Shown here: in pieces, positions 1-64,000 of the stretch | Position numbering within the stretch: the stretch's first letter is position 1 | Layout: the number at the start of each line of letters is the position of its first letter | From: Devosia sp. ZB163 | GTDB lineage: Bacteria > Pseudomonadota > Alphaproteobacteria > Rhizobiales > Devosiaceae | Assembly: GCF_028613635.1 (NCBI RefSeq) | Contig: NZ_JAQRMY010000002.1 | Location: 434,001-498,000 of the forward strand | Direction: 5' to 3' | DNA length: 64,000 nt | Notes under the pieces: generated by a model | What the model was told of the DNA's origin: nothing | Database searches by the model: none | Seen by the model: only the letters and a program-made list of their open reading frames with translations | Translations under genes and position numbers: made by a program

Positions 1-305
1 GCAGTGCCGTCATCGCTGAGGGCTCGCTTCCCGCCATCGACGAGCTCGCCGGCTATCTCAACGATTGCCCGGGCGCGATGGTGAATATCGAAGGGCACAC
101 GGATGCGGACGGCGAAGAGGATGCGAACCTCGCGCTCTCCGTGTCGCGCGCCGAAGCCGTTGTTGATGCGCTGATTCTGCGCGGCATCGGTCCGGAGCGG
201 CTTTATGCCATCGGCTATGGCGAGAGCCTGCCGATCGCCAGCAACGAAACGCGCGCCGGCAAGCAAGCCAACCGGCGCATCGCCTTCACGCTTTCCGAAG
301 AGTGA
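1..305 (+). CDS. OmpA-family C-terminal domain protein, 5' end outside window
   Basis: The frame is open from base 3 to the TGA at 303-305, so only about the last 100 residues are present. They carry the OmpA/MotB-like peptidoglycan-binding fold: an IEGHTDADG strand-turn, the helix NLALSVSRAEAVVDAL, then YAIGYGESLPIASN and the closing NRRIAF. In this family the TD and NRR residues hold diaminopimelate of the cell wall, so the product is expected to be a periplasmic or outer-membrane tether. The upstream part, which would show signal peptide or barrel, is missing. A small membrane ORF and a membrane-anchored HhH-like protein follow at short spacing and may be co-transcribed. Confidence 0.85.
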   Translation, partial: SAVIAEGSLPAIDELAGYLNDCPGAMVNIEGHTDADGEEDANLALSVSRAEAVVDALILRGIGPERLYAIGYGESLPIASNETRAGKQANRRIAFTLSEE

Positions 306-315
306 CCGCCTCAAC

Positions 316-429
316 ATGACGCTCGACTCTCTGATCTACCTTATCGAGATCTACTGGCCGTTCGTCCTTGGTGCTGCGGTGGTGGGGTTGGCAACCGGCT
401 GGTGGTCCGCCACCCCGCGGAAGGGGTGA
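316..429 (+). CDS. Small single-pass membrane protein (37 aa)
   Basis: A 37-codon ORF lies between the OmpA-like gene (10 bp upstream) and the next membrane protein (7 bp downstream). The peptide starts MTLDSLIYLIEIYWPF and continues with a hydrophobic stretch (VLGAAVVGLATGWW) ending in a basic tail (PRKG), so one membrane span is likely. I do not recognise a family. Tight spacing and consistent strand suggest a real operon member; its small size leaves doubt. Confidence 0.5.
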   Translation: MTLDSLIYLIEIYWPFVLGAAVVGLATGWWSATPRKG

Positions 430-436
430 ACGCACC

Positions 437-1666
437 ATGTTGAACCCTGCCCACATTCTCGAAACGGCGTTCCTGCTGCTGGTCGCCTTCCTCATCGGCG
501 CCACCGTCGGCAGTCTGGCCCGCCTGGCCGTGCTGCGGATGTCGCGCGCCCCGACCGTGCAACAAGCCACCCCGGTCCCCAAGGCCGAAGTGATCGAGGC
601 GCCCGCGGCCCTCGTCACCGCCCCGGCCATCGAGCCCATGAGCAAGCCGGCTACGCCCGCTGCTCCAGCCGAGGTTCCCGCCCCCGATTTCACCGAGGCG
701 GTGCAGGCCATTGAGGCCGCCCGGCCCGGTGCCCTCACGCCTTTGCCGGAAGTCAGGATGCCGACCCTGGCGCCGCTCCCGACGGTCGAGACGCGCGAGC
801 AGAAACCTGTGATGTCGCCCGCCCGAGTGGCAGGGCAGACGACTTCGGGTCTCCTCGTCGCGTCCCCGAGGCATGAGCCAGCCGGGCGCTCCACAGCGCC
901 GGCCGGTGGACCGAGCGCCGAGGTCATTCCGTTCCCCATCGATCGCACGGCCGAGATGCCTGTCGAAGTTACCGTTACGGCGGATGCCGTCGACGCCGTT
1001 CTCGAGCCGGAGCAGTTCAGCGAGTCTGCTGCAACCACCCCCACCGAAGTGGCAGTCGTGTCCGTTCCCGAGCCATTCGAGAACGCTGAAGCCGAGCCGG
1101 CTGAAGCGCCAGGGGCCGATTCTGCTGTCGCCGTCCAAGCGCTAGTGGCAGAGCCGGAAGCGATCGCCCCACGTGCGCCAGCCCCACAACCTGCCGAGAC
1201 CGTAGCCTCGAAGACAGACGATGAAGGCGCCGCCATGCGGGCTATCGAGGGCAACTGGACCCCGACACGGAACTCCGGCAGCCGGGCCCGCCCCGCCGAG
1301 GCACCGGATGGCGTCGATGCCGAACCCGCGCCCAGTCGCCGCCGAGCCTCCCGTCAGGCGGCCACGGAGATCGATCCAGCTCCGGCCGAGTCGCCGGGCA
1401 AACCCGTCGGTATCGAGGCGCCGCGCCAAGGAATCAGCGACAGCCTGGCCAATGTCATCGGCATCCTGCCCATCATCGAGAAAGCGCTGAACAAGCTCGG
1501 CCTCTACCATTTCGACCAGATTGCGAATCTCACCGACGAGAACGTCGAGTGGATCGAAGCCCACCTCGGCATCGATGGGCGCATCGGCCGCGAGCATTGG
1601 CGCGAGCAGGCCCGCGAACTGGCGCTGATTTCGGAGCCCGGGCGGAAAGTTGCCGCCCAGCCCTAG
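437..1666 (+). CDS. Membrane-anchored protein with C-terminal HhH-like domain
   Basis: About 409 aa from the ATG at 437; a longer in-frame start at 368 would overlap the small upstream ORF. The N-terminus holds one membrane span (ETAFLLLVAFLIGATVGSLARLAV). A long Pro/Ala/Glu-rich, low-complexity middle follows. The last ~65 residues (GILPIIEKALNKLGLYHF, then QIANLTDENVEWIEAHLG, then GRIGREHW) match the helix-hairpin-helix-like domain found at the C-terminus of many alphaproteobacterial NuoE-type and ribosomal-L21-annotated proteins. The family's function is unknown to me. Proximity to an OmpA-like gene suggests an envelope role, which is inference. Confidence 0.7.
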   Translation: MLNPAHILETAFLLLVAFLIGATVGSLARLAVLRMSRAPTVQQATPVPKAEVIEAPAALVTAPAIEPMSKPATPAAPAEVPAPDFTEAVQAIEAARPGALTPLPEVRMPTLAPLPTVETREQKPVMSPARVAGQTTSGLLVASPRHEPAGRSTAPAGGPSAEVIPFPIDRTAEMPVEVTVTADAVDAVLEPEQFSESAATTPTEVAVVSVPEPFENAEAEPAEAPGADSAVAVQALVAEPEAIAPRAPAPQPAETVASKTDDEGAAMRAIEGNWTPTRNSGSRARPAEAPDGVDAEPAPSRRRASRQAATEIDPAPAESPGKPVGIEAPRQGISDSLANVIGILPIIEKALNKLGLYHFDQIANLTDENVEWIEAHLGIDGRIGREHWREQARELALISEPGRKVAAQP

Positions 1667-2644
1667 TCAGGCAGCCTTGGGGCGGCGGCGCAAAAGCTTG
1701 CGCACGAACCCAGCAATCGGTTCGACGTCCTCGGGCGTGTTGAGCAGGGCAGGGGAGCCCTGTCCTTCGATCACATAGCCTTCGGCATCGCGCCGGCGCC
1801 GCAGCATTTCCTCGAACGTCTCGCGCCGCAGTTGCTCAGTCAGCTGGGTCCGCATCAGCAGCAGCGGTGCGTTGCCCAGTGCGTCGTAGAGTGGCCATTG
1901 CGGCACGAGGATATCGTCGTGCTCGAAAGCCTCCAGCTTCTTGATCAGGTGCGGGTCGAACAGCGTGTGCACCCGGTTGCGCTTGTCAAGATAGTGCGTT
2001 CGCGCTGCGATCACGTCGAGCAGCCCTTCGGTGGCCGCCGGATAGTCCGGCGCCAGCATGCGCCGGAACATCGCGCGGAACCCGGCCTCCGACCGGCTGC
2101 CGTCGAGGTCCTTGAGATTGTTCCGAAGCCGCACGAGTCCGCGCGGGTCCGATACCGGGCCGGCATCGAGCAGCACGGCTGCATGCACGAGCCGCGGGTG
2201 CTCGGCGGCAAGTGCCATGACCACCTGACCGCCATAGCCCTGGCCGACGAAAATGCCCCCGTCCAGCGCCAGTGCGGCGAGGACCTGCACAACGTCCCGG
2301 GCGTCGATCGTGGAGAGATAGCGCGCCTTGTCGCTCCGGTCCGACGAGCGGCCACGACCCTTGAGGTCGATCAGAATGATCGGCCAGTCGTCACCGAACA
2401 CGCGGTGGAAGTTGTTGGCGAAGTCGGAGAAGTCCGCCATGTTGCGCTGGTAGCCGGCGAGGCAGACCAGCGGCACCCGCCCCATAGCGAGGCGGCCGGC
2501 CACATGCACCGCCATCTGCTCGTTGGCGGCCCCAACGGCAAGGCGCTGCACCGGCAGGTTCTGAAAGCTCCGATAGCCGTCCGGCACTGTGCGCTGGCGC
2601 GAGAACATGGCTCGACGGATAGCAGGCGCCGCGAGCCACGCCAA
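1667..2644 (-). CDS. Alpha/beta-hydrolase-fold protein lacking catalytic Ser and His
   Basis: 325 aa. The fold is recognisable from the oxyanion region (PLVCLAGYQRNMADF), the strand PIILIDLKGRGRSS, and the nucleophile elbow. That elbow reads VGQGYGGQ where active members have G-x-S-x-G: the serine codon is GGC (Gly). Near the C-terminus, where the catalytic histidine normally sits in a GxGH motif, the protein has EGQGSPALLNTPEDV with no His. The gene is otherwise intact, so it looks like a maintained pseudoenzyme rather than a decaying gene. It follows the lytic transglycosylase gene on the same strand with a gap of 3 bp, so co-transcription is likely. Confidence 0.8.
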   Translation of the reverse strand: MAWLAAPAIRRAMFSRQRTVPDGYRSFQNLPVQRLAVGAANEQMAVHVAGRLAMGRVPLVCLAGYQRNMADFSDFANNFHRVFGDDWPIILIDLKGRGRSSDRSDKARYLSTIDARDVVQVLAALALDGGIFVGQGYGGQVVMALAAEHPRLVHAAVLLDAGPVSDPRGLVRLRNNLKDLDGSRSEAGFRAMFRRMLAPDYPAATEGLLDVIAARTHYLDKRNRVHTLFDPHLIKKLEAFEHDDILVPQWPLYDALGNAPLLLMRTQLTEQLRRETFEEMLRRRRDAEGYVIEGQGSPALLNTPEDVEPIAGFVRKLLRRRPKAA

Positions 2645-2647
2645 TCG

Positions 2648-4708
2648 TCAGCTCGGGATCTTCCTCAGCGCTTCGTCGATGCTGAGGTCGTTGTTGCCCA
2701 GTCGCGCCCGGTAGACGAGGTAGTTGCCGAGCACGCGCTTCACATAGGTGCGCGTCTCCTGCACCGGAATCAGCTCGACCCACACCACGGGATCTATCGT
2801 ATCCGAGCGCGGGTCGCCGAACAGCTTGATCCACTTGTTGGCGTTGCCGCCACCGGCGTTGTAGGCCGCGGCCGCAAGTAACAGCGAACCGTCATACCGT
2901 TCGAGCTGGGCCTTGAGGTAGGTCGAGCCGAGCAGCGTGTTGTATTCCGCATCGCTGGTCAGCCGGCTCTTGGAGTAGTCGACGCCCAGCTTGCCGGCCG
3001 TCTCTTTTGCCGTCGCCGGCATCAGCTGCATCAGCCCGCGCGCTCCGGCCGACGACACGGCGTCGACCTGAAACCGGCTCTCCTGACGGGTGATGGCGTA
3101 GATCGCCGCGTGATCCATCGCCGCCAGCTTCTTTACCGGCAGCCCGTCCTTGGGGAAGTTGAACAGGTCGAGCGGCACGCCACGGCGCTCGGCCGTGTCG
3201 GCGATAGAAATGGCGAGGTTGTGCGATCCGAGCGACTGGGCCAGCCGTGCTGCGAGCAGCAGTTCGCCGCCCTCGGTGAAGTTGGTGGCAAAGCTGCGGA
3301 GCAAGGGGGCGGCCATGTCCTTCTGCCCGTTGTCGGCAAGCAGCCGTACGGCACGCACGAGATCGTTGCTCTCGAAGCTGGCTTCCATCGTCTTCCACTC
3401 GGGCAGGCCGCGCAACTCCACGCCCTTCTGCCCCAAAGCGGAGCGGGCGAGCTGCCCGTAATAAACGGTGCCGAACTTGGCCGCTTCGGTCCACGCGGAG
3501 CGGGCGCCCGCTTCGTCGCCCAGCGCCATGCGGGACCGGCCGAGCCAGTAGTTGGCCTGCGTCACCGAGTCGGGCAGCGTCGAGTGCTTGGTCATTTCTT
3601 CGAAGTGCGGCGCCGCCGCCTTCGCGTCGCGCAGGAAGTTGAGCGCGATCCAGCCGGCGTGGAAGTGCGCCTCCACCATCCGGCCCTCGGGGCCGACATA
3701 GCGATCGGAGGCTTCGTAGGCACGGCGGACCTCGCCCAGGGCGAGGAGCTGCCGTGTGAGAGCGCGGCGCTCGTACCACCACTCGGCGGCGTCCGGCACC
3801 TCGCCTTTGGCCTTGTTGAGCCAGGTGATCGCCTGGTCCCACAGCTCGAACTGCCGCGCACGCTGGGCCCGGCTGAACTGGAATACCGGGTTCGACTGCA
3901 TCGACGGGTCGACGTTGTCGAGCAGCTTCTTGGCGTCCTTGGCGTTGCGCGACACGGCATTGCGCGCTGTCGCCAGCGATTTCTGCGCCGGCGTCATGTA
4001 CTTCATCAGCCGTTCAACGCCGGTCGCGCGGTCATGCATCATCAGGTGCATTGCGCGCGTCCAGTGGGCGTCGCGGTCGAGCAAGCTGCCGAGCTTGTCC
4101 AGCACCAGCGCTTCGGTACCCTTGTCGAGGAAGTTCTCTGTCCAGAGCGAGCGGGCGATCCGCGCGGCGCGATCATTCTGCCCATCGGCGACATAGGCCT
4201 CGGCCAGCGCGATCTGCGCGCTCACCGTATTGGGCATCGCCCCGCCCAGCGTCTTGATGATGGTCTCGGTGCTCGCGTCTTCCTTGATCAGCGCCTGTTC
4301 GAGGCGTGTCTTGAACACCGCGTCGGTGGCGAAGTCGGGTGCGTCGGCCATGAAGCGCTGCACTGAGGCCGAGGGGACCCCGCCATTGCCGTAGTAGATT
4401 GCCGCCCACTGGATGGCGCGACGTTCGACACCGTCGGATAGACCCCGTGCCGCCTCGTAGGCGCCGGCCTGGTCGCCGTCGTCGAGCAGCGCAATTGCCT
4501 TCTTGAAGCCGGCCGAAGCGCCCGGAACGGGAATCGCGACGCTACCCTTGGCAATCGCCCCCGTGCTGATCGGGTCGATGGCTGCGACAGGCGTTTCGGC
4601 AGGCTGATCATTGGCGCGCAACAGCACCATGGGCAGTGGCACGGCCACAGCCACACTAACGGCGAGAAAGCCCGCGATCAGGCCTTTCCGGCCTCGCGCA
4701 ACAACCAT
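2648..4708 (-). CDS. slt: Soluble lytic murein transglycosylase (Slt type)
   Basis: 686 aa, starting with a signal/anchor sequence (GLIAGFLAVSVAVAVPLP). Residues ~60-500 are an all-alpha superhelical region typical of Slt70-like enzymes. The C-terminal ~150 residues are the lysozyme-like catalytic domain: AITRQESRFQ with the catalytic Glu near residue 543, GARGLMQLMPATAKE, and AYNAGGGNANKW. Such enzymes cleave the MurNAc-GlcNAc bond and leave 1,6-anhydromuropeptides, acting in the periplasm. The hydrolase-fold gene follows directly. An exported GH3 enzyme at 14.9 kb could act on related products. Confidence 0.92.
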   Translation of the reverse strand: MVVARGRKGLIAGFLAVSVAVAVPLPMVLLRANDQPAETPVAAIDPISTGAIAKGSVAIPVPGASAGFKKAIALLDDGDQAGAYEAARGLSDGVERRAIQWAAIYYGNGGVPSASVQRFMADAPDFATDAVFKTRLEQALIKEDASTETIIKTLGGAMPNTVSAQIALAEAYVADGQNDRAARIARSLWTENFLDKGTEALVLDKLGSLLDRDAHWTRAMHLMMHDRATGVERLMKYMTPAQKSLATARNAVSRNAKDAKKLLDNVDPSMQSNPVFQFSRAQRARQFELWDQAITWLNKAKGEVPDAAEWWYERRALTRQLLALGEVRRAYEASDRYVGPEGRMVEAHFHAGWIALNFLRDAKAAAPHFEEMTKHSTLPDSVTQANYWLGRSRMALGDEAGARSAWTEAAKFGTVYYGQLARSALGQKGVELRGLPEWKTMEASFESNDLVRAVRLLADNGQKDMAAPLLRSFATNFTEGGELLLAARLAQSLGSHNLAISIADTAERRGVPLDLFNFPKDGLPVKKLAAMDHAAIYAITRQESRFQVDAVSSAGARGLMQLMPATAKETAGKLGVDYSKSRLTSDAEYNTLLGSTYLKAQLERYDGSLLLAAAAYNAGGGNANKWIKLFGDPRSDTIDPVVWVELIPVQETRTYVKRVLGNYLVYRARLGNNDLSIDEALRKIPS

Positions 4709-4996
4709 GGTAACCGTCCTGTTGGTCCTCGGTACAAATCCAACAAGGTGCCCCCACCCTTGCAGCCGGTCCAGAATCTCACGGCGCCCGTGAACGTTTG
4801 GTTAGCTGCTCGGTCCTTGTGGGTGTGCGACGCGCCCTGACGCGACTGCTTGCTTGTCGTGCCGCACGAGAGAAACTATGGTGCGCGACTGTGGCCCAGG
4901 GATGATCCGGATGTGGCCATAATCTGGCCGCACGGCCCACCAACAAGTCCGCGGCCGCCATGGGCGGCGCGACGATCCAAGAGGAATTCCCGACAA

Positions 4997-5878
4997 ATGC
5001 TCCGAGGCTCTCTAACAGCGCTCATCACTCCGTTCGCGAACGGGGCGCTGGATGAGAAAGCTTTCAGCCACTTTGTCGACTGGCAGATCAACGAGGGCTC
5101 GCACGGCCTCGTCCCCGTGGGCACGACTGGCGAAAGCCCCACCGTGACCCATGACGAGCACCGTCGGCTTATCGAGATCTGTGTCGAAGTGACGGCCAAG
5201 CGGGTACCCGTCGTCGCTGGTGCCGGCTCGAACTCCACGGCCGAGGCCGTGGCGCTCGCCCGCTATGCCGAAGATGTCGGTGCGGACGCCGTGTTGTCGG
5301 TCGTGCCGTACTACAACAAGCCGACCCAGGAGGGGATGTTCCAGCACTTCTCCGCCGTGGCCTCGGCCACGTCGCTGCCGATCATCCTCTACTCCGTGCC
5401 CGGCCGCACGGTGGTCGATCTCACCGTCGACACCATTGCGCGCCTGCGCGATGCCCATTCCAACATCGTCGGCGTCAAGGACGCGACGGCGAACATGGAG
5501 CGGGCCAGCGCCCAGCGTGCCAGGCTCGGTGTCGATTTCGTACTGCTCTCGGGCGAGGACGTGACTGCGCTTGGCTTCAACGCCCATGGCGGGCACGGCT
5601 GCATCTCGGTGACCTCGAACGTCGCGCCTCGAATGTGTGCCTTGTTCCAGAATGCCTGCCAGCAGGGCAACTACGCCGAGGCCCTTGCTCTCCAGGACAA
5701 GCTCTTCCCCCTGCACAAGGCCCTGTTCCTCGAGAACAATCCCGGTGGTGTCAAATACGCCGCCGCCCGTCTCGGCCTCTGCCGCAACGAGTTCCGCCTC
5801 CCTGTCGTGCCGATCAGCAAGGCCAACGAGCAGGCGATCGACGCGGCCTTGCAGCACGCGGGCCTGCTGCCCAACTAG
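4997..5878 (+). CDS. dapA: 4-hydroxy-tetrahydrodipicolinate synthase
   Basis: 293 aa, the normal DapA length, using the ATG at 4997 because [13 protein letters not shown] is the conserved N-terminus; longer in-frame starts add unrelated residues. It condenses pyruvate with aspartate semialdehyde in lysine/diaminopimelate synthesis in the cytoplasm. Visible motifs are GTTGES (pyruvate carboxylate binding), VVPYYNKP (catalytic Tyr) and GVKDAT, whose Lys161 forms the Schiff base. smpB starts 5 bp after the stop, an arrangement common in Alphaproteobacteria. Confidence 0.97.
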
Positions 5879-5883
5879 CACCC

Positions 5884-6366
5884 ATGGCCAAAGCTCCCGG
5901 AAAACCCGCGACCATCTCGACGGGGCCCGTCGCGGAAAACCGCCGGGCTCGCTACGACTACGAGATCCTTGATACCCTCGAAGCCGGCATCGTGCTGACC
6001 GGCTCCGAGGTCAAGTCGCTACGCCAGGGCAAAGCCCAGATCACCGAGAGCTATGCCTCGCCCGAGCGCGGCGAGCTCTGGCTCATCAACGCGCACATCC
6101 CCGAGTTCCTGCAGGCCAACCGCTTCAACCACGAGGAAAAGCGCCCGCGTAAGCTGCTGGTGAACAGGAAGCAGCTGGCGAAACTCAGCCAGGACGTCGA
6201 ACGCGCCGGCAACACCATCGTGCCGCTCAAGCTCTATTTCAACGAGCAGGGCAGGGCGAAGCTCCTCATCGGCGTCGGCAAGGGCAAGAAGAGCTTCGAC
6301 AAGCGCGAAACCGAAAAGAATCGCGACTGGAACCGCGAAAAGTCCCGCCTGCTCAAACACGGCTGA
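5884..6366 (+). CDS. smpB: SsrA-binding protein SmpB
   Basis: 160 aa from the ATG at 5884, 5 bp after dapA. SmpB binds tmRNA and delivers it to stalled ribosomes in trans-translation. Family landmarks are all present: [11 protein letters not shown] at the N-terminus, TGSEVKSLR, the [19 protein letters not shown] segment, and the C-terminal [21 protein letters not shown] tail that enters the mRNA channel. No tmRNA gene is visible nearby. Confidence 0.97.
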
Positions 6367-6466
6367 GCTGCCAGGCTGACGCCCATCCCGGCTGTCTTCA
6401 CGGCAAGGGCTGGGAAACCCACGCAGAGCCCCCGTAGTCGCCATTTGCTCGAGAAAAGCCGCCACC

Positions 6467-7324
6467 CTACGTCAGGTCCGGCGTTCGCTCCCCTGCGCCC
6501 TGCATATGCGGGTCTGCAGCCAGCTCCACCTGCGCCGTCTCACCCTCCGCCGCCAGCAGCTTGTTGATCGCGAGCTTGGACTTCTCTGTCATGTCCCGCA
6601 GCGCCGGCAGGTACTCCGGCGTCGGCACCCACGCCCGTAGCTGCATCACGATCTTGTCGCCGGTGAAGCTCTCCACATGCACTGACGGCGGCGGGTCGAC
6701 ATGCACGCGCTTGTCGGTCGTCGCGATCTTCAGCATCGTTCGCCGCACCGCCGAGACATTGGCCGTATCGGGCACAGTGATGTTCACATCGATTCGCCGT
6801 CGGGGTTCGCGGCTGTGATTGGTGATGGCGCTGTTCCACAGCTTCTGGTTCGGCGTGAAGATGTAGAGGCCGCTGGTCGAGCGCAGCCGCGTCCCGAAAA
6901 GCCCGATCTCCACTACGACCCCGGCCACGCTGTCGGCCACGATGTACTCGCCGATGGCGATGGGCCTGAGCCAGATCAGCATGATTCCCGCCGCGATGTT
7001 GGCGAGCGTGTTCTGCAGCGCCAGCGCGATGGCGAGGCCGGCCGCGCCGATAACCGCATAGATCGAGGTGCTCGAGACACCCACGAAGCTCAGCGCCGTC
7101 ACGATGGCGAAGATCATGACGCCGTAGCGCGTCACCTGCGCCAGCAGCGGCGCGAAATTCTTGTCCACCCCGTAGGCGCGCGGCAGCAGATCGCGCACGA
7201 GCCGCGACAGAACTCGGGACAGGTACCAGCCGAACACCAGCGTTCCGAGCGCCAGCAGGATCGGGATGGAATTGTCAGTCAGCCAGCGCCAAGGCAGGGA
7301 TACGAGTTCGTGGGGTTCGTTCAT
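6467..7324 (-). CDS. MscS-family mechanosensitive channel
   Basis: 285 aa, close to the length of E. coli MscS. An N-terminal span (SIPILLALGTLVFGWYLSRVL) is followed by further hydrophobic helices and the Gly/Ala-rich pore helix (GAAGLAIALALQNTLANIAAGIML), then the cytoplasmic beta domain (GEYIVADSVAGVVVEIGLFGTRLRS) and an alpha/beta cage. It should release small solutes when membrane tension rises on hypo-osmotic shock. It is convergent with smpB and its start faces tRNA-Lys. Confidence 0.93.
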   Translation of the reverse strand: MNEPHELVSLPWRWLTDNSIPILLALGTLVFGWYLSRVLSRLVRDLLPRAYGVDKNFAPLLAQVTRYGVMIFAIVTALSFVGVSSTSIYAVIGAAGLAIALALQNTLANIAAGIMLIWLRPIAIGEYIVADSVAGVVVEIGLFGTRLRSTSGLYIFTPNQKLWNSAITNHSREPRRRIDVNITVPDTANVSAVRRTMLKIATTDKRVHVDPPPSVHVESFTGDKIVMQLRAWVPTPEYLPALRDMTEKSKLAINKLLAAEGETAQVELAADPHMQGAGERTPDLT

Positions 7325-7448
7325 GGTTGGTCGATCGAGGGAACGCTCGCTGGTAGCTTAGCAATCTGGCAAAAGCAGGAAAGTCAAAGAACCTCCGAAA
7401 GGGTGCTTGCCAAGCCGGACTCACCCTGATAGTCACCCCCTCGGCCCA

Positions 7449-7521
<73 letters not shown>

Positions 7522-7524
<3 letters not shown>

Positions 7525-7546
7525 ACCTCCCCTAGGGGAAGGTTGG
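7522..7546 (+). terminator. Hairpin directly after tRNA-Lys
   Basis: CCAACCTCCCC pairs with GGGGAAGGTTGG with one bulged A and a TA turn. It overlaps the CCA end of the tRNA and has only a weak T stretch (TGTT), so it may be a terminator or a processing structure. Confidence 0.4.
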
Positions 7547-7721
7547 TGTTCCGGTCCCCCAGGTCAGAGTAGGCCTGACAAGGCGGTAATAGATCCGCCC
7601 AGCCAGATTTCAGTTCGCCATCGGCAGCAGTTCGGCAGCACCTTGCTGTCACGCAGCAGTTCGCGCTCCAGCGAGTGGCGTTTCCATGAGAATTGGCAGC
7701 CCTACACCTCAGCGGTGCGTG

Positions 7722-7976
7722 TCATCGCCGAGTGATCGCAATACTGAACGGGGATGCGGTGTCCGTGGTCAACGGCTTGACGGCGCTGCTGGGCGTCAGG
7801 TCAACCTCGTCGACGACCCGCTCGGTCTTCTCGTTGAGCGATTTGACTCGATAGAGGACGGGGCCACCCTCGTAGGGGAGGCGGAGCACGACCTCACACG
7901 GTCCTGCCGGTCGGTTGCTCACGCCCGGCAAGGCGCGCATCTCCAATATCTGGCCGACCTGGTAACGATGTTTCAT
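7722..7976 (-). CDS. Conserved small hypothetical protein (84 aa)
   Basis: Starts at the ATG at 7976 (MKHRYQVGQILEMRAL), preceded by AGGACAG. An upstream in-frame start at 7994 falls in the T tract of a terminator and is unlikely. The sequence shape (KHRYQVGQ, then CEVVLRLPYEGGPVLYRVKSLNEKTERVVDEVDL) resembles short rhizobial proteins of unknown function with a YRVK...ERVV.E signature, probably a small beta-barrel. No catalytic motif is visible. It lies downstream of the cold-shock gene on the same strand. Confidence 0.65.
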   Translation of the reverse strand: MKHRYQVGQILEMRALPGVSNRPAGPCEVVLRLPYEGGPVLYRVKSLNEKTERVVDEVDLTPSSAVKPLTTDTASPFSIAITRR

Positions 7977-7985
7977 GACTGTCCT

Positions 7986-8019
7986 GAAAAACAAAGGGCC
8001 GCCGACCGGAGCGATCGGC
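7986..8019 (-). terminator. Rho-independent terminator of the cold-shock gene
   Basis: On the minus strand GCCGATCG and CGGTCGGC form an 8-bp stem (one U-G pair) with a CTC loop, followed after GGCCC by TTTGTTTTT. It lies 71 bp after the csp stop and just before the small hypothetical ORF at 7976, which therefore may depend on read-through or its own start site. Confidence 0.6.
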
Positions 8020-8089
8020 GACCCGATAACAAGGGGCTGGGAGCCAACCAGGTGGCACCCGAGTGCAGTACCCAGACGTCCCGGGACGC

Positions 8090-8296
8090 TTAGAGCAGCG
8101 ACAGATTCGTCGCGGAAACCTTGCCGTCCCGACCCTTTTCGAGGTCGTACGACACCTTCTGGCCTTCGCTGAGCGAAGAGATGCCGGCGCGCTCCAGCGC
8201 GGTCACGTGGACGAATGCGTCCTTGCTACCATCGTCGGGCTGAATGAAGCCGAAACCCTTGGTGGTATTGAAGAATTTGACGGTGCCTTGGATCAT
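8090..8296 (-). CDS. cspA: Cold-shock protein, CspA family
   Basis: 68 aa from the ATG at 8296, preceded by the Shine-Dalgarno AGGAAGGG; a longer in-frame start at 8338 gives an unrelated N-terminus. The single cold-shock (OB-fold) domain covers the protein: GTVKFFNTTKGFGFIQPDD with RNP1 (KGFGFI) and AFVHVTAL with RNP2. It binds single-stranded RNA/DNA and acts as an RNA chaperone. The 5' untranslated region contains a perfect CAGCCA-ACA-TGGCTG hairpin at 8352-8366. Whether it is cold induced cannot be read from the sequence. Confidence 0.95.
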   Translation of the reverse strand: MIQGTVKFFNTTKGFGFIQPDDGSKDAFVHVTALERAGISSLSEGQKVSYDLEKGRDGKVSATNLSLL

Positions 8297-8734
8297 TTGA
8301 GGCCCTTCCTGATATATGTGGCACATGCAGATGCACAATGCCCGTTCCAGACAGCCAACATGGCTGCCCAGCCTAAACGTTCACAATATCAAGAATAACC
8401 TGAGGGACCTTAAGCCGCCTCTGTATCGCGTGATGTCAGCGAGCGCGAAAAGAGCATGCGCCTAAATAGCGCCAATAGCAAGGCGCGATCGAAGCTTGCC
8501 CAACCTCCCCCACTATCGCCCAAAAATCTTCCTTGGCAATGGAATATTTCTGGGCCGGTTGCCCTGTTGGCGTGTCAGGTCAGTGGTCGCAGGCCGATGT
8601 ACTCCATGATCAGCACCTGAGCGACCATCACAAATCGCCCGCCGATGGTGGATTTGTCCGCAGTGCGGCCTTCACAACCGGGCGCCAGCCCTCTAAATAG
8701 CCGCGATCGCCTTTCCACCTGGAGTATCTGACGA
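8297..8734. other. Gene-free stretch between cspA and the TerC gene
   Basis: About 440 bp without a convincing ORF on either strand. It holds the presumed csp leader and the hairpin at 8352-8366 (CAGCCA/TGGCTG), and on the right the leader of the TerC-family gene. I see no RNA gene, repeat or mobile-element end. Confidence 0.6.
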
Positions 8735-9436
8735 ATGCCCTTTGGCCTCGACGCTTCGGCTTTTGCGGCATTCTTTCAGGTCATCGTCATCGATCTGGTT
8801 CTTGCCGGCGACAACGCAGTCGTCATCGGCCTCGCTGCAGCCGGCCTCGAGCCGACGCTGCGCAAGAAGGCGATCCTCATCGGCATCATCGCCGCTACGG
8901 TGCTCCGCATCTGCTTTGCGCTGATAACCACGCAGTTGCTCGCGCTCGGCGGGGGCCTGCTGATCGCCGGCGGCCTGCTGCTGCTCTGGGTATGCTGGAA
9001 GATGTATCGGGAGCTCGCGGTCTCCCATGAGCAGGAGCACGAGGCCACCGAGGCTCTGGCCGATGCCGATCTCAATCGCGACGGAAGTATCGCCTCCAAG
9101 GCCCCACGCAAGTCGCTCAAGTCCGCCGTCTGGCAGATCGTCATCGCCGACGTCTCGATGTCGCTCGACAACGTTCTGGCCGTGGCCGGCGCCGCGCAGC
9201 ACCACGAAGTGGCGCTGATCTTCGGCCTCGGCCTCTCGGTTCTGCTTATGGGCGTCGCCGCGACTCTCGTCGCCGGTCTCCTCCATCGCTACCGCTGGAT
9301 CGCGTGGATCGGCCTCGTGGTCATCCTCTACGTCGCGGTGAAGATGCTCTACGAGGGCGCCGACCAACTCCTCGACCACACGCTCCCCGCCATCCCCCTT
9401 CTCAAGGGTGTCGCGCCCATCGCCGTCGGGCACTAA
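8735..9436 (+). CDS. TerC/YjbE-family integral membrane protein
   Basis: 233 aa with about seven hydrophobic helices. The two family hallmarks are the acidic helix motifs VLAGDNAVVIGLA near residue 25 and SMSLDNVLAVAGAA near residue 150, each carrying the DN pair thought to bind a cation. A charged loop around residues 95-130 (HEQEHEATEALADADLNRDG) separates the halves. TerC proteins are linked to metal (Mn, tellurite) homeostasis and to metalation of exported proteins; substrate here is unknown. Confidence 0.9.
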   Translation: MPFGLDASAFAAFFQVIVIDLVLAGDNAVVIGLAAAGLEPTLRKKAILIGIIAATVLRICFALITTQLLALGGGLLIAGGLLLLWVCWKMYRELAVSHEQEHEATEALADADLNRDGSIASKAPRKSLKSAVWQIVIADVSMSLDNVLAVAGAAQHHEVALIFGLGLSVLLMGVAATLVAGLLHRYRWIAWIGLVVILYVAVKMLYEGADQLLDHTLPAIPLLKGVAPIAVGH

Positions 9437-9532
9437 CCCATTAACCACCGGGGCATTTTCCTCGGTGGAGTAGGGGATTGGGAATAGGCGCGACGGTAGT
9501 TTGCGCACCGGAACTGTCATCCGGACGCAAAC

Positions 9533-10687
9533 ATGCCTCACGTCGCTATCTCCGAGGGTATCCCGGTCGAACTTGCCGCGCCGCGCGCTGCCACGTCGTC
9601 GGTCAGCATGCGCGTCGTCACCCCTGCCGAGTGGGATGAGACGATCGCCGACTTCGACGGCGCCTGTCAGGAGCAACTCGCGACCTTCGCACTCGCCCGC
9701 TGGCCGGGCGTCGCTCTCGAGCCACAGGTCTTTGTCCGGAACGGCGAAATCGTCGGCGGCTGCCTCATCATGGTCCAGCCGCTGCCGCTCAGGCTCGGCT
9801 CGGTGGCCGTTGCCAAGTGGGCGCCCATGCTGCGTCGCAACGGCACCCCGGATGCCGATCGAATCTATTCGCAGATCGTCGATGCGCTCACGGCCGAGTA
9901 TGCCGATCGCCGCCGCATGATGCTGTCGATCCTGCCGCGCGCCTCCCTCGAGGCCGAGAACGCTGAGTACGCGCATCTGGCGGGCCGCGGTTTCCGCGAG
10001 GGCTCGTCGCTGCTCTTTCCCAACCGCTACATCGTCAACCTGCGCCTCTCCGATGCCGAGCAGCGCTCGAGCTTCCACCAGAAGTGGCGCTACCATCTCA
10101 ACAAGTCCGACAAGGCCGGCTTACGCTTCGAGCACGCTCCGGCCGACCGGCTCGCCGATTTCACCAGGCTTTACGAGCAGATGGTGGACCGCAAGAAGTT
10201 CCCCGATCATTCGGCCTACGACACCGTCGCGGCCCTGATGACGATGGCGAACGAGACCCTGCGCCCCGAGCTCTTCTTCGTCTGGCACGGCGATGAACTC
10301 GTCGCCGGCGCCGTTATCTTCAAGGCCGGCGACCGGGCCGTCTACCTCTACGGCGCGACGACCGCGGCCGCCCTCGATCTCCGCGCCGGCTATTTCCTCC
10401 ACTGGCACATCATTCGCTGGTTGCGCGACAACACCCGCGCCTCCTGGTACGACCTTGGAGGCACCGATGGGTTCCACGGGCTGCACCAGTTCAAGAAGGG
10501 CATGGTCGGCGATCGTGGCGTCATCTCGCCGGTGCCGCCTGTTGCCAACTATGCGCGGCACTGGTGGCCGCGGTTGATGGGCGAGTGTGCATTCGCAGCG
10601 CGTGGAGCGATCCAGGCTCTCGCCAGGTACGTCGATCGGCTTCGGCCCGACCGGGCCAAGCCGGATCAGAAGCGGTCCGACGACTGA
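9533..10687 (+). CDS. FemAB-like / GNAT-fold peptidoglycan or glycan acyltransferase
   Basis: 384 aa. The second half matches the FemAB-type acyltransferase fold: RSSFHQKWRYHLNKSDKAGL, LFFVWHGDELVAGAVIFK, then YLYGATTAAALDLRAGYFL and WYDLGGTDGFHGLHQFKKG. Such proteins use aminoacyl-tRNA or acyl-CoA donors to modify cell-wall or exopolysaccharide precursors; the acceptor cannot be read here. It overlaps the flippase gene by one base (TGATG), so the two are translationally coupled, favouring a role in a surface glycan. The first ~30 residues are weakly conserved-looking and the start may be internal. Confidence 0.8.
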   Translation: MPHVAISEGIPVELAAPRAATSSVSMRVVTPAEWDETIADFDGACQEQLATFALARWPGVALEPQVFVRNGEIVGGCLIMVQPLPLRLGSVAVAKWAPMLRRNGTPDADRIYSQIVDALTAEYADRRRMMLSILPRASLEAENAEYAHLAGRGFREGSSLLFPNRYIVNLRLSDAEQRSSFHQKWRYHLNKSDKAGLRFEHAPADRLADFTRLYEQMVDRKKFPDHSAYDTVAALMTMANETLRPELFFVWHGDELVAGAVIFKAGDRAVYLYGATTAAALDLRAGYFLHWHIIRWLRDNTRASWYDLGGTDGFHGLHQFKKGMVGDRGVISPVPPVANYARHWWPRLMGECAFAARGAIQALARYVDRLRPDRAKPDQKRSDD

Positions 10688-12015
10688 TGAGCCTCCGCCA
10701 GCGCCTGCTATCGCAATCGACGGTGATCTTCGGAGCCCGCGTCTTCGGCGCGGGCGTGATCTTTCTCGCCCAAGCGGCCATCGCCCGCTTCTGGGGCGCC
10801 GAAATCCTCGGCGAGTACCTGCTGATCATCGCCACGGTAAACATCGTCGCTGTGTTCCTGCCGCTCGGCTTCCACACGGTTGGCACCTACTTTGCTGCCG
10901 AGTATCGGTCCAGGGGGCAGGGCGGGCTGCTGCGCGGCTTCATGCGGCGCACCTACAGCCATCTCCTCGTCGGCGCGCTCGTCCTGCTCGTCGTCGGCTA
11001 TCCCATTGCCGAATCGTTCGGCGAACCCGGCAAGGTGCTGACCGCTCACTGGATCCCCGCCTGCCTCATGGCGCTCGCCACCGGGGCAGTCTACTGCAAC
11101 ACCGCGCTCCTCGTCGGCCTCCGGCGGCCCTTCGCCGGCTACTTTGCCGATACCGTCTTCCGCCCGATGCTGGTCGCCCTCTGCTTCGGCATATCGGGCC
11201 TTGCGCTGGGTGTTGCCGCCAAGCTCGACGAGATGATCTGGCTGCTCGCCATCGGCTTCGTGCTCATCGCCGCCGGCCAGTTCGCCTGGCTGCTCCGCGC
11301 GGTGCGTGACGTTCCCGCTTCCGCCGCCGCAGCGCCCGCCGATCGCAAGCGATGGTGGCGGTTCGCCATGCCCTGGGTGGTCATCTCCCTCGCCACTGAT
11401 TTCTACTTCGACATCGACCTGCTGGTCCTTTCGAACCTGCTCGATCGCGAGAGCCTCGCCGTGTTCGGCGTGTGTACCCGCGTCTTCTCGCTGGTCGCAT
11501 TCGGCGTCTCCGCGGTCTACGCGGTGACACTGCCCGAAATGTTCGAGCGCAGCGCCGCCTCCGATCGCGAGGGATTCATGCGCCAGATCGGTGAGGCCAA
11601 CCTCGTGGCGTCAGGCATTTCGGTCGGCCTGTTTGCCGTCGTCGCCGCCATCGCGCCGCTGCTGCTGATGCTGTTCGGCCCCGAGTTCGAGGTCGGCGTC
11701 GCGCCGCTCGCCGTGCTCTGCCTCACCCTGTGCGTCCGTTCGGTCTTCGGTCCGGCCGCCATGGTGCTGTCGATCCACGATCGGCCCTATGCCACGCTGC
11801 CAGCGGTCGTCCTGGGCATGACCGTGCTCGTCACTGCAAATATCCTGCTGGTTCCGGCCCACGGCCTGATGGGCGCCGCCATCGCTGCCCTGATCGCCCA
11901 GACCATCTGGTCCGCCGCCATGTGGGTCACCGCCCGCCGGTTCGCCGGCATCGACGTGTCGATCGGCCCGCGCCTGCGAGAACTGCTCGCCCGCCGCGTC
12001 CCCAAGGACGTCTAG
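10687..12015 (+). CDS. MOP-superfamily polysaccharide flippase (Wzx-like)
   Basis: 442 aa from the ATG at 10687, which shares an A with the preceding stop; a longer frame to 10564 lies inside the upstream gene. Twelve or so hydrophobic helices are visible, beginning STVIFGARVFGAGVIFLAQAAIARFWG and EILGEYLLIIATVNIVAVF, the typical Wzx/RfbX opening. The protein should move lipid-linked sugars across the inner membrane. No glycosyltransferases adjoin it, so the substrate is unknown; coupling to the FemAB-like gene suggests both act on one precursor. Confidence 0.88.
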   Translation: MSLRQRLLSQSTVIFGARVFGAGVIFLAQAAIARFWGAEILGEYLLIIATVNIVAVFLPLGFHTVGTYFAAEYRSRGQGGLLRGFMRRTYSHLLVGALVLLVVGYPIAESFGEPGKVLTAHWIPACLMALATGAVYCNTALLVGLRRPFAGYFADTVFRPMLVALCFGISGLALGVAAKLDEMIWLLAIGFVLIAAGQFAWLLRAVRDVPASAAAAPADRKRWWRFAMPWVVISLATDFYFDIDLLVLSNLLDRESLAVFGVCTRVFSLVAFGVSAVYAVTLPEMFERSAASDREGFMRQIGEANLVASGISVGLFAVVAAIAPLLLMLFGPEFEVGVAPLAVLCLTLCVRSVFGPAAMVLSIHDRPYATLPAVVLGMTVLVTANILLVPAHGLMGAAIAALIAQTIWSAAMWVTARRFAGIDVSIGPRLRELLARRVPKDV

Positions 12016-12068
12016 CGCCTCCCTGCGGGCCGGGGCGTCATCGCACCGACGGCAACTTTGCGAGAAGG

Positions 12069-12635
12069 CTACCGTCCCAGCATCGCGTCAACCCTCGCCT
12101 TGAAACGGGCCAGTCGGCCCAGACCCATTCCCCGGTCGTAGGTGTCGGTCTGCTTGGTGTAGAACTTCTCCATCACCACGTAGTCCTGCCCGAAGATCTG
12201 CTGGCGCAGCAGCGCCGCCTGCTCGTAGCCGTAGCGGCGGAGCAGGGCGAGCGCGACCTCGTTCTCCGGGCGCACCCAGGTGAAGGCCTTGTGGAACTTG
12301 CCGTTATCCCAGTGTTCGTCGAACACCCGCATGCCATGCAGCCCCAGTCGGGTCTGGCGATGCGAGGGAAATATCCAGCTCCAGTAGCGGAATAGCGAGC
12401 CGGTCTCCGGCCCCGAGATCAGTCCGCCGCCCGGCACGCCGTCGACAGTCAGCACGATGACGTGGAACGGGTCGACACGCTGCAGCGCGCGCAGGAACGA
12501 CTTGCTGAGCCGGTCCTTTTCGTGCGCCTTGAACAGGTCGTTGTAGTGCGGCGACTCGTCGATCACGGCCATCAGTTCGTGATGGATCATGTCGATCTCG
12601 TCGGGCCGCGCAGCGTGGTGGCCGAGTTCCGGCAT
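12069..12635 (-). CDS. GNAT-family acetyltransferase-like protein
   Basis: 188 aa. It has the general layout of a GNAT domain: an acyl-CoA-facing strand VIVLTVDGVPGGGLISG, then WIFPSHRQTRLGLHGMRVFDEHW and FTWVRPENEVALALLRRYGYEQ, where NEVALALLRRYGYE is the typical C-terminal helix-turn of the fold. The acetyl-CoA pyrophosphate loop (QxxGxG/A) is poorly matched, so activity is uncertain. It is convergent with the flippase gene and divergent from acs. Protein acetyltransferases can regulate Acs, but this link is speculation. Confidence 0.72.
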   Translation of the reverse strand: MPELGHHAARPDEIDMIHHELMAVIDESPHYNDLFKAHEKDRLSKSFLRALQRVDPFHVIVLTVDGVPGGGLISGPETGSLFRYWSWIFPSHRQTRLGLHGMRVFDEHWDNGKFHKAFTWVRPENEVALALLRRYGYEQAALLRQQIFGQDYVVMEKFYTKQTDTYDRGMGLGRLARFKARVDAMLGR

Positions 12636-12791
12636 CTTGCCCCCCAGGACTGGTATTATCGGCAGTATCGGGAAAAGCCCCGCAAAAACCGTTTACGGCT
12701 AGGGTTTCCGTAGGTCTAAAGACGACAAGTGGTCTGCTTGCTCGGGCTGGGGGCCTTGGTTAGAACGGTTCTCAAAAACCGGGAGATCTCC

Positions 12792-14735
<1,944 letters not shown>

Positions 14736-14769
14736 GGCCTTAGCCCCTGCAAAAGCCCAACCATCGCGT

Positions 14770-14790
14770 CCCTCCCCCTTGAGGGGAGGG
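14770..14790 (+). terminator. Hairpin downstream of acs
   Basis: CCCTCCCC and GGGGAGGG form a perfect 8-bp stem around CTTGA, 35 bp after the acs stop. No T tract follows, so it may be a transcript-stabilising hairpin rather than an intrinsic terminator. Confidence 0.4.
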
Positions 14791-14917
14791 ATCGAGGGAG
14801 ATACTCCCCTTGATGGGGGCCATGCCGGCGCAGTGACTCATCGTACGGTGACTACCCCGCTTTCGCCGCACTTGTCCGTCACAAGCGCGCCCATCCGATC
14901 CCCGAAAGCTCAAATCG

Positions 14918-16003
14918 ATGCGCCTCGCCACGACACTCCTCGCGACGATCTTCGCCCTGTGCACTGCGCCCGTCATGGCACAGTCCCTCGAGCAGATGGC
15001 CGGCCAGATGATCGTCGTCGGCTTCGCCGGTGACTCGGTCGACGACAAGGGCGTGGTCGCCGCCCGCAAGCAGATTGCCGACGGCGAAATCGGCGGGGTC
15101 ATGTTCCTCAAGACCAACGTCGCGAGCCGCGAGGCCGTGACCGCCATGAACGCCGCCTTCCGCGACGCCGCGCCCGCCAACCTTCCGCCCTTCATTACCC
15201 TCGATCAGGAGGGCGGCCTGGTCGAGCGGCTGAGCAAGGATGTCGGCTTCAAGGAAATCGCCAACGCCGCCACCATTGCCGGCGACAACACGCCCGAACA
15301 GGCCCGCGCCGTCTATGCCGGCCTCGCCGAAGGCGTTCGCGACTGGGGCTTCAACGTCAACTTCGCCCCGGTCCTCGATCTGGCCGTGAATCCCGCCAAT
15401 ACGGTCATCGCCAGGAACGGCCGGGCCTATGGCAAGACTGCCGACGTCGTCGCCTCCTATGCCGCCGAGGTCGTCGCCGCGCACCACGATGCCGGGCTCA
15501 TCACCTCGCTGAAGCACTTTCCTGGCCACGGCTCGTCCACCGCCGACAGCCACGAGGGCTTCGTCGATATCACCCGCACCTGGAAGCCTGTCGAACTCGA
15601 TCCCTACCGCGCGCTGATCGCCAAGGGCTACGAGGACTTCGTCATGGTCGGCCACCTGATCAACACCGAGATCGATCCGTCCGGCCTGCCGTCGAGCCTG
15701 TCCAAGCCCTGGATCGAGGAAGTGCTGCGCGGCCAGCTTGGCTTCACCGGCGCGGTCATCACCGACGATCTCGAGATGGGCGCCATCCGTGATCACTTCA
15801 ATCTCGAAGAGACGGTCACCCGCGCCGTGCGCGCCGGCGTCGACGTGCTGCTCTTCTCCAACACCGCCAAGCCCCGCTCCTCGCTCGGCCCCGAAGTCCG
15901 CGACATCCTCGTCGCCGAAGCCAAGGCCGACCCCGAGTTCAAGGCCCGCATCGAAGAGAGCTATAAGCGCATCGTCGCCCTGAAGAGCCGCATCGGAAAG
16001 TAG
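14918..16003 (+). CDS. Exported glycoside hydrolase family 3 (beta-N-acetylhexosaminidase type)
   Basis: 361 aa with a clear signal peptide (MRLATTLLATIFALCTAPVMAQ). The TIM-barrel shows ITLDQEGGLVERL, NVNFAPVLDLAVNP, the diagnostic KHFPGHGSSTADSHEGF motif (K-H-F-P-G-H-G then D and H, the acid/base dyad of NagZ-type enzymes) and VITDDLEMGAI with the nucleophile Asp near residue 283. NagZ usually acts in the cytoplasm on GlcNAc-anhydroMurNAc; the signal peptide argues that this paralog works in the periplasm. Confidence 0.9.
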   Translation: MRLATTLLATIFALCTAPVMAQSLEQMAGQMIVVGFAGDSVDDKGVVAARKQIADGEIGGVMFLKTNVASREAVTAMNAAFRDAAPANLPPFITLDQEGGLVERLSKDVGFKEIANAATIAGDNTPEQARAVYAGLAEGVRDWGFNVNFAPVLDLAVNPANTVIARNGRAYGKTADVVASYAAEVVAAHHDAGLITSLKHFPGHGSSTADSHEGFVDITRTWKPVELDPYRALIAKGYEDFVMVGHLINTEIDPSGLPSSLSKPWIEEVLRGQLGFTGAVITDDLEMGAIRDHFNLEETVTRAVRAGVDVLLFSNTAKPRSSLGPEVRDILVAEAKADPEFKARIEESYKRIVALKSRIGK

Positions 16004-16040
16004 GGCGACTCCAAGTCGCCTCCTACCCACCAGCTGTTGT

Positions 16041-16054
16041 CCTGCGAGAGCAGG
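16041..16054. repeat. Short palindromic intergenic element
   Basis: CCTGC-GAGA-GCAGG, in a non-coding stretch of about 275 bp (16004-16279). A matching core, CCTGC-GACA-GCAGG, lies at 32117-32130 in another intergenic gap, suggesting a dispersed repeat. I see nothing else in this gap. Confidence 0.45.
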
Positions 16055-16279
16055 GACCCACATCCCAGTGCGTACCGGACGGAAGCTCTAGCTCCAGCCT
16101 GCGAACGCACCAACTGCACATCTTGCCACCCCCGCGGGCCTCATGCTGGTTGCAGTCGTCCTGTTCCTGCTCTAGCAGCAAGTTTTCCCCACCTGAGGCC
16201 GGTCGCTGGTCGAAAGCGCTCCCGCCCGTTGGTGCAAATGAGCTAAACTCCGGCCTCCGAAGTAGTGAAGGGTGTACGC

Positions 16280-17095
16280 ATGAGTGATGGAACCAGGGAG
16301 GTGCGGCGAGTTCGCGCGCTGTTTATCTCCGATGTCCATCTCGGCATGCGCCCGACCCGCATCCACCAGCTCATCGATTTCCTGCGCTGGCACGAGGCCG
16401 AGACCATCTACCTCGTCGGCGACATCATCGATGGCTGGCGCCTCGCCAAGGCCTGGCATTGGCCCGCCGAGTACCACCAGCTTGTCGAGGTCTTCCTCGA
16501 CAAGGCCCTCGCAGGTACCCGCATCGTCGTCCTCCCGGGCAATCACGACGAGTTCCTGCGCGAGTACCTCGGCACGTACTTCGGCGAAGTCGAGGTCGTC
16601 GATCGCACCATCCACACAACGGCGCAGGGCAAGACCTACGTCGTTATCCACGGCGACCAGTTCGACGTCGTCGTCGCCCATGCCAAATGGCTGGCGCATG
16701 TGGGCGATTGGGCCTATCGCGCCGCGTTGCGGCTCAACATCGCGGTCAACTGGGTGCGCCGCCGCATGGGTCTGACGTACTGGTCGCTCTCCGCCTGGGC
16801 CAAGCACAAGGTCAAGAACGCCGTCTCCGTCATCGGCCGCTTCGAGGAAGCGCTGACCCTCGAAGCGCGCGACAGCGGCGCCGACGGCGTCATCTGCGGT
16901 CACATCCACTACGCCGACATGCACGAGCGGCTGGGCATCCACTACGTCAACACCGGCGATTGGGTCGAAAGCTGCACCGCCGTGTGCGAAACCGACGAGG
17001 GCGTCCTCGAGCTCATCCGCTGGACCGAAGCTCCCCTCCCGCGCAAACCCCGCCGCCTGAGGCTCAGGCGCGCCCCAGCCGCTCCGGGTCAGTAA
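16280..17095 (+). CDS. UDP-2,3-diacylglucosamine diphosphatase-like metallophosphoesterase
   Basis: 271 aa from the ATG at 16280, preceded by AAGGGTG; an in-frame GTG at 16265 would add five residues. The calcineurin-like metal site is complete: FISDVHLG, LVGDIIDGW, LPGNHDEF, VIHGDQFD and CGHIHYAD. In the family it removes UMP from UDP-diacylglucosamine in lipid A synthesis or acts on a related lipid at the inner membrane face. Relatives of this longer type often precede a glycosyltransferase gene; here only a remnant of one follows. Confidence 0.85.
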   Translation: MSDGTREVRRVRALFISDVHLGMRPTRIHQLIDFLRWHEAETIYLVGDIIDGWRLAKAWHWPAEYHQLVEVFLDKALAGTRIVVLPGNHDEFLREYLGTYFGEVEVVDRTIHTTAQGKTYVVIHGDQFDVVVAHAKWLAHVGDWAYRAALRLNIAVNWVRRRMGLTYWSLSAWAKHKVKNAVSVIGRFEEALTLEARDSGADGVICGHIHYADMHERLGIHYVNTGDWVESCTAVCETDEGVLELIRWTEAPLPRKPRRLRLRRAPAAPGQ

Positions 17096-17114
17096 ACCGG
17101 GGCCGCAGTGCGCT

Positions 17115-17598
17115 GACCTCTCAGTCGGCCCGCACCTGCTCCATGTCGGCCGCATCTCGATCGAAAAGAACGTCGAGGCCTTCCTTTCCCTCGACCTCCC
17201 CGGCACCAAGATCGTCGTCGGCGACGGTCCGGCGCGCGCCGAGCTCCAGGGCCGTTATCCGGATGCGCTCTTCCTCGGCCTCAGGACCGGCTCCGAGCTC
17301 GCCGAAATCTACCGCTCGGCCGATGTCTTCGTCTTTCCCAGCCGCACCGACACCTTCGGCAACGTGCTGCTCGAAGCGCTTGCCAGCGGCCTGCCTGTTG
17401 CCGCCTTCCCGGTCACCGGACCGCGCGACATCCTCACCGATCCAGCCTGCGGTGCACCTCGCCGTCGCGGTCCTGCGCGCGTTGACCCTCGACCGGGGGG
17501 CAGCGCGCGCCCACGCCCGGAACTTCACCTGGTCGCGTTGCGCCGACATCTTCCTCGATACACTGGTGCCGGGCCGCAACGCCGCTCTCGCGGCGTGA
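17115..17598 (+). pseudogene. Remnant of a family-1/4 glycosyltransferase (5' truncated, frameshifted)
   Basis: Translating from about 17139 in frame gives LLHVGRISIEKNVEAFLSL, KIVVGDGPARAELQ, ADVFVFPSRTDTFGNVLLEA and LASGLPVAAFPVTGPRDIL, which is the nucleotide-sugar binding half of a GT-B glycosyltransferase. The N-terminal acceptor half (about 200 residues) is absent, and no start codon fits. Near 17440-17455 the frame shifts: the C-terminal helix (VLRALTLDRGAARAHARNF, ending before a TGA at 17596-17598) continues in another frame. It lies directly after the phosphoesterase, where an intact gene is usual in relatives (from memory). I infer a deletion followed by decay. Confidence 0.75.
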
Positions 17599-17701
17599 CC
17601 GCGACATAACGCTCCCCACCTTTGGGCCCGTTGATTATTTCTCCGTCTCATGAGCAAGGTCGGCCAAAGGGGCAGGATTCTCCCGCCCGGAGCACACCCT
17701 G

Positions 17702-18922
17702 ATGTCGTCGTCCACGGTCGCACCCCGGGTCTCCCCCGAGTTGCGCGCGGCCATCTACCATTTTGCCGTGTTCGGCTCGACAGGCGTCTCGTCGGTCTAC
17801 TTCGGCATCTGGCTCGCCAACCGTGGCATCGGCCCCGACGAGATCGGCATCATCAACGCGGCGCCGCTGCTCCTCATGCTGCTCCTCAACCAGCTGGTCG
17901 GCCGTATCGCCGATCGGATGCCCGATTGGCGCGGCGTCATCATTGTGCTGTCGCTCATCGCCGGCGCGGTGCCCATCGGCCTGTTCTTTGTCTCCGGCTT
18001 CTGGGGCATCCTGCTCGTCTGGGTGCTGTCGATCATGCCGGCCTTCGCGCTGGTCCCCGTCGTCGACGCCGCCACCTTGCGCATGACGCAGCGGCGCGGC
18101 ACGGATTTCAGCACCGTGCGGGCCTGGGGGACGGTGGGCTTCATGGTCACGACCTTCATTTCCGGCCCGCTCATCGCCTGGCTGGGTGACGGTGCCTTCG
18201 TACCGCTCTTCGTCGCCTTCGCGCTGCTGCGCGCGCTGCTCGCGTTCCAGCTGCCCCAGTTCCGGGCCGGTGAGGGGCAGACCAAGTCCGCCACCAAAGG
18301 CGCCCGCCGCCTGCGCGAAGTGCTCAAGCCCTGGTTTCTCCTGACCCTTGCCGGCGTCGCCATCCTCTATTCCACCCACGCTGTCATCAGCGCTTTCGGC
18401 GCGCTGCTCTGGAAGGAGCAGGGGATATCCGAGGGCCTGATCGGTCCGCTCGTCGCCACCATGGCCGCCGCCGAAGCCGTGATGATGTTCGTCTGGAGCC
18501 GGCTGAAGCTGCGCGTCTCGGCCCGCCACCTCATCCTGTTCGCATGCCTGGTCGCCGCCTTCCGCTGGACCGCCATGGCCTTCTCGCCGCCAGTCTGGGT
18601 GCTGTTCTGCCTGCAGATGCTGCACTCGGTGACCTTCGCCATGGGCTATCTCGGCGGCATCTACTTCCTCGCCAACTGGACCAGCGACGAGATCGCCGCC
18701 GAGGCCCAGGGCTTCTCCTACGTGCTGCAGCAGGCCATGAGCGTCCTCATCATCCTCGGCATGGGCTGGCTTGTCGCCGCCTTCGGCCCGATGGCATGGC
18801 TATTCGTCGGCGCCTTCTCGGTGCTCGGCGCCTTGTGCGTCGCGCTCTCGCTGAAACTGCAACCTAAGTCCGCCCACGCCGTCGCCCCCGACGAGATCGT
18901 GGCCTCCGATCCCACTCCCTGA
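17702..18922 (+). CDS. MFS transporter (HcaT/nucleoside-permease-like), copy 1
   Basis: 406 aa with about 12 membrane helices. It begins LRAAIYHFAVFGSTGVSSVYFGIWLANRGIG and has the MFS_1-like motif NQLVGRIADRMPDWR between helices 2 and 3 and RRGTDFSTVRAWGTVGFMV in the central half. The C-terminal half carries FLANWTSDEIAAEAQGF. Related proteins import aromatic acids or nucleosides; the substrate is not evident. The next gene is a clear paralog 12 bp downstream, so the two arose by tandem duplication. Confidence 0.88.
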   Translation: MSSSTVAPRVSPELRAAIYHFAVFGSTGVSSVYFGIWLANRGIGPDEIGIINAAPLLLMLLLNQLVGRIADRMPDWRGVIIVLSLIAGAVPIGLFFVSGFWGILLVWVLSIMPAFALVPVVDAATLRMTQRRGTDFSTVRAWGTVGFMVTTFISGPLIAWLGDGAFVPLFVAFALLRALLAFQLPQFRAGEGQTKSATKGARRLREVLKPWFLLTLAGVAILYSTHAVISAFGALLWKEQGISEGLIGPLVATMAAAEAVMMFVWSRLKLRVSARHLILFACLVAAFRWTAMAFSPPVWVLFCLQMLHSVTFAMGYLGGIYFLANWTSDEIAAEAQGFSYVLQQAMSVLIILGMGWLVAAFGPMAWLFVGAFSVLGALCVALSLKLQPKSAHAVAPDEIVASDPTP

Positions 18923-18934
18923 GTTTCCACTTTC

Positions 18935-20140
18935 ATGTCCGCCGTGACGATCGCCGAACCACGTCTGAGCCCCGAATTCCGGGCAACGATCTACTATTTC
19001 ATCCAGTACATGTCGGGCGCCGTCGTCACCGTCTATGGTGGCATCTGGTTCGCCGACCAGGGCCTGACGCCCGAGCAGATCGGCGTCCTCAACGCCGTGC
19101 CCGTGCTGATCATGCTCGCCCTCAACGTCGTGGTCGGCCGCATCGCCGACCGGGCCTCGGATTGGCGGCAGGTGATCATCCTCGGCTCGATTCTCGCCGG
19201 TCTCCTTCCCCTCGGCCTGTTCTTCGTCTCGGGCTTCTGGAGCATCCTCATCGTCTGGACGCTGCTCTCGCTGCCCGCTGCGGCCGTCGGCCCCGTGGTT
19301 GACGCCGCCACCATCCGCATGACGCGCCGCCGCGGCACGCAGTTCGGTCCCATCCGCGCCTGGGGCACGGTGGGTTACATGGTGATGCTCATCCTCACCG
19401 GCTTCGTCATCACCTGGCTTGGCGGCGCCATTTTCCTTCCGATGTTCGTCGGCCTGTCACTGCTGAGGACGATCACGGCCTTCGGCCTGCCGCGCTTCCG
19501 CGGCCCCGAAACTGCCGACTCGGTAGCCCCGCATGCCGGTGCCGCCCGCCACCTGGGTGAGGCGATGAAGCCCTTCTTCGTGCTGCCGCTCGTCGGCTTC
19601 TCGATGGTCTACGGCACGCACATCGTGCTCAACGCCTTCCAGGGCCTCTTGTGGAAGGAACAGGGCTTCTCCGCCGATATCATCGGCCCGCTCCTCGCGG
19701 TCGGGGCTCTTGCCGAAGCCGGCCTGATGTTCGTCTTCGGCCGGGTCCAGTCGCGCTTTTCGGCGCGCAGCCTCATCCTCGCCTCGGCCGTAGTCGCGGT
19801 GTTCCGCTGGTTCTGCATGGCCCTCCAGCCCGGCATCGAGTTCCTGATCCCGCTTCAGGCCCTCAACGCCATCACCTTCGCGCTCGGCTACATGGGCTGC
19901 ATGCACTTCATCGCCAACTGGACCAGCGACGAGATTGCGGCCGAAGCGCAGGGCTTCTTCCAGATGCTGCAGCAGGGCATGAGCGTCATCGCCCTTGTCG
20001 GCTTTGGCTGGCTCATCGGCCTCATGGGGGCCCAGGCCTACTTCATCGCGGCCGCCTTCGCCGGCGTCGGCGGCATCCTGATCTGGCTCTCCATCGCCAT
20101 GCAGGGCCGGAAGCAACCGGGCGGCGCGCGCCTCGGCTAG
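18935..20140 (+). CDS. MFS transporter (HcaT/nucleoside-permease-like), copy 2
   Basis: 401 aa, same architecture as the upstream gene. Shared landmarks are LSPEFRATIYYFIQYMSGAVV, VVGRIADRASDWRQVIIL, RRRGTQFGPIRAWGTVGYM, LWKEQGFSADIIGPLLA and IANWTSDEIAAEAQGF. Twelve hydrophobic helices are apparent. Divergence is spread along the whole length, so the duplication is not recent; the pair may take different but related substrates or form a heteromer. Spacing of 12 bp implies co-transcription. Confidence 0.88.
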   Translation: MSAVTIAEPRLSPEFRATIYYFIQYMSGAVVTVYGGIWFADQGLTPEQIGVLNAVPVLIMLALNVVVGRIADRASDWRQVIILGSILAGLLPLGLFFVSGFWSILIVWTLLSLPAAAVGPVVDAATIRMTRRRGTQFGPIRAWGTVGYMVMLILTGFVITWLGGAIFLPMFVGLSLLRTITAFGLPRFRGPETADSVAPHAGAARHLGEAMKPFFVLPLVGFSMVYGTHIVLNAFQGLLWKEQGFSADIIGPLLAVGALAEAGLMFVFGRVQSRFSARSLILASAVVAVFRWFCMALQPGIEFLIPLQALNAITFALGYMGCMHFIANWTSDEIAAEAQGFFQMLQQGMSVIALVGFGWLIGLMGAQAYFIAAAFAGVGGILIWLSIAMQGRKQPGGARLG

Positions 20141-20171
20141 TCGTTTCGCTTTGATAATGGCGGCGGGCAGG

Positions 20172-20340
20172 AGAGCTGGATACGGTGCCCCTGCCCATGA
20201 AGGACGACCTCGTGGCCACGACTTCCAGGACGACATCGACGCCATCGCGCGCATCGATGCCGTGAAGACGATCCTCGACGTTGTCTGCCGGATCACCGGC
20301 ATGGGCTTTGCCGCGCTCGCCCGCGTCACCCGGCCGACTG
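20172..20340 (+). pseudogene. N-terminal remnant of a GAF-domain histidine kinase
   Basis: In frame with 20151 the translation gives HDFQDDIDAIARIDAV, KTILDVVCRITGMGFAALAR, closely resembling the first residues of rhizobial GAF-domain sensor kinases. After about 40 residues the similarity stops and the rest is low-complexity readthrough to 20516. No kinase domain is present. I read this as a deletion scar. The identification is from memory of the family. Confidence 0.55.
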
Positions 20341-20462
20341 CTATCCTGACACAGTCGTTGCCTGTCGAGGTGCGAGCGCAGGTCCCTAGCCAGCTCCAGC
20401 GAACCTCAAGCTACTGCGCCCGTCGGCCCGCCCGCCTCGCCCCCATCCCCCAGCGCAAACAA

Positions 20463-20490
20463 AAAGCCCCGCGATCGCTCGCGGGGCTTT
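20463..20490 (-). terminator. Strong Rho-independent terminator of the GPR-like gene
   Basis: A perfect 12-bp stem (AAAGCCCCGCGA/TCGCGGGGCTTT) with a 4-base loop. On the minus strand it is followed by TTTTTGTTTG, and it lies 22 bp after the stop of the 1644-aa gene. The plus-strand reading also ends in TTTGTTGG, so it may work in both directions. Confidence 0.8.
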
Positions 20491-20512
20491 GTTGGTTAGC
20501 TGCTACCGGAGC

Positions 20513-23500
20513 TTAGCCCAGTCGGCCGCTCGCATGGGCCAGCATGGTGTAGACCCGGCCGCGGTCGCTGAGCAGGTACTCGCGAGTCTCGCCCGCGGGG
20601 TTCCCACCTGTCGCTGCGCGCTTCAGCAACTGCTCGAACTCGGCCATGTAGGTCGCCGAGGTCTTGGCGAAGTCCTGGTCGCGCTGGATGCGCTTGCGCA
20701 CCTCGTCATAGGTCGCCTGGCCGCCCAGCGTGTAGATGCGGCGCGAGAAGACGTTCTGCTCGCCCGACTGGTAGCGCTGCCAGGCGTCGGCCAACGCGGC
20801 CGGCTCCATGGCCTTGGCGATCTCTTCCGTGAGGGTCGAGAGGTTCTGCTGCGCCACGGGGGCAGGGGCCGGAGCCGGTGCGCTGGCCGCGGCCGGAGTA
20901 CCGGCGCGGTTCAGCACGTCGCGGAGCCAGCCGCCACTTTCCTCGGACTTGGCCGGGGCGGGGGTCGGAGCAGGAGCCGGCTTTTCGGCGACAGGCTGCG
21001 GCCGCGGAGCGGTGACGGTCGGTGCCGGGCTTTCGAACCGCGGTGTGGTCCGGATCGGCTCGGCCGGACGGACCAGCTCGGGGCGCGGCTCCGGCTTGCT
21101 CGGGGCTTCATCGCGGATGAAGGACGAGCGCGTCGGCGCCGGCGGCGGGCGGCGGTCGTTGAGGTCGTGCGTCGCCGGCTGCGACCGGACGATGGCATTG
21201 AGCTCGGCCAGGGCCTCGATCTGCTCGGCCACGACGCGGCGCATCGCGGCGGCGCTCGACTTGGTCTCCTCGGGCAGTTCCATGACGCCACGGGCGAGCT
21301 CCGACCGGGTGCTCTCGAGCTCGGCGCCCACTTCCTTGGCGGTAGCGCGCATGGCCGAGGCCGTCTCGTTGAACCGCTGCGTGGCGGCTTCGAGGGCCTG
21401 CTGCATCTCGAGGATCATGGTCGCCTGCGTCTGGCGCAGGGCATCGGCGGCGCGCTGGCTCTCGTTGGAGGCCGTGTCGGTGAACGAGCCGAGCTGGGTC
21501 GCCACACGGTGCGAGGTGCTTTCCAGCGCTTCCTCGAGCAGGTTGGTGCTCTTGCCGAGCACCGACTGCATGTCGGTCGTGGCGCCGGCGAGGGCCGACT
21601 GCAGCTTGTCCGTGGTGCCGTTGAGCGCCTGTTCGAGCTGCGTCGTGGTCTCGCTGAGCGAGGTCTGGACGCGTTCGGCCGTCCCGGTCAGCACGTGCTC
21701 GAGCTGGCCGGTGGTCTCGCCGAGCGAGGTCTGGATCTGCTCGGCGGTGCTGGTAAGCACCGACTGCAGCTGGCCGGTCGTGTCGGCGAGGGCGGCATTG
21801 ATCGTGCCGGTCGTCGCCTCCAGCGTCTCGGCAACGTTCGAGGTCGTGCTCGCCAGCAGCTGCTCCATCGACTCGCGTGCCGAGACGAGCCGCACTTCGG
21901 TCTCTTCCACGGTCTCGGAGATGGACTGGGCGAAGCCGCGCATGCGGCTGTCGATCTCGTCGGCACGAGCGGTGAAGGCGTGAGCCAGCTCGTCCATGGC
22001 ATGGCGGCGCTCGTCGAGGTTGGCGAGCGTCATCGCGCCGGTGTTACTGAGGTTCTGCGCCGCCGTGTCGAGGCTCTTGGCCTCGCTGTCGAGGTTGCCG
22101 AGGATGGCGCCGAACTCGTTGACCATCGAGGCGATGGCCGTCTGCAGCGCGCCGACATGCTCGGTGACCATGCGACCGGCTTCTTCCGTCGAGCCGATCG
22201 CCTCGCGGACCGTGCTCGAGTAGGTGGCGGTCTGCTGGGCGACGCTGGTCTCGAGGTTGGCGAGGTTCGCCGTCGAGGCGTCCAGCACCTTCTGCAGCAG
22301 CATGTTGGAGTCGTTGAGCTTGCCGAGCGCCGCCGTCACATCGGTGAGGATGCGCGAGGTCGACTGGCTCATCAGCTCCTCGGCCTGCGAGGCGTTGGTG
22401 ATCAGCGCCTGGGCCAGCACGTTGCTGTGGCCGGCGAGGCTCATCTCGAGCTGTGCCGAACGGTCGGAGACGAGCGCCGAGAAGGCGTCGGTCTGCTCGG
22501 AGACCACTCGGTTGATCTCGGCCACCTTGCCGCCGATTGCATCGGCGGCGGCCACGGCCTTGATCGAGATCAGCTCGTCGATGTTGCCCGACGCGCGCTG
22601 GATCTGCTCGAGCGCGTTGCGGACTGCGACGTCCATGCGATCGGCGGTCGAGGTGACGTCCTCGGCGATGATCTGCGTCGCTTCGACAATACGGCGGGAG
22701 ATGGTCTCCTCGATGCGGTCGGCGCCGGCCTCGAGGTCGGTCATCGACTGCACCAGCGCCGTGTTGATCGCGGTGTTCAGCGACGCAAGGCGCTCGGCCG
22801 TGATGTCGGCACGGGCGGTGATGGCCTCGGGCAGGGTGCCCAGGCGCTGGTCGACCATGTCGGTGATGGCCTTGCGGGCCGAGTTGACGCCGGTCTCGAT
22901 GATGTCGGCCGCCTTGCGAGCGCTGTCGCCCACGGTCGAGGCCGCACCGTCGATGCGGGCGGTGACGCCGGACTCGGCGTCGGCAATCCTGAGGATTGCA
23001 GCGTCGAGGCCACGGCCGAGCGACTCGTTGATTTCCGAAACCTTGGTCTCGATGACGGTCGCGACGGCGCCGGCACGCTCCGACATGACGTCGGTGACAT
23101 TGCGCAGGGTGCCTTCGATCTTGTCGCGGGCATTATTGCCCTGCGCCTCGATCGTCCGTGCCAGCTCGCCGGTGCGGTCGCCGATGGCAGCCGCGATACC
23201 GACAGTGTGCGAGCCGAGCGTTTCAGCCAGCTGCTGGGTACGGGTGTTGAGGGCTTCGGCAAGCTCGGCCGAGCGGGTCGAGACGGTCGCCGCCAGCGCC
23301 TGCGTGCGCTGGTCGAGGCTGTCGCCGATCTGCTGGGCATGCTGCTGCAGCGCGATGTCGATCGCCTGGGTGCGTTCCAGCACGGACTGGTCGAGCGCCT
23401 GAGTGCGGCTGGCAACGGCGTCGTCCAGTTCCTTGGCGCGGCCGGTGAGGATCTGATCGAACTGCTCGACCCGGTTGCCGAGCGCAACGTCGATCGCCTG

Positions 23501-25447
23501 CGCGTGGGTGATGATATTGGTGTCCATGTGCCGCGCATGGCCGGCAATGGTCTCGTCGAACGCCTTCACGTGCTGGTCGAGCGCCGAGGTGATCTCGCCA
23601 TGACGGCTCGCCAGCGACTCGTTGAGCAGCTGCACGCGCGTGTCCAGCGCATCGGCGATGATCTGCGTGTGCCCTTCGAGGGAGTCCGAGATTTCGCTCG
23701 AACGGTTGGCGATGGCCTCGGTGATCTGCTTGGTCCGCTGGCCGAGCGTCTCGGTCATCTCGCGGGTGCGCTGCGCCACCATGTCGTTGAAGCTCTCGGC
23801 CTTCTCGTCGAGGGCCATCTCAAGCACGTTCGCGCGGGCCGAGAAGCTCGCGTTGTTCTTGTCGAGAGCAGCGATCAGCTTATCGCCCTTGTCGCCGATC
23901 ACGCTGTCGAGCGTCGACAGACGGCTGTCGATGGCCGTTGAGATTTCGTCGAGGCGGGCGTCGAACTGGGCGAGGTTCTGCGAACCGGCGCCGGTCAGGG
24001 TGACACGCGCGCGCTCAGTGGTGTCGTCGAGAGCGCCCGACAGCTCGATCATCGCGGATTGCAGCCGCGACTCCATCGAGTTGACCTGGATCTGCACCTG
24101 CTCGTCGAGCTGGCGCGACAGGCCGCCCAGCAGTTGCTCGGCCTCACGGGAACGGCCCGTGATGTCGGAGGCGATGCGGGTGCCGATCATGTCGAGTGCG
24201 CTCGACACTTCGTGGCCGCGGTCGCGCAACTGGTCGAGCAGGGTGATGCCGCCCTGGCTCAGGAGCTTGGCCAGCGACGACGTGCGGTTGTCGATCGCGT
24301 CGGAGAGTGTCACGGCGCGGCTGTCGAGGGCCTCGGTCAGCGAGTTCATGCGGCCGTCGATGACGGCGCTCAGTTCCTGCGTGCGGCTCTCGAACGCGCC
24401 GGACAGGGTTCCTGCCTTGTCCTCGAGCGTGATGTTCAGGCGCGACGCGGAGTCGTCGAGAGCGACCAGCAGGTGGCTGGTGCGCTGGTCGATCAGCGAC
24501 ACGAAGCTCTCGGTGCGCTCGCCGAAGGCGCCGTTGAGCGAATTGCCGGCGGTCTCGAGTGCCTTGGTCAGGTTGCCACCGGACTCGACGATCGTGCCCG
24601 CGATGCGCTGCGAAATCATGTCGAGGTCGAACACGAGGCCCGTATGGCTCTCGGTGATGGCCTCGCGCACGCGCTCGGTGTTGGTAATGACAGCTTCGCG
24701 CTGGCTGGCCAGTTCCTGGATCAGGGCGCGCATACGCGATTCATTGTCGGAATAGGTGCGCTCGAGTGCGGTGACCTCGTTGTGGATCATCACTTCGAGC
24801 TCGCCGGCGCGCGACAGGGCGCGCTCGAGGCCGTCGCCCAGCGCGTTCACTTCACGGCGCACGGCCTGGCCGACCGACGCGACCTTCTCGGACGCGGTGG
24901 TTTCGGGTTCGGCGAGGCGGATCGCCGCCTGTGTCACGGCCGCCGCGGCGTTGCGGAGATCCTGTGCGCGGCGAATGAGGGTGGCGATGGCGAAGATGCC
25001 GATCACCGGCACCACTGCGAGCGCGACGAGACCGATGAAGTCGTTCGAGCCCCAGAAGGCCGCCGTGCCCATGTCGCCGCCGTTGCGGATCAGCGCGACG
25101 AGGAGGATGGCCACCACCCAGCCGGCCGAAACGATGCCCGCGACCATGGTCGGCGCGCCCGATGACTTGGACTGCAGGCCATAGAGGATCTTGGAGGAGG
25201 GGAAGCGGTCGTCATTGGCGACCGATCCGGTCTGCGCCGCGAACTTGTCCGCGATGCGCTGCCGCTCCGAGCGAGCCGAGTTGTCGCGCGGGATCGGCTT
25301 GGGGCCCATCTTCTCGGCGGGCGCCGCTTCCTCCGGCTCCGCCGGTTTGTCGAGGTTGGCGAACACCGAGTCCTTCAGCGCGTCTTCGACGGCCGAGAAC
25401 GCCAAGGTTGCAGGGTCGTTCTGGGGTGCGGTGGTCTTTTTGGCCAT
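20513..25447 (-). CDS. Giant hendecad-repeat membrane protein, growth-pole-ring (GPR)-like
   Basis: 1644 aa. N-terminal ~100 residues are hydrophilic, then two membrane spans (101-120 and 137-158). Residues ~160-1370 are predicted almost entirely helical and built of 11-residue repeats of the apolipoprotein A1/A4/E type. A Pro/Ala-rich linker follows, and a compact C-terminal domain (LADAWQRYQSGEQNVFSRRI through VYTMLAHASGRLG). This architecture matches the large apolipoprotein-like GPR protein required for polar growth in Agrobacterium, which is longer. The product is expected to be anchored in the inner membrane near the growing pole. The gene is divergent from an Hpt gene with a CtrA-type site between. 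Orthology is inferred from architecture. Confidence 0.8.
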   Translation of the reverse strand: MAKKTTAPQNDPATLAFSAVEDALKDSVFANLDKPAEPEEAAPAEKMGPKPIPRDNSARSERQRIADKFAAQTGSVANDDRFPSSKILYGLQSKSSGAPTMVAGIVSAGWVVAILLVALIRNGGDMGTAAFWGSNDFIGLVALAVVPVIGIFAIATLIRRAQDLRNAAAAVTQAAIRLAEPETTASEKVASVGQAVRREVNALGDGLERALSRAGELEVMIHNEVTALERTYSDNESRMRALIQELASQREAVITNTERVREAITESHTGLVFDLDMISQRIAGTIVESGGNLTKALETAGNSLNGAFGERTESFVSLIDQRTSHLLVALDDSASRLNITLEDKAGTLSGAFESRTQELSAVIDGRMNSLTEALDSRAVTLSDAIDNRTSSLAKLLSQGGITLLDQLRDRGHEVSSALDMIGTRIASDITGRSREAEQLLGGLSRQLDEQVQIQVNSMESRLQSAMIELSGALDDTTERARVTLTGAGSQNLAQFDARLDEISTAIDSRLSTLDSVIGDKGDKLIAALDKNNASFSARANVLEMALDEKAESFNDMVAQRTREMTETLGQRTKQITEAIANRSSEISDSLEGHTQIIADALDTRVQLLNESLASRHGEITSALDQHVKAFDETIAGHARHMDTNIITHAQAIDVALGNRVEQFDQILTGRAKELDDAVASRTQALDQSVLERTQAIDIALQQHAQQIGDSLDQRTQALAATVSTRSAELAEALNTRTQQLAETLGSHTVGIAAAIGDRTGELARTIEAQGNNARDKIEGTLRNVTDVMSERAGAVATVIETKVSEINESLGRGLDAAILRIADAESGVTARIDGAASTVGDSARKAADIIETGVNSARKAITDMVDQRLGTLPEAITARADITAERLASLNTAINTALVQSMTDLEAGADRIEETISRRIVEATQIIAEDVTSTADRMDVAVRNALEQIQRASGNIDELISIKAVAAADAIGGKVAEINRVVSEQTDAFSALVSDRSAQLEMSLAGHSNVLAQALITNASQAEELMSQSTSRILTDVTAALGKLNDSNMLLQKVLDASTANLANLETSVAQQTATYSSTVREAIGSTEEAGRMVTEHVGALQTAIASMVNEFGAILGNLDSEAKSLDTAAQNLSNTGAMTLANLDERRHAMDELAHAFTARADEIDSRMRGFAQSISETVEETEVRLVSARESMEQLLASTTSNVAETLEATTGTINAALADTTGQLQSVLTSTAEQIQTSLGETTGQLEHVLTGTAERVQTSLSETTTQLEQALNGTTDKLQSALAGATTDMQSVLGKSTNLLEEALESTSHRVATQLGSFTDTASNESQRAADALRQTQATMILEMQQALEAATQRFNETASAMRATAKEVGAELESTRSELARGVMELPEETKSSAAAMRRVVAEQIEALAELNAIVRSQPATHDLNDRRPPPAPTRSSFIRDEAPSKPEPRPELVRPAEPIRTTPRFESPAPTVTAPRPQPVAEKPAPAPTPAPAKSEESGGWLRDVLNRAGTPAAASAPAPAPAPVAQQNLSTLTEEIAKAMEPAALADAWQRYQSGEQNVFSRRIYTLGGQATYDEVRKRIQRDQDFAKTSATYMAEFEQLLKRAATGGNPAGETREYLLSDRGRVYTMLAHASGRLG
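21485..21781 (-). repeat. Nine tandem 11-residue repeats in the GPR-like protein
   Basis: The encoded segment divides without gaps into nine 11-mers, e.g. TTGQLQSVLTS, TAEQIQTSLGE, TTGQLEHVLTG, TAERVQTSLSE. Hydrophobic residues recur at fixed positions, which gives a hendecad (11/3) helix with one continuous apolar stripe. Confidence 0.85.
23123..23815 (-). repeat. Twenty-one tandem 11-residue repeats in the GPR-like protein
   Basis: From ALDEKAESFND to TIEAQGNNARD the protein splits into 21 consecutive 11-mers with the loose pattern xLxxRTxxLxx (AVASRTQALDQ, SLDQRTQALAA, ALNTRTQQLAE). No insertions break the register over 231 residues. Confidence 0.85.
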
Positions 25448-25792
25448 ACTCTCAATACTCTCGCATCGGCACTCGGCAAGCGATCAGAGCTGGCATTGGA
25501 CCACCCACCGAGTTCCGGTAAGCCGTCCAAATTGGGTAAAATGCGATTCAAAAGCCCCGCAGTCTTCCCATTACGCCCCACGCCGCCGCGCGCTAGGTAA
25601 CCTCAAAGATACATACAATTTGAGCCAAACCGAGCGCATTCTTAAGCAAGGGTTAATTTCCGGTGGGAATGCGGCCGGTTAAGGGCATAGATAAAGTTGT
25701 CCACATTCGTTTGTCTGGCCCTTCATTCACCCCCGCTAGCCTCAACCCCAATGCGTTCCTTGGAGAACGCGAAGAAGAATGGGGTGCAGGGC
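25448..25792. promoter_or_regulatory. Divergent promoter region with CtrA-type site
   Basis: Non-coding gap of 345 bp between the GPR-like gene (leftward) and the Hpt gene (rightward). TTAA-GCAAGGG-TTAA at 25642-25656 is an exact TTAA-N7-TTAA match to the CtrA recognition sequence of Alphaproteobacteria; a further TTAA half lies at 25679-25682. A TTGTCCACA at 25697-25705 resembles a DnaA box with one mismatch. The region is lower in GC than its neighbours. Confidence 0.55.
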
Positions 25793-26182
25793 ATGGCACA
25801 GCGAAATGTGGTCGAAGCGGGGCAGGGGGCCCTCCAGCGCAATCTCGAAGACGGTCCGATCGACCTGCGTCACCTCGAGCAGCAGTCGCTCGGCGATCCT
25901 GGTCTGCAGGAAGAGGTCCTTCGTCTCTACTCCGATATGTCGGGCGTCTATCTCACCCGTATAGAGGAGAGCGCCACGCCTGAGGACATGCTCAAGCACC
26001 TTCATACGCTCAAGAGCGCAGCCGCGGGCATCGGCGCCTGGCAGGTCCGCGATCTCGCCCGTCATGCCGAGGATGCACTGCGCGAAGGCGCGTCCGTCGA
26101 CCCGGACCTGATCGCCGACGTCGCGCGGGCCGTGCGCGAGTGCCAGGACTACATCGCCGATTTCGTGAGCAGCCTCGACTGA
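25793..26182 (+). CDS. Hpt-domain phosphotransfer protein
   Basis: 129 aa from the ATG at 25793; in-frame ATG at 25751 and TTG at 25697 are alternatives without clear ribosome sites. The Hpt four-helix bundle is recognisable: DLRHLEQQSLGDPGLQEEVL, then KHLHTLKSAAAGIGAW with the phospho-accepting His71 in HTLKS, then DLARHAEDALREG and a final helix. Hpt proteins relay phosphate between a receiver domain and another regulator. No kinase or receiver gene adjoins, so the partners are elsewhere. Sharing an intergenic region with the GPR-like gene hints at a cell-cycle or polarity role (inference). Confidence 0.85.
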   Translation: MAQRNVVEAGQGALQRNLEDGPIDLRHLEQQSLGDPGLQEEVLRLYSDMSGVYLTRIEESATPEDMLKHLHTLKSAAAGIGAWQVRDLARHAEDALREGASVDPDLIADVARAVRECQDYIADFVSSLD

Positions 26183-26581
<399 letters not shown>

Positions 26582-26592
26582 ACCTTGATTTG

Positions 26593-26636
26593 GACCATTC
26601 GATGGTCTAAATAGATGGACCATATAATTGGTCCAT
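26593..26636 (+). promoter_or_regulatory. Promoter/operator of the VapBC operon with two palindromes
   Basis: Two related inverted repeats: GACCAT-TCG-ATGGTC (26593-26607) and arms ATGGACCA/TGGTCCAT around TATAAT (26615-26636). A TTGATT at 26585-26590 and TAAATA at 26608-26613 are 17 bp apart, so the first palindrome would sit exactly in the spacer of that promoter. Autoregulation by the antitoxin/toxin complex is the usual pattern in such operons. Confidence 0.6.
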
Positions 26637-26641
26637 GACTC

Positions 26642-26902
26642 ATGAACATTTCCGTCAGCGAAGCCAAAGCGCTGCTCGCTGAGCTCGTCCGGCGAGCTGA
26701 GCAGGGCGAGGAGGTCGTGCTGACGCGTCATGGGCAGCCAGTCGCTCAGATTGGTCCAATTCGGAGAGCACGCCTCACGCCCGCCGAACGGGCACGTGTT
26801 ATCCGCGATGTCATGAAGTCTGCCGCCGGCAAGGCATCGCCTGGCCCGGATGCGGCCCATAGCCAAGACTTCCTGTACGACGAGAACGGTCTTCCCAATT
26901 GA
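26642..26902 (+). CDS. vapB: Phd/YefM-type antitoxin (VapB)
   Basis: 86 aa. The N-terminus (MNISVSEAKALLAELVRRA, EQGEEVVLTRHGQPVAQIGP) is the Phd/YefM DNA-binding fold; the C-terminal part (from residue ~45) should wrap the toxin. It ends in an ATTGA overlap with the PIN-domain gene, so the pair is translationally coupled. Palindromes directly upstream are probable operators. It likely neutralises the adjacent RNase and represses its own operon. Confidence 0.88.
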   Translation: MNISVSEAKALLAELVRRAEQGEEVVLTRHGQPVAQIGPIRRARLTPAERARVIRDVMKSAAGKASPGPDAAHSQDFLYDENGLPN

Positions 26903-27282
26903 TCGCCCTCGATACCTCTGCGCTGCTTGCGATCGTTCTCAACGAGCCGATGGCATCAGGGTGTACGAGAGCCGTGACGGAAGCCGACCGCATCCTGATA
27001 TCTGCGGGAACCATGGCGGAAGCGCTCATGGTCGCTCAGTACCGATTGATCGGCGACGAGATGCGCGATCTGCTGGCGCGGCTAGATATTGAGGTAATCC
27101 CGGTAACACAGGTGGTCGCTGAGCGTGTGGCTTCGGCCAGCCGCCGGTGGGGAAAGGGTGTTCACCCGGCAGGGCTCAATTACGGCGACTGCTTCGCCTA
27201 TGCCTTGGCAGAGGAGTACGACTGCCCGCTGCTCTACATCGGCAATGACTTCGCTCAGACCGATATCCGCAGCGCGCTTTGA
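26899..27282 (+). CDS. vapC: PIN-domain ribonuclease toxin (VapC)
   Basis: 127 aa from a TTG start at 26899 that overlaps the antitoxin stop by 4 bp. The PIN active-site acids are all there: Asp5 (IALDTSAL), Glu41 (MAEALMVA), Asp97 (NYGDCFAYALA) and Asp117 (GNDFAQTD). VapC toxins cleave specific tRNAs or rRNA in a Mg-dependent way when the antitoxin is degraded. The module sits between ferredoxin and the cysG operon and looks like an intact insertion. Confidence 0.9.
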   Translation: MIALDTSALLAIVLNEPMASGCTRAVTEADRILISAGTMAEALMVAQYRLIGDEMRDLLARLDIEVIPVTQVVAERVASASRRWGKGVHPAGLNYGDCFAYALAEEYDCPLLYIGNDFAQTDIRSAL

Positions 27283-27394
27283 GCTTGCCGTAGCGTCACC
27301 ATTCCACCATCAGGGCGGTGCATGGATTCTTTTGCCGAGACGGGTTGCCGGGCCTCAACGCAATTCTAATCCGTACCTGCTACGAGAAACATTA

Positions 27395-27417
27395 AAGCTA
27401 TTGTTTTTCAATAGCTT
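27395..27417. promoter_or_regulatory. Perfect inverted repeat before the sulfur assimilation operon
   Basis: AAGCTATTG-TTTTT-CAATAGCTT, 9-bp arms, ending 49 bp before the cysG start in an AT-rich leader. Weak stem composition and lack of a following T run argue against a terminator. It is a candidate binding site for a sulfur-responsive regulator (LysR or Rrf2 type), identity unknown. Confidence 0.55.
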
Positions 27418-27466
27418 GTTACAAAGAGCCGATGTGGGTATGTATCCGGCTTCCGAAAGGCCGTGA

Positions 27467-28858
27467 ATGGGTGAACTGACAACATTTCCTGTCAGCTACA
27501 AAGTCGAGGGTAAGCGCATCGTCATAGTCGGCGGTGGAGAAGAAGCCCTCAGCAAAGCCCGGTTGGCAATTAAGACTACTGCTTCAGTCGTCATTATCTC
27601 CGCCAACATCGAAGCCGACTTCTCCGATCTGCCCGTCGCCATTCTAGCGCGTCCCTTCGAGGATGCCGATCTCGTTGATGCGGCTCTGGTTTTCGTTGCC
27701 GATCACGGTCCCGATGGCGAGGCCGCAAAGCGCGCGGCCCGCGCTGCGCGGGTGCCGCTGAACGTCGTCGACGTTCCCGAGGAATGCGATTTCTACACTC
27801 CGGCGATCATCGACCGGGCCCCGGTGTCCATCGCCGTGGCCTCAGAGGGCGATGCACCCGTACTCTCCCGCCTGATCCGCGCCCGCATTGAAGCTGCGCT
27901 CTCGCCGAACCTCGGCGCGCTGGCTCGGCTTGCCGGTTCCATGCGCGAGAAGGTTGCGGCTGTGCTCGAGGGCTCCCGTGCCCGCCGGTTCTACGAGGAA
28001 CTGGTCACCTCTCCCGAGGTCGAGGCCGAGCTTATCCGCGGGCAGGGGACCGAGAGGGCCGACGAGCTCCTCGCGCAGCACGTCGAGAAGGGCGAGAGCC
28101 CCGGCGTCGTCTGGCTCATTGGTGCGGGCCCCGGCGCCGAGGACCTGCTGACCCTGCGCGCCCAGCGCCTGCTGCAGGAAGCCGACGTCATCGTCCATGA
28201 TCACCTCGTCCCCGCCGCGGCGGTCGAGATGGGCCGCCGCGATGCCGAGCGCATTCTGGTCGGCAAGCAGAAGGGCCACCACTCTTTCACCCAGGCCGAG
28301 ATCAACGCGCTGATCGTGCGGCTCGGCAAGGCCGGCAAGCGCGTCGCCCGCCTCAAGGGCGGCGATCCCATGGTCTTCGGCCGCGCTGGCGAGGAGATCG
28401 ATGCGCTGAACGAAGCGGGCATCGCCTATCACGTCGTCCCAGGTGTCACCGCGGCCCTTGCCGCTGCAGCAGATACGGCGACGCCGGTGACGTTGCGCAG
28501 GGTTTCGACCGGCTTTGTCCTCGCCACGGCGCACGGCGCCGAGTCCGAGGAACTCAGGCACTGGGCGTCGCTCGCCTCGACCGGCCTCACCCTCGCCCTC
28601 TACATGGGCAAGTCCGTCGCCGGACCGACCGCCTCGCGGTTGATCGCGGAAGGCGCCAGCGCGTCTATCCCGATCGGCGTCGTCGTGCGGGCAGGGCGCA
28701 AGGACCGGGTCCTCTACCGCGGCACTCTGGGCGGCCTCGCCGCCGACGAGCTCGAGCTCGAGGATGGCCCGGCAATCATTTTCGTGGGCGAGGCGATCGC
28801 CCATGGTGACTGGCGCGGCGCGATCGAGATCGCCCGCTCCGAATTTAAGGTGGCGTAG
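27467..28858 (+). CDS. cysG: Siroheme synthase CysG (trifunctional)
   Basis: 463 aa. The first ~150 residues are the precorrin-2 dehydrogenase/ferrochelatase part (VEGKRIVIVGGGEEALSKA, NVVDVPEECDFYTPAII). From residue ~215 follows the uroporphyrinogen III methyltransferase part (VWLIGAGPGAEDLLTLRAQR, VIVHDHLV, RLKGGDPMVFGRAGEEI, VPGVTAALAAAA). It makes siroheme, the cofactor of the sulfite reductase encoded two genes later. The start is the ATG at 27467 with GAAAGG upstream. Downstream genes follow with 7 bp or overlapping, indicating one operon. Confidence 0.96.
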   Translation: MGELTTFPVSYKVEGKRIVIVGGGEEALSKARLAIKTTASVVIISANIEADFSDLPVAILARPFEDADLVDAALVFVADHGPDGEAAKRAARAARVPLNVVDVPEECDFYTPAIIDRAPVSIAVASEGDAPVLSRLIRARIEAALSPNLGALARLAGSMREKVAAVLEGSRARRFYEELVTSPEVEAELIRGQGTERADELLAQHVEKGESPGVVWLIGAGPGAEDLLTLRAQRLLQEADVIVHDHLVPAAAVEMGRRDAERILVGKQKGHHSFTQAEINALIVRLGKAGKRVARLKGGDPMVFGRAGEEIDALNEAGIAYHVVPGVTAALAAAADTATPVTLRRVSTGFVLATAHGAESEELRHWASLASTGLTLALYMGKSVAGPTASRLIAEGASASIPIGVVVRAGRKDRVLYRGTLGGLAADELELEDGPAIIFVGEAIAHGDWRGAIEIARSEFKVA

Positions 28859-28865
28859 GAAGAGA

Positions 28866-29171
28866 ATGGAAATCCTCACCGGCAATGAGCTGATGAGCGG
28901 CGCGACGGTCTATCTGGACCGGTCCGGCAAGTGGGTCGAAGAGCTGCAGCAGGCACGGGTCTTCCTCAAGGAAGAGTCGGAGGCTAAGGACGCGGCTCTG
29001 GCGGTCACCAAGAAGGGTGGGCGCGTCATTTCTCTTGAGGTCGAAACGGTCACGCTTCGCGACGGGGCGATCTACCCCGACCGCATCCGCGAACGTATCC
29101 GCGCCGAGGGCCCGACTGCCCCACGCTTCGACCGGCAGCATCTCGACGAGGACGGCCATGTATCGATATGA
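28866..29171 (+). CDS. DUF2849 protein
   Basis: 101 aa from the ATG at 28866, preceded by GGAAGAG. MEILTGNELMSGATVYLD opens the small DUF2849 family, which is nearly always found between cysG and the sulfite reductase gene in Alphaproteobacteria. It overlaps the next gene by 14 bp. No catalytic motif is seen; a role in sulfite reductase assembly or electron supply is a guess from position. Confidence 0.88.
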   Translation: MEILTGNELMSGATVYLDRSGKWVEELQQARVFLKEESEAKDAALAVTKKGGRVISLEVETVTLRDGAIYPDRIRERIRAEGPTAPRFDRQHLDEDGHVSI

Positions 29172-30816
29172 CGAGTTCGACGCCGCGTTCGTGAAGGAAC
29201 GTACGGCGCAGTTTTCCGACCAGGTGGCCCGCCGTCTCAGCGGCGAGCTGAACGAGGACCAGTTCCGGCCGCTGCGCCTGATGAACGGCCTCTACCTGCA
29301 GTTGCACGCCTACATGCTGCGCATCGCGGTGCCCTACGGCACGATGAACTCCCGTCAGATGCGCACGCTGGCCCACATCGCGCGTACCTATGATCGCGGT
29401 TACGGCCACTTCACCACGCGCCAGAACATCCAGTTCAACTGGCCCAAGCTCCGCGACATCCCGAAGATCCTCGAGGATCTCGCTGCGGTCGAGATGCACG
29501 CCATCCAGACCTCGGGCAACTGCATCCGCAACATCACGACCGACCAGTTCGCCGGCGCCGCCGCCGACGAGATCATCGATCCGCGTCCGGTTGCCGAAAT
29601 CCTGCGCCAGTGGTCGTCGCTGCACCCTGAGTTCAGCTACCTGCCGCGCAAGTTCAAGATCGCCATGTCCGGCTCGACCGCCGACCGCGCCGCGATACGC
29701 TTCCACGACATCGGCCTGCAGGCGACGACCAACGGCCTGGGCGAGATCGGCTGGCAGGTCTGGGTCGGTGGCGGCCTCGGCCGTACTCCGATGATCGCCA
29801 AGATGATCTCGGGCTTCGTCCCGCACGAGCACCTGCTCGCCTATCTCGAGAGCATCCTGCGCGTCTACAACCGCTATGGCCGCCGGGACAACAAGTACAA
29901 GGCGCGCATCAAGATCCTCGTCCACGAGACTGGCATCGAGACCATCCGCGAGCAGGTCGAGGAAGAGTTCGCCCACGTGAAGGGCGGTGTGCTCACCCTC
30001 CCGCAGGAAGAGCTTGACCGGATCACCAGGTACTTCGCCGAGCCCGACTACGAGTTGGTCAACCAGACCAGCGTCGACGTGGCCCGCGAGAAGATCCTCA
30101 ACCCGCCATACGGTCGCTGGCTCGAGCGCAACCTCAACGCCCACCGCCAGGCGGGCTATGTCTCGATCACCATCTCGCTGAAGCCCGTAGGCGGCGCCCC
30201 CGGCGATGCCACCGACAAGCAGATGGACGTGATCGCGGACCTCGCCGAGCGCTACTCGCACGACGAGCTGCGCGTGAGCCACGAGCAGAACATCGTCCTG
30301 CCTTACGTCAAGATCACCGATCTGCCCTCGGTCTATGCCACGCTTGTCGAACATGGCCTCGCCGAAGGCAATGCGGGCCAGATCACTGATATCATCTGCT
30401 GCCCGGGCCTCGATTTCTGCGCGCTGGCCAACGCCCGCTCGATCCCTCTCGCGCAGGAACTGACCCGCAAGTTCGCCGCCCCCGAGCGGCAGGCCGAGAT
30501 CGGCGACCTGAAGATCAAGATCTCGGGGTGCATCAATGCCTGCGGCCACCACCATGTCGGCCACATCGGCATTCTCGGCGTCGAGAAGAAGGGCACTGAG
30601 CTCTACCAGATCACGGTCGGCGGCGACGCCACCGAGAACGCCGCCATCGGCGACATCCTGGGTCACGGTTTCGTTGCCGAGGATGTCCCAAACGCCATCG
30701 AGCGGTTGGTCGATGCCTACATCGCCCGGCGCGAAAGCCCGAGCGAGCCGTTCATCGCGGCCTTCCGCCGGCTCGGCAAGCAGCCCTTCAAGGAGGCCTT
30801 GTACGGCGATGCTTGA
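29158..30816 (+). CDS. cysI: Nitrite/sulfite reductase, siroheme [4Fe-4S] (CysI type)
   Basis: 552 aa from the ATG at 29158. Two ferredoxin-like half domains and two siroheme-binding domains are recognisable: GYGHFTTRQNIQFNWP, TSGNCIRNITTDQFAG, and the cluster ligands ICCPGLDFC (C-x5-C near 415-421) with SGCINACGHHHVGHIG (C-x3-C near 458-462). With cysG and cysH around it, reduction of sulfite to sulfide is the likely job. No CysJ flavoprotein is present, and the nearby ferredoxin and ferredoxin reductase genes suggest ferredoxin as donor. Confidence 0.95.
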   Translation: MYRYDEFDAAFVKERTAQFSDQVARRLSGELNEDQFRPLRLMNGLYLQLHAYMLRIAVPYGTMNSRQMRTLAHIARTYDRGYGHFTTRQNIQFNWPKLRDIPKILEDLAAVEMHAIQTSGNCIRNITTDQFAGAAADEIIDPRPVAEILRQWSSLHPEFSYLPRKFKIAMSGSTADRAAIRFHDIGLQATTNGLGEIGWQVWVGGGLGRTPMIAKMISGFVPHEHLLAYLESILRVYNRYGRRDNKYKARIKILVHETGIETIREQVEEEFAHVKGGVLTLPQEELDRITRYFAEPDYELVNQTSVDVAREKILNPPYGRWLERNLNAHRQAGYVSITISLKPVGGAPGDATDKQMDVIADLAERYSHDELRVSHEQNIVLPYVKITDLPSVYATLVEHGLAEGNAGQITDIICCPGLDFCALANARSIPLAQELTRKFAAPERQAEIGDLKIKISGCINACGHHHVGHIGILGVEKKGTELYQITVGGDATENAAIGDILGHGFVAEDVPNAIERLVDAYIARRESPSEPFIAAFRRLGKQPFKEALYGDA

Positions 30817-32092
30817 TCTCGCCGCACCCGGCATACGCGCCCACAAACCCGACAAGCTGCGCCAGCTCGGCATCATGTCGCTCAACGGCATGTTCGACGA
30901 GATGGATGGCGTGGGTGTCCTGCGCCAGGCCGTCACCGAGCTCCTGCCCGGCGATGTCGCCATCGTCTCGTCGTTCGGCGCGGACTCCTCTGTGCTCCTG
31001 CACATGGTCTCCGAGGTCGACAAGGATTTGCCGGTCTACTTCCTCGAGACCGGCAAGCACTTCCCCGAGACGCTCGAGTATGTCGAGACGCTGAAGCAGC
31101 GCCTCGGCCTCACGAACGTCATCGCACTCCATCCGGACGCCAAAGACATCGAGCGCTTCGATCCCAAGGGCAACCTGTGGGAGACAGATCCGGATTCCTG
31201 CTGCCATATCAGGAAGACCGAGCCGCTCGAGGCCACGGTCAAGGGCTTCGGCGGCTGGATCACCGGCCGCAAGCGTTTCCAGACCTCAGAGCGTGGCGTG
31301 CTTCCGCATTTCGAGCTGACCAGCGACGACCGCATCAAGGTCAACCCGCTCGCCTACTTCTCGGATGCCGATATCACGACCTACAAGCTCAAGTATGGGT
31401 TGCCGGAGCACCCGCTTTATTCTAGGGGCTACAAGTCCATCGGCTGCGCGCCCTGCACGAGCGTGGTGGCCGAGGGCGAAGATCCGCGCGCCGGCCGCTG
31501 GCGCGGGCTCAACAAGAAAGAGTGCGGCATCCACTTCGATTTCAACGGAGCCATCGCCAAGCCCATGGCCGAGCAGGAACTGAACCTCTGGAAAGACGGC
31601 AAGTTCATCGCCGACCCGTTCCACCCGTGGGTGGAGGGCGATGATCCCGCCTCGGTGCGCTACACGCACATCCCCCTGCCGGTGTTCCTCGAGAGACGCG
31701 ACGCTGTGCTCGCCAACCCCCATCCGGTCGGCCTGCTCGTTTCGCCGGGCGATAATGTCGAACTGGTGAAGGGCGATCTCGATCGCTTCTCCTCCATCGC
31801 CATCAACTTCCCTGCCTTTGGCGACGGCCGCGGCTATTCCTCGGCGCGCCTGATCGTCGAGCGCTATGGCTACAAGGGCGAAGTCCGTGCCGTCGGCGAC
31901 GTGCTGCACGACCAGGTTTCGCACATGCGCCGCTGCGGCATGACGGCCTTCGTGGTCAAGCACGAGCCGACGAGGAAAGCGCTGGAAGACGGCAAGCTCG
32001 CCACCGTCGACATCTTCTACCAGCCGGTCGGCCTGACCGAGATTCCCCTCGGCACCCGCCCGTTCCTCCGCCGCGCGGTGGAGAACGCCTGA
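30809..32092 (+). CDS. cysH: CysH-type APS reductase fused to DUF934
   Basis: 427 aa from the ATG at 30809, overlapping cysI by 8 bp. Residues ~1-245 are the adenylylsulfate reductase: SSFGADSSVLLHM, ETGKHFPETLEYV, the CC pair in DSCCHIRK (~130-131), GCAPCT (~213-216) and KECGIHF. The CC...CxxC set marks the [4Fe-4S] APS-reducing type. Residues ~265-420 are DUF934 (LWKDGKFIADPFHPW, ALNFPAFGDGR-like, RLIVERYGYKGEVRAVGDVL, HDQVSHMRRCGMTAF), normally a separate gene of this operon. The frame is uninterrupted across the joint, so it is a true fusion. Confidence 0.93.
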   Translation: MLDLAAPGIRAHKPDKLRQLGIMSLNGMFDEMDGVGVLRQAVTELLPGDVAIVSSFGADSSVLLHMVSEVDKDLPVYFLETGKHFPETLEYVETLKQRLGLTNVIALHPDAKDIERFDPKGNLWETDPDSCCHIRKTEPLEATVKGFGGWITGRKRFQTSERGVLPHFELTSDDRIKVNPLAYFSDADITTYKLKYGLPEHPLYSRGYKSIGCAPCTSVVAEGEDPRAGRWRGLNKKECGIHFDFNGAIAKPMAEQELNLWKDGKFIADPFHPWVEGDDPASVRYTHIPLPVFLERRDAVLANPHPVGLLVSPGDNVELVKGDLDRFSSIAINFPAFGDGRGYSSARLIVERYGYKGEVRAVGDVLHDQVSHMRRCGMTAFVVKHEPTRKALEDGKLATVDIFYQPVGLTEIPLGTRPFLRRAVENA

Positions 32093-32108
32093 ACACGCCA
32101 CGATCCCG

Positions 32109-33259
<1,151 letters not shown>

Positions 33260-33384
33260 CCCCGGCACGGCCTCTCCCTGATCCTCCCCCGCGTGGCGGG
33301 GGAGGCGCCCCAAGCTCGAAGTTGCGCTTTGCAGCCATTTTCCAGTAATGGGGCACGCCCCACCTCACCGGAGCCGATGCACCG

Positions 33385-33717
33385 ATGAAGATCCACGTTA
33401 CAGACCAGTCCGGCGTTGAACACGAGCTCGAAGGGCTCGACGGCTGGCGCACGATGGAAGTGATCCGCGACTGGGGCCTCAACATCAAGGCCGAGTGCGG
33501 CGGCGCCTGCTCCTGCGCCACCTGTCACGTCTATGTCGAGGATGGCTGGTTCGACAAACTTCCGCCGCCCAGCGACGACGAGGAAGATCTGCTCTATTCG
33601 ACGCTCGACAAGAAGCCCAACAGCCGCCTGAGCTGCCAGATCCTGCTCAGCGACGAACTCGACGGCATGCGCGTCACTCTGGCTCCCAGCGCCGCCAAGG
33701 ACTCCGAAGCCGCCTGA
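33385..33717 (+). CDS. 2Fe-2S ferredoxin (adrenodoxin type), second copy
   Basis: 110 aa. Ligands Cys38, Cys44 and Cys47 lie in [15 protein letters not shown] and the fourth in SCQILLSDEL. Paralog of the ferredoxin at 26.3 kb, with an acidic loop (PPPSDDEEDLL) typical of partner-binding surfaces and a short extra C-terminus (SAAKDSEAA). It follows the ferredoxin reductase by 125 bp and may be its direct partner. Confidence 0.93.
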   Translation: MKIHVTDQSGVEHELEGLDGWRTMEVIRDWGLNIKAECGGACSCATCHVYVEDGWFDKLPPPSDDEEDLLYSTLDKKPNSRLSCQILLSDELDGMRVTLAPSAAKDSEAA

Positions 33718-33720
33718 GGC

Positions 33721-34227
33721 CTACTGCGCCTGTGCCAATGTGCCCGCGGCCTGCGGGGGCGGCGTGGACTCGCGGAGCAGGCTGCTGTGCACCCAGCCTT
33801 CACGGCCTTGCTCGTCCTTGACATGCATCCAGCCTTTGACGTTCTCGCTGACGGTCACCCAGCTGCCGTTCTTGAGGGTGAATACGTGCGGCGAGCCCTT
33901 CTTGGGGCCCGAGCGGACGCGGGCTGCATCCACCGCTACCTTGTGGGTGAACTTGGGTACGGGCGGCGCCACCACGGGCTCGGGTGCCTTCGCCTGGACC
34001 GACAGCGTTGCCGGCGCGACCGGCACCGCCTTGGCGACATTGAGCGCCTCGGGCTTGGTCACCGGCAGACGGGCCACATAGCTCGGCTTCATGCGCGCCT
34101 GGATCTGAGTTTCTGCTGCGACCCGGGCCACCGTGTCGGCCGTGAAATTCAAGCCGCCTACTGTCAATGCACCGGATATGAGAACGACGCCCGAAAACAG
34201 GGCAACGGAGGTAAAGGGAAGGGCCAA
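33721..34227 (-). CDS. Exported/anchored SH3-domain protein
   Basis: 168 aa with an N-terminal hydrophobic helix (SVALFSGVVLISGALTVGGL), an Ala/Pro/Val-rich linker, and a C-terminal bacterial SH3 (SH3b) domain from about residue 95: VAVDAARVRSGPKKGSPHVF, GSWVTVSENVKGWMHVKDEQ, GREGWVHSSLL. SH3b domains often bind peptidoglycan or peptides in the periplasm. It converges on the ferredoxin gene with 3 bp between stops. Function beyond envelope association is unknown. Confidence 0.82.
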   Translation of the reverse strand: MALPFTSVALFSGVVLISGALTVGGLNFTADTVARVAAETQIQARMKPSYVARLPVTKPEALNVAKAVPVAPATLSVQAKAPEPVVAPPVPKFTHKVAVDAARVRSGPKKGSPHVFTLKNGSWVTVSENVKGWMHVKDEQGREGWVHSSLLRESTPPPQAAGTLAQAQ

Positions 34228-34369
34228 TTCCGACTCCTGCGACGCAACTAACGCAGCGCTATGCCGCCTTGCAGTTGGAGTGGCCCTTCACCCAAGCCCC
34301 AGGCCGGACATTGCGCGTACGGGCACCTTAACACGCCCGCCCGGCCGGGGTTCCTACACGACGCTGTGA

Positions 34370-34966
34370 CTACGCTGCAGCGCGTGTCTCCGCGCTGTCG
34401 CGGCCGGCCTTCAGAGTTTGCGTGTACCAGGCGAGCTCATCGAGCATCGTGGTGACCGTCGGCGCCAGGTACGCGTAGTCGGCGAAGTCCTTGCCCTGCT
34501 GCAGCATGCCGAGCAGCGGCTCCATGTTGATGTGGACGCCTGCCTTCATCGGCACCATCGACAGCTCGACCGCGATCTGCCGCAGGTGCTCCACGGCGCG
34601 CGCCGCGCCCACTGCGCCATAACCGACGAATGCTGCCGGCTTGCGGGACGGCTCGTCATAGAGGTGGTCGAGTGCGTTCTTCAGCACCGCCGCGATGGTG
34701 TGGTTGTACTCGGCCGTAACGAAGATGTAGCCGTCGAGCTCCGACACCTTCCTTGCCCACTTGGTGGCCGCGTCGTCCGTGATCGGCACGAAGCGCGGCG
34801 AGGCCGGCGCGTCGAAATAGGGGATCGGATAGTCGCGCAGGTCGACGATCTCGTACTCGGCGTCTCCCCGGGCCTTGGCGATATCGAGCACCCATTTCGC
34901 CGGTCGGTCGGCGAAGCGCGTTTCGCGGGTGGTGGAGAGGATGATGCCGATCTTTGGCTTGCTCAT
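34370..34966 (-). CDS. NADPH-dependent FMN reductase family protein, copy 1
   Basis: 198 aa, flavodoxin-like fold: IGIILSTTRETRFADRPAKW at the phosphate-binding loop and FVTAEYNHTIAAVLKNALDHL, the family signature (EYN....LKNAxD). It reduces FMN, quinones or azo compounds with NADPH. The gene is divergent from an HxlR regulator across a region with tandem palindromes, a usual arrangement for HxlR-controlled redox enzymes. A paralog lies at 36.2 kb. Confidence 0.9.
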   Translation of the reverse strand: MSKPKIGIILSTTRETRFADRPAKWVLDIAKARGDAEYEIVDLRDYPIPYFDAPASPRFVPITDDAATKWARKVSELDGYIFVTAEYNHTIAAVLKNALDHLYDEPSRKPAAFVGYGAVGAARAVEHLRQIAVELSMVPMKAGVHINMEPLLGMLQQGKDFADYAYLAPTVTTMLDELAWYTQTLKAGRDSAETRAAA

Positions 34967-35009
34967 GTCTGCTGCTCATGACGAAAGTTTGAGGGGGCAG
35001 CCACCAACA

Positions 35010-35036
35010 GTGACCTAGTCACCGTCAGTAACTGAC
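35010..35036. promoter_or_regulatory. Tandem palindromes between FMN reductase and HxlR genes
   Basis: GTGAC-CTA-GTCAC (35010-35022) is followed one base later by GTCAGT-A-ACTGAC (35024-35036). Both lie in the 131-bp divergent promoter region and are good candidates for HxlR dimer binding. Confidence 0.6.
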
Positions 35037-35097
35037 GCTAAGTATGTGCCCGCGGCAGACACCTGCAAGACGGCACTATTCTCTCACGGAGGCACCC

Positions 35098-35556
35098 ATG
35101 GACAACTTGGTCACCCACGCGGAACCGCATCACGAGCAGGACCTGCTGACCGACGCGCTGCCTCGTGAGCCGCACAATTTCGAGGAATGCCAGCGCCACA
35201 TGCTGCCGGTCCACGAGGTGCTGGCCCAGATCAGCGGCAAGTGGACCATTCTCGTTTTCCGCGTCCTCAGCACCGGCCCCCGGCGCTTCTCCGAGATCAA
35301 GCGGCAGATCGAGGGCGTTTCGCAGAAGATGCTGACCTCAACGCTGCGCGACCTCGAAAAGGACGGCTTCGTCACCCGCACGGTGACGCCCTCCATTCCG
35401 CCGCGCGTCGACTACGAACTCACCGAGATGGGCAAGGAATTGCAGGAGCCGCTGCGCATCATCGGCAACTGGGCCCACGTGAACCGCCATCGCGTCGAAG
35501 CGGCCCGCGAGCGCTTCGCCGAGCGCGAGGCCGAGGCCAAGCGCCTCGCCTGGTAG
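35098..35556 (+). CDS. HxlR-family transcriptional regulator
   Basis: 152 aa from the ATG at 35098 with GGAGG upstream. After a polar N-terminal extension of ~30 residues comes the HxlR winged helix: CQRHMLPVHEVLAQISGKWT, RRFSEIKRQIEGVSQKMLTS, LRDLEKDGFVTRTVTPSIPP and RVDYELTEMGKEL. Members sense electrophiles or redox signals, often with a cysteine near the N-terminus; one Cys precedes the HTH here. It most likely controls the divergent FMN reductase and itself. Confidence 0.93.
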   Translation: MDNLVTHAEPHHEQDLLTDALPREPHNFEECQRHMLPVHEVLAQISGKWTILVFRVLSTGPRRFSEIKRQIEGVSQKMLTSTLRDLEKDGFVTRTVTPSIPPRVDYELTEMGKELQEPLRIIGNWAHVNRHRVEAARERFAEREAEAKRLAW

Positions 35557-35642
35557 GGCAGGGCTCCGGCCTATTCATTCGCCATTCAGGCGCCCTTCGC
35601 TACGCCCGCCATTTCGCGGGGGGCCGATCCGCGAGAGGGCAA

Positions 35643-36188
35643 ATGGATCTCTACACAGTCTTCAAGTTTCTGCATGTCGTGACGGCCATCGCCTGGGTCG
35701 GCGGCGGCATCACCATGTTCGCGCTGGCCCTGATGGCACTGGCGCGCGGCGACGAGGACATGGCCTCACAGGCCGTCAAGCACGTCGCATTCCTCGGCAC
35801 GCGCTGGTTCGTGCCCGCCTCCATCCTCACGCTCGTCTTCGGGCTCATCATGACCTTCCTCGGCGGCCTGTGGGGCGAGGCCTGGATCATCCTCGGCCTT
35901 GCCGGCTTCGCCTCGACCTTCTTCACCGGCCTGCTTGGCCTCAAGCCGCTGTCCGAGCAGATCGAGATGCTGCACATCGCCGGTGCGCACGACGAGGCAC
36001 GCCCGCTCGAGGCCCGCATCATGCAGCTGTCGAAGTTCGACTATACGGTGATGGCCGTCGTCATCGCCGACATGGTGTTCCGGCCGGCCTGGAACGACCT
36101 GATCACCCTCAGCCTCATGGCCATCGTCGTGGCGGGCGGCGCAGTCCTCTTCCTCGGCAGCGGCTTCCGCCGGGCCGTTGACGCCTGA
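35643..36188 (+). CDS. DUF2269-family membrane protein
   Basis: 181 aa with four or five hydrophobic helices (FKFLHVVTAIAWVGGGITMF, FVPASILTLVFGLIMTFLGG, IILGLAGFASTFFTGLLGL, MAIVVAGGAVLFLG). The N-terminal FLHV...AWVGGG motif with a His in the first helix is characteristic of the DUF2269 group. Function is unknown. It follows the HxlR gene by 86 bp on the same strand. Confidence 0.82.
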   Translation: MDLYTVFKFLHVVTAIAWVGGGITMFALALMALARGDEDMASQAVKHVAFLGTRWFVPASILTLVFGLIMTFLGGLWGEAWIILGLAGFASTFFTGLLGLKPLSEQIEMLHIAGAHDEARPLEARIMQLSKFDYTVMAVVIADMVFRPAWNDLITLSLMAIVVAGGAVLFLGSGFRRAVDA

Positions 36189-36201
36189 GCCGATACGAAA
36201 T

Positions 36202-36222
36202 GGCCCGCCTTGGGGGCGGGCC
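36202..36222. terminator. Convergent terminator hairpin
   Basis: GGCCCGCC-TTGGG-GGCGGGCC between two convergent genes. On the minus strand it is followed by ATTTCG, a short T stretch, so it could serve the FMN reductase gene better than the plus-strand gene. Confidence 0.5.
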
Positions 36223-36228
36223 GGTCTG

Positions 36229-36819
36229 CTAGGCGGTCTTTCGGACTTCGTCCGCGGCCTCGGCCGCTCGCGGCTCCGCGAATCGCTCGATCCAGCGGAC
36301 GAACTGGTCGACCCAGATATTGAGGTTGGTCCGGATGCGCTCGTCGGTGAAGTTGCCGTCATCGTCGATCGCGCCCGGGCGCGACTGGAAGTAGATTTCG
36401 GGCTTGCCCATCAGAGCCACGCCGACCACCGGCAGGATGGCGCGCAGGTGCGCCTGCGCCGCTGCCGTCCCGCTCACGCCACCGGTCGCCCCGGCGATCG
36501 CGCCGGGCTTGTCCGTCCACACGCCGTCGCCATATGGCCGCGACGGCCAGTCGATGGCGTTCTTGAGGATGCCGGGGATCGAGCGGTTGTACTCTGGCGT
36601 CACGAACAGCACCGCGTCCGCCTCGGTGATCTCGCGCTTCATGCGGATCACTTCGGCCGGCGGATCGTTCCACAGCGCGTCGTCATAGAACGGCAGGTTG
36701 TCGATCTTGATGTAATTGAACTCCAGCCGGCCGGCCGCCAGCTTTTCCAGCGCCTTGGCCAGCTTGAGGTTCGATGAGGTCGGGCGCGTCGACCCGACAA
36801 AAACGGCGACCCGGAACAT
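36229..36819 (-). CDS. NADPH-dependent FMN reductase family protein, copy 2
   Basis: 196 aa. VAVFVGSTRPTSSNLKLAKA forms the FMN phosphate loop and VLFVTPEYNRSIPGILKNAI with DWPSRPYG is the family signature. It is more typical of the ArsH/chromate-reductase-like branch than the paralog at 34.4 kb because of the S-x-R-x-x-S loop. Likely a cytoplasmic flavoenzyme reducing quinones or FMN with NADPH. Confidence 0.9.
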   Translation of the reverse strand: MFRVAVFVGSTRPTSSNLKLAKALEKLAAGRLEFNYIKIDNLPFYDDALWNDPPAEVIRMKREITEADAVLFVTPEYNRSIPGILKNAIDWPSRPYGDGVWTDKPGAIAGATGGVSGTAAAQAHLRAILPVVGVALMGKPEIYFQSRPGAIDDDGNFTDERIRTNLNIWVDQFVRWIERFAEPRAAEAADEVRKTA

Positions 36820-36922
36820 CGGCTCCCCTTGAGTTACGAAATGTTACTCGGGCTCGATATGTGCCTGTGCCGCAGATCGCGCAAGACGGCACAAGGTTGT
36901 AACCGGCGTCCACCCATCAACC

Positions 36923-36943
36923 CTCTCGCCCCGGAGGCGAGAG
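36923..36943 (-). terminator. Hairpin after the TIGR01620 gene
   Basis: CTCTCGCC-CCGGA-GGCGAGAG, 8-bp perfect stem, 7 bp beyond the stop of the minus-strand operon. No T run follows. Confidence 0.4.
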
Positions 36944-36949
36944 TCCCTC

Positions 36950-37978
36950 TCACGGCGTCACCTTCTTCTCCCCCAGCACGTTTGCCAGTTCCGGGATAAA
37001 GTCTTTCACCATCGGCTGCTTCGCTACCTCGAACGGCAACGGCCGCACCACGCGCATCGCCGCGATCCCGACGCGTACCGTCATCAGGCCGTTGACCACT
37101 CCTTCGCCCAGCCGGGCCGAGAGCTTCGCCGCCAGGCCCTGGCCGACCAGTTGCTCCACCACGCCGTCCGTCAGCACCAGCCCGCCGGTCACCGCGAGGT
37201 GCGCGAGGATTGCACCCAGAAGCCGCCAGGTGCCCATCAGTCCCGGCCGCGCGCCGTAGAGCCGCGCGATGTCACCACCCAGCCGCACGCTCTCGAAAAT
37301 CACGAAGGCGATGTCGATCAGCGCCCGCGGCGACACGGTCGTCACCAGCGCCACCCGCCGCGCCGAAGCCGCCGTCAGCGCGCGTGCCCTTGCATCGAGT
37401 GGCGCCATCAGCAGCCGCTCACCCAGCCGCACATGCTCGGCGCCATCGAAGATATGCCGGGCATCCGTCTCCAGTTGTTCCCGTCCGCGTGCGAGGTCGG
37501 GACGCCGCGCATAGATGTCGAGCAGCTCACGCGTGATCGCTGCGCCGTCCTTGCCACGGTCACTCGCCAGCGTCGCGATGGCCTGGTGGCGCAGCCGGTC
37601 CAGCGCGCGCAGCCGCATCAGCGATGCCGCCTCCCGCGCGATGATCCCCACCAGCGCCACGAGGAAGGCAGCGAGCACCGCCAGCCCGACCCACCCGAGC
37701 CAGGGCTGCGTCGCGAACAGATCCGAGATCAGCCGCTCCGCCGCCAGGCCCAGCGCCAGCGACACGAGGATTCCGCCCGTGGTCCACAGCAGGCGCCCGA
37801 ACCAGCCCATGAGGCGCGGCGGCTCCACCGCTTCGTCGAGCGGCACATCCACATCGGTCAGGAGCTCGATCTCCTCGGGCAGGGCGATGGCCTGCGTCGG
37901 CTGGAAGGCGCGCGGGCGGCGCGTATCGTCTTGCTGCTCGGCCTCGGGGCCTACGGGTCGTGCAAAGGGCGGTTTCAC
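36950..37978 (-). CDS. TIGR01620/YcjF-like membrane protein (DUF697)
   Basis: 342 aa. A polar N-terminus is followed by two membrane spans near residues 65-115 (LLWTTGGILVSLALGLAAER and WVGLAVLAAFLVALVGIIA) and a long helical domain typical of DUF697. It overlaps the YcjX gene by 4 bp (ATGA), the partner it nearly always accompanies in proteobacteria. The pair is induced by envelope or heat stress in other bacteria; molecular function is unknown. Confidence 0.85.
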   Translation of the reverse strand: MKPPFARPVGPEAEQQDDTRRPRAFQPTQAIALPEEIELLTDVDVPLDEAVEPPRLMGWFGRLLWTTGGILVSLALGLAAERLISDLFATQPWLGWVGLAVLAAFLVALVGIIAREAASLMRLRALDRLRHQAIATLASDRGKDGAAITRELLDIYARRPDLARGREQLETDARHIFDGAEHVRLGERLLMAPLDARARALTAASARRVALVTTVSPRALIDIAFVIFESVRLGGDIARLYGARPGLMGTWRLLGAILAHLAVTGGLVLTDGVVEQLVGQGLAAKLSARLGEGVVNGLMTVRVGIAAMRVVRPLPFEVAKQPMVKDFIPELANVLGEKKVTP

Positions 37979-39429
37979 TTGAGCCAGTCCCCGATCAGGT
38001 AGTCGAGCGCGCGGTCGAAGCGGATATGCGGCAGCACAACGCTTCCCTCGGCGTTCTTTTCGAGCCGCTGCGGCGGCCGGAACCGCATGAATTTGAGCGC
38101 CACGGGCCGGCCCTCGTCAAACAGGCTCTCCGGGTGTTCTGGCAGGTCGCCCGGAAAAAGCGCGATCTCCGTCCGCCCGTCATAGGTCACGCCGTCCAGC
38201 GTTTCGCCGGCCTCGGGCGTACCCACGATCACCTCGTGCCGCTCGCGGCCTTGGTCGATCACGCTCTCCCGCGTCGCGCGGATGGCGGCAATGGCCATCG
38301 AGCGGGTCTCGGCCCCGGCGAACCGGGCGCGCCGCGCCGCATCGGCCACCAGCCGGTTCATCAAAGCTTCCAGCCGGTCATGGCTGGACGAGTGGATGTG
38401 GTCCGCCTTGGTCGCCGCGAACAGGATGCGGTCGATCCGCCGCGCCACCAGCCGCGTCAGCACATTGTTGTCGCCCTGCCGGAAGCACGAGAGGATATCG
38501 GTCAGCGCCGTCTCGAGATCGGCCACCGCCGCCGGTCCGGCATTCAGCGCACGCAGCGTATCGACCAGCACCACCTGCCGGTCGAGCCGGGCGAAATGGT
38601 CGCGGAAGAACGGCCGCACCACGATCGCCTTGTAGGCCTCGTAGCGCCGCTCGAGCATGGCATAAAGGCTCGACGACCGCACAGGGCCGGCCGGCGCGGG
38701 CAGGGGCGCGAAGGTGAGCGCCGGGCTGCCCTCGAGGTCGCCGGGCATGAGGAAGCGGCCGGGGGGCAGGGTGCTCATCGCCCGTCCGTCTTCCTTGCTG
38801 CGCCTGAGGTAATCCGTGAAGGCCGCCGCCAGCCGCTCGGCATCGGCGTCGTTGGCCTCCTTAAGTACGTCCGTTTGCCCGATTTCGCGGAGAAAGCTAT
38901 CGGACTCGGCCTGCGTGTGGGGCAGTTTCGAGCGCCGCAGCGCCTGCTCGCTCCAGTCGGCAAAGCTCAGCGATAGCAGCGGCAGGTCCAGCAGCCACTC
39001 GCCGGGGTAGTCGACGATGTCGAGGTTCAGCACCGTCGGCCCGAACATGCCCGAGACCCAGCGCTTCGACTGGAACTTCAGTGTCAGCCGGAGCTGGCTG
39101 ATCCGCCGCGTCGATTCCGGCCAGTGCGGTTCCTTCCCCGTCAGCGCCGCGAGGTGCTGCTCATAGGCGAAGCGCGGTATCCCTGCGTCCGGGTGCTCGG
39201 CCAGCCGCGCCCCGATGAACCGCCCCTCGGTCAGCGCCGCGAATCCCGGCAGACGCCCCCCGGTGAGGAGGTTGTGGATCAGCGCCGTGATGAAGATCGT
39301 TTTCCCCGCCCGGCTCAGCCCGGTCACGCCCAGCCGCAGGGTAGGGGTGAATGGCGCCGCGGCGGCGTCGGCAAGGTTGCCTAGCGCTATGCCCAGCTCG
39401 TCGGTGATGGTCGTCGGCGATTGCGGCAC
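37975..39429 (-). CDS. ycjX: YcjX-family P-loop NTPase
   Basis: 484 aa from a GTG at 39429 preceded by GAGGAG; an in-frame ATG at 39522 would add 31 residues without family likeness. Walker A is GLSRAGKTIF near residue 36. YcjX hallmarks include LNLDIVDYPGEWLLDL (G3-like), QVVLVDTLRALNAGP and FAATKADHI (G4-like). It is a GTPase-like ATPase of unknown cellular role, translationally coupled to the TIGR01620 protein. Confidence 0.92.
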   Translation of the reverse strand: MPQSPTTITDELGIALGNLADAAAAPFTPTLRLGVTGLSRAGKTIFITALIHNLLTGGRLPGFAALTEGRFIGARLAEHPDAGIPRFAYEQHLAALTGKEPHWPESTRRISQLRLTLKFQSKRWVSGMFGPTVLNLDIVDYPGEWLLDLPLLSLSFADWSEQALRRSKLPHTQAESDSFLREIGQTDVLKEANDADAERLAAAFTDYLRRSKEDGRAMSTLPPGRFLMPGDLEGSPALTFAPLPAPAGPVRSSSLYAMLERRYEAYKAIVVRPFFRDHFARLDRQVVLVDTLRALNAGPAAVADLETALTDILSCFRQGDNNVLTRLVARRIDRILFAATKADHIHSSSHDRLEALMNRLVADAARRARFAGAETRSMAIAAIRATRESVIDQGRERHEVIVGTPEAGETLDGVTYDGRTEIALFPGDLPEHPESLFDEGRPVALKFMRFRPPQRLEKNAEGSVVLPHIRFDRALDYLIGDWLK

Positions 39430-39546
39430 AGGGGCTCCTCGAACACGACCGAAAGGTAGGCGGTCCAGCCCCAAATACAAGCCGCAACTCCCCGCCCGCG
39501 CTGGCGTTTTGTGTGGAGGCACCGGAGGAAATGAACCACGGCGGTG

Positions 39547-40398
39547 TCACCGCCGGCCCGTCGCCCCCACCCGTTCGAGCGCAGCCTTCAGGACGATCGT
39601 CAGCACTGCAAGCGCCGCAAGCGTCGAGGCCGCGGCGAACGCGCCCGAGACGTTGAAGTCGTTGAACAGCAGCTCGATCTGCAACGGCAACGTGTTGGTC
39701 TGGCCGCGGATGGCGCCCGAGACCACGGACACGGCGCCGAACTCGCCAATCACCCGCGCATTGCACAGCAGCGCGCCATAGAGCAGCGCCCATTTGATGT
39801 TGGGCAGCGTGACGTTCCAGAAGATCTGGAAGCCGTTGGCTCCCAGAGACAGGGCCGCCTCCTCGTCCTCACCGCCCTGCTGTTGCATCAACGGGATCAG
39901 CTCGCGCGCCACGAACGGTGAGGTCACGAACAGTGAGACGAGGAAGATCGCCCACACCGTGAACATGATCTTGATGCCGTTGTCGGCAAGGACCGGTCCC
40001 AGCAGGCCCTGTCCGCCATAGAGGAACAGGTAGATGACGCCGGCGACGATTGGCGAGATCGAGAACGGGATCTCGATGATGGTAATCAGCAGCCGCTTGC
40101 CGGGAAAGTCGTAGCGCGTCACCAGCCAGGCCGCGCAGACGCCGAACACGATATTGATCGGCACCACCACGATCGCCGTCAGCACCGTCAGGAAGATCGC
40201 GTGCAGCGTGTCGGGCGCAAGGATGTTGGCGAGATAGGCATCGAGCCCGTTGCGGAATGCCATGGTGACGATCAGCACCAGCGGCATGGCAAGGATCAGC
40301 GCCGACGACACATAGGTCAGCGCGATCAGCCCCCACCCGGCACGCCCGGGCCGGGTCGGGCTGCCGGCCCGCGATGCGTCAGCGGGATTTGTCTGCAT
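39547..40398 (-). CDS. cysW: Sulfate ABC transporter permease CysW
   Basis: 283 aa from the ATG at 40398, overlapping cysT by 20 bp. Six membrane helices and the EAA loop (EDEEAALSLGANGFQIFWNV) that docks the ATPase are visible. ARVIGEFGAVSVVSGAIRGQT is typical of CysW. With CysT it forms the inner-membrane channel for sulfate or thiosulfate. The ATPase gene cysA normally follows; here the next gene is YcjX, so CysA must come from elsewhere. Confidence 0.93.
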   Translation of the reverse strand: MQTNPADASRAGSPTRPGRAGWGLIALTYVSSALILAMPLVLIVTMAFRNGLDAYLANILAPDTLHAIFLTVLTAIVVVPINIVFGVCAAWLVTRYDFPGKRLLITIIEIPFSISPIVAGVIYLFLYGGQGLLGPVLADNGIKIMFTVWAIFLVSLFVTSPFVARELIPLMQQQGGEDEEAALSLGANGFQIFWNVTLPNIKWALLYGALLCNARVIGEFGAVSVVSGAIRGQTNTLPLQIELLFNDFNVSGAFAAASTLAALAVLTIVLKAALERVGATGRR

Positions 40399-41284
40399 AG
40401 CGCAACTGCCAGGCCTGGATGAGATTGGTGACAAGCAGGGCGCTGAACGCCACCGCAAGCAGCACCGTCGCAAGCGCGGCGGTGGCGGGGTAGTTCAGTT
40501 CCTCGAGCCGGATGACGATCAGCAGCGACACGATCTCGGTCAGCCCCGGCAGGTTGCCGGCAATGAACACCACTGCGCCGTACTCGCCGATGGCGCGGGC
40601 GAAGCAGAGCACCGATCCAGCCGTGAACGCGGGGAGGATCAGCGGGAAGATCACGCGCGAAAAGATCTGCCAGCGCGTCGCGCCGAGTGTCCGCGCCGCT
40701 TCCTCGACGTCCTCGGGAACATCCTCCAGCACTGGCTGGATGGTGCGCACCACGAACGGGATCGAGGTGAAGATCATGGCGACGATGATGCCGAGCTGGG
40801 CGTAGCTCACCTTGATGCCCAGCGGCTCAAGGTACTGTCCATACCATCCCTCGGGCGCGAACAGGGTGACGAGCGCGAGCCCGGCCACGGCCGTGGGCAA
40901 GGCGAACGGCAGGTCGACCAGTGCATCGATGAGGCGCTTGCCCGGAAATTCGTAGCGGACCAGCACCCAGGCGAGCAGCAGTCCAAAGACGGAGTTGAAC
41001 AGCGCTGCGACGGCGGCCGAGGAGAACGTGAGCCAGTAGGCCGCCTGCGCCCGGCCGGACGAGATGATCCGCCAGAAGTCCTCGAGCCCCAGGCTGGTCG
41101 TCTTGAGCAGCATGGCGGCGAGCGGGATCACCACGATGACGGCGAGGTAAAGGAGCGTGACCCCCATGGTCAGCCCAAAACCCGGCAACAGGTGCCGCTT
41201 CCTCAAGCGTCCCGCAGCCGGGTGCCCCCGAACTACCGGCGGCGCGGGGTTGGCCGCGCCGCCTCGATCAATATCTGTGGTCAA
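40379..41284 (-). CDS. cysT: Sulfate ABC transporter permease CysT
   Basis: 301 aa. After a ~35-residue basic N-terminus come six helices beginning GFGLTMGVTLLYLAVIVVIP. The EAA loop is DVEEAARTLGATRWQIFSRV, and ARAIGEYGAVVFIAGNLPG is the CysT counterpart of the CysW motif. It lies 12 bp after the binding protein gene and overlaps cysW, so the three form one transcript. Confidence 0.94.
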   Translation of the reverse strand: MTTDIDRGGAANPAPPVVRGHPAAGRLRKRHLLPGFGLTMGVTLLYLAVIVVIPLAAMLLKTTSLGLEDFWRIISSGRAQAAYWLTFSSAAVAALFNSVFGLLLAWVLVRYEFPGKRLIDALVDLPFALPTAVAGLALVTLFAPEGWYGQYLEPLGIKVSYAQLGIIVAMIFTSIPFVVRTIQPVLEDVPEDVEEAARTLGATRWQIFSRVIFPLILPAFTAGSVLCFARAIGEYGAVVFIAGNLPGLTEIVSLLIVIRLEELNYPATAALATVLLAVAFSALLVTNLIQAWQLRYADKSR

Positions 41285-41296
41285 TCCGGACGTCGC

Positions 41297-42295
41297 CTAG
41301 AGGTTTGGAAGGACCTTGTCGAGCAGGCCACCTTCGGCGAAGTGCTCGGCCTTGACCTTGGCCCAGCCGCCGAACGCGTCCTCGACCTTGATCAGCCGGA
41401 CTTCGGGGAACTGCGCCTTGTACTTCTCGACCGCAGCCGCATCGTTCACGCGGTTGTAGAACGAGCCGATAATGTCCTGGCCCTCGGGCGTATAGAGGTA
41501 GTTGAGATAGGCCTCGGCGATCGGCCGGGTGCCGCGCTCATCGACGACCTTGTCAACGACGGCAACCGGGAACTCGGCGAGCAGGCTCACCGGCGGCGTC
41601 ACTGCGTCATACTGGTCGTCGCCCACGGCCTTCACGGTGCCGAGCACTTCGGTTTCGAAAGTGATGAGCACGTCGCCGATCTTGTTCTCGACGAAGGTGG
41701 TCGTGGCCTGGCGACCGCCGGTGTCGAACACCTTCACGTTGGCGAACACCTTCTTGAGGTAGTCCTCGATCTTGGCCTCGTCGCCGGCGAACTCTTCCTG
41801 GGCCCAGGCGCGTGCCGCGAGGTAGGTGTAGCGGCCATTGCCGGAGGTCTTGGGGTTCGGGATAACGATGCCCACGCCGTCTTTGGCGAGATCAGCCCAG
41901 CTGACGATGCCCTTGGGGTTGCCCTCGCGCACGAGGAACGCCGGCAGCGAGTAGAACGGCGAAGCGCTGTTGGGGTACTTCGATTGCCAGTCGGTGGCAA
42001 CGAACTGCTTGCCCGCCAGCGTCTCGATATCGGTGACCTGGTTGAAGGTCACGACATCAGCAGCCAGGCCCTCGAGCACGAGCCCAGCCTGCTTGGACGA
42101 ACCGGCATGCGACTGGTTCACGGTCACGTCGACGCCAGCGCTGGCCTTGTAGGAGGGGATGAACTTGGCGTTCACCGCCTCGAACAGCTCGCGCGACACG
42201 TCATAGGACACATTGAGAATATCCGTGGGCTGGGCCCAGGCCTGCGACACGCCCAGAGCGAGCGTCAGCGCCGCGGCAAAGATCGATCTTTTCAA
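41297..42295 (-). CDS. sbp: Sulfate/thiosulfate-binding periplasmic protein
   Basis: About 332 aa. I prefer the TTG start at 42295: AAGGGGG precedes it, and it leads straight into a signal peptide (KRSIFAAALTLALGVSQAWA); an ATG at 42319 adds eight residues and has no ribosome site. Motifs of the Sbp/CysP family are ILNVSYDVSRELFEAVN, HAGSSKQAGLVLEGL and ADVVTFNQVTDIE. It delivers sulfate to CysTW for the assimilation pathway encoded at 27-32 kb. Confidence 0.93.
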   Translation of the reverse strand: MKRSIFAAALTLALGVSQAWAQPTDILNVSYDVSRELFEAVNAKFIPSYKASAGVDVTVNQSHAGSSKQAGLVLEGLAADVVTFNQVTDIETLAGKQFVATDWQSKYPNSASPFYSLPAFLVREGNPKGIVSWADLAKDGVGIVIPNPKTSGNGRYTYLAARAWAQEEFAGDEAKIEDYLKKVFANVKVFDTGGRQATTTFVENKIGDVLITFETEVLGTVKAVGDDQYDAVTPPVSLLAEFPVAVVDKVVDERGTRPIAEAYLNYLYTPEGQDIIGSFYNRVNDAAAVEKYKAQFPEVRLIKVEDAFGGWAKVKAEHFAEGGLLDKVLPNL

Positions 42296-42521
42296 GTAGG
42301 CCCCCTTAAGGCTCGGCATGAATTCGGGGGGACAATATGGGTCCGCGTCCCGGGCTCAAGCAGAGTCTGATCCTTCAGGAAGACAATTTCCCCAGCGCGG
42401 CCAGACTTGTAACGTCTTGGCGGCAACCTCTGGCGATGCGCAAATTCGCTGCCGGAGGACGACTGCCTGACAAGGGCAACTGCACCATCCGGGGCCTGCG
42501 CACCGCACTATCAGTTGGACA

Positions 42522-42550
42522 CCCCCGCCCCCTGAGGGCAGGGGTGGGGG
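42522..42550 (-). terminator. GC-rich hairpin after metA
   Basis: CCCCCGCCCC pairs with GGGGTGGGGG (one wobble) around a 9-base loop, 45 bp beyond the metA stop. No T run follows on the minus strand. The rest of the 299-bp gap 42296-42594 shows no gene; it must hold the promoter of the sulfate uptake operon. Confidence 0.4.
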
Positions 42551-42594
42551 CTATCGGCGACAGGTACGGTTGTCCCCCCTTTGGGCGGAACATC

Positions 42595-43521
42595 TTACGG
42601 CTCGTGCGCGACCCGCCCGACTTTTTCGATCTCGTACGGCGTCGTCTGGTAGATCTCGTTGATCCAGTTCTGGAACAGGAGATGAGCGTGGCTGCGCCAG
42701 CGGTTTTCCGGCTCGGCCGTGCTGTCCCCGTTGGGGAACACGTTCGCCGGCATCTCCGGGTTCAGCCCTGCCTTGACGTCGCGGTCGAATTCGTCCGCCA
42801 GCGAGCGGTTGTCGTACTCGAGGTGGTTGAGCATGTAGAGCGCCTGCCGCACCTTGTCGCGCAGCATGCAGACCCCGATCTCGTCATTGTCGATCAGGAT
42901 CTCGAGGTCATCGGAAATGCTCGACCGTTCGATGTCGTTGTAGCGCGACACCGGGATCATCGGGCTGTCCGAGATGCCGCGCAGCCACGGATTCGGCGCG
43001 CCGGCCAGCGTGTGCCGGAAGACGCCGAACGCCTTCTTGGGCATGCGGTAGCGCCTGGTCTTGTGGAAGTGGTGCAGCGCCGCCTGCGCGCCCCAGCAGA
43101 TGAACATCGTCTGGTGCACGTTGCGCTCGGTCCAGTCCATGATCTCGAGCATCTCGGACCAATACTTCACCTCCTCGAACGGGATGTGCGCGATGGGCGC
43201 CCCCGTCACGATGAAGCCATCGAACTTGCGCTCCTTCACCTCTTCCCAGGTGGAGTAGAAGGTCTTCAGGTACTCTTCCGACGTGTGCTTGGACTGGTGG
43301 TCCGTGATCCGCACCAGCGTCATGTCGATCTGGAGCGGGGTCGAGCCGATCAGCCGTGCGAACTGCGTCTCGGTCCGCTCCTTGTTGGGCATCAGGTTGA
43401 GCAGGCCGATCTGCAGCGGGCGGATGTCCTGGCGGGCGGCGCGCGACGAATTCATCACCATGACACCCTCCGTTTCGAGGGTCTTGGCGGCGGGCAGGTT
43501 GTCAGGAATACGAATGGGCAT
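42595..43521 (-). CDS. metA: Homoserine O-acyltransferase MetA
   Basis: 308 aa, the usual MetA length. It acylates homoserine in methionine synthesis. The catalytic Cys142 sits in FICWGAQAALHHF, and VTGAPIAHIPFEEVKYW forms the acyl-CoA pocket. Residue 111, which separates succinyl-CoA (Gly) from acetyl-CoA (Glu) users in the family, is Ala here, so the donor cannot be assigned. It is preceded by an unknown P-loop ATPase gene with 55 bp between; no SAM-II riboswitch could be recognised in that short gap. Confidence 0.95.
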   Translation of the reverse strand: MPIRIPDNLPAAKTLETEGVMVMNSSRAARQDIRPLQIGLLNLMPNKERTETQFARLIGSTPLQIDMTLVRITDHQSKHTSEEYLKTFYSTWEEVKERKFDGFIVTGAPIAHIPFEEVKYWSEMLEIMDWTERNVHQTMFICWGAQAALHHFHKTRRYRMPKKAFGVFRHTLAGAPNPWLRGISDSPMIPVSRYNDIERSSISDDLEILIDNDEIGVCMLRDKVRQALYMLNHLEYDNRSLADEFDRDVKAGLNPEMPANVFPNGDSTAEPENRWRSHAHLLFQNWINEIYQTTPYEIEKVGRVAHEP

Positions 43522-43576
43522 GATGTGCCTCTAGATGGGAACGCGAACGGGTGAGCTGAAGCGGCGCCTTGCGGCG

Positions 43577-44443
43577 CTATCGCATTCGCTTGCCGATCGC
43601 CCCGGCGATGAGGTCTACGAACTCATCGCCGTCGCGCACTGTCGCCAGGTCGCTTGCGTCGATGGTGTAGCCGAAATTGTCGGCCAGCAGCTGGTAGCGC
43701 GGTAGCCGGTCCTTCAATAGCGCCTCGAAGCCCCAGGCGCCGAACGCATCGGGGTCGACGTCGGCATCGTCCTTGACCTTGTTGAGCGTCTTGAACTCCG
43801 CCCATTTCTCCACGAGGAAGTGGGGCTGGTAATACATCGGCTTGGGGCTGTGCTTGAACCGCTCGATCAGCTTGTGGGCGTCCGCCTCGGTTCCGCGGAT
43901 GTAGACCAGCGCCGTGCTCTGGGTCAGCGCCTTGATCACCGGGTCCTCGGCGTTCGCCGGGTCGACCACCTCGATCAGCGAGCCGCCGGTATCGGCGATG
44001 AAGTTGCTGTAACCGTAGAGCTTTTCGGCCCGCTCGATGAAATAGGGCACATCCTCGAGCGCGCCGATCTCGGCCACTCGGTGCTGCTCCTGCCGGCGCT
44101 GATACTCGCCGAGCGGCAGGCCGCCGCGCGTTACGTCTCCCGGTCGCCCCAGATAGGTCGAGAGCGGGTCGAGATTGGCAAACGTGATGTTGCTGTCGAT
44201 CTTGATCGAGTCCGAGCGCAAGAGGTCGCGCAGGAACGGCACCTTCATGGCCTCGGCCTTGAAGTTGTCGACGATGAACTCGCCCATGTAGCGCGTGCCG
44301 ATGCGGTAGTCGGCCGAGTAATGGAACCACTGGTGCTTGCGCAGCAGCGCCGCCAGCCAGGTCTTGCCGACACCGGCCATGCCGAACACCGTCACGGCGT
44401 GACGCGGCGCGCGCAGGAATTCCTCAGCGGAGTTGAACAGCAT
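43577..44443 (-). CDS. P-loop ATPase of unknown function
   Basis: 288 aa. Walker A is clear near the N-terminus (VTVFGMAGVGKTWLAALLRK). Further on, FANLDPLSTYLGRPGD, FIADTGGSLIEVVDP and ALVYIRGTEADAHKLIERF suggest a Walker-B-like strand (FIADTGGS) and a kinase or ATPase core with little resemblance to named families. I do not recognise a function. It lies upstream of metA on the same strand and may share a transcript. Confidence 0.75.
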   Translation of the reverse strand: MLFNSAEEFLRAPRHAVTVFGMAGVGKTWLAALLRKHQWFHYSADYRIGTRYMGEFIVDNFKAEAMKVPFLRDLLRSDSIKIDSNITFANLDPLSTYLGRPGDVTRGGLPLGEYQRRQEQHRVAEIGALEDVPYFIERAEKLYGYSNFIADTGGSLIEVVDPANAEDPVIKALTQSTALVYIRGTEADAHKLIERFKHSPKPMYYQPHFLVEKWAEFKTLNKVKDDADVDPDAFGAWGFEALLKDRLPRYQLLADNFGYTIDASDLATVRDGDEFVDLIAGAIGKRMR

Positions 44444-44578
44444 AGGGCGGGGTCCGGGTTCGGCGCATCGATTTAGACGATGCCGGGGGAGGGGACAAGT
44501 AGAGGCCGTTTCCCCCTTTCGCAGCGTCCGTATCCGGATAGACTGCCGTCACTCCCAAAGAGGCTCCCGGTTCCCTCC

Positions 44579-45031
44579 ATGCGCTCACTCCTCAAGGCCC
44601 TCCAAGGCGCGCTTCTCGTGCTCCTGCTCCTGCCGCTCGCGGCCTGTGCCGACGACAGTAGGCTGATCATCAAGTCCCAGGGGGGCGAGCACGTCTTCAC
44701 GGTCGAAGTCGTGGACACGCCAGAGAGCCGGGCCCAGGGACTCATGTACCGCACCACGCTTGCACCCGATGCCGGCATGCTCTTCGACTTCAAGGAGAGC
44801 CGCGAGGTCAGCTTCTGGATGCGCAACACGCTCATCCCGCTCGACATGATCTTCATCACCGCCGATGGGCTGATCGCCAATATCCACGTCAACGCCATCC
44901 CCCACGACCCCACCGGCATCCCGTCCGATGGTCCGGTGATGTTCGTTCTCGAGATTCCGGGTGGCCGGTCGGTGGAGCTTGGATTGAAGCCGGGCGACCG
45001 CGTTGTCCACCCGCGCATCAAAGGCGGCTGA
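44579..45031 (+). CDS. DUF192 lipoprotein
   Basis: 150 aa from the ATG at 44579. The N-terminus (LLKALQGALLVLLLLPLAAC) ends in a lipobox LAAC, so the mature protein should be lipid anchored. The rest is DUF192: TPESRAQGLMYRTTLAPDAG, MLFDFKESREVSFWMRNTLI and PLDMIFITADGLIANIH. The domain is small, widespread and of unknown role. Its 3' end overlaps the convergent hemolysin III-type gene by 14 bp. Confidence 0.9.
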   Translation: MRSLLKALQGALLVLLLLPLAACADDSRLIIKSQGGEHVFTVEVVDTPESRAQGLMYRTTLAPDAGMLFDFKESREVSFWMRNTLIPLDMIFITADGLIANIHVNAIPHDPTGIPSDGPVMFVLEIPGGRSVELGLKPGDRVVHPRIKGG

Positions 45032-45704
45032 TCACCATGCAGTCGAGCACGGCCCATAGATGCAGGCTCGCGCCGACGACAACAAAGCCGTGCCAGATAG
45101 CATTGTGGAAGTTCATGCGCTCTGACAGGTGGAACACCAGTCCCACACTGTAAGAGACACCCCCGCCCACCAGCATCCAGAGGGCCATGGCCGGCAGATG
45201 TGCCGCCAGCGCCTGCAGGGCAAACACCCCGCTCCACCCGATCCCCAGGTAGAGCACGATGGCGCCGCGCCCGAACCGGGCCGGCACGAACAGCTTGAGC
45301 GCCATCCCCGTCAGCGCCGCCCCCCAGATCAGCAGCCCCAGGATGATGTTGGACGGCGTCGCCCCCAGTAGGACCAGAAACGGCGTGTAAGTCCCCGCGA
45401 TGAAAAGGAAAATCGCCGCCTGATCCAGCCGCGCCAGCGTCCGCTTTGCCGGCGCGTTGATCGGGCAGAGGTTGAAGGCCAGCGAAATGCTGAGCACCAG
45501 CAACAGGCTCGCGACATAGATCACCAGCGCCGGCAGCTCGCGCGGCGCCGTTTCATATCCGGCAAAGGCCAGCAGAACCGCACCCAGCGACACCGCCGCC
45601 ACGATGCCGACGCCATGCACGATCCCGTCGGCGATCAGCTCGGCCAGAGTGAAGGGCCGGCCTCGTGTCCACCAGGTTCGCGGGATGGTCGTTTCGGTCG
45701 TCAC
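45018..45704 (-). CDS. Hemolysin III / YqfA (TrhA) family membrane protein
   Basis: 228 aa with seven hydrophobic helices. Family motifs are LIADGIVHGVGIVAAVSLG at the first helix, SLAFNLCPINAPAKRTLARL-like second loop and IFLFIAGTYTPFLVL, with a closing MNFHNAIWHGFVVVGASLHLW. The three conserved His (H-G, FHNAIWH, LH) suggest the metal site of the PAQR-like fold. Role in membrane lipid homeostasis is proposed for the family; haemolysis is not expected. Confidence 0.92.
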   Translation of the reverse strand: MTTETTIPRTWWTRGRPFTLAELIADGIVHGVGIVAAVSLGAVLLAFAGYETAPRELPALVIYVASLLLVLSISLAFNLCPINAPAKRTLARLDQAAIFLFIAGTYTPFLVLLGATPSNIILGLLIWGAALTGMALKLFVPARFGRGAIVLYLGIGWSGVFALQALAAHLPAMALWMLVGGGVSYSVGLVFHLSERMNFHNAIWHGFVVVGASLHLWAVLDCMVISRL

Positions 45705-45735
45705 GGCAAGTCCCGGGTACGCAAACGAAAATAAG

Positions 45736-45813
45736 CTGTGACAATCCCGTCATCGGACCGTCACAGTCAAGACTTCCGGGCTCCGATCGCTTGACAGGTA
45801 ACGCAGCTGTTAC
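45736..45813 (+). promoter_or_regulatory. ArsR gene promoter with two inverted repeats
   Basis: CTGTGAC (45736-45742) and GTCACAG (45760-45766) form one inverted repeat with a 17-bp spacer. TTGACA at 45791-45796 is followed by GTAAC-GCAGCT-GTTAC (45798-45813), which would overlap the promoter spacer. Either is a plausible ArsR operator. Confidence 0.45.
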
Positions 45814-45847
45814 GATGGTCCGCCATGCCATTGTTTCGGAACGATAA

Positions 45848-46306
45848 ATGAACCTCCCGGAGCTTTTTTCCGCCCTTGCCGACCCAACGCGGCTGAAGGT
45901 GCTCGAGATGCTGCACCAGAAATCGCGGCCAGTGCACGAGCTGGCGGCCGCCTTCGACATCAGCCGTCCGGCCATCTCGCGCCACCTGCGCGTGTTGAAG
46001 GAGGCCGGCCTCGTCGCTGAGGTGAAGCAGGGCAGGGAGAACGTTTACTCGTTCCAGCGCGCGGTGCTGGGCTCGGGCAGCAAGTGGATCGAGGTCCACG
46101 GCACCGCGGCCAAGGCAAGAAAGAAAGCCCCGGCGAAGGCCGAGGCCTCCGCTGCCGTCGCGAAGAAGCCCCGCTCCACCATCGTGGTCAAATCAAAGCC
46201 GGCGGTACCGAAGAAGCCCGCCAAGGCTCCTTCGGTCGAGGCCAAGCCAATGGCAAAGCCCGCCGCACCAGCCCCCACACCGCAGCTTTCCTTCTTCGAT
46301 TTCTAG
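45848..46306 (+). CDS. ArsR-family regulator with Lys/Ala/Pro-rich tail
   Basis: 152 aa. Residues 1-75 are a standard ArsR winged helix (LFSALADPTRLKVLEMLHQK, HELAAAFDISRPAISRHLRV, LKEAGLVAEVKQGRENVYS). No cysteine metal site is present. Residues ~85-145 are low complexity, rich in Lys, Ala and Pro (ARKKAPAKAEASAAVAKKPR), ending in QLSFFDF. The tail may bind DNA non-specifically or another partner. Inverted repeats directly upstream suggest autoregulation. Confidence 0.88.
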   Translation: MNLPELFSALADPTRLKVLEMLHQKSRPVHELAAAFDISRPAISRHLRVLKEAGLVAEVKQGRENVYSFQRAVLGSGSKWIEVHGTAAKARKKAPAKAEASAAVAKKPRSTIVVKSKPAVPKKPAKAPSVEAKPMAKPAAPAPTPQLSFFDF

Positions 46307-47091
46307 GGGCCGGGCACCAGCTCGTCGATCCGGCCGGTGAGGTGATAGCCGAGCAGCCCGATCCACTCGCGCAGCGCCATGTTGGCGACGGCGAGGTTCT
46401 CGGTTGATTGATCCGGCTTGATCCTCCAGCCCTCCGCGCCGCTGGCGAGATAGTCGGCAGGCCACGGCACCACGTCGAACCCCGCCTTGCGGAACAGCCC
46501 GACCGAGCGCGGCATATGGAATGCCGAGGTTACCAGTAGCCAGGTCTGCCCCTCAACCGGCCCCGCCAGTTCCTTGGCGAACTGGGCATTCTCCTCGGTG
46601 TTCCGCGACTTGTTGTCGGTGATGATCCGGTCGGCGGAGACGCCGAACGCCTCGAACATCCGCCGCCCCGCATCTGCCTCCGGCTCCTGCTGCACCAGCG
46701 CCGGCGGCCCACCCGAGATAAGCACCTTCGCCTCGGGATGCTTCAACGCGAGCCGCAGCGCCTCGACAAAGCGGTCGCCCGACCGGTTCAGCTCCCAGCC
46801 GCCGCGGACCGTGTTCACCTCGCCGTCGAGCCCCCCGCCCAGCACCACGATTCCATCGATCCGCGCCGGCTCCGCCGGCCGGACGAAGCGCGTCTCCAGC
46901 GGCGTGATCAGCACATAGCCGAAGGTTGTGAAGCTGCAGGCAAACAGGATGACGAACGCCATCCCCACCGCCACCCGAGCCGGCCACCGCCGCTTCAGAA
47001 AGCTCAGCGCGAATCCCGCTAGGAGCAGCAGCACCACGATCGACAGCGGCTGAGCCAGCAGCCAGAAGATGCGCGTCAGGTACGGGAACAT
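46303..47091 (-). CDS. YdcF/ElyC-like DUF218 protein
   Basis: 262 aa with two N-terminal membrane helices (IFWLLAQPLSIVVLLLLAGF, VAVGMAFVILFACSFTTFGY). DUF218 core: RIDGIVVLGGGLDGEV, RFVEALRLALKHPEAKVLIS, SRNTEENAQFAKEL and TWLLVTSAFHMPRSVGLFRK. E. coli ElyC with this layout affects undecaprenyl-phosphate metabolism at the inner membrane; the link here is by similarity only. It converges on the ArsR gene with 4 bp overlap and starts just before tRNA-Arg. Confidence 0.88.
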   Translation of the reverse strand: MFPYLTRIFWLLAQPLSIVVLLLLAGFALSFLKRRWPARVAVGMAFVILFACSFTTFGYVLITPLETRFVRPAEPARIDGIVVLGGGLDGEVNTVRGGWELNRSGDRFVEALRLALKHPEAKVLISGGPPALVQQEPEADAGRRMFEAFGVSADRIITDNKSRNTEENAQFAKELAGPVEGQTWLLVTSAFHMPRSVGLFRKAGFDVVPWPADYLASGAEGWRIKPDQSTENLAVANMALREWIGLLGYHLTGRIDELVPGP

Positions 47092-47122
47092 GCCCCAGGC
47101 TCCTCCAATACGCCTGAGAGCT

Positions 47123-47198
47123 TGGTGACCTCGGGAGGATTCGAACCTCCGACCAACAGCTTAGAAGGCTGCTGCTCTATCCCCTGAGCTACGAGGCC
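47123..47198 (-). tRNA. tRNA-Arg (anticodon TCT)
   Basis: On the minus strand acceptor GGCCTCG pairs with CGAGGTC (one G-U), D stem GCTC/GAGC, anticodon stem GCAGC/GCTGT with loop CTTCTAA (TCT at 34-36), T stem GGAGG/CCTCC with loop TTCGAAT. Discriminator A and an encoded CCA follow. Confidence 0.97.
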
Positions 47199-47209
47199 AT
47201 GGCGCCCGT

Positions 47210-48070
47210 TTAGCGCAATCCCACCGGATTGTCAGTCCTTGTGACGACCTCGCGCAAGCGTTCGAGGTCGGCGTTGTCGTGGCTGCAGAAAATATCGACG
47301 GCGCTGCCGTGGTTTCGCTTGAGCTCGCGCAGCCGATCGAGGTTCGCGCGGCCCGCCGGCGCATCGGTCGCCATGATGCGCTCGTAGATTCTGAGCCCCA
47401 GCGGCATATGCGGCTTGGGCGCGAGTTCGCCGGCATTGAGATAGGCGTCGCCTGCATTGAGCAGCCAGCCATCGGACGTCTTGATCGCCACACCGGCATG
47501 GCCGAGCGTGTGGCCGGGCAAGGGAATCATCAGGATTTCCGGCGGCAGACCATCGAGCGCCCGGACCGCTTCGAACCCGAACCAGGCTTCACCCCCGGCC
47601 GCATAGGTACGCCAATCGCGTACGTCGTCCCACATCAGCGGGCGGTAGCGTTGCCTGGCGACGAAGCTGCGCCGCTTGTGCTCGGCGGCGTCGCGCTCCG
47701 TTTCCATCACGTGGATTCGGGCCTGCGGAAAGTCCTCGAGCCCGCCGGCATGGTCGAAATCGAGATGCGTCAGCACGATGTGCCGCACGTCGCTGGCCGG
47801 GAATCCCAGCGCCTCGATCTGCCGCAGGGCGGTGTCGGCTTCCCTCAGCCGGGTATTGAGAACCAGCGGCCAGGTGTAGGCGAGGCGACGCGGCGGCGAA
47901 TGAAGCACGTCCTGCAGCCCGTAGCCCGTGTCGATCAGCACCAGCCCGTCATCGCCCTCGAGCAGCATGCAATGGGTGCATAGGTTGCCCAGCACTCCCT
48001 TGCTGGTGCCGTCGAAGAACGCCCCGCCAATAGGGCAATGCGTACCGCAGTTGAGATGATGAATGCGCAA
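47210..48070 (-). CDS. MBL-fold metallo-hydrolase (lactonase-like)
   Basis: 286 aa. Metal-site motif is LTHLDFDHAGGL, i.e. H-x-D-x-D-H, the variant seen in a common proteobacterial MBL subgroup rather than the H-x-H-x-D-H form. Further ligands are in IPLPGHTLGHAGV and LLNAGDAYLN, and IFCSHDNADLE near the end. The N-terminal HHLNCGTHCPIGG and HCMLLEG resemble AttM/AiiA-type lactonases, but substrate is unknown. Confidence 0.87.
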   Translation of the reverse strand: MRIHHLNCGTHCPIGGAFFDGTSKGVLGNLCTHCMLLEGDDGLVLIDTGYGLQDVLHSPPRRLAYTWPLVLNTRLREADTALRQIEALGFPASDVRHIVLTHLDFDHAGGLEDFPQARIHVMETERDAAEHKRRSFVARQRYRPLMWDDVRDWRTYAAGGEAWFGFEAVRALDGLPPEILMIPLPGHTLGHAGVAIKTSDGWLLNAGDAYLNAGELAPKPHMPLGLRIYERIMATDAPAGRANLDRLRELKRNHGSAVDIFCSHDNADLERLREVVTRTDNPVGLR

Positions 48071-48166
48071 GTGCCGTCCCTCCAGGTCCTCGCGCCACGG
48101 TTCACTACGGCTGGTGGGTGCACAACCCCCGCTCAGCGCCGCCCAGCCATTCCGCGGGCGGATCGC

Positions 48167-48409
48167 CTAGTGCTTGCGCCAGACCTGGGTATCCTCGTCG
48201 GCGACGAGGCGCAGTCCATCGCTATTCTCGACATAGACAGCGGCCGCTTCGCCCAGGGCCCGCAGCATGCGGGCAGCAAACAGCGCATCGGATATCGCTT
48301 CGTCGCGCTGTGTGTAGGGCCTGGGGCGGCCCGACATGTCGAGATCACGCTCCGGGCTCGCTATCCGCCAGCCGGCGCCGTCATGGTGAACGAGAATTCT
48401 GACCGTCAT
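48167..48409 (-). CDS. Small hypothetical protein (80 aa)
   Basis: Starts MTVRILVHHDGAGWRIASPE, continues TQRDEAISDALFAARMLRAL and ends YVENSDGLRLVADEDTQVWR. The alternation of strands and one helix is protein-like and the composition fits real genes, but I recognise no family. It lies alone between the MBL gene and the LacI gene. An overlapping plus-strand frame is richer in Arg/Pro and less convincing. Confidence 0.5.
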   Translation of the reverse strand: MTVRILVHHDGAGWRIASPERDLDMSGRPRPYTQRDEAISDALFAARMLRALGEAAAVYVENSDGLRLVADEDTQVWRKH

Positions 48410-48517
48410 GCCGCATCAAACTCCAGCCCCCGCAACGCTCCAGAACGTCTTCGGTTGCCCGGTCATGCGGCGCAGCCGCGCGAACATATAGCAGACCGCG
48501 GTGCAAGTGCGTGACGG

Positions 48518-49543
48518 CTAGATTGCCCTGGTGCTCTTGCGGACGATCAGGTCCGACATGAGGACGAGGTGAACCGGTTCGTCCTCCGGCTGGATTCCTT
48601 CGATGATGTCGATCAGCGAGCGTGTCGCCATCCGGCCGATCTGCTCGCGCGGCTGCCGCATCGTGGTCAGCGGCGGGTCGAAGTACTCGGCGACGGTGAT
48701 GTCGTCGAAGCCGATCACCGAAATGTCCCGCGGGCATTCGACGCCGGCCTTCCGCATCTGGTGTACGAAGCCGATCGCCATCTCGTCGTTGGCGCAGAAG
48801 ACGGCCGTGGGCCGCTGCTTGAGCGCGAGCAGCTGCTCGGCGGCCGCGGCTCCCGAGGGCATGTTGTAGTTGCCCAGCGCCATCCACTCGGGATGTGTCT
48901 CGAGCCCGGCTTCCGTCATTGCCTCGTGGTAGCCGATCAGCCGCTCGTTCGTGGTGCCGTTGCGCGACGGGAAGGTCACGTGACCGATCCGCCTGTGCCC
49001 CAGTTCGACCAGGTGCCGGATGGCGCGCTTCGCCGCGAGGCGGTTGTCGGTGATCACCGAGTTGATCTCGGGGTCGGGGATCTCATCATAGGCTGCGACC
49101 AGCGGCAGGCTGACCCCGCCTTCGTCCAGCCCGTGCAGGCGCTTGGTGTCGAGCGAGCCGTCGAACAGCAGCAGCCCGTCTGCCCGCGTCGACAGCAGGT
49201 AGTCGCGCAGCCACAGGTTGGGGTCGTCGCCGATGCTGCTGGCGACCAGCACGCTGTAGCCGCGTGCCGCCGCCTCGCTCAGCACGGCGTCGACGATCGT
49301 CGAATAGAACGGATTTCCGATGTTCGGAGCCGCCATCAGAATCGTCCGCGCTGCCTTAAGGCGCAGCGAACGGGCTGCCTGGTTGATCGTGTAGCCGGTC
49401 TCGCGCACGGCAGCGGTGACCCGTTCGCGCGTTGTTTCCGACACGCGTTCGGGCGAGCTCAGGACCCGGCTGACCGTCGCTGCCGACACGCTTGCGTGCC
49501 GCGCAACATCCTGAATTGTCGGCGTTTTCTTCCCAGAGATCAT
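48518..49543 (-). CDS. LacI-family transcriptional regulator
   Basis: 341 aa from the ATG at 49543; a longer frame adds 22 unlikely residues. The N-terminal HTH is PTIQDVARHASVSAATVSRV with the hinge LSSPERVSETTRERV and NQAARSLRLKAARTI. The periplasmic-binding-like domain (MAAPNIGNPFYSTIVDAVL, DGLLLFDGSL, VITDNRLAAKRAIRHLVELG, VFCANDEMAIGFV) binds the inducer. It is divergent from a sugar ABC operon with two perfect palindromes between, so it should repress that operon. Confidence 0.95.
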   Translation of the reverse strand: MISGKKTPTIQDVARHASVSAATVSRVLSSPERVSETTRERVTAAVRETGYTINQAARSLRLKAARTILMAAPNIGNPFYSTIVDAVLSEAAARGYSVLVASSIGDDPNLWLRDYLLSTRADGLLLFDGSLDTKRLHGLDEGGVSLPLVAAYDEIPDPEINSVITDNRLAAKRAIRHLVELGHRRIGHVTFPSRNGTTNERLIGYHEAMTEAGLETHPEWMALGNYNMPSGAAAAEQLLALKQRPTAVFCANDEMAIGFVHQMRKAGVECPRDISVIGFDDITVAEYFDPPLTTMRQPREQIGRMATRSLIDIIEGIQPEDEPVHLVLMSDLIVRKSTRAI

Positions 49544-49626
49544 GGTCAAGCAGCGCTCCAATTCCGCTGCGCTCTCACTCTGTCTAGATCGACCTTGACA
49601 GCCGCGCAAGGAATGTCTGAAACTCC

Positions 49627-49640
49627 TGCAATCGATTGCA
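49627..49640. promoter_or_regulatory. LacI operator candidate, left
   Basis: Perfect palindrome TGCAATCGATTGCA with the central CG typical of LacI/GalR operators, 84 bp from the regulator start and 35 bp centre to centre from the second site. Confidence 0.75.
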
Positions 49641-49660
49641 TTGATCTTCTCCGAAGCGCG

Positions 49661-49676
49661 GTGTAATCGATTACAC
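49661..49676. promoter_or_regulatory. LacI operator candidate, right
   Basis: Perfect 16-bp palindrome GTGTAATCGATTACAC sharing the AATCGATT core with the left site. It lies 104 bp before the binding-protein start. Confidence 0.75.
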
Positions 49677-49779
49677 GCAGTTGGCTCCAGAGGCCGGCCC
49701 GTTCAGAGGGGGCCCTGAGTTGCTGTGTGCATTTCGCGAGGGGCGCATCGCTCCTGGGTGAACGTTGGGAGGATACATT

Positions 49780-51018
49780 ATGAAGTCAGTCGTGTCGGTG
49801 GTGGCCCTGGTGGCCGCCGCCCTGCTTGGCAGCACCGCCGTGCGCGCCGCGGACGTCGAAGTCATTCACTGGTGGACGTCTGGTGGCGAACAGGCCGCCG
49901 TGTCGGTCTTCGCCCGTGAGTTCGACGCGCTCGGTGGCGACAAGTGGGTGGATACCGCTATCGCCGGCGGCGAAAACGCTCGCTCGGCCACGCTGCAGCG
50001 CATCCTCGGCGGTGACCCGCCGGGTGCGGCTCAGTTCAACCCCGGCCGTCAGTACGAAGAACTGATCGCCGGCGGCATGCTGCTCGATCTCACCGATCTG
50101 GCCAACAAGGAAGGCTGGGCCAACTTCATCCGTCCGGCGTCCATCTCCGAGGCTTGCCTCGTCGACGGTCACTGGTGGTGCGTGCCCGTGAACATCCACT
50201 CGTGGAACTGGGCCTGGGCCTCGGTCCCGGCCTTCGAGAAGGCCGGCGTCGAGCTGCCGACCAGCTTCGATGACTTCCTCGAGAAGGCTCCGAAGCTCAA
50301 GGAAGCCGGCATCATCCCGTTCGCGATCGGCGGCGAAAGCTGGCAGATCAACGGTGCCTTCGGCGTGATCCAGACTGGTCTGCTCGGCCTCGACAAGCGC
50401 GAGAAGATCATCAAGGACAAGGACCTCGAACTCGCCAAGGCAGAGATGCCCGCCGTTTTCGAGAAGTTCCGTCAGTTCAAGCAGTTCTCCGATGAAGGTT
50501 CGGCGAACCGCAACTGGAACGACACGACCAATCTCGTCGTGACCGACCAGGCGGCTCTCCAGATCATGGGTGACTGGGCTCGTGGCGAGTTCGGCGTTGC
50601 TGGCGAAAAGGCCGGCGTCGACTATGCTTGCCTTGCCCTGCCGCTCGACAAGCCGACCGTCTCCACCGGCGGCGACATCTTCCTGTTCCCCAAGCAGTCC
50701 GATGCGGCTGTTGAGGCGGCCCAGCTGAAGATGGCTTCCATGATGGTCAACCCGCAGGTCCAGGCGCTGTTCAACAACGCCAAGGGCTCCATGCCGATCC
50801 GTGACGATGTCGATATGTCGCTCGCCGACGACTGCATGAAGCGTGGCCTCGAGATCATCAAGGACCCGGCCAACATCGCCGTCGACGCCGGCCGTTGGCA
50901 GTCGAACGACACCACCGGTCAGATGAACGATCTCGTTGCCCAGTTCTGGGCCGACGACTCCATGACTGCAGCGGCTGCGGCCGAGCAGTACGTGACGATC
51001 CTTCAGAACGCCGACTGA
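49780..51018 (+). CDS. Sugar ABC transporter substrate-binding protein (CUT1)
   Basis: 412 aa from the ATG at 49780 with GGAGG upstream. Signal peptide SVVSVVALVAAALLGSTAVRA, then VEVIHWWTSGGEQAAVSVFA, IAGGENARSATLQRILGGDP and PGAAQFNPGRQYEEL, which are close to the glucose/mannose-type (GtsA-like) binding proteins. NIHSWNWAWASVPAFEKAG and QIMGDWARGEFGV complete the pattern. It captures the sugar in the periplasm. A strong hairpin after the gene should keep its level above that of the permeases. Confidence 0.93.
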   Translation: MKSVVSVVALVAAALLGSTAVRAADVEVIHWWTSGGEQAAVSVFAREFDALGGDKWVDTAIAGGENARSATLQRILGGDPPGAAQFNPGRQYEELIAGGMLLDLTDLANKEGWANFIRPASISEACLVDGHWWCVPVNIHSWNWAWASVPAFEKAGVELPTSFDDFLEKAPKLKEAGIIPFAIGGESWQINGAFGVIQTGLLGLDKREKIIKDKDLELAKAEMPAVFEKFRQFKQFSDEGSANRNWNDTTNLVVTDQAALQIMGDWARGEFGVAGEKAGVDYACLALPLDKPTVSTGGDIFLFPKQSDAAVEAAQLKMASMMVNPQVQALFNNAKGSMPIRDDVDMSLADDCMKRGLEIIKDPANIAVDAGRWQSNDTTGQMNDLVAQFWADDSMTAAAAAEQYVTILQNAD

Positions 51019-51034
51019 TTTGGTGTTATGATGT

Positions 51035-51070
51035 CCGGGCGGTGCCACAAGCACCGCCCGGCTCTTTTTT
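51035..51070 (+). terminator. Hairpin with T run between binding protein and permease genes
   Basis: CCGGGCGGTGC-CACAA-GCACCGCCCGG, a perfect 11-bp stem, followed by CTCTTTTTT. It looks like an intrinsic terminator; as the operon continues 63 bp later it probably acts as a partial terminator or 3' stabiliser. Confidence 0.78.
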
Positions 51071-51132
51071 CGGCGTATCCGGGTGGGCAGGGGATCCGGG
51101 GCCGGTTGCTTCAACAACGCGGGGAGTGAGCC

Positions 51133-52089
51133 ATGACCCAGATCGCCGAACCTGGCGAACGAGCGGCGCCTGGTTTTGCCGGCACGGCAGCGGGGCGCAA
51201 ACCGCGCACGCGCCGGAAGTTCAACATCCAGTCGATCCTGGGTACCACACCGATGATCGCCACGGCGATCGGGGTGTTCGTAATCTGCATCATCTTCTCG
51301 ATCATCTGGTCGTTCACCAGCTCCAAGCTGTTCCCGAACTTCAATTTCGTCGGGCTGTCCCAGTACGAGCGCCTGTGGCGCACCGACCGCTGGATCATCT
51401 CGGTGCAGAACGTCTTCGTGTACGGCGTTCTTTCGATGATCGTTGGTATGGTCTTCGGCTACTTGCTGGCGGTCTTCATGGACCAGCGCATCCGGCAGGA
51501 AGATCTGTTCCGCTCCATCTTTCTTTATCCCTTCGCCATGTCGCTGGTCGTCACCGGCCTCGTCTGGCAGTGGATGTTCGACCCCAACCTCGGCATTCAG
51601 TCCGCGGTGCGCCAGCTTGGCTGGACGAGCTTCGAGTTCGCGCCACTGGTGAAGCAGGAGACCGCTCTCTACGGTCTCGTCCTAGGCGGGCTGTGGAACG
51701 GCGTCGGCGTGACCATGGCCATCATGCTGGCCGGCCTGCGCGGAGTGGACGCCGAAATCTGGAAGGCCGCCAAGGTTGACGGCATCCCGACGTGGAAGAC
51801 CTATCTGTTCATCGTTTTGCCTATGATGAAGGGCGCCATCGCGACCGCCTTCATCCTGTCCGCTACCGGCGTTGTCCGCGTGTTCGACATCGTCATCGCC
51901 ATGACCCAGGGCGGTCCGGGCGTCTCCACACAGATGCCCGCGATCTACGTCATCCAGCACATCACTGATCGTGCGAATGTCGGTCAGGGCATGGCCGCGG
52001 CCACCATGATGCTCGTGCCGGTGATGGTGATCATCAGTCTGCAGTATCTGTTCCAGTGGAACGCCAAGCGCAAGGCAGCGAGGACCTGA
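51133..52089 (+). CDS. Sugar ABC transporter permease 1 (CUT1)
   Basis: 318 aa with six membrane helices after a ~45-residue basic N-terminus (first helix MIATAIGVFVICIIFSIIWS). The EAA loop GVDAEIWKAAKVDGIPTWKT contacts the ATPase. Its stop shares a base with the next start (TGATG). It forms the heterodimeric channel with permease 2. Confidence 0.95.
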   Translation: MTQIAEPGERAAPGFAGTAAGRKPRTRRKFNIQSILGTTPMIATAIGVFVICIIFSIIWSFTSSKLFPNFNFVGLSQYERLWRTDRWIISVQNVFVYGVLSMIVGMVFGYLLAVFMDQRIRQEDLFRSIFLYPFAMSLVVTGLVWQWMFDPNLGIQSAVRQLGWTSFEFAPLVKQETALYGLVLGGLWNGVGVTMAIMLAGLRGVDAEIWKAAKVDGIPTWKTYLFIVLPMMKGAIATAFILSATGVVRVFDIVIAMTQGGPGVSTQMPAIYVIQHITDRANVGQGMAAATMMLVPVMVIISLQYLFQWNAKRKAART

Positions 52090-53015
52090 TGACGACCGAA
52101 GCCATTTCCTCGCGCCTCCCGACTGGCGCCATCGATACCTCGGGCCCGCGCGGCCCCAGGCCAAAGTCCGTCACGATCGGCCGGATCGGCGTCTATGCCT
52201 TCCTGATCCTGTCGGCGCTGTTCTTCCTGTTGCCGCTCTGGGTGATGGTCGTCACCTCGCTGAAGACGATGCCTGAGATCCGTGAAGGGCACCTGTTCAA
52301 CTGGCCGGCGCTGCTGACCTTCGATCCCTGGCTGAAGGCCTGGGACACCGCCTGTACAGGGCGCGACTGTAACGGCCTGAAGCCCGGTTTCTGGAACTCG
52401 GTGAAGATCACCGCGCTCTCCGTGCCGGTCTCCATCGTCATCGCCATGATCAACGGCTATGCGTTGAGCTTCTGGCGGTACAAGGGCTCCGAACTGCTGT
52501 TCGGCATCCTGATCTTCGGTGCCTTCGTGCCTTACCAGGTGGTGATCTACCCCCTGATCATCGGCATGCGCGAGCTCGGCCTGTTCGCCACGCTCCCGGG
52601 CATCGTGATCGTCCACACCATCTTCGGCATGCCGATCCTGACGCTGCTCTACCGCAACTTCTTTGCCTCGCTGCCGATCGAACTGTTCAAGGCCGGCCGC
52701 GTCGACGGGGCCGGGTTCTGGGGCATCTTCTTCCGCATCATGCTGCCCATGTCGGTACCGATCACCATCGTTGCGGTGATCCTGCAGACCACCGGCATCT
52801 GGAACGACTTCCTGTTCGGCACGGTCTTCGCCGGCCGTGAGAACATGCCGATGACGGTCCAGCTCAACAACATCGTCACCACCACGACGGGTATCCGCGA
52901 GTACAACGTGAACATGGCTGCGACCATTCTCACGGCGGCGGTTCCGCTGGTGGTCTATTTCATCTCGGGTAAGTGGTTCGTCCGCGGCATCGCCGCCGGT
53001 GCGGTGAAGGGGTAA
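52089..53015 (+). CDS. Sugar ABC transporter permease 2 (CUT1)
   Basis: 308 aa from the ATG at 52089. Six helices beginning IGVYAFLILSALFFLLPLWV; the EAA loop is LPIELFKAGRVDGAGFWGIF. The insert TACTGRDCNGLKPGFWNS near residue 90 is typical of glucose-type CUT1 permeases. The ATPase gene follows by 6 bp. Confidence 0.95.
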   Translation: MTTEAISSRLPTGAIDTSGPRGPRPKSVTIGRIGVYAFLILSALFFLLPLWVMVVTSLKTMPEIREGHLFNWPALLTFDPWLKAWDTACTGRDCNGLKPGFWNSVKITALSVPVSIVIAMINGYALSFWRYKGSELLFGILIFGAFVPYQVVIYPLIIGMRELGLFATLPGIVIVHTIFGMPILTLLYRNFFASLPIELFKAGRVDGAGFWGIFFRIMLPMSVPITIVAVILQTTGIWNDFLFGTVFAGRENMPMTVQLNNIVTTTTGIREYNVNMAATILTAAVPLVVYFISGKWFVRGIAAGAVKG

Positions 53016-53021
53016 TCCTCA

Positions 53022-54095
53022 ATGACGACTAGCGTTTCCATCAAGGATCTCAGCCTCAACTTCGGCAATGTGAAGGTCCTCGAGTCCCTCGATCTCGAGG
53101 TCGCACAGGGCGAGTTCATCGTGTTGCTCGGGCCTTCGGGCTGCGGCAAGTCCACGCTGCTGAACTGTATCGCCGGCCTCCTCGACGTCTCCGACGGGCA
53201 GATCTTCATCTCCGGCAAGAACGTCACCTGGGACGAGCCCAAGGACCGCGGCATCGGCATGGTGTTCCAGTCCTACGCGCTCTACCCGCAGATGACGGTC
53301 GAAAAGAACCTCTCGTTCGGCCTGCGCGTGGCGCGCATGCCCAAGGAAGAGGTCGAGGCTCGCGTCAAACGCGCCGCCGAGATCTTGCAGATCGAGCCGC
53401 TCCTCCAGCGCAAGCCGGTCGAGCTGTCCGGCGGTCAGCGTCAGCGCGTCGCCATCGGCCGTGCCCTGGTGCGCGACGTGGACGTGTTCCTGTTCGACGA
53501 GCCGCTGTCGAACCTCGATGCCAAGCTCCGCAATGACCTGCGCATCGAGATCAAGCGGCTGCACCAGCGGCTCAAGAACACCATGATCTACGTGACGCAC
53601 GATCAGATCGAGGCCATGACCCTTGCCGATCGCATCGCCATCATGAAGAACGGCGTGATCCAGCAGCTGGCCGATCCGCACACGATCTACAACAAGCCCA
53701 CGAACCTGTTCGTCGCCGGCTTCATCGGCTCGCCGTCGATGAACTTCCTCAAGGGCGACCTGAACGGGGGCACGATCAATGTTTCGGGCACGCCGATCCC
53801 GCTGACGAACTATGCCTTCGAGCAGCAGCTGAACGGTGCCGCTGTGCTGGGCGTCCGCCCGGAGCACGTCGCTATCGGCGACGAGGCGCGCAAGATGCCG
53901 TTCCAGGTCGAGAGCGAGATCGAGATCGTCGAGCCCATGGGCGCCGATACTGTCGCCTGGACCAAGCTCGGCGGCCAGCAGCTCACTTTCCGTGCCGCCG
54001 CCGAGGTCCACCTCGAGCCCGGCCAGAAGGTGCTGATCGGCTTCGATCCGGCCCGCGGTTCCGTCTTCAACGCCGAGACGGGCAACCGCATCTGA
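53022..54095 (+). CDS. Sugar ABC transporter ATP-binding protein (MsmK/UgpC type)
   Basis: 357 aa. Walker A GPSGCGKST (~39-47), Q loop MVFQSYALYPQMTV, signature LSGGQRQRVAIGRALV, Walker B VFLFDEPLSNLDAKLR and switch VTHDQ. The C-terminal ~120 residues (LGVRPEHVAIGDEARKMPF and GFDPARGSVFN) form the regulatory OB-fold of MalK-like ATPases. It energises the two permeases. Confidence 0.96.
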   Translation: MTTSVSIKDLSLNFGNVKVLESLDLEVAQGEFIVLLGPSGCGKSTLLNCIAGLLDVSDGQIFISGKNVTWDEPKDRGIGMVFQSYALYPQMTVEKNLSFGLRVARMPKEEVEARVKRAAEILQIEPLLQRKPVELSGGQRQRVAIGRALVRDVDVFLFDEPLSNLDAKLRNDLRIEIKRLHQRLKNTMIYVTHDQIEAMTLADRIAIMKNGVIQQLADPHTIYNKPTNLFVAGFIGSPSMNFLKGDLNGGTINVSGTPIPLTNYAFEQQLNGAAVLGVRPEHVAIGDEARKMPFQVESEIEIVEPMGADTVAWTKLGGQQLTFRAAAEVHLEPGQKVLIGFDPARGSVFNAETGNRI

Positions 54096-54222
54096 CCTTT
54101 TGGCTCGTAGATCTTACCGGGCGCGTGGCGACGCATCCGGCCCGGTGCTACGAACCTCATCAACATGCGATGCGCCGCCCCGGCAACGACCGGGGCGAAC
54201 GCTTTAGCGGAGGAGATATCTG

Positions 54223-54990
54223 TTGGACTTTTCGTTTCAGCTCTACAGCGCGCGCAATTTCCCGCCGCTCGACACTGTGCTCGGCCGCCTTGCGGCATTG
54301 GGCTATAAGCAAGTCGAGGGGTTCGGCGGTCTCTATGGCGAGGCGGATGCGCTCGCTGCGTCGCTGAAGAAGCATGGTCTCGCCATGCCTACCGGCCATT
54401 TCGGCCTCGCCCAGCTCCAGGACACCGAGACGGCGCTGAAGACCGCCGAGACGCTTGGCATCAAGTTTCTTTATTGCCCGGCCATTCCCAAGGAAGAGCG
54501 GCTGAACCAGCCTGAGGCCAAGTGGGTGCAGCTTGGCGAGACGTTGGCCCGCCTGGGTGAGGCGTTCCGCAAGCGCGGGTTCGGGTTTGGCTGGCACAAC
54601 CACGATTTCGAGTTCCATGCGCTCGACAACGGCAGGCTGCCGATGGACATCCTGCTCGAGACGGCGCCCCACAACGAGTGGGAGATGGACGTTGCCTGGG
54701 TGGTCAAGGGCGGGCAGGATCCTGTTGCCTGGCTGAAGAAATATGGCAGCAGAATCAACGCCGTGCACGTCAAGGACATTGCTCCGGCCGGACAGAATAC
54801 GAATGAGGACGGCTGGGCGGACGTGGGGCAGGGGACGCTCGACTGGAACGCCCTGCAGGCCGCCATCAAGCAGCATACGAATGCCCGTTATTGGGTCATG
54901 GAGCACGACAACCCGTCCGACGTCGACCGGTTCGCCTCGCGCTCAATCGCCTCTGTACACACCTGGAACTTGGTAGAGAACTCCAAATGA
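54223..54990 (+). CDS. Sugar isomerase/epimerase (xylose-isomerase-like TIM barrel), copy 1
   Basis: 255 aa from a TTG at 54223 with GGAGGAG upstream. FSFQLYSARNFPPLDTVLGR starts the barrel; metal-site segments are FGWHNHDFEF, EMDVAWVVKGG, VHVKDIAPAGQNTNEDGWAD and MEHDNPSDVDRFASRS. The family interconverts keto-sugars or eliminates from 3-keto-glycosides with a divalent metal. The next gene is a paralog overlapping by 4 bp, so they are translated together. Confidence 0.9.
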   Translation: MDFSFQLYSARNFPPLDTVLGRLAALGYKQVEGFGGLYGEADALAASLKKHGLAMPTGHFGLAQLQDTETALKTAETLGIKFLYCPAIPKEERLNQPEAKWVQLGETLARLGEAFRKRGFGFGWHNHDFEFHALDNGRLPMDILLETAPHNEWEMDVAWVVKGGQDPVAWLKKYGSRINAVHVKDIAPAGQNTNEDGWADVGQGTLDWNALQAAIKQHTNARYWVMEHDNPSDVDRFASRSIASVHTWNLVENSK

Positions 54991-55730
54991 ATATTGGCTT
55001 TCAGCTATTCAGTGCTCGCAACTTTCCATTGGAAGATGTGCTCAAGAAGGTCGCCGCGCTCGGCTACACCCATGTCGAGGGCTACGGCTCGCTCTACACC
55101 GACCCCCAGGCCCTGAAGGCGCAGCTCGACGCCAACGGCCTCACCATGCCGACCGCGCATGTGAGCCTCGGCGACCTCGAGGATACGGGGAAGACCCTCA
55201 AGCTCGCCGAGACGCTCGGCATCAAGGTCGTCGTCTGCCCCTGGCTCGCCCCGAACGAGCGCCCGACCTCGGCCGATGGCTGGAAGGCGTTCGGCGACAA
55301 GCTGCAGAAGATCGGCAAGCCCTTCCAGGATGCCGGCCTTACCTTCGGCTACCACAACCACGACTTCGAGTTCGTCAGCTATGACGGCAAGTACGCCATG
55401 GACATCCTGCTCGAGGCGGCGCCCGCGGTGAACGTCGAGGCCGACGTCGCCTGGATCGTCCGCGGCAAGGCCGATCCGGCCACGTGGCTACCCAAGTTCG
55501 GCGACCGCATCGTCGCCGTCCACGTCAAGGACATCGCGCCGGCAGGCGAGAACACCAACGAGGATGGCTGGGCCGATGCCGGCCATGGCGTCGTGCCGTG
55601 GAAGACCCTGTGGCCGATCGTCCGCAACCAGACCAAGGCGCAGTACTTCGTCGCCGAACACGACAACCCCAGCGACATCGACCGCTTCGCCTCGCGCTCG
55701 ATCGCCTTCATCAAGACCCTCGGAGCGTAA
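54987..55730 (+). CDS. Sugar isomerase/epimerase, copy 2
   Basis: 247 aa from the ATG at 54987 (ATGA overlap). It parallels copy 1 throughout: IGFQLFSARNFPLEDVLKKV, FGYHNHDFEF, VEADVAWIVRGKADPATWLP, VHVKDIAPAGENTNEDGWAD and EHDNPSDIDRFASRSIAF. Metal-site residues are retained, so both copies are probably active, perhaps on successive intermediates. The dehydrogenase gene starts 2 bp after its stop. Confidence 0.9.
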   Translation: MNIGFQLFSARNFPLEDVLKKVAALGYTHVEGYGSLYTDPQALKAQLDANGLTMPTAHVSLGDLEDTGKTLKLAETLGIKVVVCPWLAPNERPTSADGWKAFGDKLQKIGKPFQDAGLTFGYHNHDFEFVSYDGKYAMDILLEAAPAVNVEADVAWIVRGKADPATWLPKFGDRIVAVHVKDIAPAGENTNEDGWADAGHGVVPWKTLWPIVRNQTKAQYFVAEHDNPSDIDRFASRSIAFIKTLGA

Positions 55731-55732
55731 CG

Positions 55733-56875
55733 ATGGCAAAGACCTATGGCGTCGGCATCATGGGTGCCGGCAACATCTCGGCCGCCTACCTGCGCCTTGC
55801 GCCCCTGTTCAAGAACCTCGAAGTCCGGGCCATCGCCGATATCATCCCCGAGGCCGCCAAGAAGCGCGCCGAGGAGTACAATGTAGCGGGCCAGACGCCG
55901 GACGAGCTGCTGAAGAACTCAGAGGTCGACGTGATCGTGAACCTCACGATCCCCTCGACCCACTTCGCAGTGACCAAGGACATCCTGAGCGCCGGCAAGC
56001 ACGCCTATTCCGAGAAGCCGTTCGTCCTCAGCGTCGAAGAAGGCATCGAGATTCGCGCCATCGCCGCCGAGCACAAGCTCAAGGTCGGCTCGGCTCCGGA
56101 TACCTTCCTCGGCGGCGCGCACCAGCAGGCCCGGGCGATCATCGACAGCGGCAAGATCGGCCGCATCGCCTCGGGCACCATGCACGTGATGAGCCGCGGC
56201 ATGGAGCACTGGCACCCCAATCCGGACTTCTTCTTCCAGCCCGGCGGCGGCCCGATCCTCGATCTTGGCCCGTACTACATCACGGACCTGATCAGCCTCG
56301 TCGGCCCGATCAAGCGCGTCACCGCGTTCACCGGCATGGCCCGCACCGAGCGCGAGGTGACCACGCCCAACTCGCCCTACCAGGGGACCAAGATCAAGGT
56401 CGGCACCCCGACCACGATCCATGCCATCCTCGAGTTCCACTCGGGTGCCATCATCACGCTGGGCGCCAGCTGGGACGTGTCGAGCCACGGCCACCACAAC
56501 ATCGAGCTCTACGGCACCGAAGGCTCGGTCTACGTGCCCGATCCGAACTTCTTCAACGGCGACGTCACCATCACCGACCGCGCCGGCGAGAAGGAGAAGG
56601 TCACCCCGTGGGATCACCCGTTCGGCGTTGCCAACCAGGACCTCGACAAGCCGAACCCGCGTGCGAACTACCGCAACGCCGGCCTCAGCGACATGATGGA
56701 TTCCATCGAGACCGGCCGTAAGGCCCGCTGCGACCTCGACGTGGCGCTCCATGCCATCGACGTCATGGTCTCGATCCTCAAGGCCGGCGAAACCGGCCAG
56801 GTCATCACGCTGTCGACCACCTGCGAGCGCCCCGCCGCCCTCGGCATCGAAGAGGCGCGCGCGCTGCTCCGCTGA
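55733..56875 (+). CDS. Gfo/Idh/MocA-family sugar dehydrogenase
   Basis: 380 aa from the ATG at 55733. N-terminal Rossmann fold: YGVGIMGAGNISAAYLRLAP, VRAIADIIPEAAKKRAEEYN and the catalytic-region SEKPFVLSVEEG (EKP motif). The C-terminal sheet includes PGGGPILDLGPYYITDLISL with the Gfo/Idh D...Y/H pair, and SSHGHHNIELYGTEGS. It oxidises a sugar or glycoside with NAD(P). Position at the end of the sugar operon suggests that it acts with the two isomerase-like enzymes. Confidence 0.93.
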   Translation: MAKTYGVGIMGAGNISAAYLRLAPLFKNLEVRAIADIIPEAAKKRAEEYNVAGQTPDELLKNSEVDVIVNLTIPSTHFAVTKDILSAGKHAYSEKPFVLSVEEGIEIRAIAAEHKLKVGSAPDTFLGGAHQQARAIIDSGKIGRIASGTMHVMSRGMEHWHPNPDFFFQPGGGPILDLGPYYITDLISLVGPIKRVTAFTGMARTEREVTTPNSPYQGTKIKVGTPTTIHAILEFHSGAIITLGASWDVSSHGHHNIELYGTEGSVYVPDPNFFNGDVTITDRAGEKEKVTPWDHPFGVANQDLDKPNPRANYRNAGLSDMMDSIETGRKARCDLDVALHAIDVMVSILKAGETGQVITLSTTCERPAALGIEEARALLR

Positions 56876-56898
56876 GCCAGCCGCTGCGTCATCCATCC

Positions 56899-56929
56899 AT
56901 GAGGGCCCGGGCCATGCTCGGGCCCTCAT
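56899..56929 (+). terminator. Terminator hairpin of the sugar operon
   Basis: ATGAGGGCCCG and CGGGCCCTCAT form a perfect 11-bp stem with a 9-base loop, 23 bp after the dehydrogenase stop, followed by GCTTTGG. Confidence 0.6.
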
Positions 56930-57010
56930 GCTTTGGACTACGGGGACGACCAGCTCACATCCAACCGTTGCACAATCGACCGGTGGCCGTTCCTCGCGCG
57001 AAGGGGACAC

Positions 57011-58870
57011 TCAACTCGTCGCGCTGGCCCGGTGCATGGCGGCGTAGCGGCCGCTGGCGGCGATCAGCTCGGCATGCGTGCCGTGCTCGACCACGCTGCC
57101 ATGCTCGATCATGACGACACGGTCCGCACGCTCGATAGCCGATGCCCGGTGCGCCACCACGAGCACCGCCCGGTTGGCCGCGATCGTGTCGATGGCATCG
57201 AGGATGCCTTCCTCGCGTTCGGCGTCGAGATGCGAGGTTGCCTCGTCGAGGATGAGCAGCGGCCGATCGCGCAGCACCGCACGGGCAATGGCGACGCGTT
57301 GTCGTTCACCGCCGGAGAAACGCTTGCCGCGTTGCCCGACCATGGTGCCCAGCCCATCAGGCAGCTGCCGCAACAGTTCACCCAGTCCGGCCTGGTGCAG
57401 GGCATCGGTGAGCCGGTCGTCCGTGGCATCCCCGACGCCATAGCTCAGGTTGTCGCGCAGTGTCGCATCGCGCAGGTAGACATCCTGGCTGACGAGGGAG
57501 ACGGAACGCCAGACATCTTCTTCCGCCAACTCGCTCGCATCGACGCCCTCGACGCGGATGCGACCGCTCGACGGCCGGATCGAGCCGCAGGCGAGGCTGA
57601 TGATGGTCGACTTGCCCGAGCCGGAATGTCCGGCGATCGCCACGGTCTCACCCCGGCGAACCGAGAACGAGATGTCGTTGAGGAACCGGGACGGTTGGTC
57701 CTGCCCATCCACGCCCGCCGCCTCGTTCAGTCGGGTCAGAGATATTCCGGCGAGAAACCCGGTCATGCCGGAACTGGCGCTGGCGACATCCGAAAGCGTC
57801 CTGACCGCCACGGCGTCGCGGCCGGGATAGGTGTAGCTCACGCTGTCGAACGCCAGGACCTCAGCGGACGGCGCGGGCCCTGGCGCGCGTGCTGCAGCCA
57901 CCACTGTCGGCAGGCCCGTGTTCTCTGACTGCAGCACCGCCTCGACGCGATCCAGCCCCATGCCGGCGCGGATCATCGGATAGCGCTGGCCCACCACCTC
58001 GCCCAGCGGCTGGCGCACGAGGCCGACGAAGAACAGCGCCGAGACGACGCTGCCGATCGATATCTGCCCGGCCGAGGCCAGCAGCACCCCGATCCCGAGA
58101 AACAGCACGGTGATCAGATCGAAGCACAGCCGATAGGCCGCGCTGATCACTGCGCGCCAGTTGTCCATGCGCGCCGCGAGGGCAACGGATTTGTCGGCCA
58201 GCTCGGCGAAGCGGTGCTCCTCGGCCCCAGTGGCGCGCGCCTGCCGGACGAGGCTGACCGCGTCGCCGCTGGTGGTGCTCTCGATCTGCGAGGCGACGGC
58301 CGCGTTGATCTCGTAGGAGTCCTTGATCGTGGCGTTGATGCGTCCTTCGGCAAAGCGCACTGCCATGAGGGCAAGCGGGACGAGCGCGAAGGCGGCAAGG
58401 AACCAGGGATTGATGAGGGCCAGCGCGATCCCGACGGCAGCCAGCCCGACCCAGCCGTGGACGGTGGCCAGCGGGACGGCGGTGAACAGCGGATCGACCA
58501 TGCGCATGTCGTTGGTCAGGCGGCTGTTCAAGACGCCGGGATTGATGGTGGCATAACTCAGCAGCGGCATGCGGAGAAGCTGGCCATAGAGCCGCCGCGC
58601 CAGCTGCCAGGAGAGGCCATAGCCGACGCGAGCCCCAAGGGTGTTGGCCAGCACCTCGGCAAGAGCTGCGGCGACGGCAAGGGCCACGACGAGACCCAGG
58701 AGCGGCAGCAACTCGAACAGCCCCGCGCCACGCAGCGCGGCGTCGATAATGCGGCCCAGGAGCACCGGCACGCCGACGGGCAGGGCGGCGGCCAGCGCCG
58801 TGCACGCGAGGATGGGCAGGACCCGCACCCAATCGATCGCAAGGCCAAGCCGCAAGACTCTGCCGAACAT
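57011..58870 (-). CDS. ABC exporter, fused permease and ATPase
   Basis: 619 aa from the ATG at 58870, preceded by GGGAGGGC; a longer frame adds 12 residues. Residues ~1-300 hold six membrane helices (first VLPILACTALAAALPVGVPV). The ATPase domain has the A-loop SYTYPGRD, Walker A GHSGSGKST, Q loop VSLVSQDVYLRD, signature FSGGERQRVAIARAVL, Walker B LLILDEATSHLD and a switch His in VVAHRA. Between A-loop and Walker A there are 66 residues, against about 26-28 in typical exporters; the extra ~39 (ASASSGMTGFLAGISLTRLN and neighbours) form an insertion. Substrate is unknown. Confidence 0.9.
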   Translation of the reverse strand: MFGRVLRLGLAIDWVRVLPILACTALAAALPVGVPVLLGRIIDAALRGAGLFELLPLLGLVVALAVAAALAEVLANTLGARVGYGLSWQLARRLYGQLLRMPLLSYATINPGVLNSRLTNDMRMVDPLFTAVPLATVHGWVGLAAVGIALALINPWFLAAFALVPLALMAVRFAEGRINATIKDSYEINAAVASQIESTTSGDAVSLVRQARATGAEEHRFAELADKSVALAARMDNWRAVISAAYRLCFDLITVLFLGIGVLLASAGQISIGSVVSALFFVGLVRQPLGEVVGQRYPMIRAGMGLDRVEAVLQSENTGLPTVVAAARAPGPAPSAEVLAFDSVSYTYPGRDAVAVRTLSDVASASSGMTGFLAGISLTRLNEAAGVDGQDQPSRFLNDISFSVRRGETVAIAGHSGSGKSTIISLACGSIRPSSGRIRVEGVDASELAEEDVWRSVSLVSQDVYLRDATLRDNLSYGVGDATDDRLTDALHQAGLGELLRQLPDGLGTMVGQRGKRFSGGERQRVAIARAVLRDRPLLILDEATSHLDAEREEGILDAIDTIAANRAVLVVAHRASAIERADRVVMIEHGSVVEHGTHAELIAASGRYAAMHRASATS

Positions 58871-59072
58871 GTTGGGCCCTCCCAAGCCACCACCCCTTGC
58901 CCACATGGGTTACATTGCCGCTCCGGCCGCGCAACCGGATTTCCGATGGCCCCGATGACTGCCCGAAGGCGTGGACCGGCTGCCGATCGCAAGTGGGTCG
59001 GGTTCTCAAGGCGGAAGAGATTGGACCGGCCGGGCCAGGGGCCTGCCACTGCGGGCCTGCCGACAACGACAG

Positions 59073-60755
59073 CTAGGTCATGAGCAGTACGATGACCGTG
59101 CCGAACGTGGTGAGGATGATGTTTCCCAGTGCATAGGGGACGGTGAAGCCGAGCACCGGGGCCTGGCTCTTTGCCCGGTCCTGCACCGCCACCATGGCTG
59201 CCGTCATGGTCTGCGCACCGGCGACGCCTCCGAACAGCAGGACGGGGTTCATCTTGAGCACATAGCGACCGAACAGGACGCCGACAGTCGGCGGCACGCA
59301 GGTGCAGATCACACCGGCAATGAACAGCGCCAGCCCGACCTCCATGAGGCCGGAAATGAAGTCCGGCCCGGCGTGGAGGCCGGTGATGGCGACAAAGCCT
59401 GCCAGGCCGAAGTTCACGATGAACATCCGCGACGCTTCCGGGATGTGCCCAACGAGCCAGGGCCGCCGGCTATGCAGCCAGCCGAACAGCAACCCGGCGA
59501 GAAGGGTGCCCACCGAGGTCGAAAGCGCCAGCTTGACGCCGCCGATATAGAACGCCGGCAGCCCGATCAGGCATCCGATGGCGATCCCGAGTCCCAGCGT
59601 CAGCATGTTGGTGACGAGCGTCGAACGTTCGAGGTATCCCAGATGCGCGGCCGCGGCGGAAAGCCGGGATGGCTGCCCGATGAGGGACAGGACGTCGCCC
59701 CTCTCGATGCGGGTCGCGTCGGTGATGGGGATCTGCTGCTGCCCGCGCATCAGCTTGGTGACAAAAACGCCGCGGGCAAAATCGCGCTGAGCCAGTTCGC
59801 CAAACGTCTGTCCGTCGACACTGCCCTTCGTGACGATGATGGCGGCAGACTCGATGGGCGTATCGAGCAGGGTCGGATCGTCGACCTCCTCGCCGATCCG
59901 GTCCGCGAAATCGAGAATGAAGCGCTGCTGTCCGCCCAGGGCAATGACGTCGCCCTGCCGCAGCCTGGTCGTCGGCGCGGCCTCCTCGATGATCTCGCCG
60001 CGCCGGACGCGCGAGACGAAAACCCGCATGCCCTCGGCCGTCGCCTCGGCCTCGAGGGCTGCGACATCGGCATAGCGGTCCGACGTCATCAGGAAGGCGC
60101 GCGTCGCGTGGACGGCATATCCGGACTGGAGCCCGAAATCCTGCTTCATCCCCAGCTTGGTCTCCAGCTCCCTTGCCTCGCGTTCGAGATCGATCCCCAG
60201 CAGGCGAGGCAGGATGGCCGCGACGAACAGCACTTCCCCCCAGAACCCGAAGAGGTAGCAGACGGCATCGGCGATGGGGACCTGGTTGGCGAGCCGCTGC
60301 TGCTCCTCGACCGGGATCGGCAGGTTCATGATCGCCTCGGTGGCAGTACCCATCGCGGATGACTGGGTCAGGGCGCCAGACAACAGGCCCGCCGCGTATC
60401 CGACCTCGAGATTCATCAGCCTCGCCATCAGCCAGACCATGAGCAGGCCGGTGAAGCACACCACGAGGGTCAGAAGAAGCGGCCCCACTCCATCCTGTCG
60501 CAAGGCGCGGAAGAACTGGGGTCCCGCGCCATAGCCATTGGCGAAGAGAAACAGCAGCAGGAAGATCGTCTTGAGCTCGGGACTGAGCTCGATCGCCAGC
60601 TGACCGACCAGCAGGCCCGCGAACAACGACCCGGTGACCAACCCGAGCGCATGCCCGCCGAGCTTGATCTGTCCGATCAGGTAGCCGAGGGCCAACGTCA
60701 GAAAGAACGCGATATACGGATAGGTCCGGAGGATGCCGACGAGGCCATCGATCAT
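59073..60755 (-). CDS. AspT/YidE/YbjL-type transporter with two RCK_C domains
   Basis: About 560 aa from the ATG at 60755; a TTG at 60785 with GGAG 4 bp upstream is an alternative giving 570. Two repeats of about five helices (YPYIAFFLTLALGYLIGQIK; LVTNMLTLGLGIAIGCLIGL) flank a cytoplasmic middle with two TrkA_C-like domains (VSRVRRGEIIEEAAPTTRL, GDVIALGGQQRFI; FVTKLMRGQQQIPITDATRI, GDVLSLIGQPSRL). Both halves carry the GxxxGALTQSSAMGT / FGGVAGAQTMTAAM signature. Members exchange aspartate for alanine or move dicarboxylates. Confidence 0.88.
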   Translation of the reverse strand: MIDGLVGILRTYPYIAFFLTLALGYLIGQIKLGGHALGLVTGSLFAGLLVGQLAIELSPELKTIFLLLFLFANGYGAGPQFFRALRQDGVGPLLLTLVVCFTGLLMVWLMARLMNLEVGYAAGLLSGALTQSSAMGTATEAIMNLPIPVEEQQRLANQVPIADAVCYLFGFWGEVLFVAAILPRLLGIDLEREARELETKLGMKQDFGLQSGYAVHATRAFLMTSDRYADVAALEAEATAEGMRVFVSRVRRGEIIEEAAPTTRLRQGDVIALGGQQRFILDFADRIGEEVDDPTLLDTPIESAAIIVTKGSVDGQTFGELAQRDFARGVFVTKLMRGQQQIPITDATRIERGDVLSLIGQPSRLSAAAAHLGYLERSTLVTNMLTLGLGIAIGCLIGLPAFYIGGVKLALSTSVGTLLAGLLFGWLHSRRPWLVGHIPEASRMFIVNFGLAGFVAITGLHAGPDFISGLMEVGLALFIAGVICTCVPPTVGVLFGRYVLKMNPVLLFGGVAGAQTMTAAMVAVQDRAKSQAPVLGFTVPYALGNIILTTFGTVIVLLMT

Positions 60756-60942
60756 GGCAGACGTCCCGAGCTCAACGCGGAGCAAGGTCTCCGCGATACG
60801 CCGCGGGCTAGTTCCTAGCAGCTCTCAGTTGCGCCACGATTGCCACGGTGCAGACAATTTCCTGACACTTGGGTCAAACCCGGCACGTGGCTCCGGGCGG
60901 CCTTCGAAATGGGCCCTTGGTAAGGCCCACTCCGACTGGTGA

Positions 60943-60972
60943 GGCGAGGCCCAGCTGGCGCCGGGCCTCGCC
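60943..60972 (-). terminator. Hairpin after the oligopeptide-binding protein gene
   Basis: GGCGAGGCCC and GGGCCTCGCC form a perfect 10-bp stem with a 10-base loop, 6 bp beyond the stop codon. It lacks a T run on the minus strand. Confidence 0.45.
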
Positions 60973-60978
60973 GTTTGA

Positions 60979-62568
60979 TCACTTCTCGACGGTGACTGCG
61001 TCGAAGTAGGGGACGTTGAGCGGCGAGCGCCAGAAGCCTTTCACGTAGGGCTTCATCATCATGTACTGGTTGCGGTGGTACTGCGGCAGGATGACCATCT
61101 CGTTCATGATGATCGCCTCGGCCTTGCGCATGTCGTCGAGCGACACCTTCTCGTCACCGGTCGCCTTGGCGTCGGCGATCAGCTTGTCGTAGTCGGCGTT
61201 CGACCAGCCGGCGAGGTTGTTGGGGCTGCCGGTGACGAAGTTGTCGAGGAACGTCATCGGGTGCGGGTAATCGGCGCCCCAGCCCATCTGCGCGATCTGG
61301 TACTGCACCTTCTGCACTTCGGGGTAGAAGACCTGCCACTCGGACGCCTGGATCTTCACGTCGATGTTGAGGTTCTTCTTCCACATCTGCTGGATGGCCT
61401 CGAGCAGCTTCTCGATCGGCGGCGACGAGTAGGTCACGAACACCGTGTCGGGGAAGCCTGCGCCGTCGGGGTAGCCGGCTTCGGCGAGCAGCGCCTTGGC
61501 GGCGTCGACCTCAGCGGTCGGCGCGAGGCCGAACGTGTCGCGCCCGTCGGTGAAGTCCTCGCCGGCGACGTTCATGCCGGGCGGCACGAGGGCGAGCGCC
61601 GGCTGATCGGCCGACTGCAGCACGAACTCGACGATCTCCTCGCGGTCGATCGCCATGGAGAGTGCCTTGCGGACGCGGACGTCGTCGAGCGGCTTCTGCG
61701 CAGGGTTGAAGAAGGCGTAGGTGGTGCCGAGCGCCGGCACGACCAGGAAGCCGTTGCCATCTTCCGACGACAGGCGCGGAATTTCAGGCGAGGGCACGGC
61801 TTCGATCCCGTCCACGTCACCGGCCTCGTAGGCCGCGAGCGCGGTAGCCGGATCGGGGATGAGGCGGAAGGTCAGCTTGTCGAGGCTGACGTTCTCGGCG
61901 TTGTAGTAGTCGGGGTTCTTCTCGAGCACGACGGACTCGCCGAAGTTCATCGCCGTGACCTTGAACGGGCCGGTGCCGATGTAGGTCTCGGGCTTGGTCG
62001 TCCAGCCATCGGGATTGGCGGAGACGATGTCCTCGCGCACCGGGAAGAAGGTCGAGAAGCCGAGCAACTGCAGCATGTAGGGGACGCGCTGCTTGAGCGT
62101 GAAGGTCAGCGTCTTGTCATCGGTGGCGCTGACCGCGACGCTGTCCTTGCTCTGGTCGGCGAAGTATTCCTCGGCACCGACGATCGAATAGAGCATCGGC
62201 GCGTTCATGGCGCCCGAGGCCGGGGTCAGCACGCGCTTCCAGGCGTAGACGAAATCGCCGGCGGTGACGGGCTTGCCGTCCGACCACTTGGCGGCGTCGC
62301 GGATCTTGAAGGTGTAGGTGAGGCCGTCATCGCTGAGGGTCCAGCTTTCGGCGAGCGCCGGAACGATCGAACCGTCCGAGGCATACTTCACCAGGCCCTC
62401 GAAGGCGTTGCCGATGATGGGGGTGGCAAACGTTTCGGCCGTGGTGCCGGGATCGTACTTGGCGGATTCGTTGTTGACCACGTAGGTCAGCTCGCCCGCG
62501 GCCCAGACCGGACTGGCGGAGGCGAGCAGCAGTGCGGCCAGGGCTGGCAGCAGCGCAGTCTTCAGCAT
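60979..62568 (-). CDS. oppA: Oligopeptide ABC transporter substrate-binding protein (OppA/SBP_bac_5)
   Basis: 529 aa with signal peptide LLPALAALLLASASPVWA. SBP_bac_5 motifs: LTYVVNNESAKYDPGTTAET, GLVKYASDGSIVPALAESW, LSDDGLTYTFKIRDAAKWSD and GKPVTAGDFVYAWKRVL, typical of the OppA branch. It presents peptides to an OppBC channel. It follows OppF by 64 bp, last in the visible part of the operon; permease genes must lie beyond the right edge. Confidence 0.93.
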   Translation of the reverse strand: MLKTALLPALAALLLASASPVWAAGELTYVVNNESAKYDPGTTAETFATPIIGNAFEGLVKYASDGSIVPALAESWTLSDDGLTYTFKIRDAAKWSDGKPVTAGDFVYAWKRVLTPASGAMNAPMLYSIVGAEEYFADQSKDSVAVSATDDKTLTFTLKQRVPYMLQLLGFSTFFPVREDIVSANPDGWTTKPETYIGTGPFKVTAMNFGESVVLEKNPDYYNAENVSLDKLTFRLIPDPATALAAYEAGDVDGIEAVPSPEIPRLSSEDGNGFLVVPALGTTYAFFNPAQKPLDDVRVRKALSMAIDREEIVEFVLQSADQPALALVPPGMNVAGEDFTDGRDTFGLAPTAEVDAAKALLAEAGYPDGAGFPDTVFVTYSSPPIEKLLEAIQQMWKKNLNIDVKIQASEWQVFYPEVQKVQYQIAQMGWGADYPHPMTFLDNFVTGSPNNLAGWSNADYDKLIADAKATGDEKVSLDDMRKAEAIIMNEMVILPQYHRNQYMMMKPYVKGFWRSPLNVPYFDAVTVEK

Positions 62569-62632
62569 GACGTTTCTCCCTGTTGAATCCGGACCGAGAG
62601 CCGGTCCTGCGAAAGTCGGCGGCCGCGTGACG

Positions 62633-63634
62633 TCACGCAGCCTCCATCTGCCTGGCCATCACCTTCTCGGCGTAGTGGCAGGCGGCGAAATGGCCTCCGT
62701 CGAGTTCGCGCAGTGGAGGCTCGGCGGAAGCGCAAAGGTCGGTGGCGAAGGGGCAGCGCGTGCGGAAGCGGCAGCCCGAAGGGACGTCGACGGCAGTCGG
62801 GATCTCGCCGCGCATCGGCGCAGTGTCCCGCCGCGCCGTCGGATCGGCGACCGGGATCGAGGCGAGCAGCGCCTGCGTGTAGGGATGCGCCGGGGCGCGA
62901 TAGAGGGCGTCATTGGGGGCAAGCTCGACGATCTTGCCCAGATACATCACCCCGATCCGATCCGAGATATGGCGCACCATCGACAGGTCGTGGGTGATGA
63001 AAAGGTAGGTCAGGCCGAACTCGTCCTGCAGATCCTCGAGCATGTTGACCACCTGCGCCTGGATCGACACGTCGAGCGCCGAGATCGGTTCGTCGCAGAT
63101 CACGAGGTCAGGGTTGAGCGCGATGGCGCGGGCGATGCCGATGCGCTGGCGCTGCCCGCCGGAGAACTCGTGCGGGAAGCGCGTGGCGTGGTCGGGGTTG
63201 AGGCCGACCCGGTCCATGAGTTCGTCGACCCGGGCCAGCCGCGAGGCTGCGTCGCCGATGCCTGCAATCTCGAGCGGCTCGGCGATCAGGTTCCGCACAG
63301 TCATGCGTCCATTCAGCGACGCATACGGATCCTGGAAGATCATCTGCATGCGGCGGCGGAACGGCGCGAGCTGCCGCTCGCCGATTTCGGCGATGTCGAT
63401 GCCATCGAACAGCATCTCGCCGGAGGTTGGCTGGAACAGGCGGATCAACGTGCGGGCGAGGGTCGACTTGCCGCATCCGCTTTCGCCGACGAGGCCGAGC
63501 GTCTCGCCGCGATTGATGGTGAGGTCAACGCCATCGACGGCGCGGAGCACGACCTTGCCGCGGCCGAACAGGCCGTTCGACAGCGTGAAGTGCTTGGTGA
63601 GATTGCGCAGTTCGACCAGGGGCGTGTCGCTCAT
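62633..63634 (-). CDS. oppF: Oligopeptide ABC transporter ATP-binding protein OppF
   Basis: 333 aa from the ATG at 63634, overlapping oppD by 4 bp (ATGA). Walker [11 protein letters not shown], signature [16 protein letters not shown], Walker [13 protein letters not shown] and switch FITHDLSMV. The C-terminal oligo_HPY region has [20 protein letters not shown], whose cysteines bind a [4Fe-4S] cluster in OppD/DppD-like proteins. The start codon choice rests on the overlap and the [16 protein letters not shown] opening. Confidence 0.94.
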
Positions 63635-64000
63635 GCCGGCACCAGTTCGTTGATACCCTCGACGCGCGGGGCTTCGGCATGGTGCAGCCAGCAGCGCGAC
63701 CCATGGCCTGCGTCGACTTCGTAGATTGGTGGCAGCGCCTTGACGCATTGCGCCATCGCGTTGCGGCAGCGCGGGGCGAAGGGGCAGCCGGCGGGCGGGC
63801 GGCGCATATCCGGCGGCGAGCCGGGGATAGGCGTCAGCCGCTGGTGCGTGCCATCGCGGAGGTCGGGAATCGAGGCGAGCAGACCGCGCGTGTAGGGGTG
63901 GCTCGGCCGGGCGAACATGCGGCGCACCGGTGCTTCTTCCATCACCATGCCGCCATACATCACCAGCACGCGATCGGCGGTTTCGGCGATGACGCCGAGG
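63631..64000 (-). CDS. oppD: Oligopeptide ABC transporter ATP-binding protein OppD, partial
   Basis: Only the C-terminal ~122 residues are in the window; the start lies beyond base 64000. The visible part begins just after the switch region ([20 protein letters not shown]), continues [16 protein letters not shown] and ends with the oligo_HPY cysteine region ([18 protein letters not shown] ... HGSRCWLHH). Walker motifs are outside. Coupled by overlap to oppF. Confidence 0.93.

Follow-up and report, generated by a model that had tools for sequence, protein, structure and literature searches.

What does the very long gene on the minus strand of this DNA (20513..25447; ATG start, 1644 amino acids, coordinates including the stop codon) encode, and what do the parts of its product contribute? 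(The window is the whole 64-kb stretch that we analysed.) A sequence-only reading had proposed a relative of GPR, the growth-pole-ring protein of Agrobacterium. In rhizobia that lack MreB, GPR and its Sinorhizobium counterpart RgsE are among the few known organizers that aim wall growth at one pole. GPR is described as forming a ring at the pole where growth occurs (PMC8262873), RgsE as located at the growing pole only (PMC7327166), and the RgsE of Brucella as located at the new pole (PMC9938171). This kind of protein is already known, and the window gene adds one member to it. The useful additions are a rule for the length steps of the rod, a conserved C-terminal domain, a genomic context with an Hpt gene and a CtrA-type site, and the presence of the gene in bacteria that have MreB.

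The gene is an ortholog of GPR and RgsE

We compared the window protein with RgsE (SMc00190) through UIJ93612.1 from Sinorhizobium meliloti strain Ak57, which has 2089 residues, the same as the published length of RgsE (PMC7327166). In pairwise comparisons, the N-termini are identical at 105 of 224 positions (E = 1e-57) and the C-termini at 49 of 111 positions (E = 5e-36). In both the window and S. meliloti, gpr is divergent from an Hpt-domain gene that is followed by a 2Fe-2S ferredoxin gene. Also, the window's own genome has just one match to the C-terminal profile and one to the N-terminal profile. Because both end domains match RgsE, the neighborhood (our own yardstick for orthology and not a published one) is shared, and the gene is single-copy, its orthology with Agrobacterium GPR and Sinorhizobium RgsE is well supported. 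The end-domain search and the synteny check that the sequence-only reading had proposed both bear out its GPR-like identification. (The S. meliloti gene, at 13533-19802 of locus L057 from CP090106.1, is annotated as "kinesin," and the record itself, a chromosome-sized 3.7 Mb from Ak57, is filed in PLSDB as plasmid pSymB.)

The same reading had treated the shortness of the protein as telling. We surveyed the order through 51 families, each represented once. Counted from the N-terminal domain up to the stop, complete representatives span 732-2747 residues, and the window protein has 1559. By this comparison, the shorter length is ordinary for the family. The reading's label of a probable Devosia relative was left unconfirmed: in a DNA search of PLSDB with window positions 26000-46000, the 10 of 18 records that were listed matched at conserved enzyme genes only, and 16S typing succeeded for 0 of 13 genomes.

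For alignments A1 and A2, we used 15 of the 33 frames that we collected and left out 12 short pieces (L001-L012), the divergent L015, and five paralogue loci (L025-L029). Some congeners (genomes G002, G013, G016, and G010) encode these paralogues in addition to gpr, one or two per genome and about 1220-1980 amino acids long. They have the C-terminal domain and lie away from the Hpt-ferredoxin pair.

Anatomy of the protein

The N-terminal conserved domain (residues 83-290; 24578..25201, minus strand) was delimited from alignments, an AlphaFold2 model, and hydrophobicity windows. In Kyte-Doolittle windows, two stretches of it are hydrophobic, one near residues 97-124 (25076-25159, minus strand) and one near residues 131-161 (24965-25057, minus strand). 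When residues 78-277 are modeled, helices form at 98-121 and 135-179, and one long helix comes after them (mean pLDDT 82.5, pTM 0.39), in agreement with the two N-terminal membrane spans that had been proposed.

Next is a rod of 11-residue repeats, or hendecads (residues 291-1421; 21185..24577, minus strand). The protein matches the apolipoprotein family PF01442 with 151.6 bits (E = 2.7e-44; the curated cut-off is 90), so the description of this region as apolipoprotein-like helix stands, with a length of about 1130 residues, near the ~1200 that had been claimed. The linker (residues 1422-1534; 20846..21184, minus strand) was recognized by its composition, with 27 prolines and 20 alanines among 113 residues. 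A short motif, GGW-LRDVL, lies within it near residue 1505. The last part is an all-helical C-terminal domain (residues 1535-1644; 20516..20845, minus strand). Both the Pro/Ala linker and the compact C-terminal domain were foreseen from the sequence.

Neither the N-terminal nor the C-terminal domain matches any Pfam or NCBIfam family at that family's cut-off. We set aside two weak Pfam matches on the C-terminal domain that fall under the cut-off (PAS_4, 0.0056; DUF6113, 0.018). The model of this domain is all helix (pLDDT 65.6) and had no fold match in the PDB or among viral structures at E of 0.001 or less. The domain is nevertheless widespread: it is present in 47 of the 48 family representatives of the order with a complete 3' end (12 of the 51 representatives had contributed to the profiles). 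Outside the order, it is in the same frame in 18 of the 20 relatives that we fetched; the other two are L140, which meets a contig end, and L157, which has a weak N-terminal match. The suggestion that the last ~110 residues form a conserved, undescribed module is supported: the domain is conserved across genera and has no family entry. In Agrobacterium GPR, removing the last 221 residues is reported to give the strongest failure of complementation, and removing 332 residues less (PMC8262873). A conserved domain without a family entry is a testable handle on polar growth.

Length changes of the rod are mostly whole hendecads

When the rod (residues 291-1430) is matched to itself, lags of 11, 22, and 33 give identities of 0.169, 0.159, and 0.164, compared with 0.048-0.109 for other lags from 2 to 39. 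Its hydrophobic moment at a periodicity of 11/3 is 7.13, while the maximum from 500 shuffles is 2.56. Across 28 successive units of 11 residues, hydrophobic residues fill position 1 in 93% of the units and position 8 in 79%, and Arg or His predominates at position 4. The rod of S. meliloti RgsE has the same 11-residue period (moment 6.92).

We then counted insertions and deletions of 5 or more residues between disjoint closest pairs of proteins with 60%-98.5% identity; indels of less than 5 residues (3 and 1 cases) and places gapped on both sides lie outside the count. The set for the window's genus has 14 proteins (L167 failed the motif filter). Multiples of 11 account for 45 of 61 indels in Rhizobiaceae (35 pairs) and 14 of 17 in the window's genus (7 pairs). 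Over all pairs, where shared events are counted more than once, the figures become 1003 of 1843 and 177 of 199, respectively. As a control, the last 360 residues give multiples of 11 in 2 of 26 cases for Rhizobiaceae and in 6 of 17 for the window's genus, where this stretch includes some rod. When random indels were introduced into the window protein, the aligner returned multiples of 11 in 7 of 79 cases. For GPR itself, two coiled coils of 21 residues have been predicted in a paper that does not use the terms "hendecad" or "11-residue"; the same paper also reports that GPR with a 20-residue coiled-coil deletion disturbed cell shape in trans to the wild type and still formed paired foci (PMC8262873). 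The phase rule predicts which deletions should be tolerated: 22 residues, as opposed to 20 or 21.

Conserved neighbors and a CtrA-type site

The Hpt-domain gene is divergent from gpr (25697..26182, plus strand; PF01627, 1.1e-8). Its start codon is uncertain, with further in-frame starts at 25751, 25760, and 25784. The 2Fe-2S ferredoxin gene follows (26261..26581, plus strand; PF00111, 4.4e-12). Scanning named genomes with the N-terminal alignment, we confirmed at least 573 loci and kept the best 80, which are all near Rhizobiaceae or Rhizobiales, with none titled Agrobacterium. In 79 of these best 80 loci, the ferredoxin gene is divergently upstream of gpr, and the exception (L090) is a contig of 4.2 kb. 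Using an iterated Hpt profile, we detected Hpt at 116 of 133 loci; by this profile, all 5 paralogue loci lack it. The acceptor histidine is kept in 115 of the 116. Across the 51 family representatives, Hpt is divergent in 41 and ferredoxin in 42, and one or both neighbors are present in 46. At one representative, L189, both neighbors are on the same strand as gpr. The conserved Hpt neighbor is a further testable handle on polar growth.

Some other features of these loci are worth recording. On its other side, gpr adjoins two tandem MFS_1_like transporter genes (17702-18922 and 18935-20140 in the window), which also adjoin gpr in the three congeneric loci L030-L032. A PIN-domain reading frame lies between the ferredoxin and cysG genes (26899-27282). 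At L126, the gpr frame is interrupted: one frame has 921 residues, and the C-terminal domain lies further downstream of it, which is either an assembly error or a broken gene.

The gpr-hpt intergenic region contains TTAA-N7-TTAA (25642..25656, plus strand), which by its motif match is a putative CtrA site. It is the only occurrence in the 64-kb window, and none arose in 100 shuffles. All 14 loci of the genus have the motif upstream of gpr, and the sequence of its spacer differs among them. Both TTAA-N7-TTAA and the half-site TTAACCAT are named as CtrA sites in PMC11527210. Of the 80 Rhizobiaceae loci that we kept, 77 have the half-site upstream of gpr, although these loci are kin and hence not 77 independent events; 60 scrambled octamers average 1.42 loci, with one reaching 16. 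The full box is in 33 of these 80 loci and missing from 47. Elsewhere the signal is weaker: either motif was found at 3 of 11 other loci of the order and at 8 of 19 beyond it, and just 1 of the 4 paralogue loci has one. The main text of a study of CtrA in S. meliloti (PMC4433202) does not name SMc00190. Given the motifs, CtrA probably times the transcription of gpr from this intergenic site, which would tie growth of the pole to the cell cycle. Within the same region (25448-25696), a stretch near TCGGTTTGCCTCAAATTGnATGTAT, downstream of TTAA-N7-TTAA, varies very little among the 14 loci of the genus and is perhaps the promoter of gpr.

In the titles, abstracts, and passages that we searched, no paper links GPR/RgsE with CtrA, the Hpt neighbor, or hendecads; supplements and most subscription papers were outside the scope of this search.

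Distribution and coexistence with MreB

Within the order, 243 of 249 genomes match the N-terminal profile (12 of them were used in the profile), including all 215 of good quality, and the six genomes without a match are 56-88% complete. At the level of the class, 53 of 385 genomes match, and 48 of these 53 are outside the order. Distant homologs of RgsE have been reported from Emcibacterales and Rhodospirillales (PMC7327166). We fetched 20 of the 48 relatives for inspection, and Hpt is nearby in 10 of them. Furthermore, in a named bacterium from neither of these two orders, a 774-residue hypothetical protein of Sphingomonas parapaucimobilis YK209 (WP_347091011.1) has the C-terminal domain (62 bits, 2.9e-21). 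The machinery had been called specific to Rhizobiales, which these relatives do not support. (In the Hpt gene divergent from the Sphingomonas gene, at 5643-5936 of L169 from NZ_CP155749.1, the usual acceptor histidine is seemingly missing (ALRLKG), so from its sequence this may be a pseudo-Hpt.)

Because control genomes from Corynebacterium and archaea score over the Pfam cut-off for MreB, which is unspecific on its own, we called MreB at an E value of 1e-60 or above 250 bits. By this threshold, the window's own genome has no MreB (best score 56.7 bits, none at 1e-60). Its weak matches to the MreB profile are frames of 648, 639, 443, and 464 amino acids, which we took for proteins of the DnaK/FtsA type. 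MreB is also absent at 1e-60 from four named Rhizobiaceae. In contrast to the suggestion of mutual exclusion between Rgs proteins and MreB (PMC7327166), 26 of the 27 genomes with MreB, among the 249 of the order, match the N-terminal profile of gpr, which implies that gpr is not exclusive with MreB. (The exception, G146, is 88% complete and in 370 contigs.) Outside the order, MreB is present in all 20 of the tested genomes with an N-terminal match (best scores of 319 to 507 bits). This wider sample speaks against exclusion, at least for RgsE.

We also asked whether the length of the protein goes with MreB. In the 26 MreB-bearing genomes of the order with a measured frame, it has 1498 amino acids or fewer. 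Frames above 1500 occur in none of 9 MreB-bearing families versus 27 of 42 MreB-less families (Fisher p = 4e-4), in a tally made by hand that counts f31, which holds both kinds, as MreB-bearing and that includes some frames cut by contig ends. On a quick tree of the N-terminal domains (7 of 48 inner branches starred), four independent pairs gave 0.0 in the same direction, 0.7 in the other, and 3.3 with no difference, so the link fails on this tree. Outside the order, a 2029-residue frame coexists with MreB. We make no claim that the rod grew longer through loss of MreB.

A model for the protein and its alternatives

We infer the function of the window gene from its relatives, and the mechanism from those relatives and the anatomy of the protein. 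The N-terminal two-helix hairpin would anchor the protein in the inner membrane, and the second membrane helix would continue into the rod, which would lie in the cytoplasm and comprise about 100 hendecads. The helical C-terminal domain, borne on a flexible Pro/Ala linker, would recruit partners. Several copies might assemble at the pole as a ring or scaffold and so steer wall synthesis to the site of growth there, with CtrA timing transcription from the gpr-hpt intergenic site. Taken as a whole, this account of a GPR/RgsE ortholog with an anchored hendecad rod, a role as polar scaffold, and timing by CtrA seems likely to us.

We read the rod mainly as a phase-locked coiled-coil spacer because its repeats stay in register with two strongly hydrophobic positions in every eleven, because it has just 3 prolines in 1140 residues, and because its length changes by whole hendecads. 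It could instead be a true apolipoprotein-like surface that binds lipid, with the protein organizing the membrane lipid of the pole, as Zupan and colleagues propose (PMC8262873). The PF01442 match over the cut-off fits this, and so does the best match of the rod in the PDB, which is solved ApoA-IV, at an E value of 1.2e-4 only; the step rule would be compatible with lipid binding as well. The hydrophobic content (VILMFWY) of the rod and of the ApoA-IV fragment is the same (25.3% and 25.5%), so content cannot separate a coiled coil from lipid binding. However, the ApoA-IV fragment has 8 prolines in 204 residues, far more densely than the rod, and most of the rod's strong hydrophobics are at positions 1 and 8, flanked by Arg or His at position 4. 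We consider the lipid-binding explanation unlikely. The multiples of 11 might also reflect only the way that mutations arise, by unequal exchange between 33-base repeats, and not selection on helical phase. There is one tandem DNA repeat in the rod (period 66 bases, 2.4 copies, 78% matches), as this explanation would have it, but no other tandem array was found in the gene, and with a protein identity of only 0.169 at lag 11, most of the repeats share little DNA. Moreover, among the 16 Rhizobiaceae indels that are not multiples of 11, 12 can be composed of 11s and 7s, and such sums preserve the phase. A purely mutational origin of the steps seems doubtful.

A broader alternative is that the main job of the ortholog is something other than polar growth, which would be a later use in some lineages. 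The coexistence with MreB both inside and outside the order, in the genomes counted above, is what one would expect from this. The window's own genome lacks MreB, however, and the orthologs of three relatives are reported at the growth pole (PMC8262873, PMC7327166, PMC9938171), so we think it improbable for this gene. One tentative synthesis, which we do not quite favor, is that GPR and the neighboring Hpt form an ancient alphaproteobacterial polar module, timed by CtrA, that is older than polar growth and exists alongside MreB. Where growth is polar, GPR would have become the growth-pole scaffold, with its coiled-coil rod as a register-locked ruler that changes length only by whole hendecads or by some other whole number of helical turns, and with an undescribed helical recruitment domain at its end. 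Through Hpt, the ring would be connected to a phosphorelay.

Comparison with known systems

Two kinds of long coiled-coil proteins, the ZorA tail and SpiroCoCo, resemble the window protein in their long helical repeat and have weak NCBIfam scores. We set these identities aside as they are far under the cut-offs (22.6 versus 190 bits and 18.4 versus 75 bits). Apolipoprotein A-IV and PF01442 share the 11-residue amphipathic pattern, but unlike ApoA-IV, the window protein has almost no proline in its rod and has a membrane hairpin and conserved end domains. The Sphingomonas protein is similar in its two hydrophobic N-terminal spans, its C-terminal domain, and a divergent gene annotated as Hpt; it differs in that its rod has no hendecad signal and the N-terminal profile does not match it. 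RgsE of S. meliloti shares both end domains, the hendecad rod, the Pro-rich linker, and the divergent Hpt and ferredoxin neighbors. It is longer than the window protein (2089 versus 1644 amino acids), and its rod also has 18- and 29-residue spacings. GPR of Agrobacterium tumefaciens (Atu1348) is longer still, with 2115 amino acids versus 1644, and in its published architecture it has the same two N-terminal spans, PF01442 repeats, Pro-rich region, and a C-terminus that is needed for function (PMC8262873).
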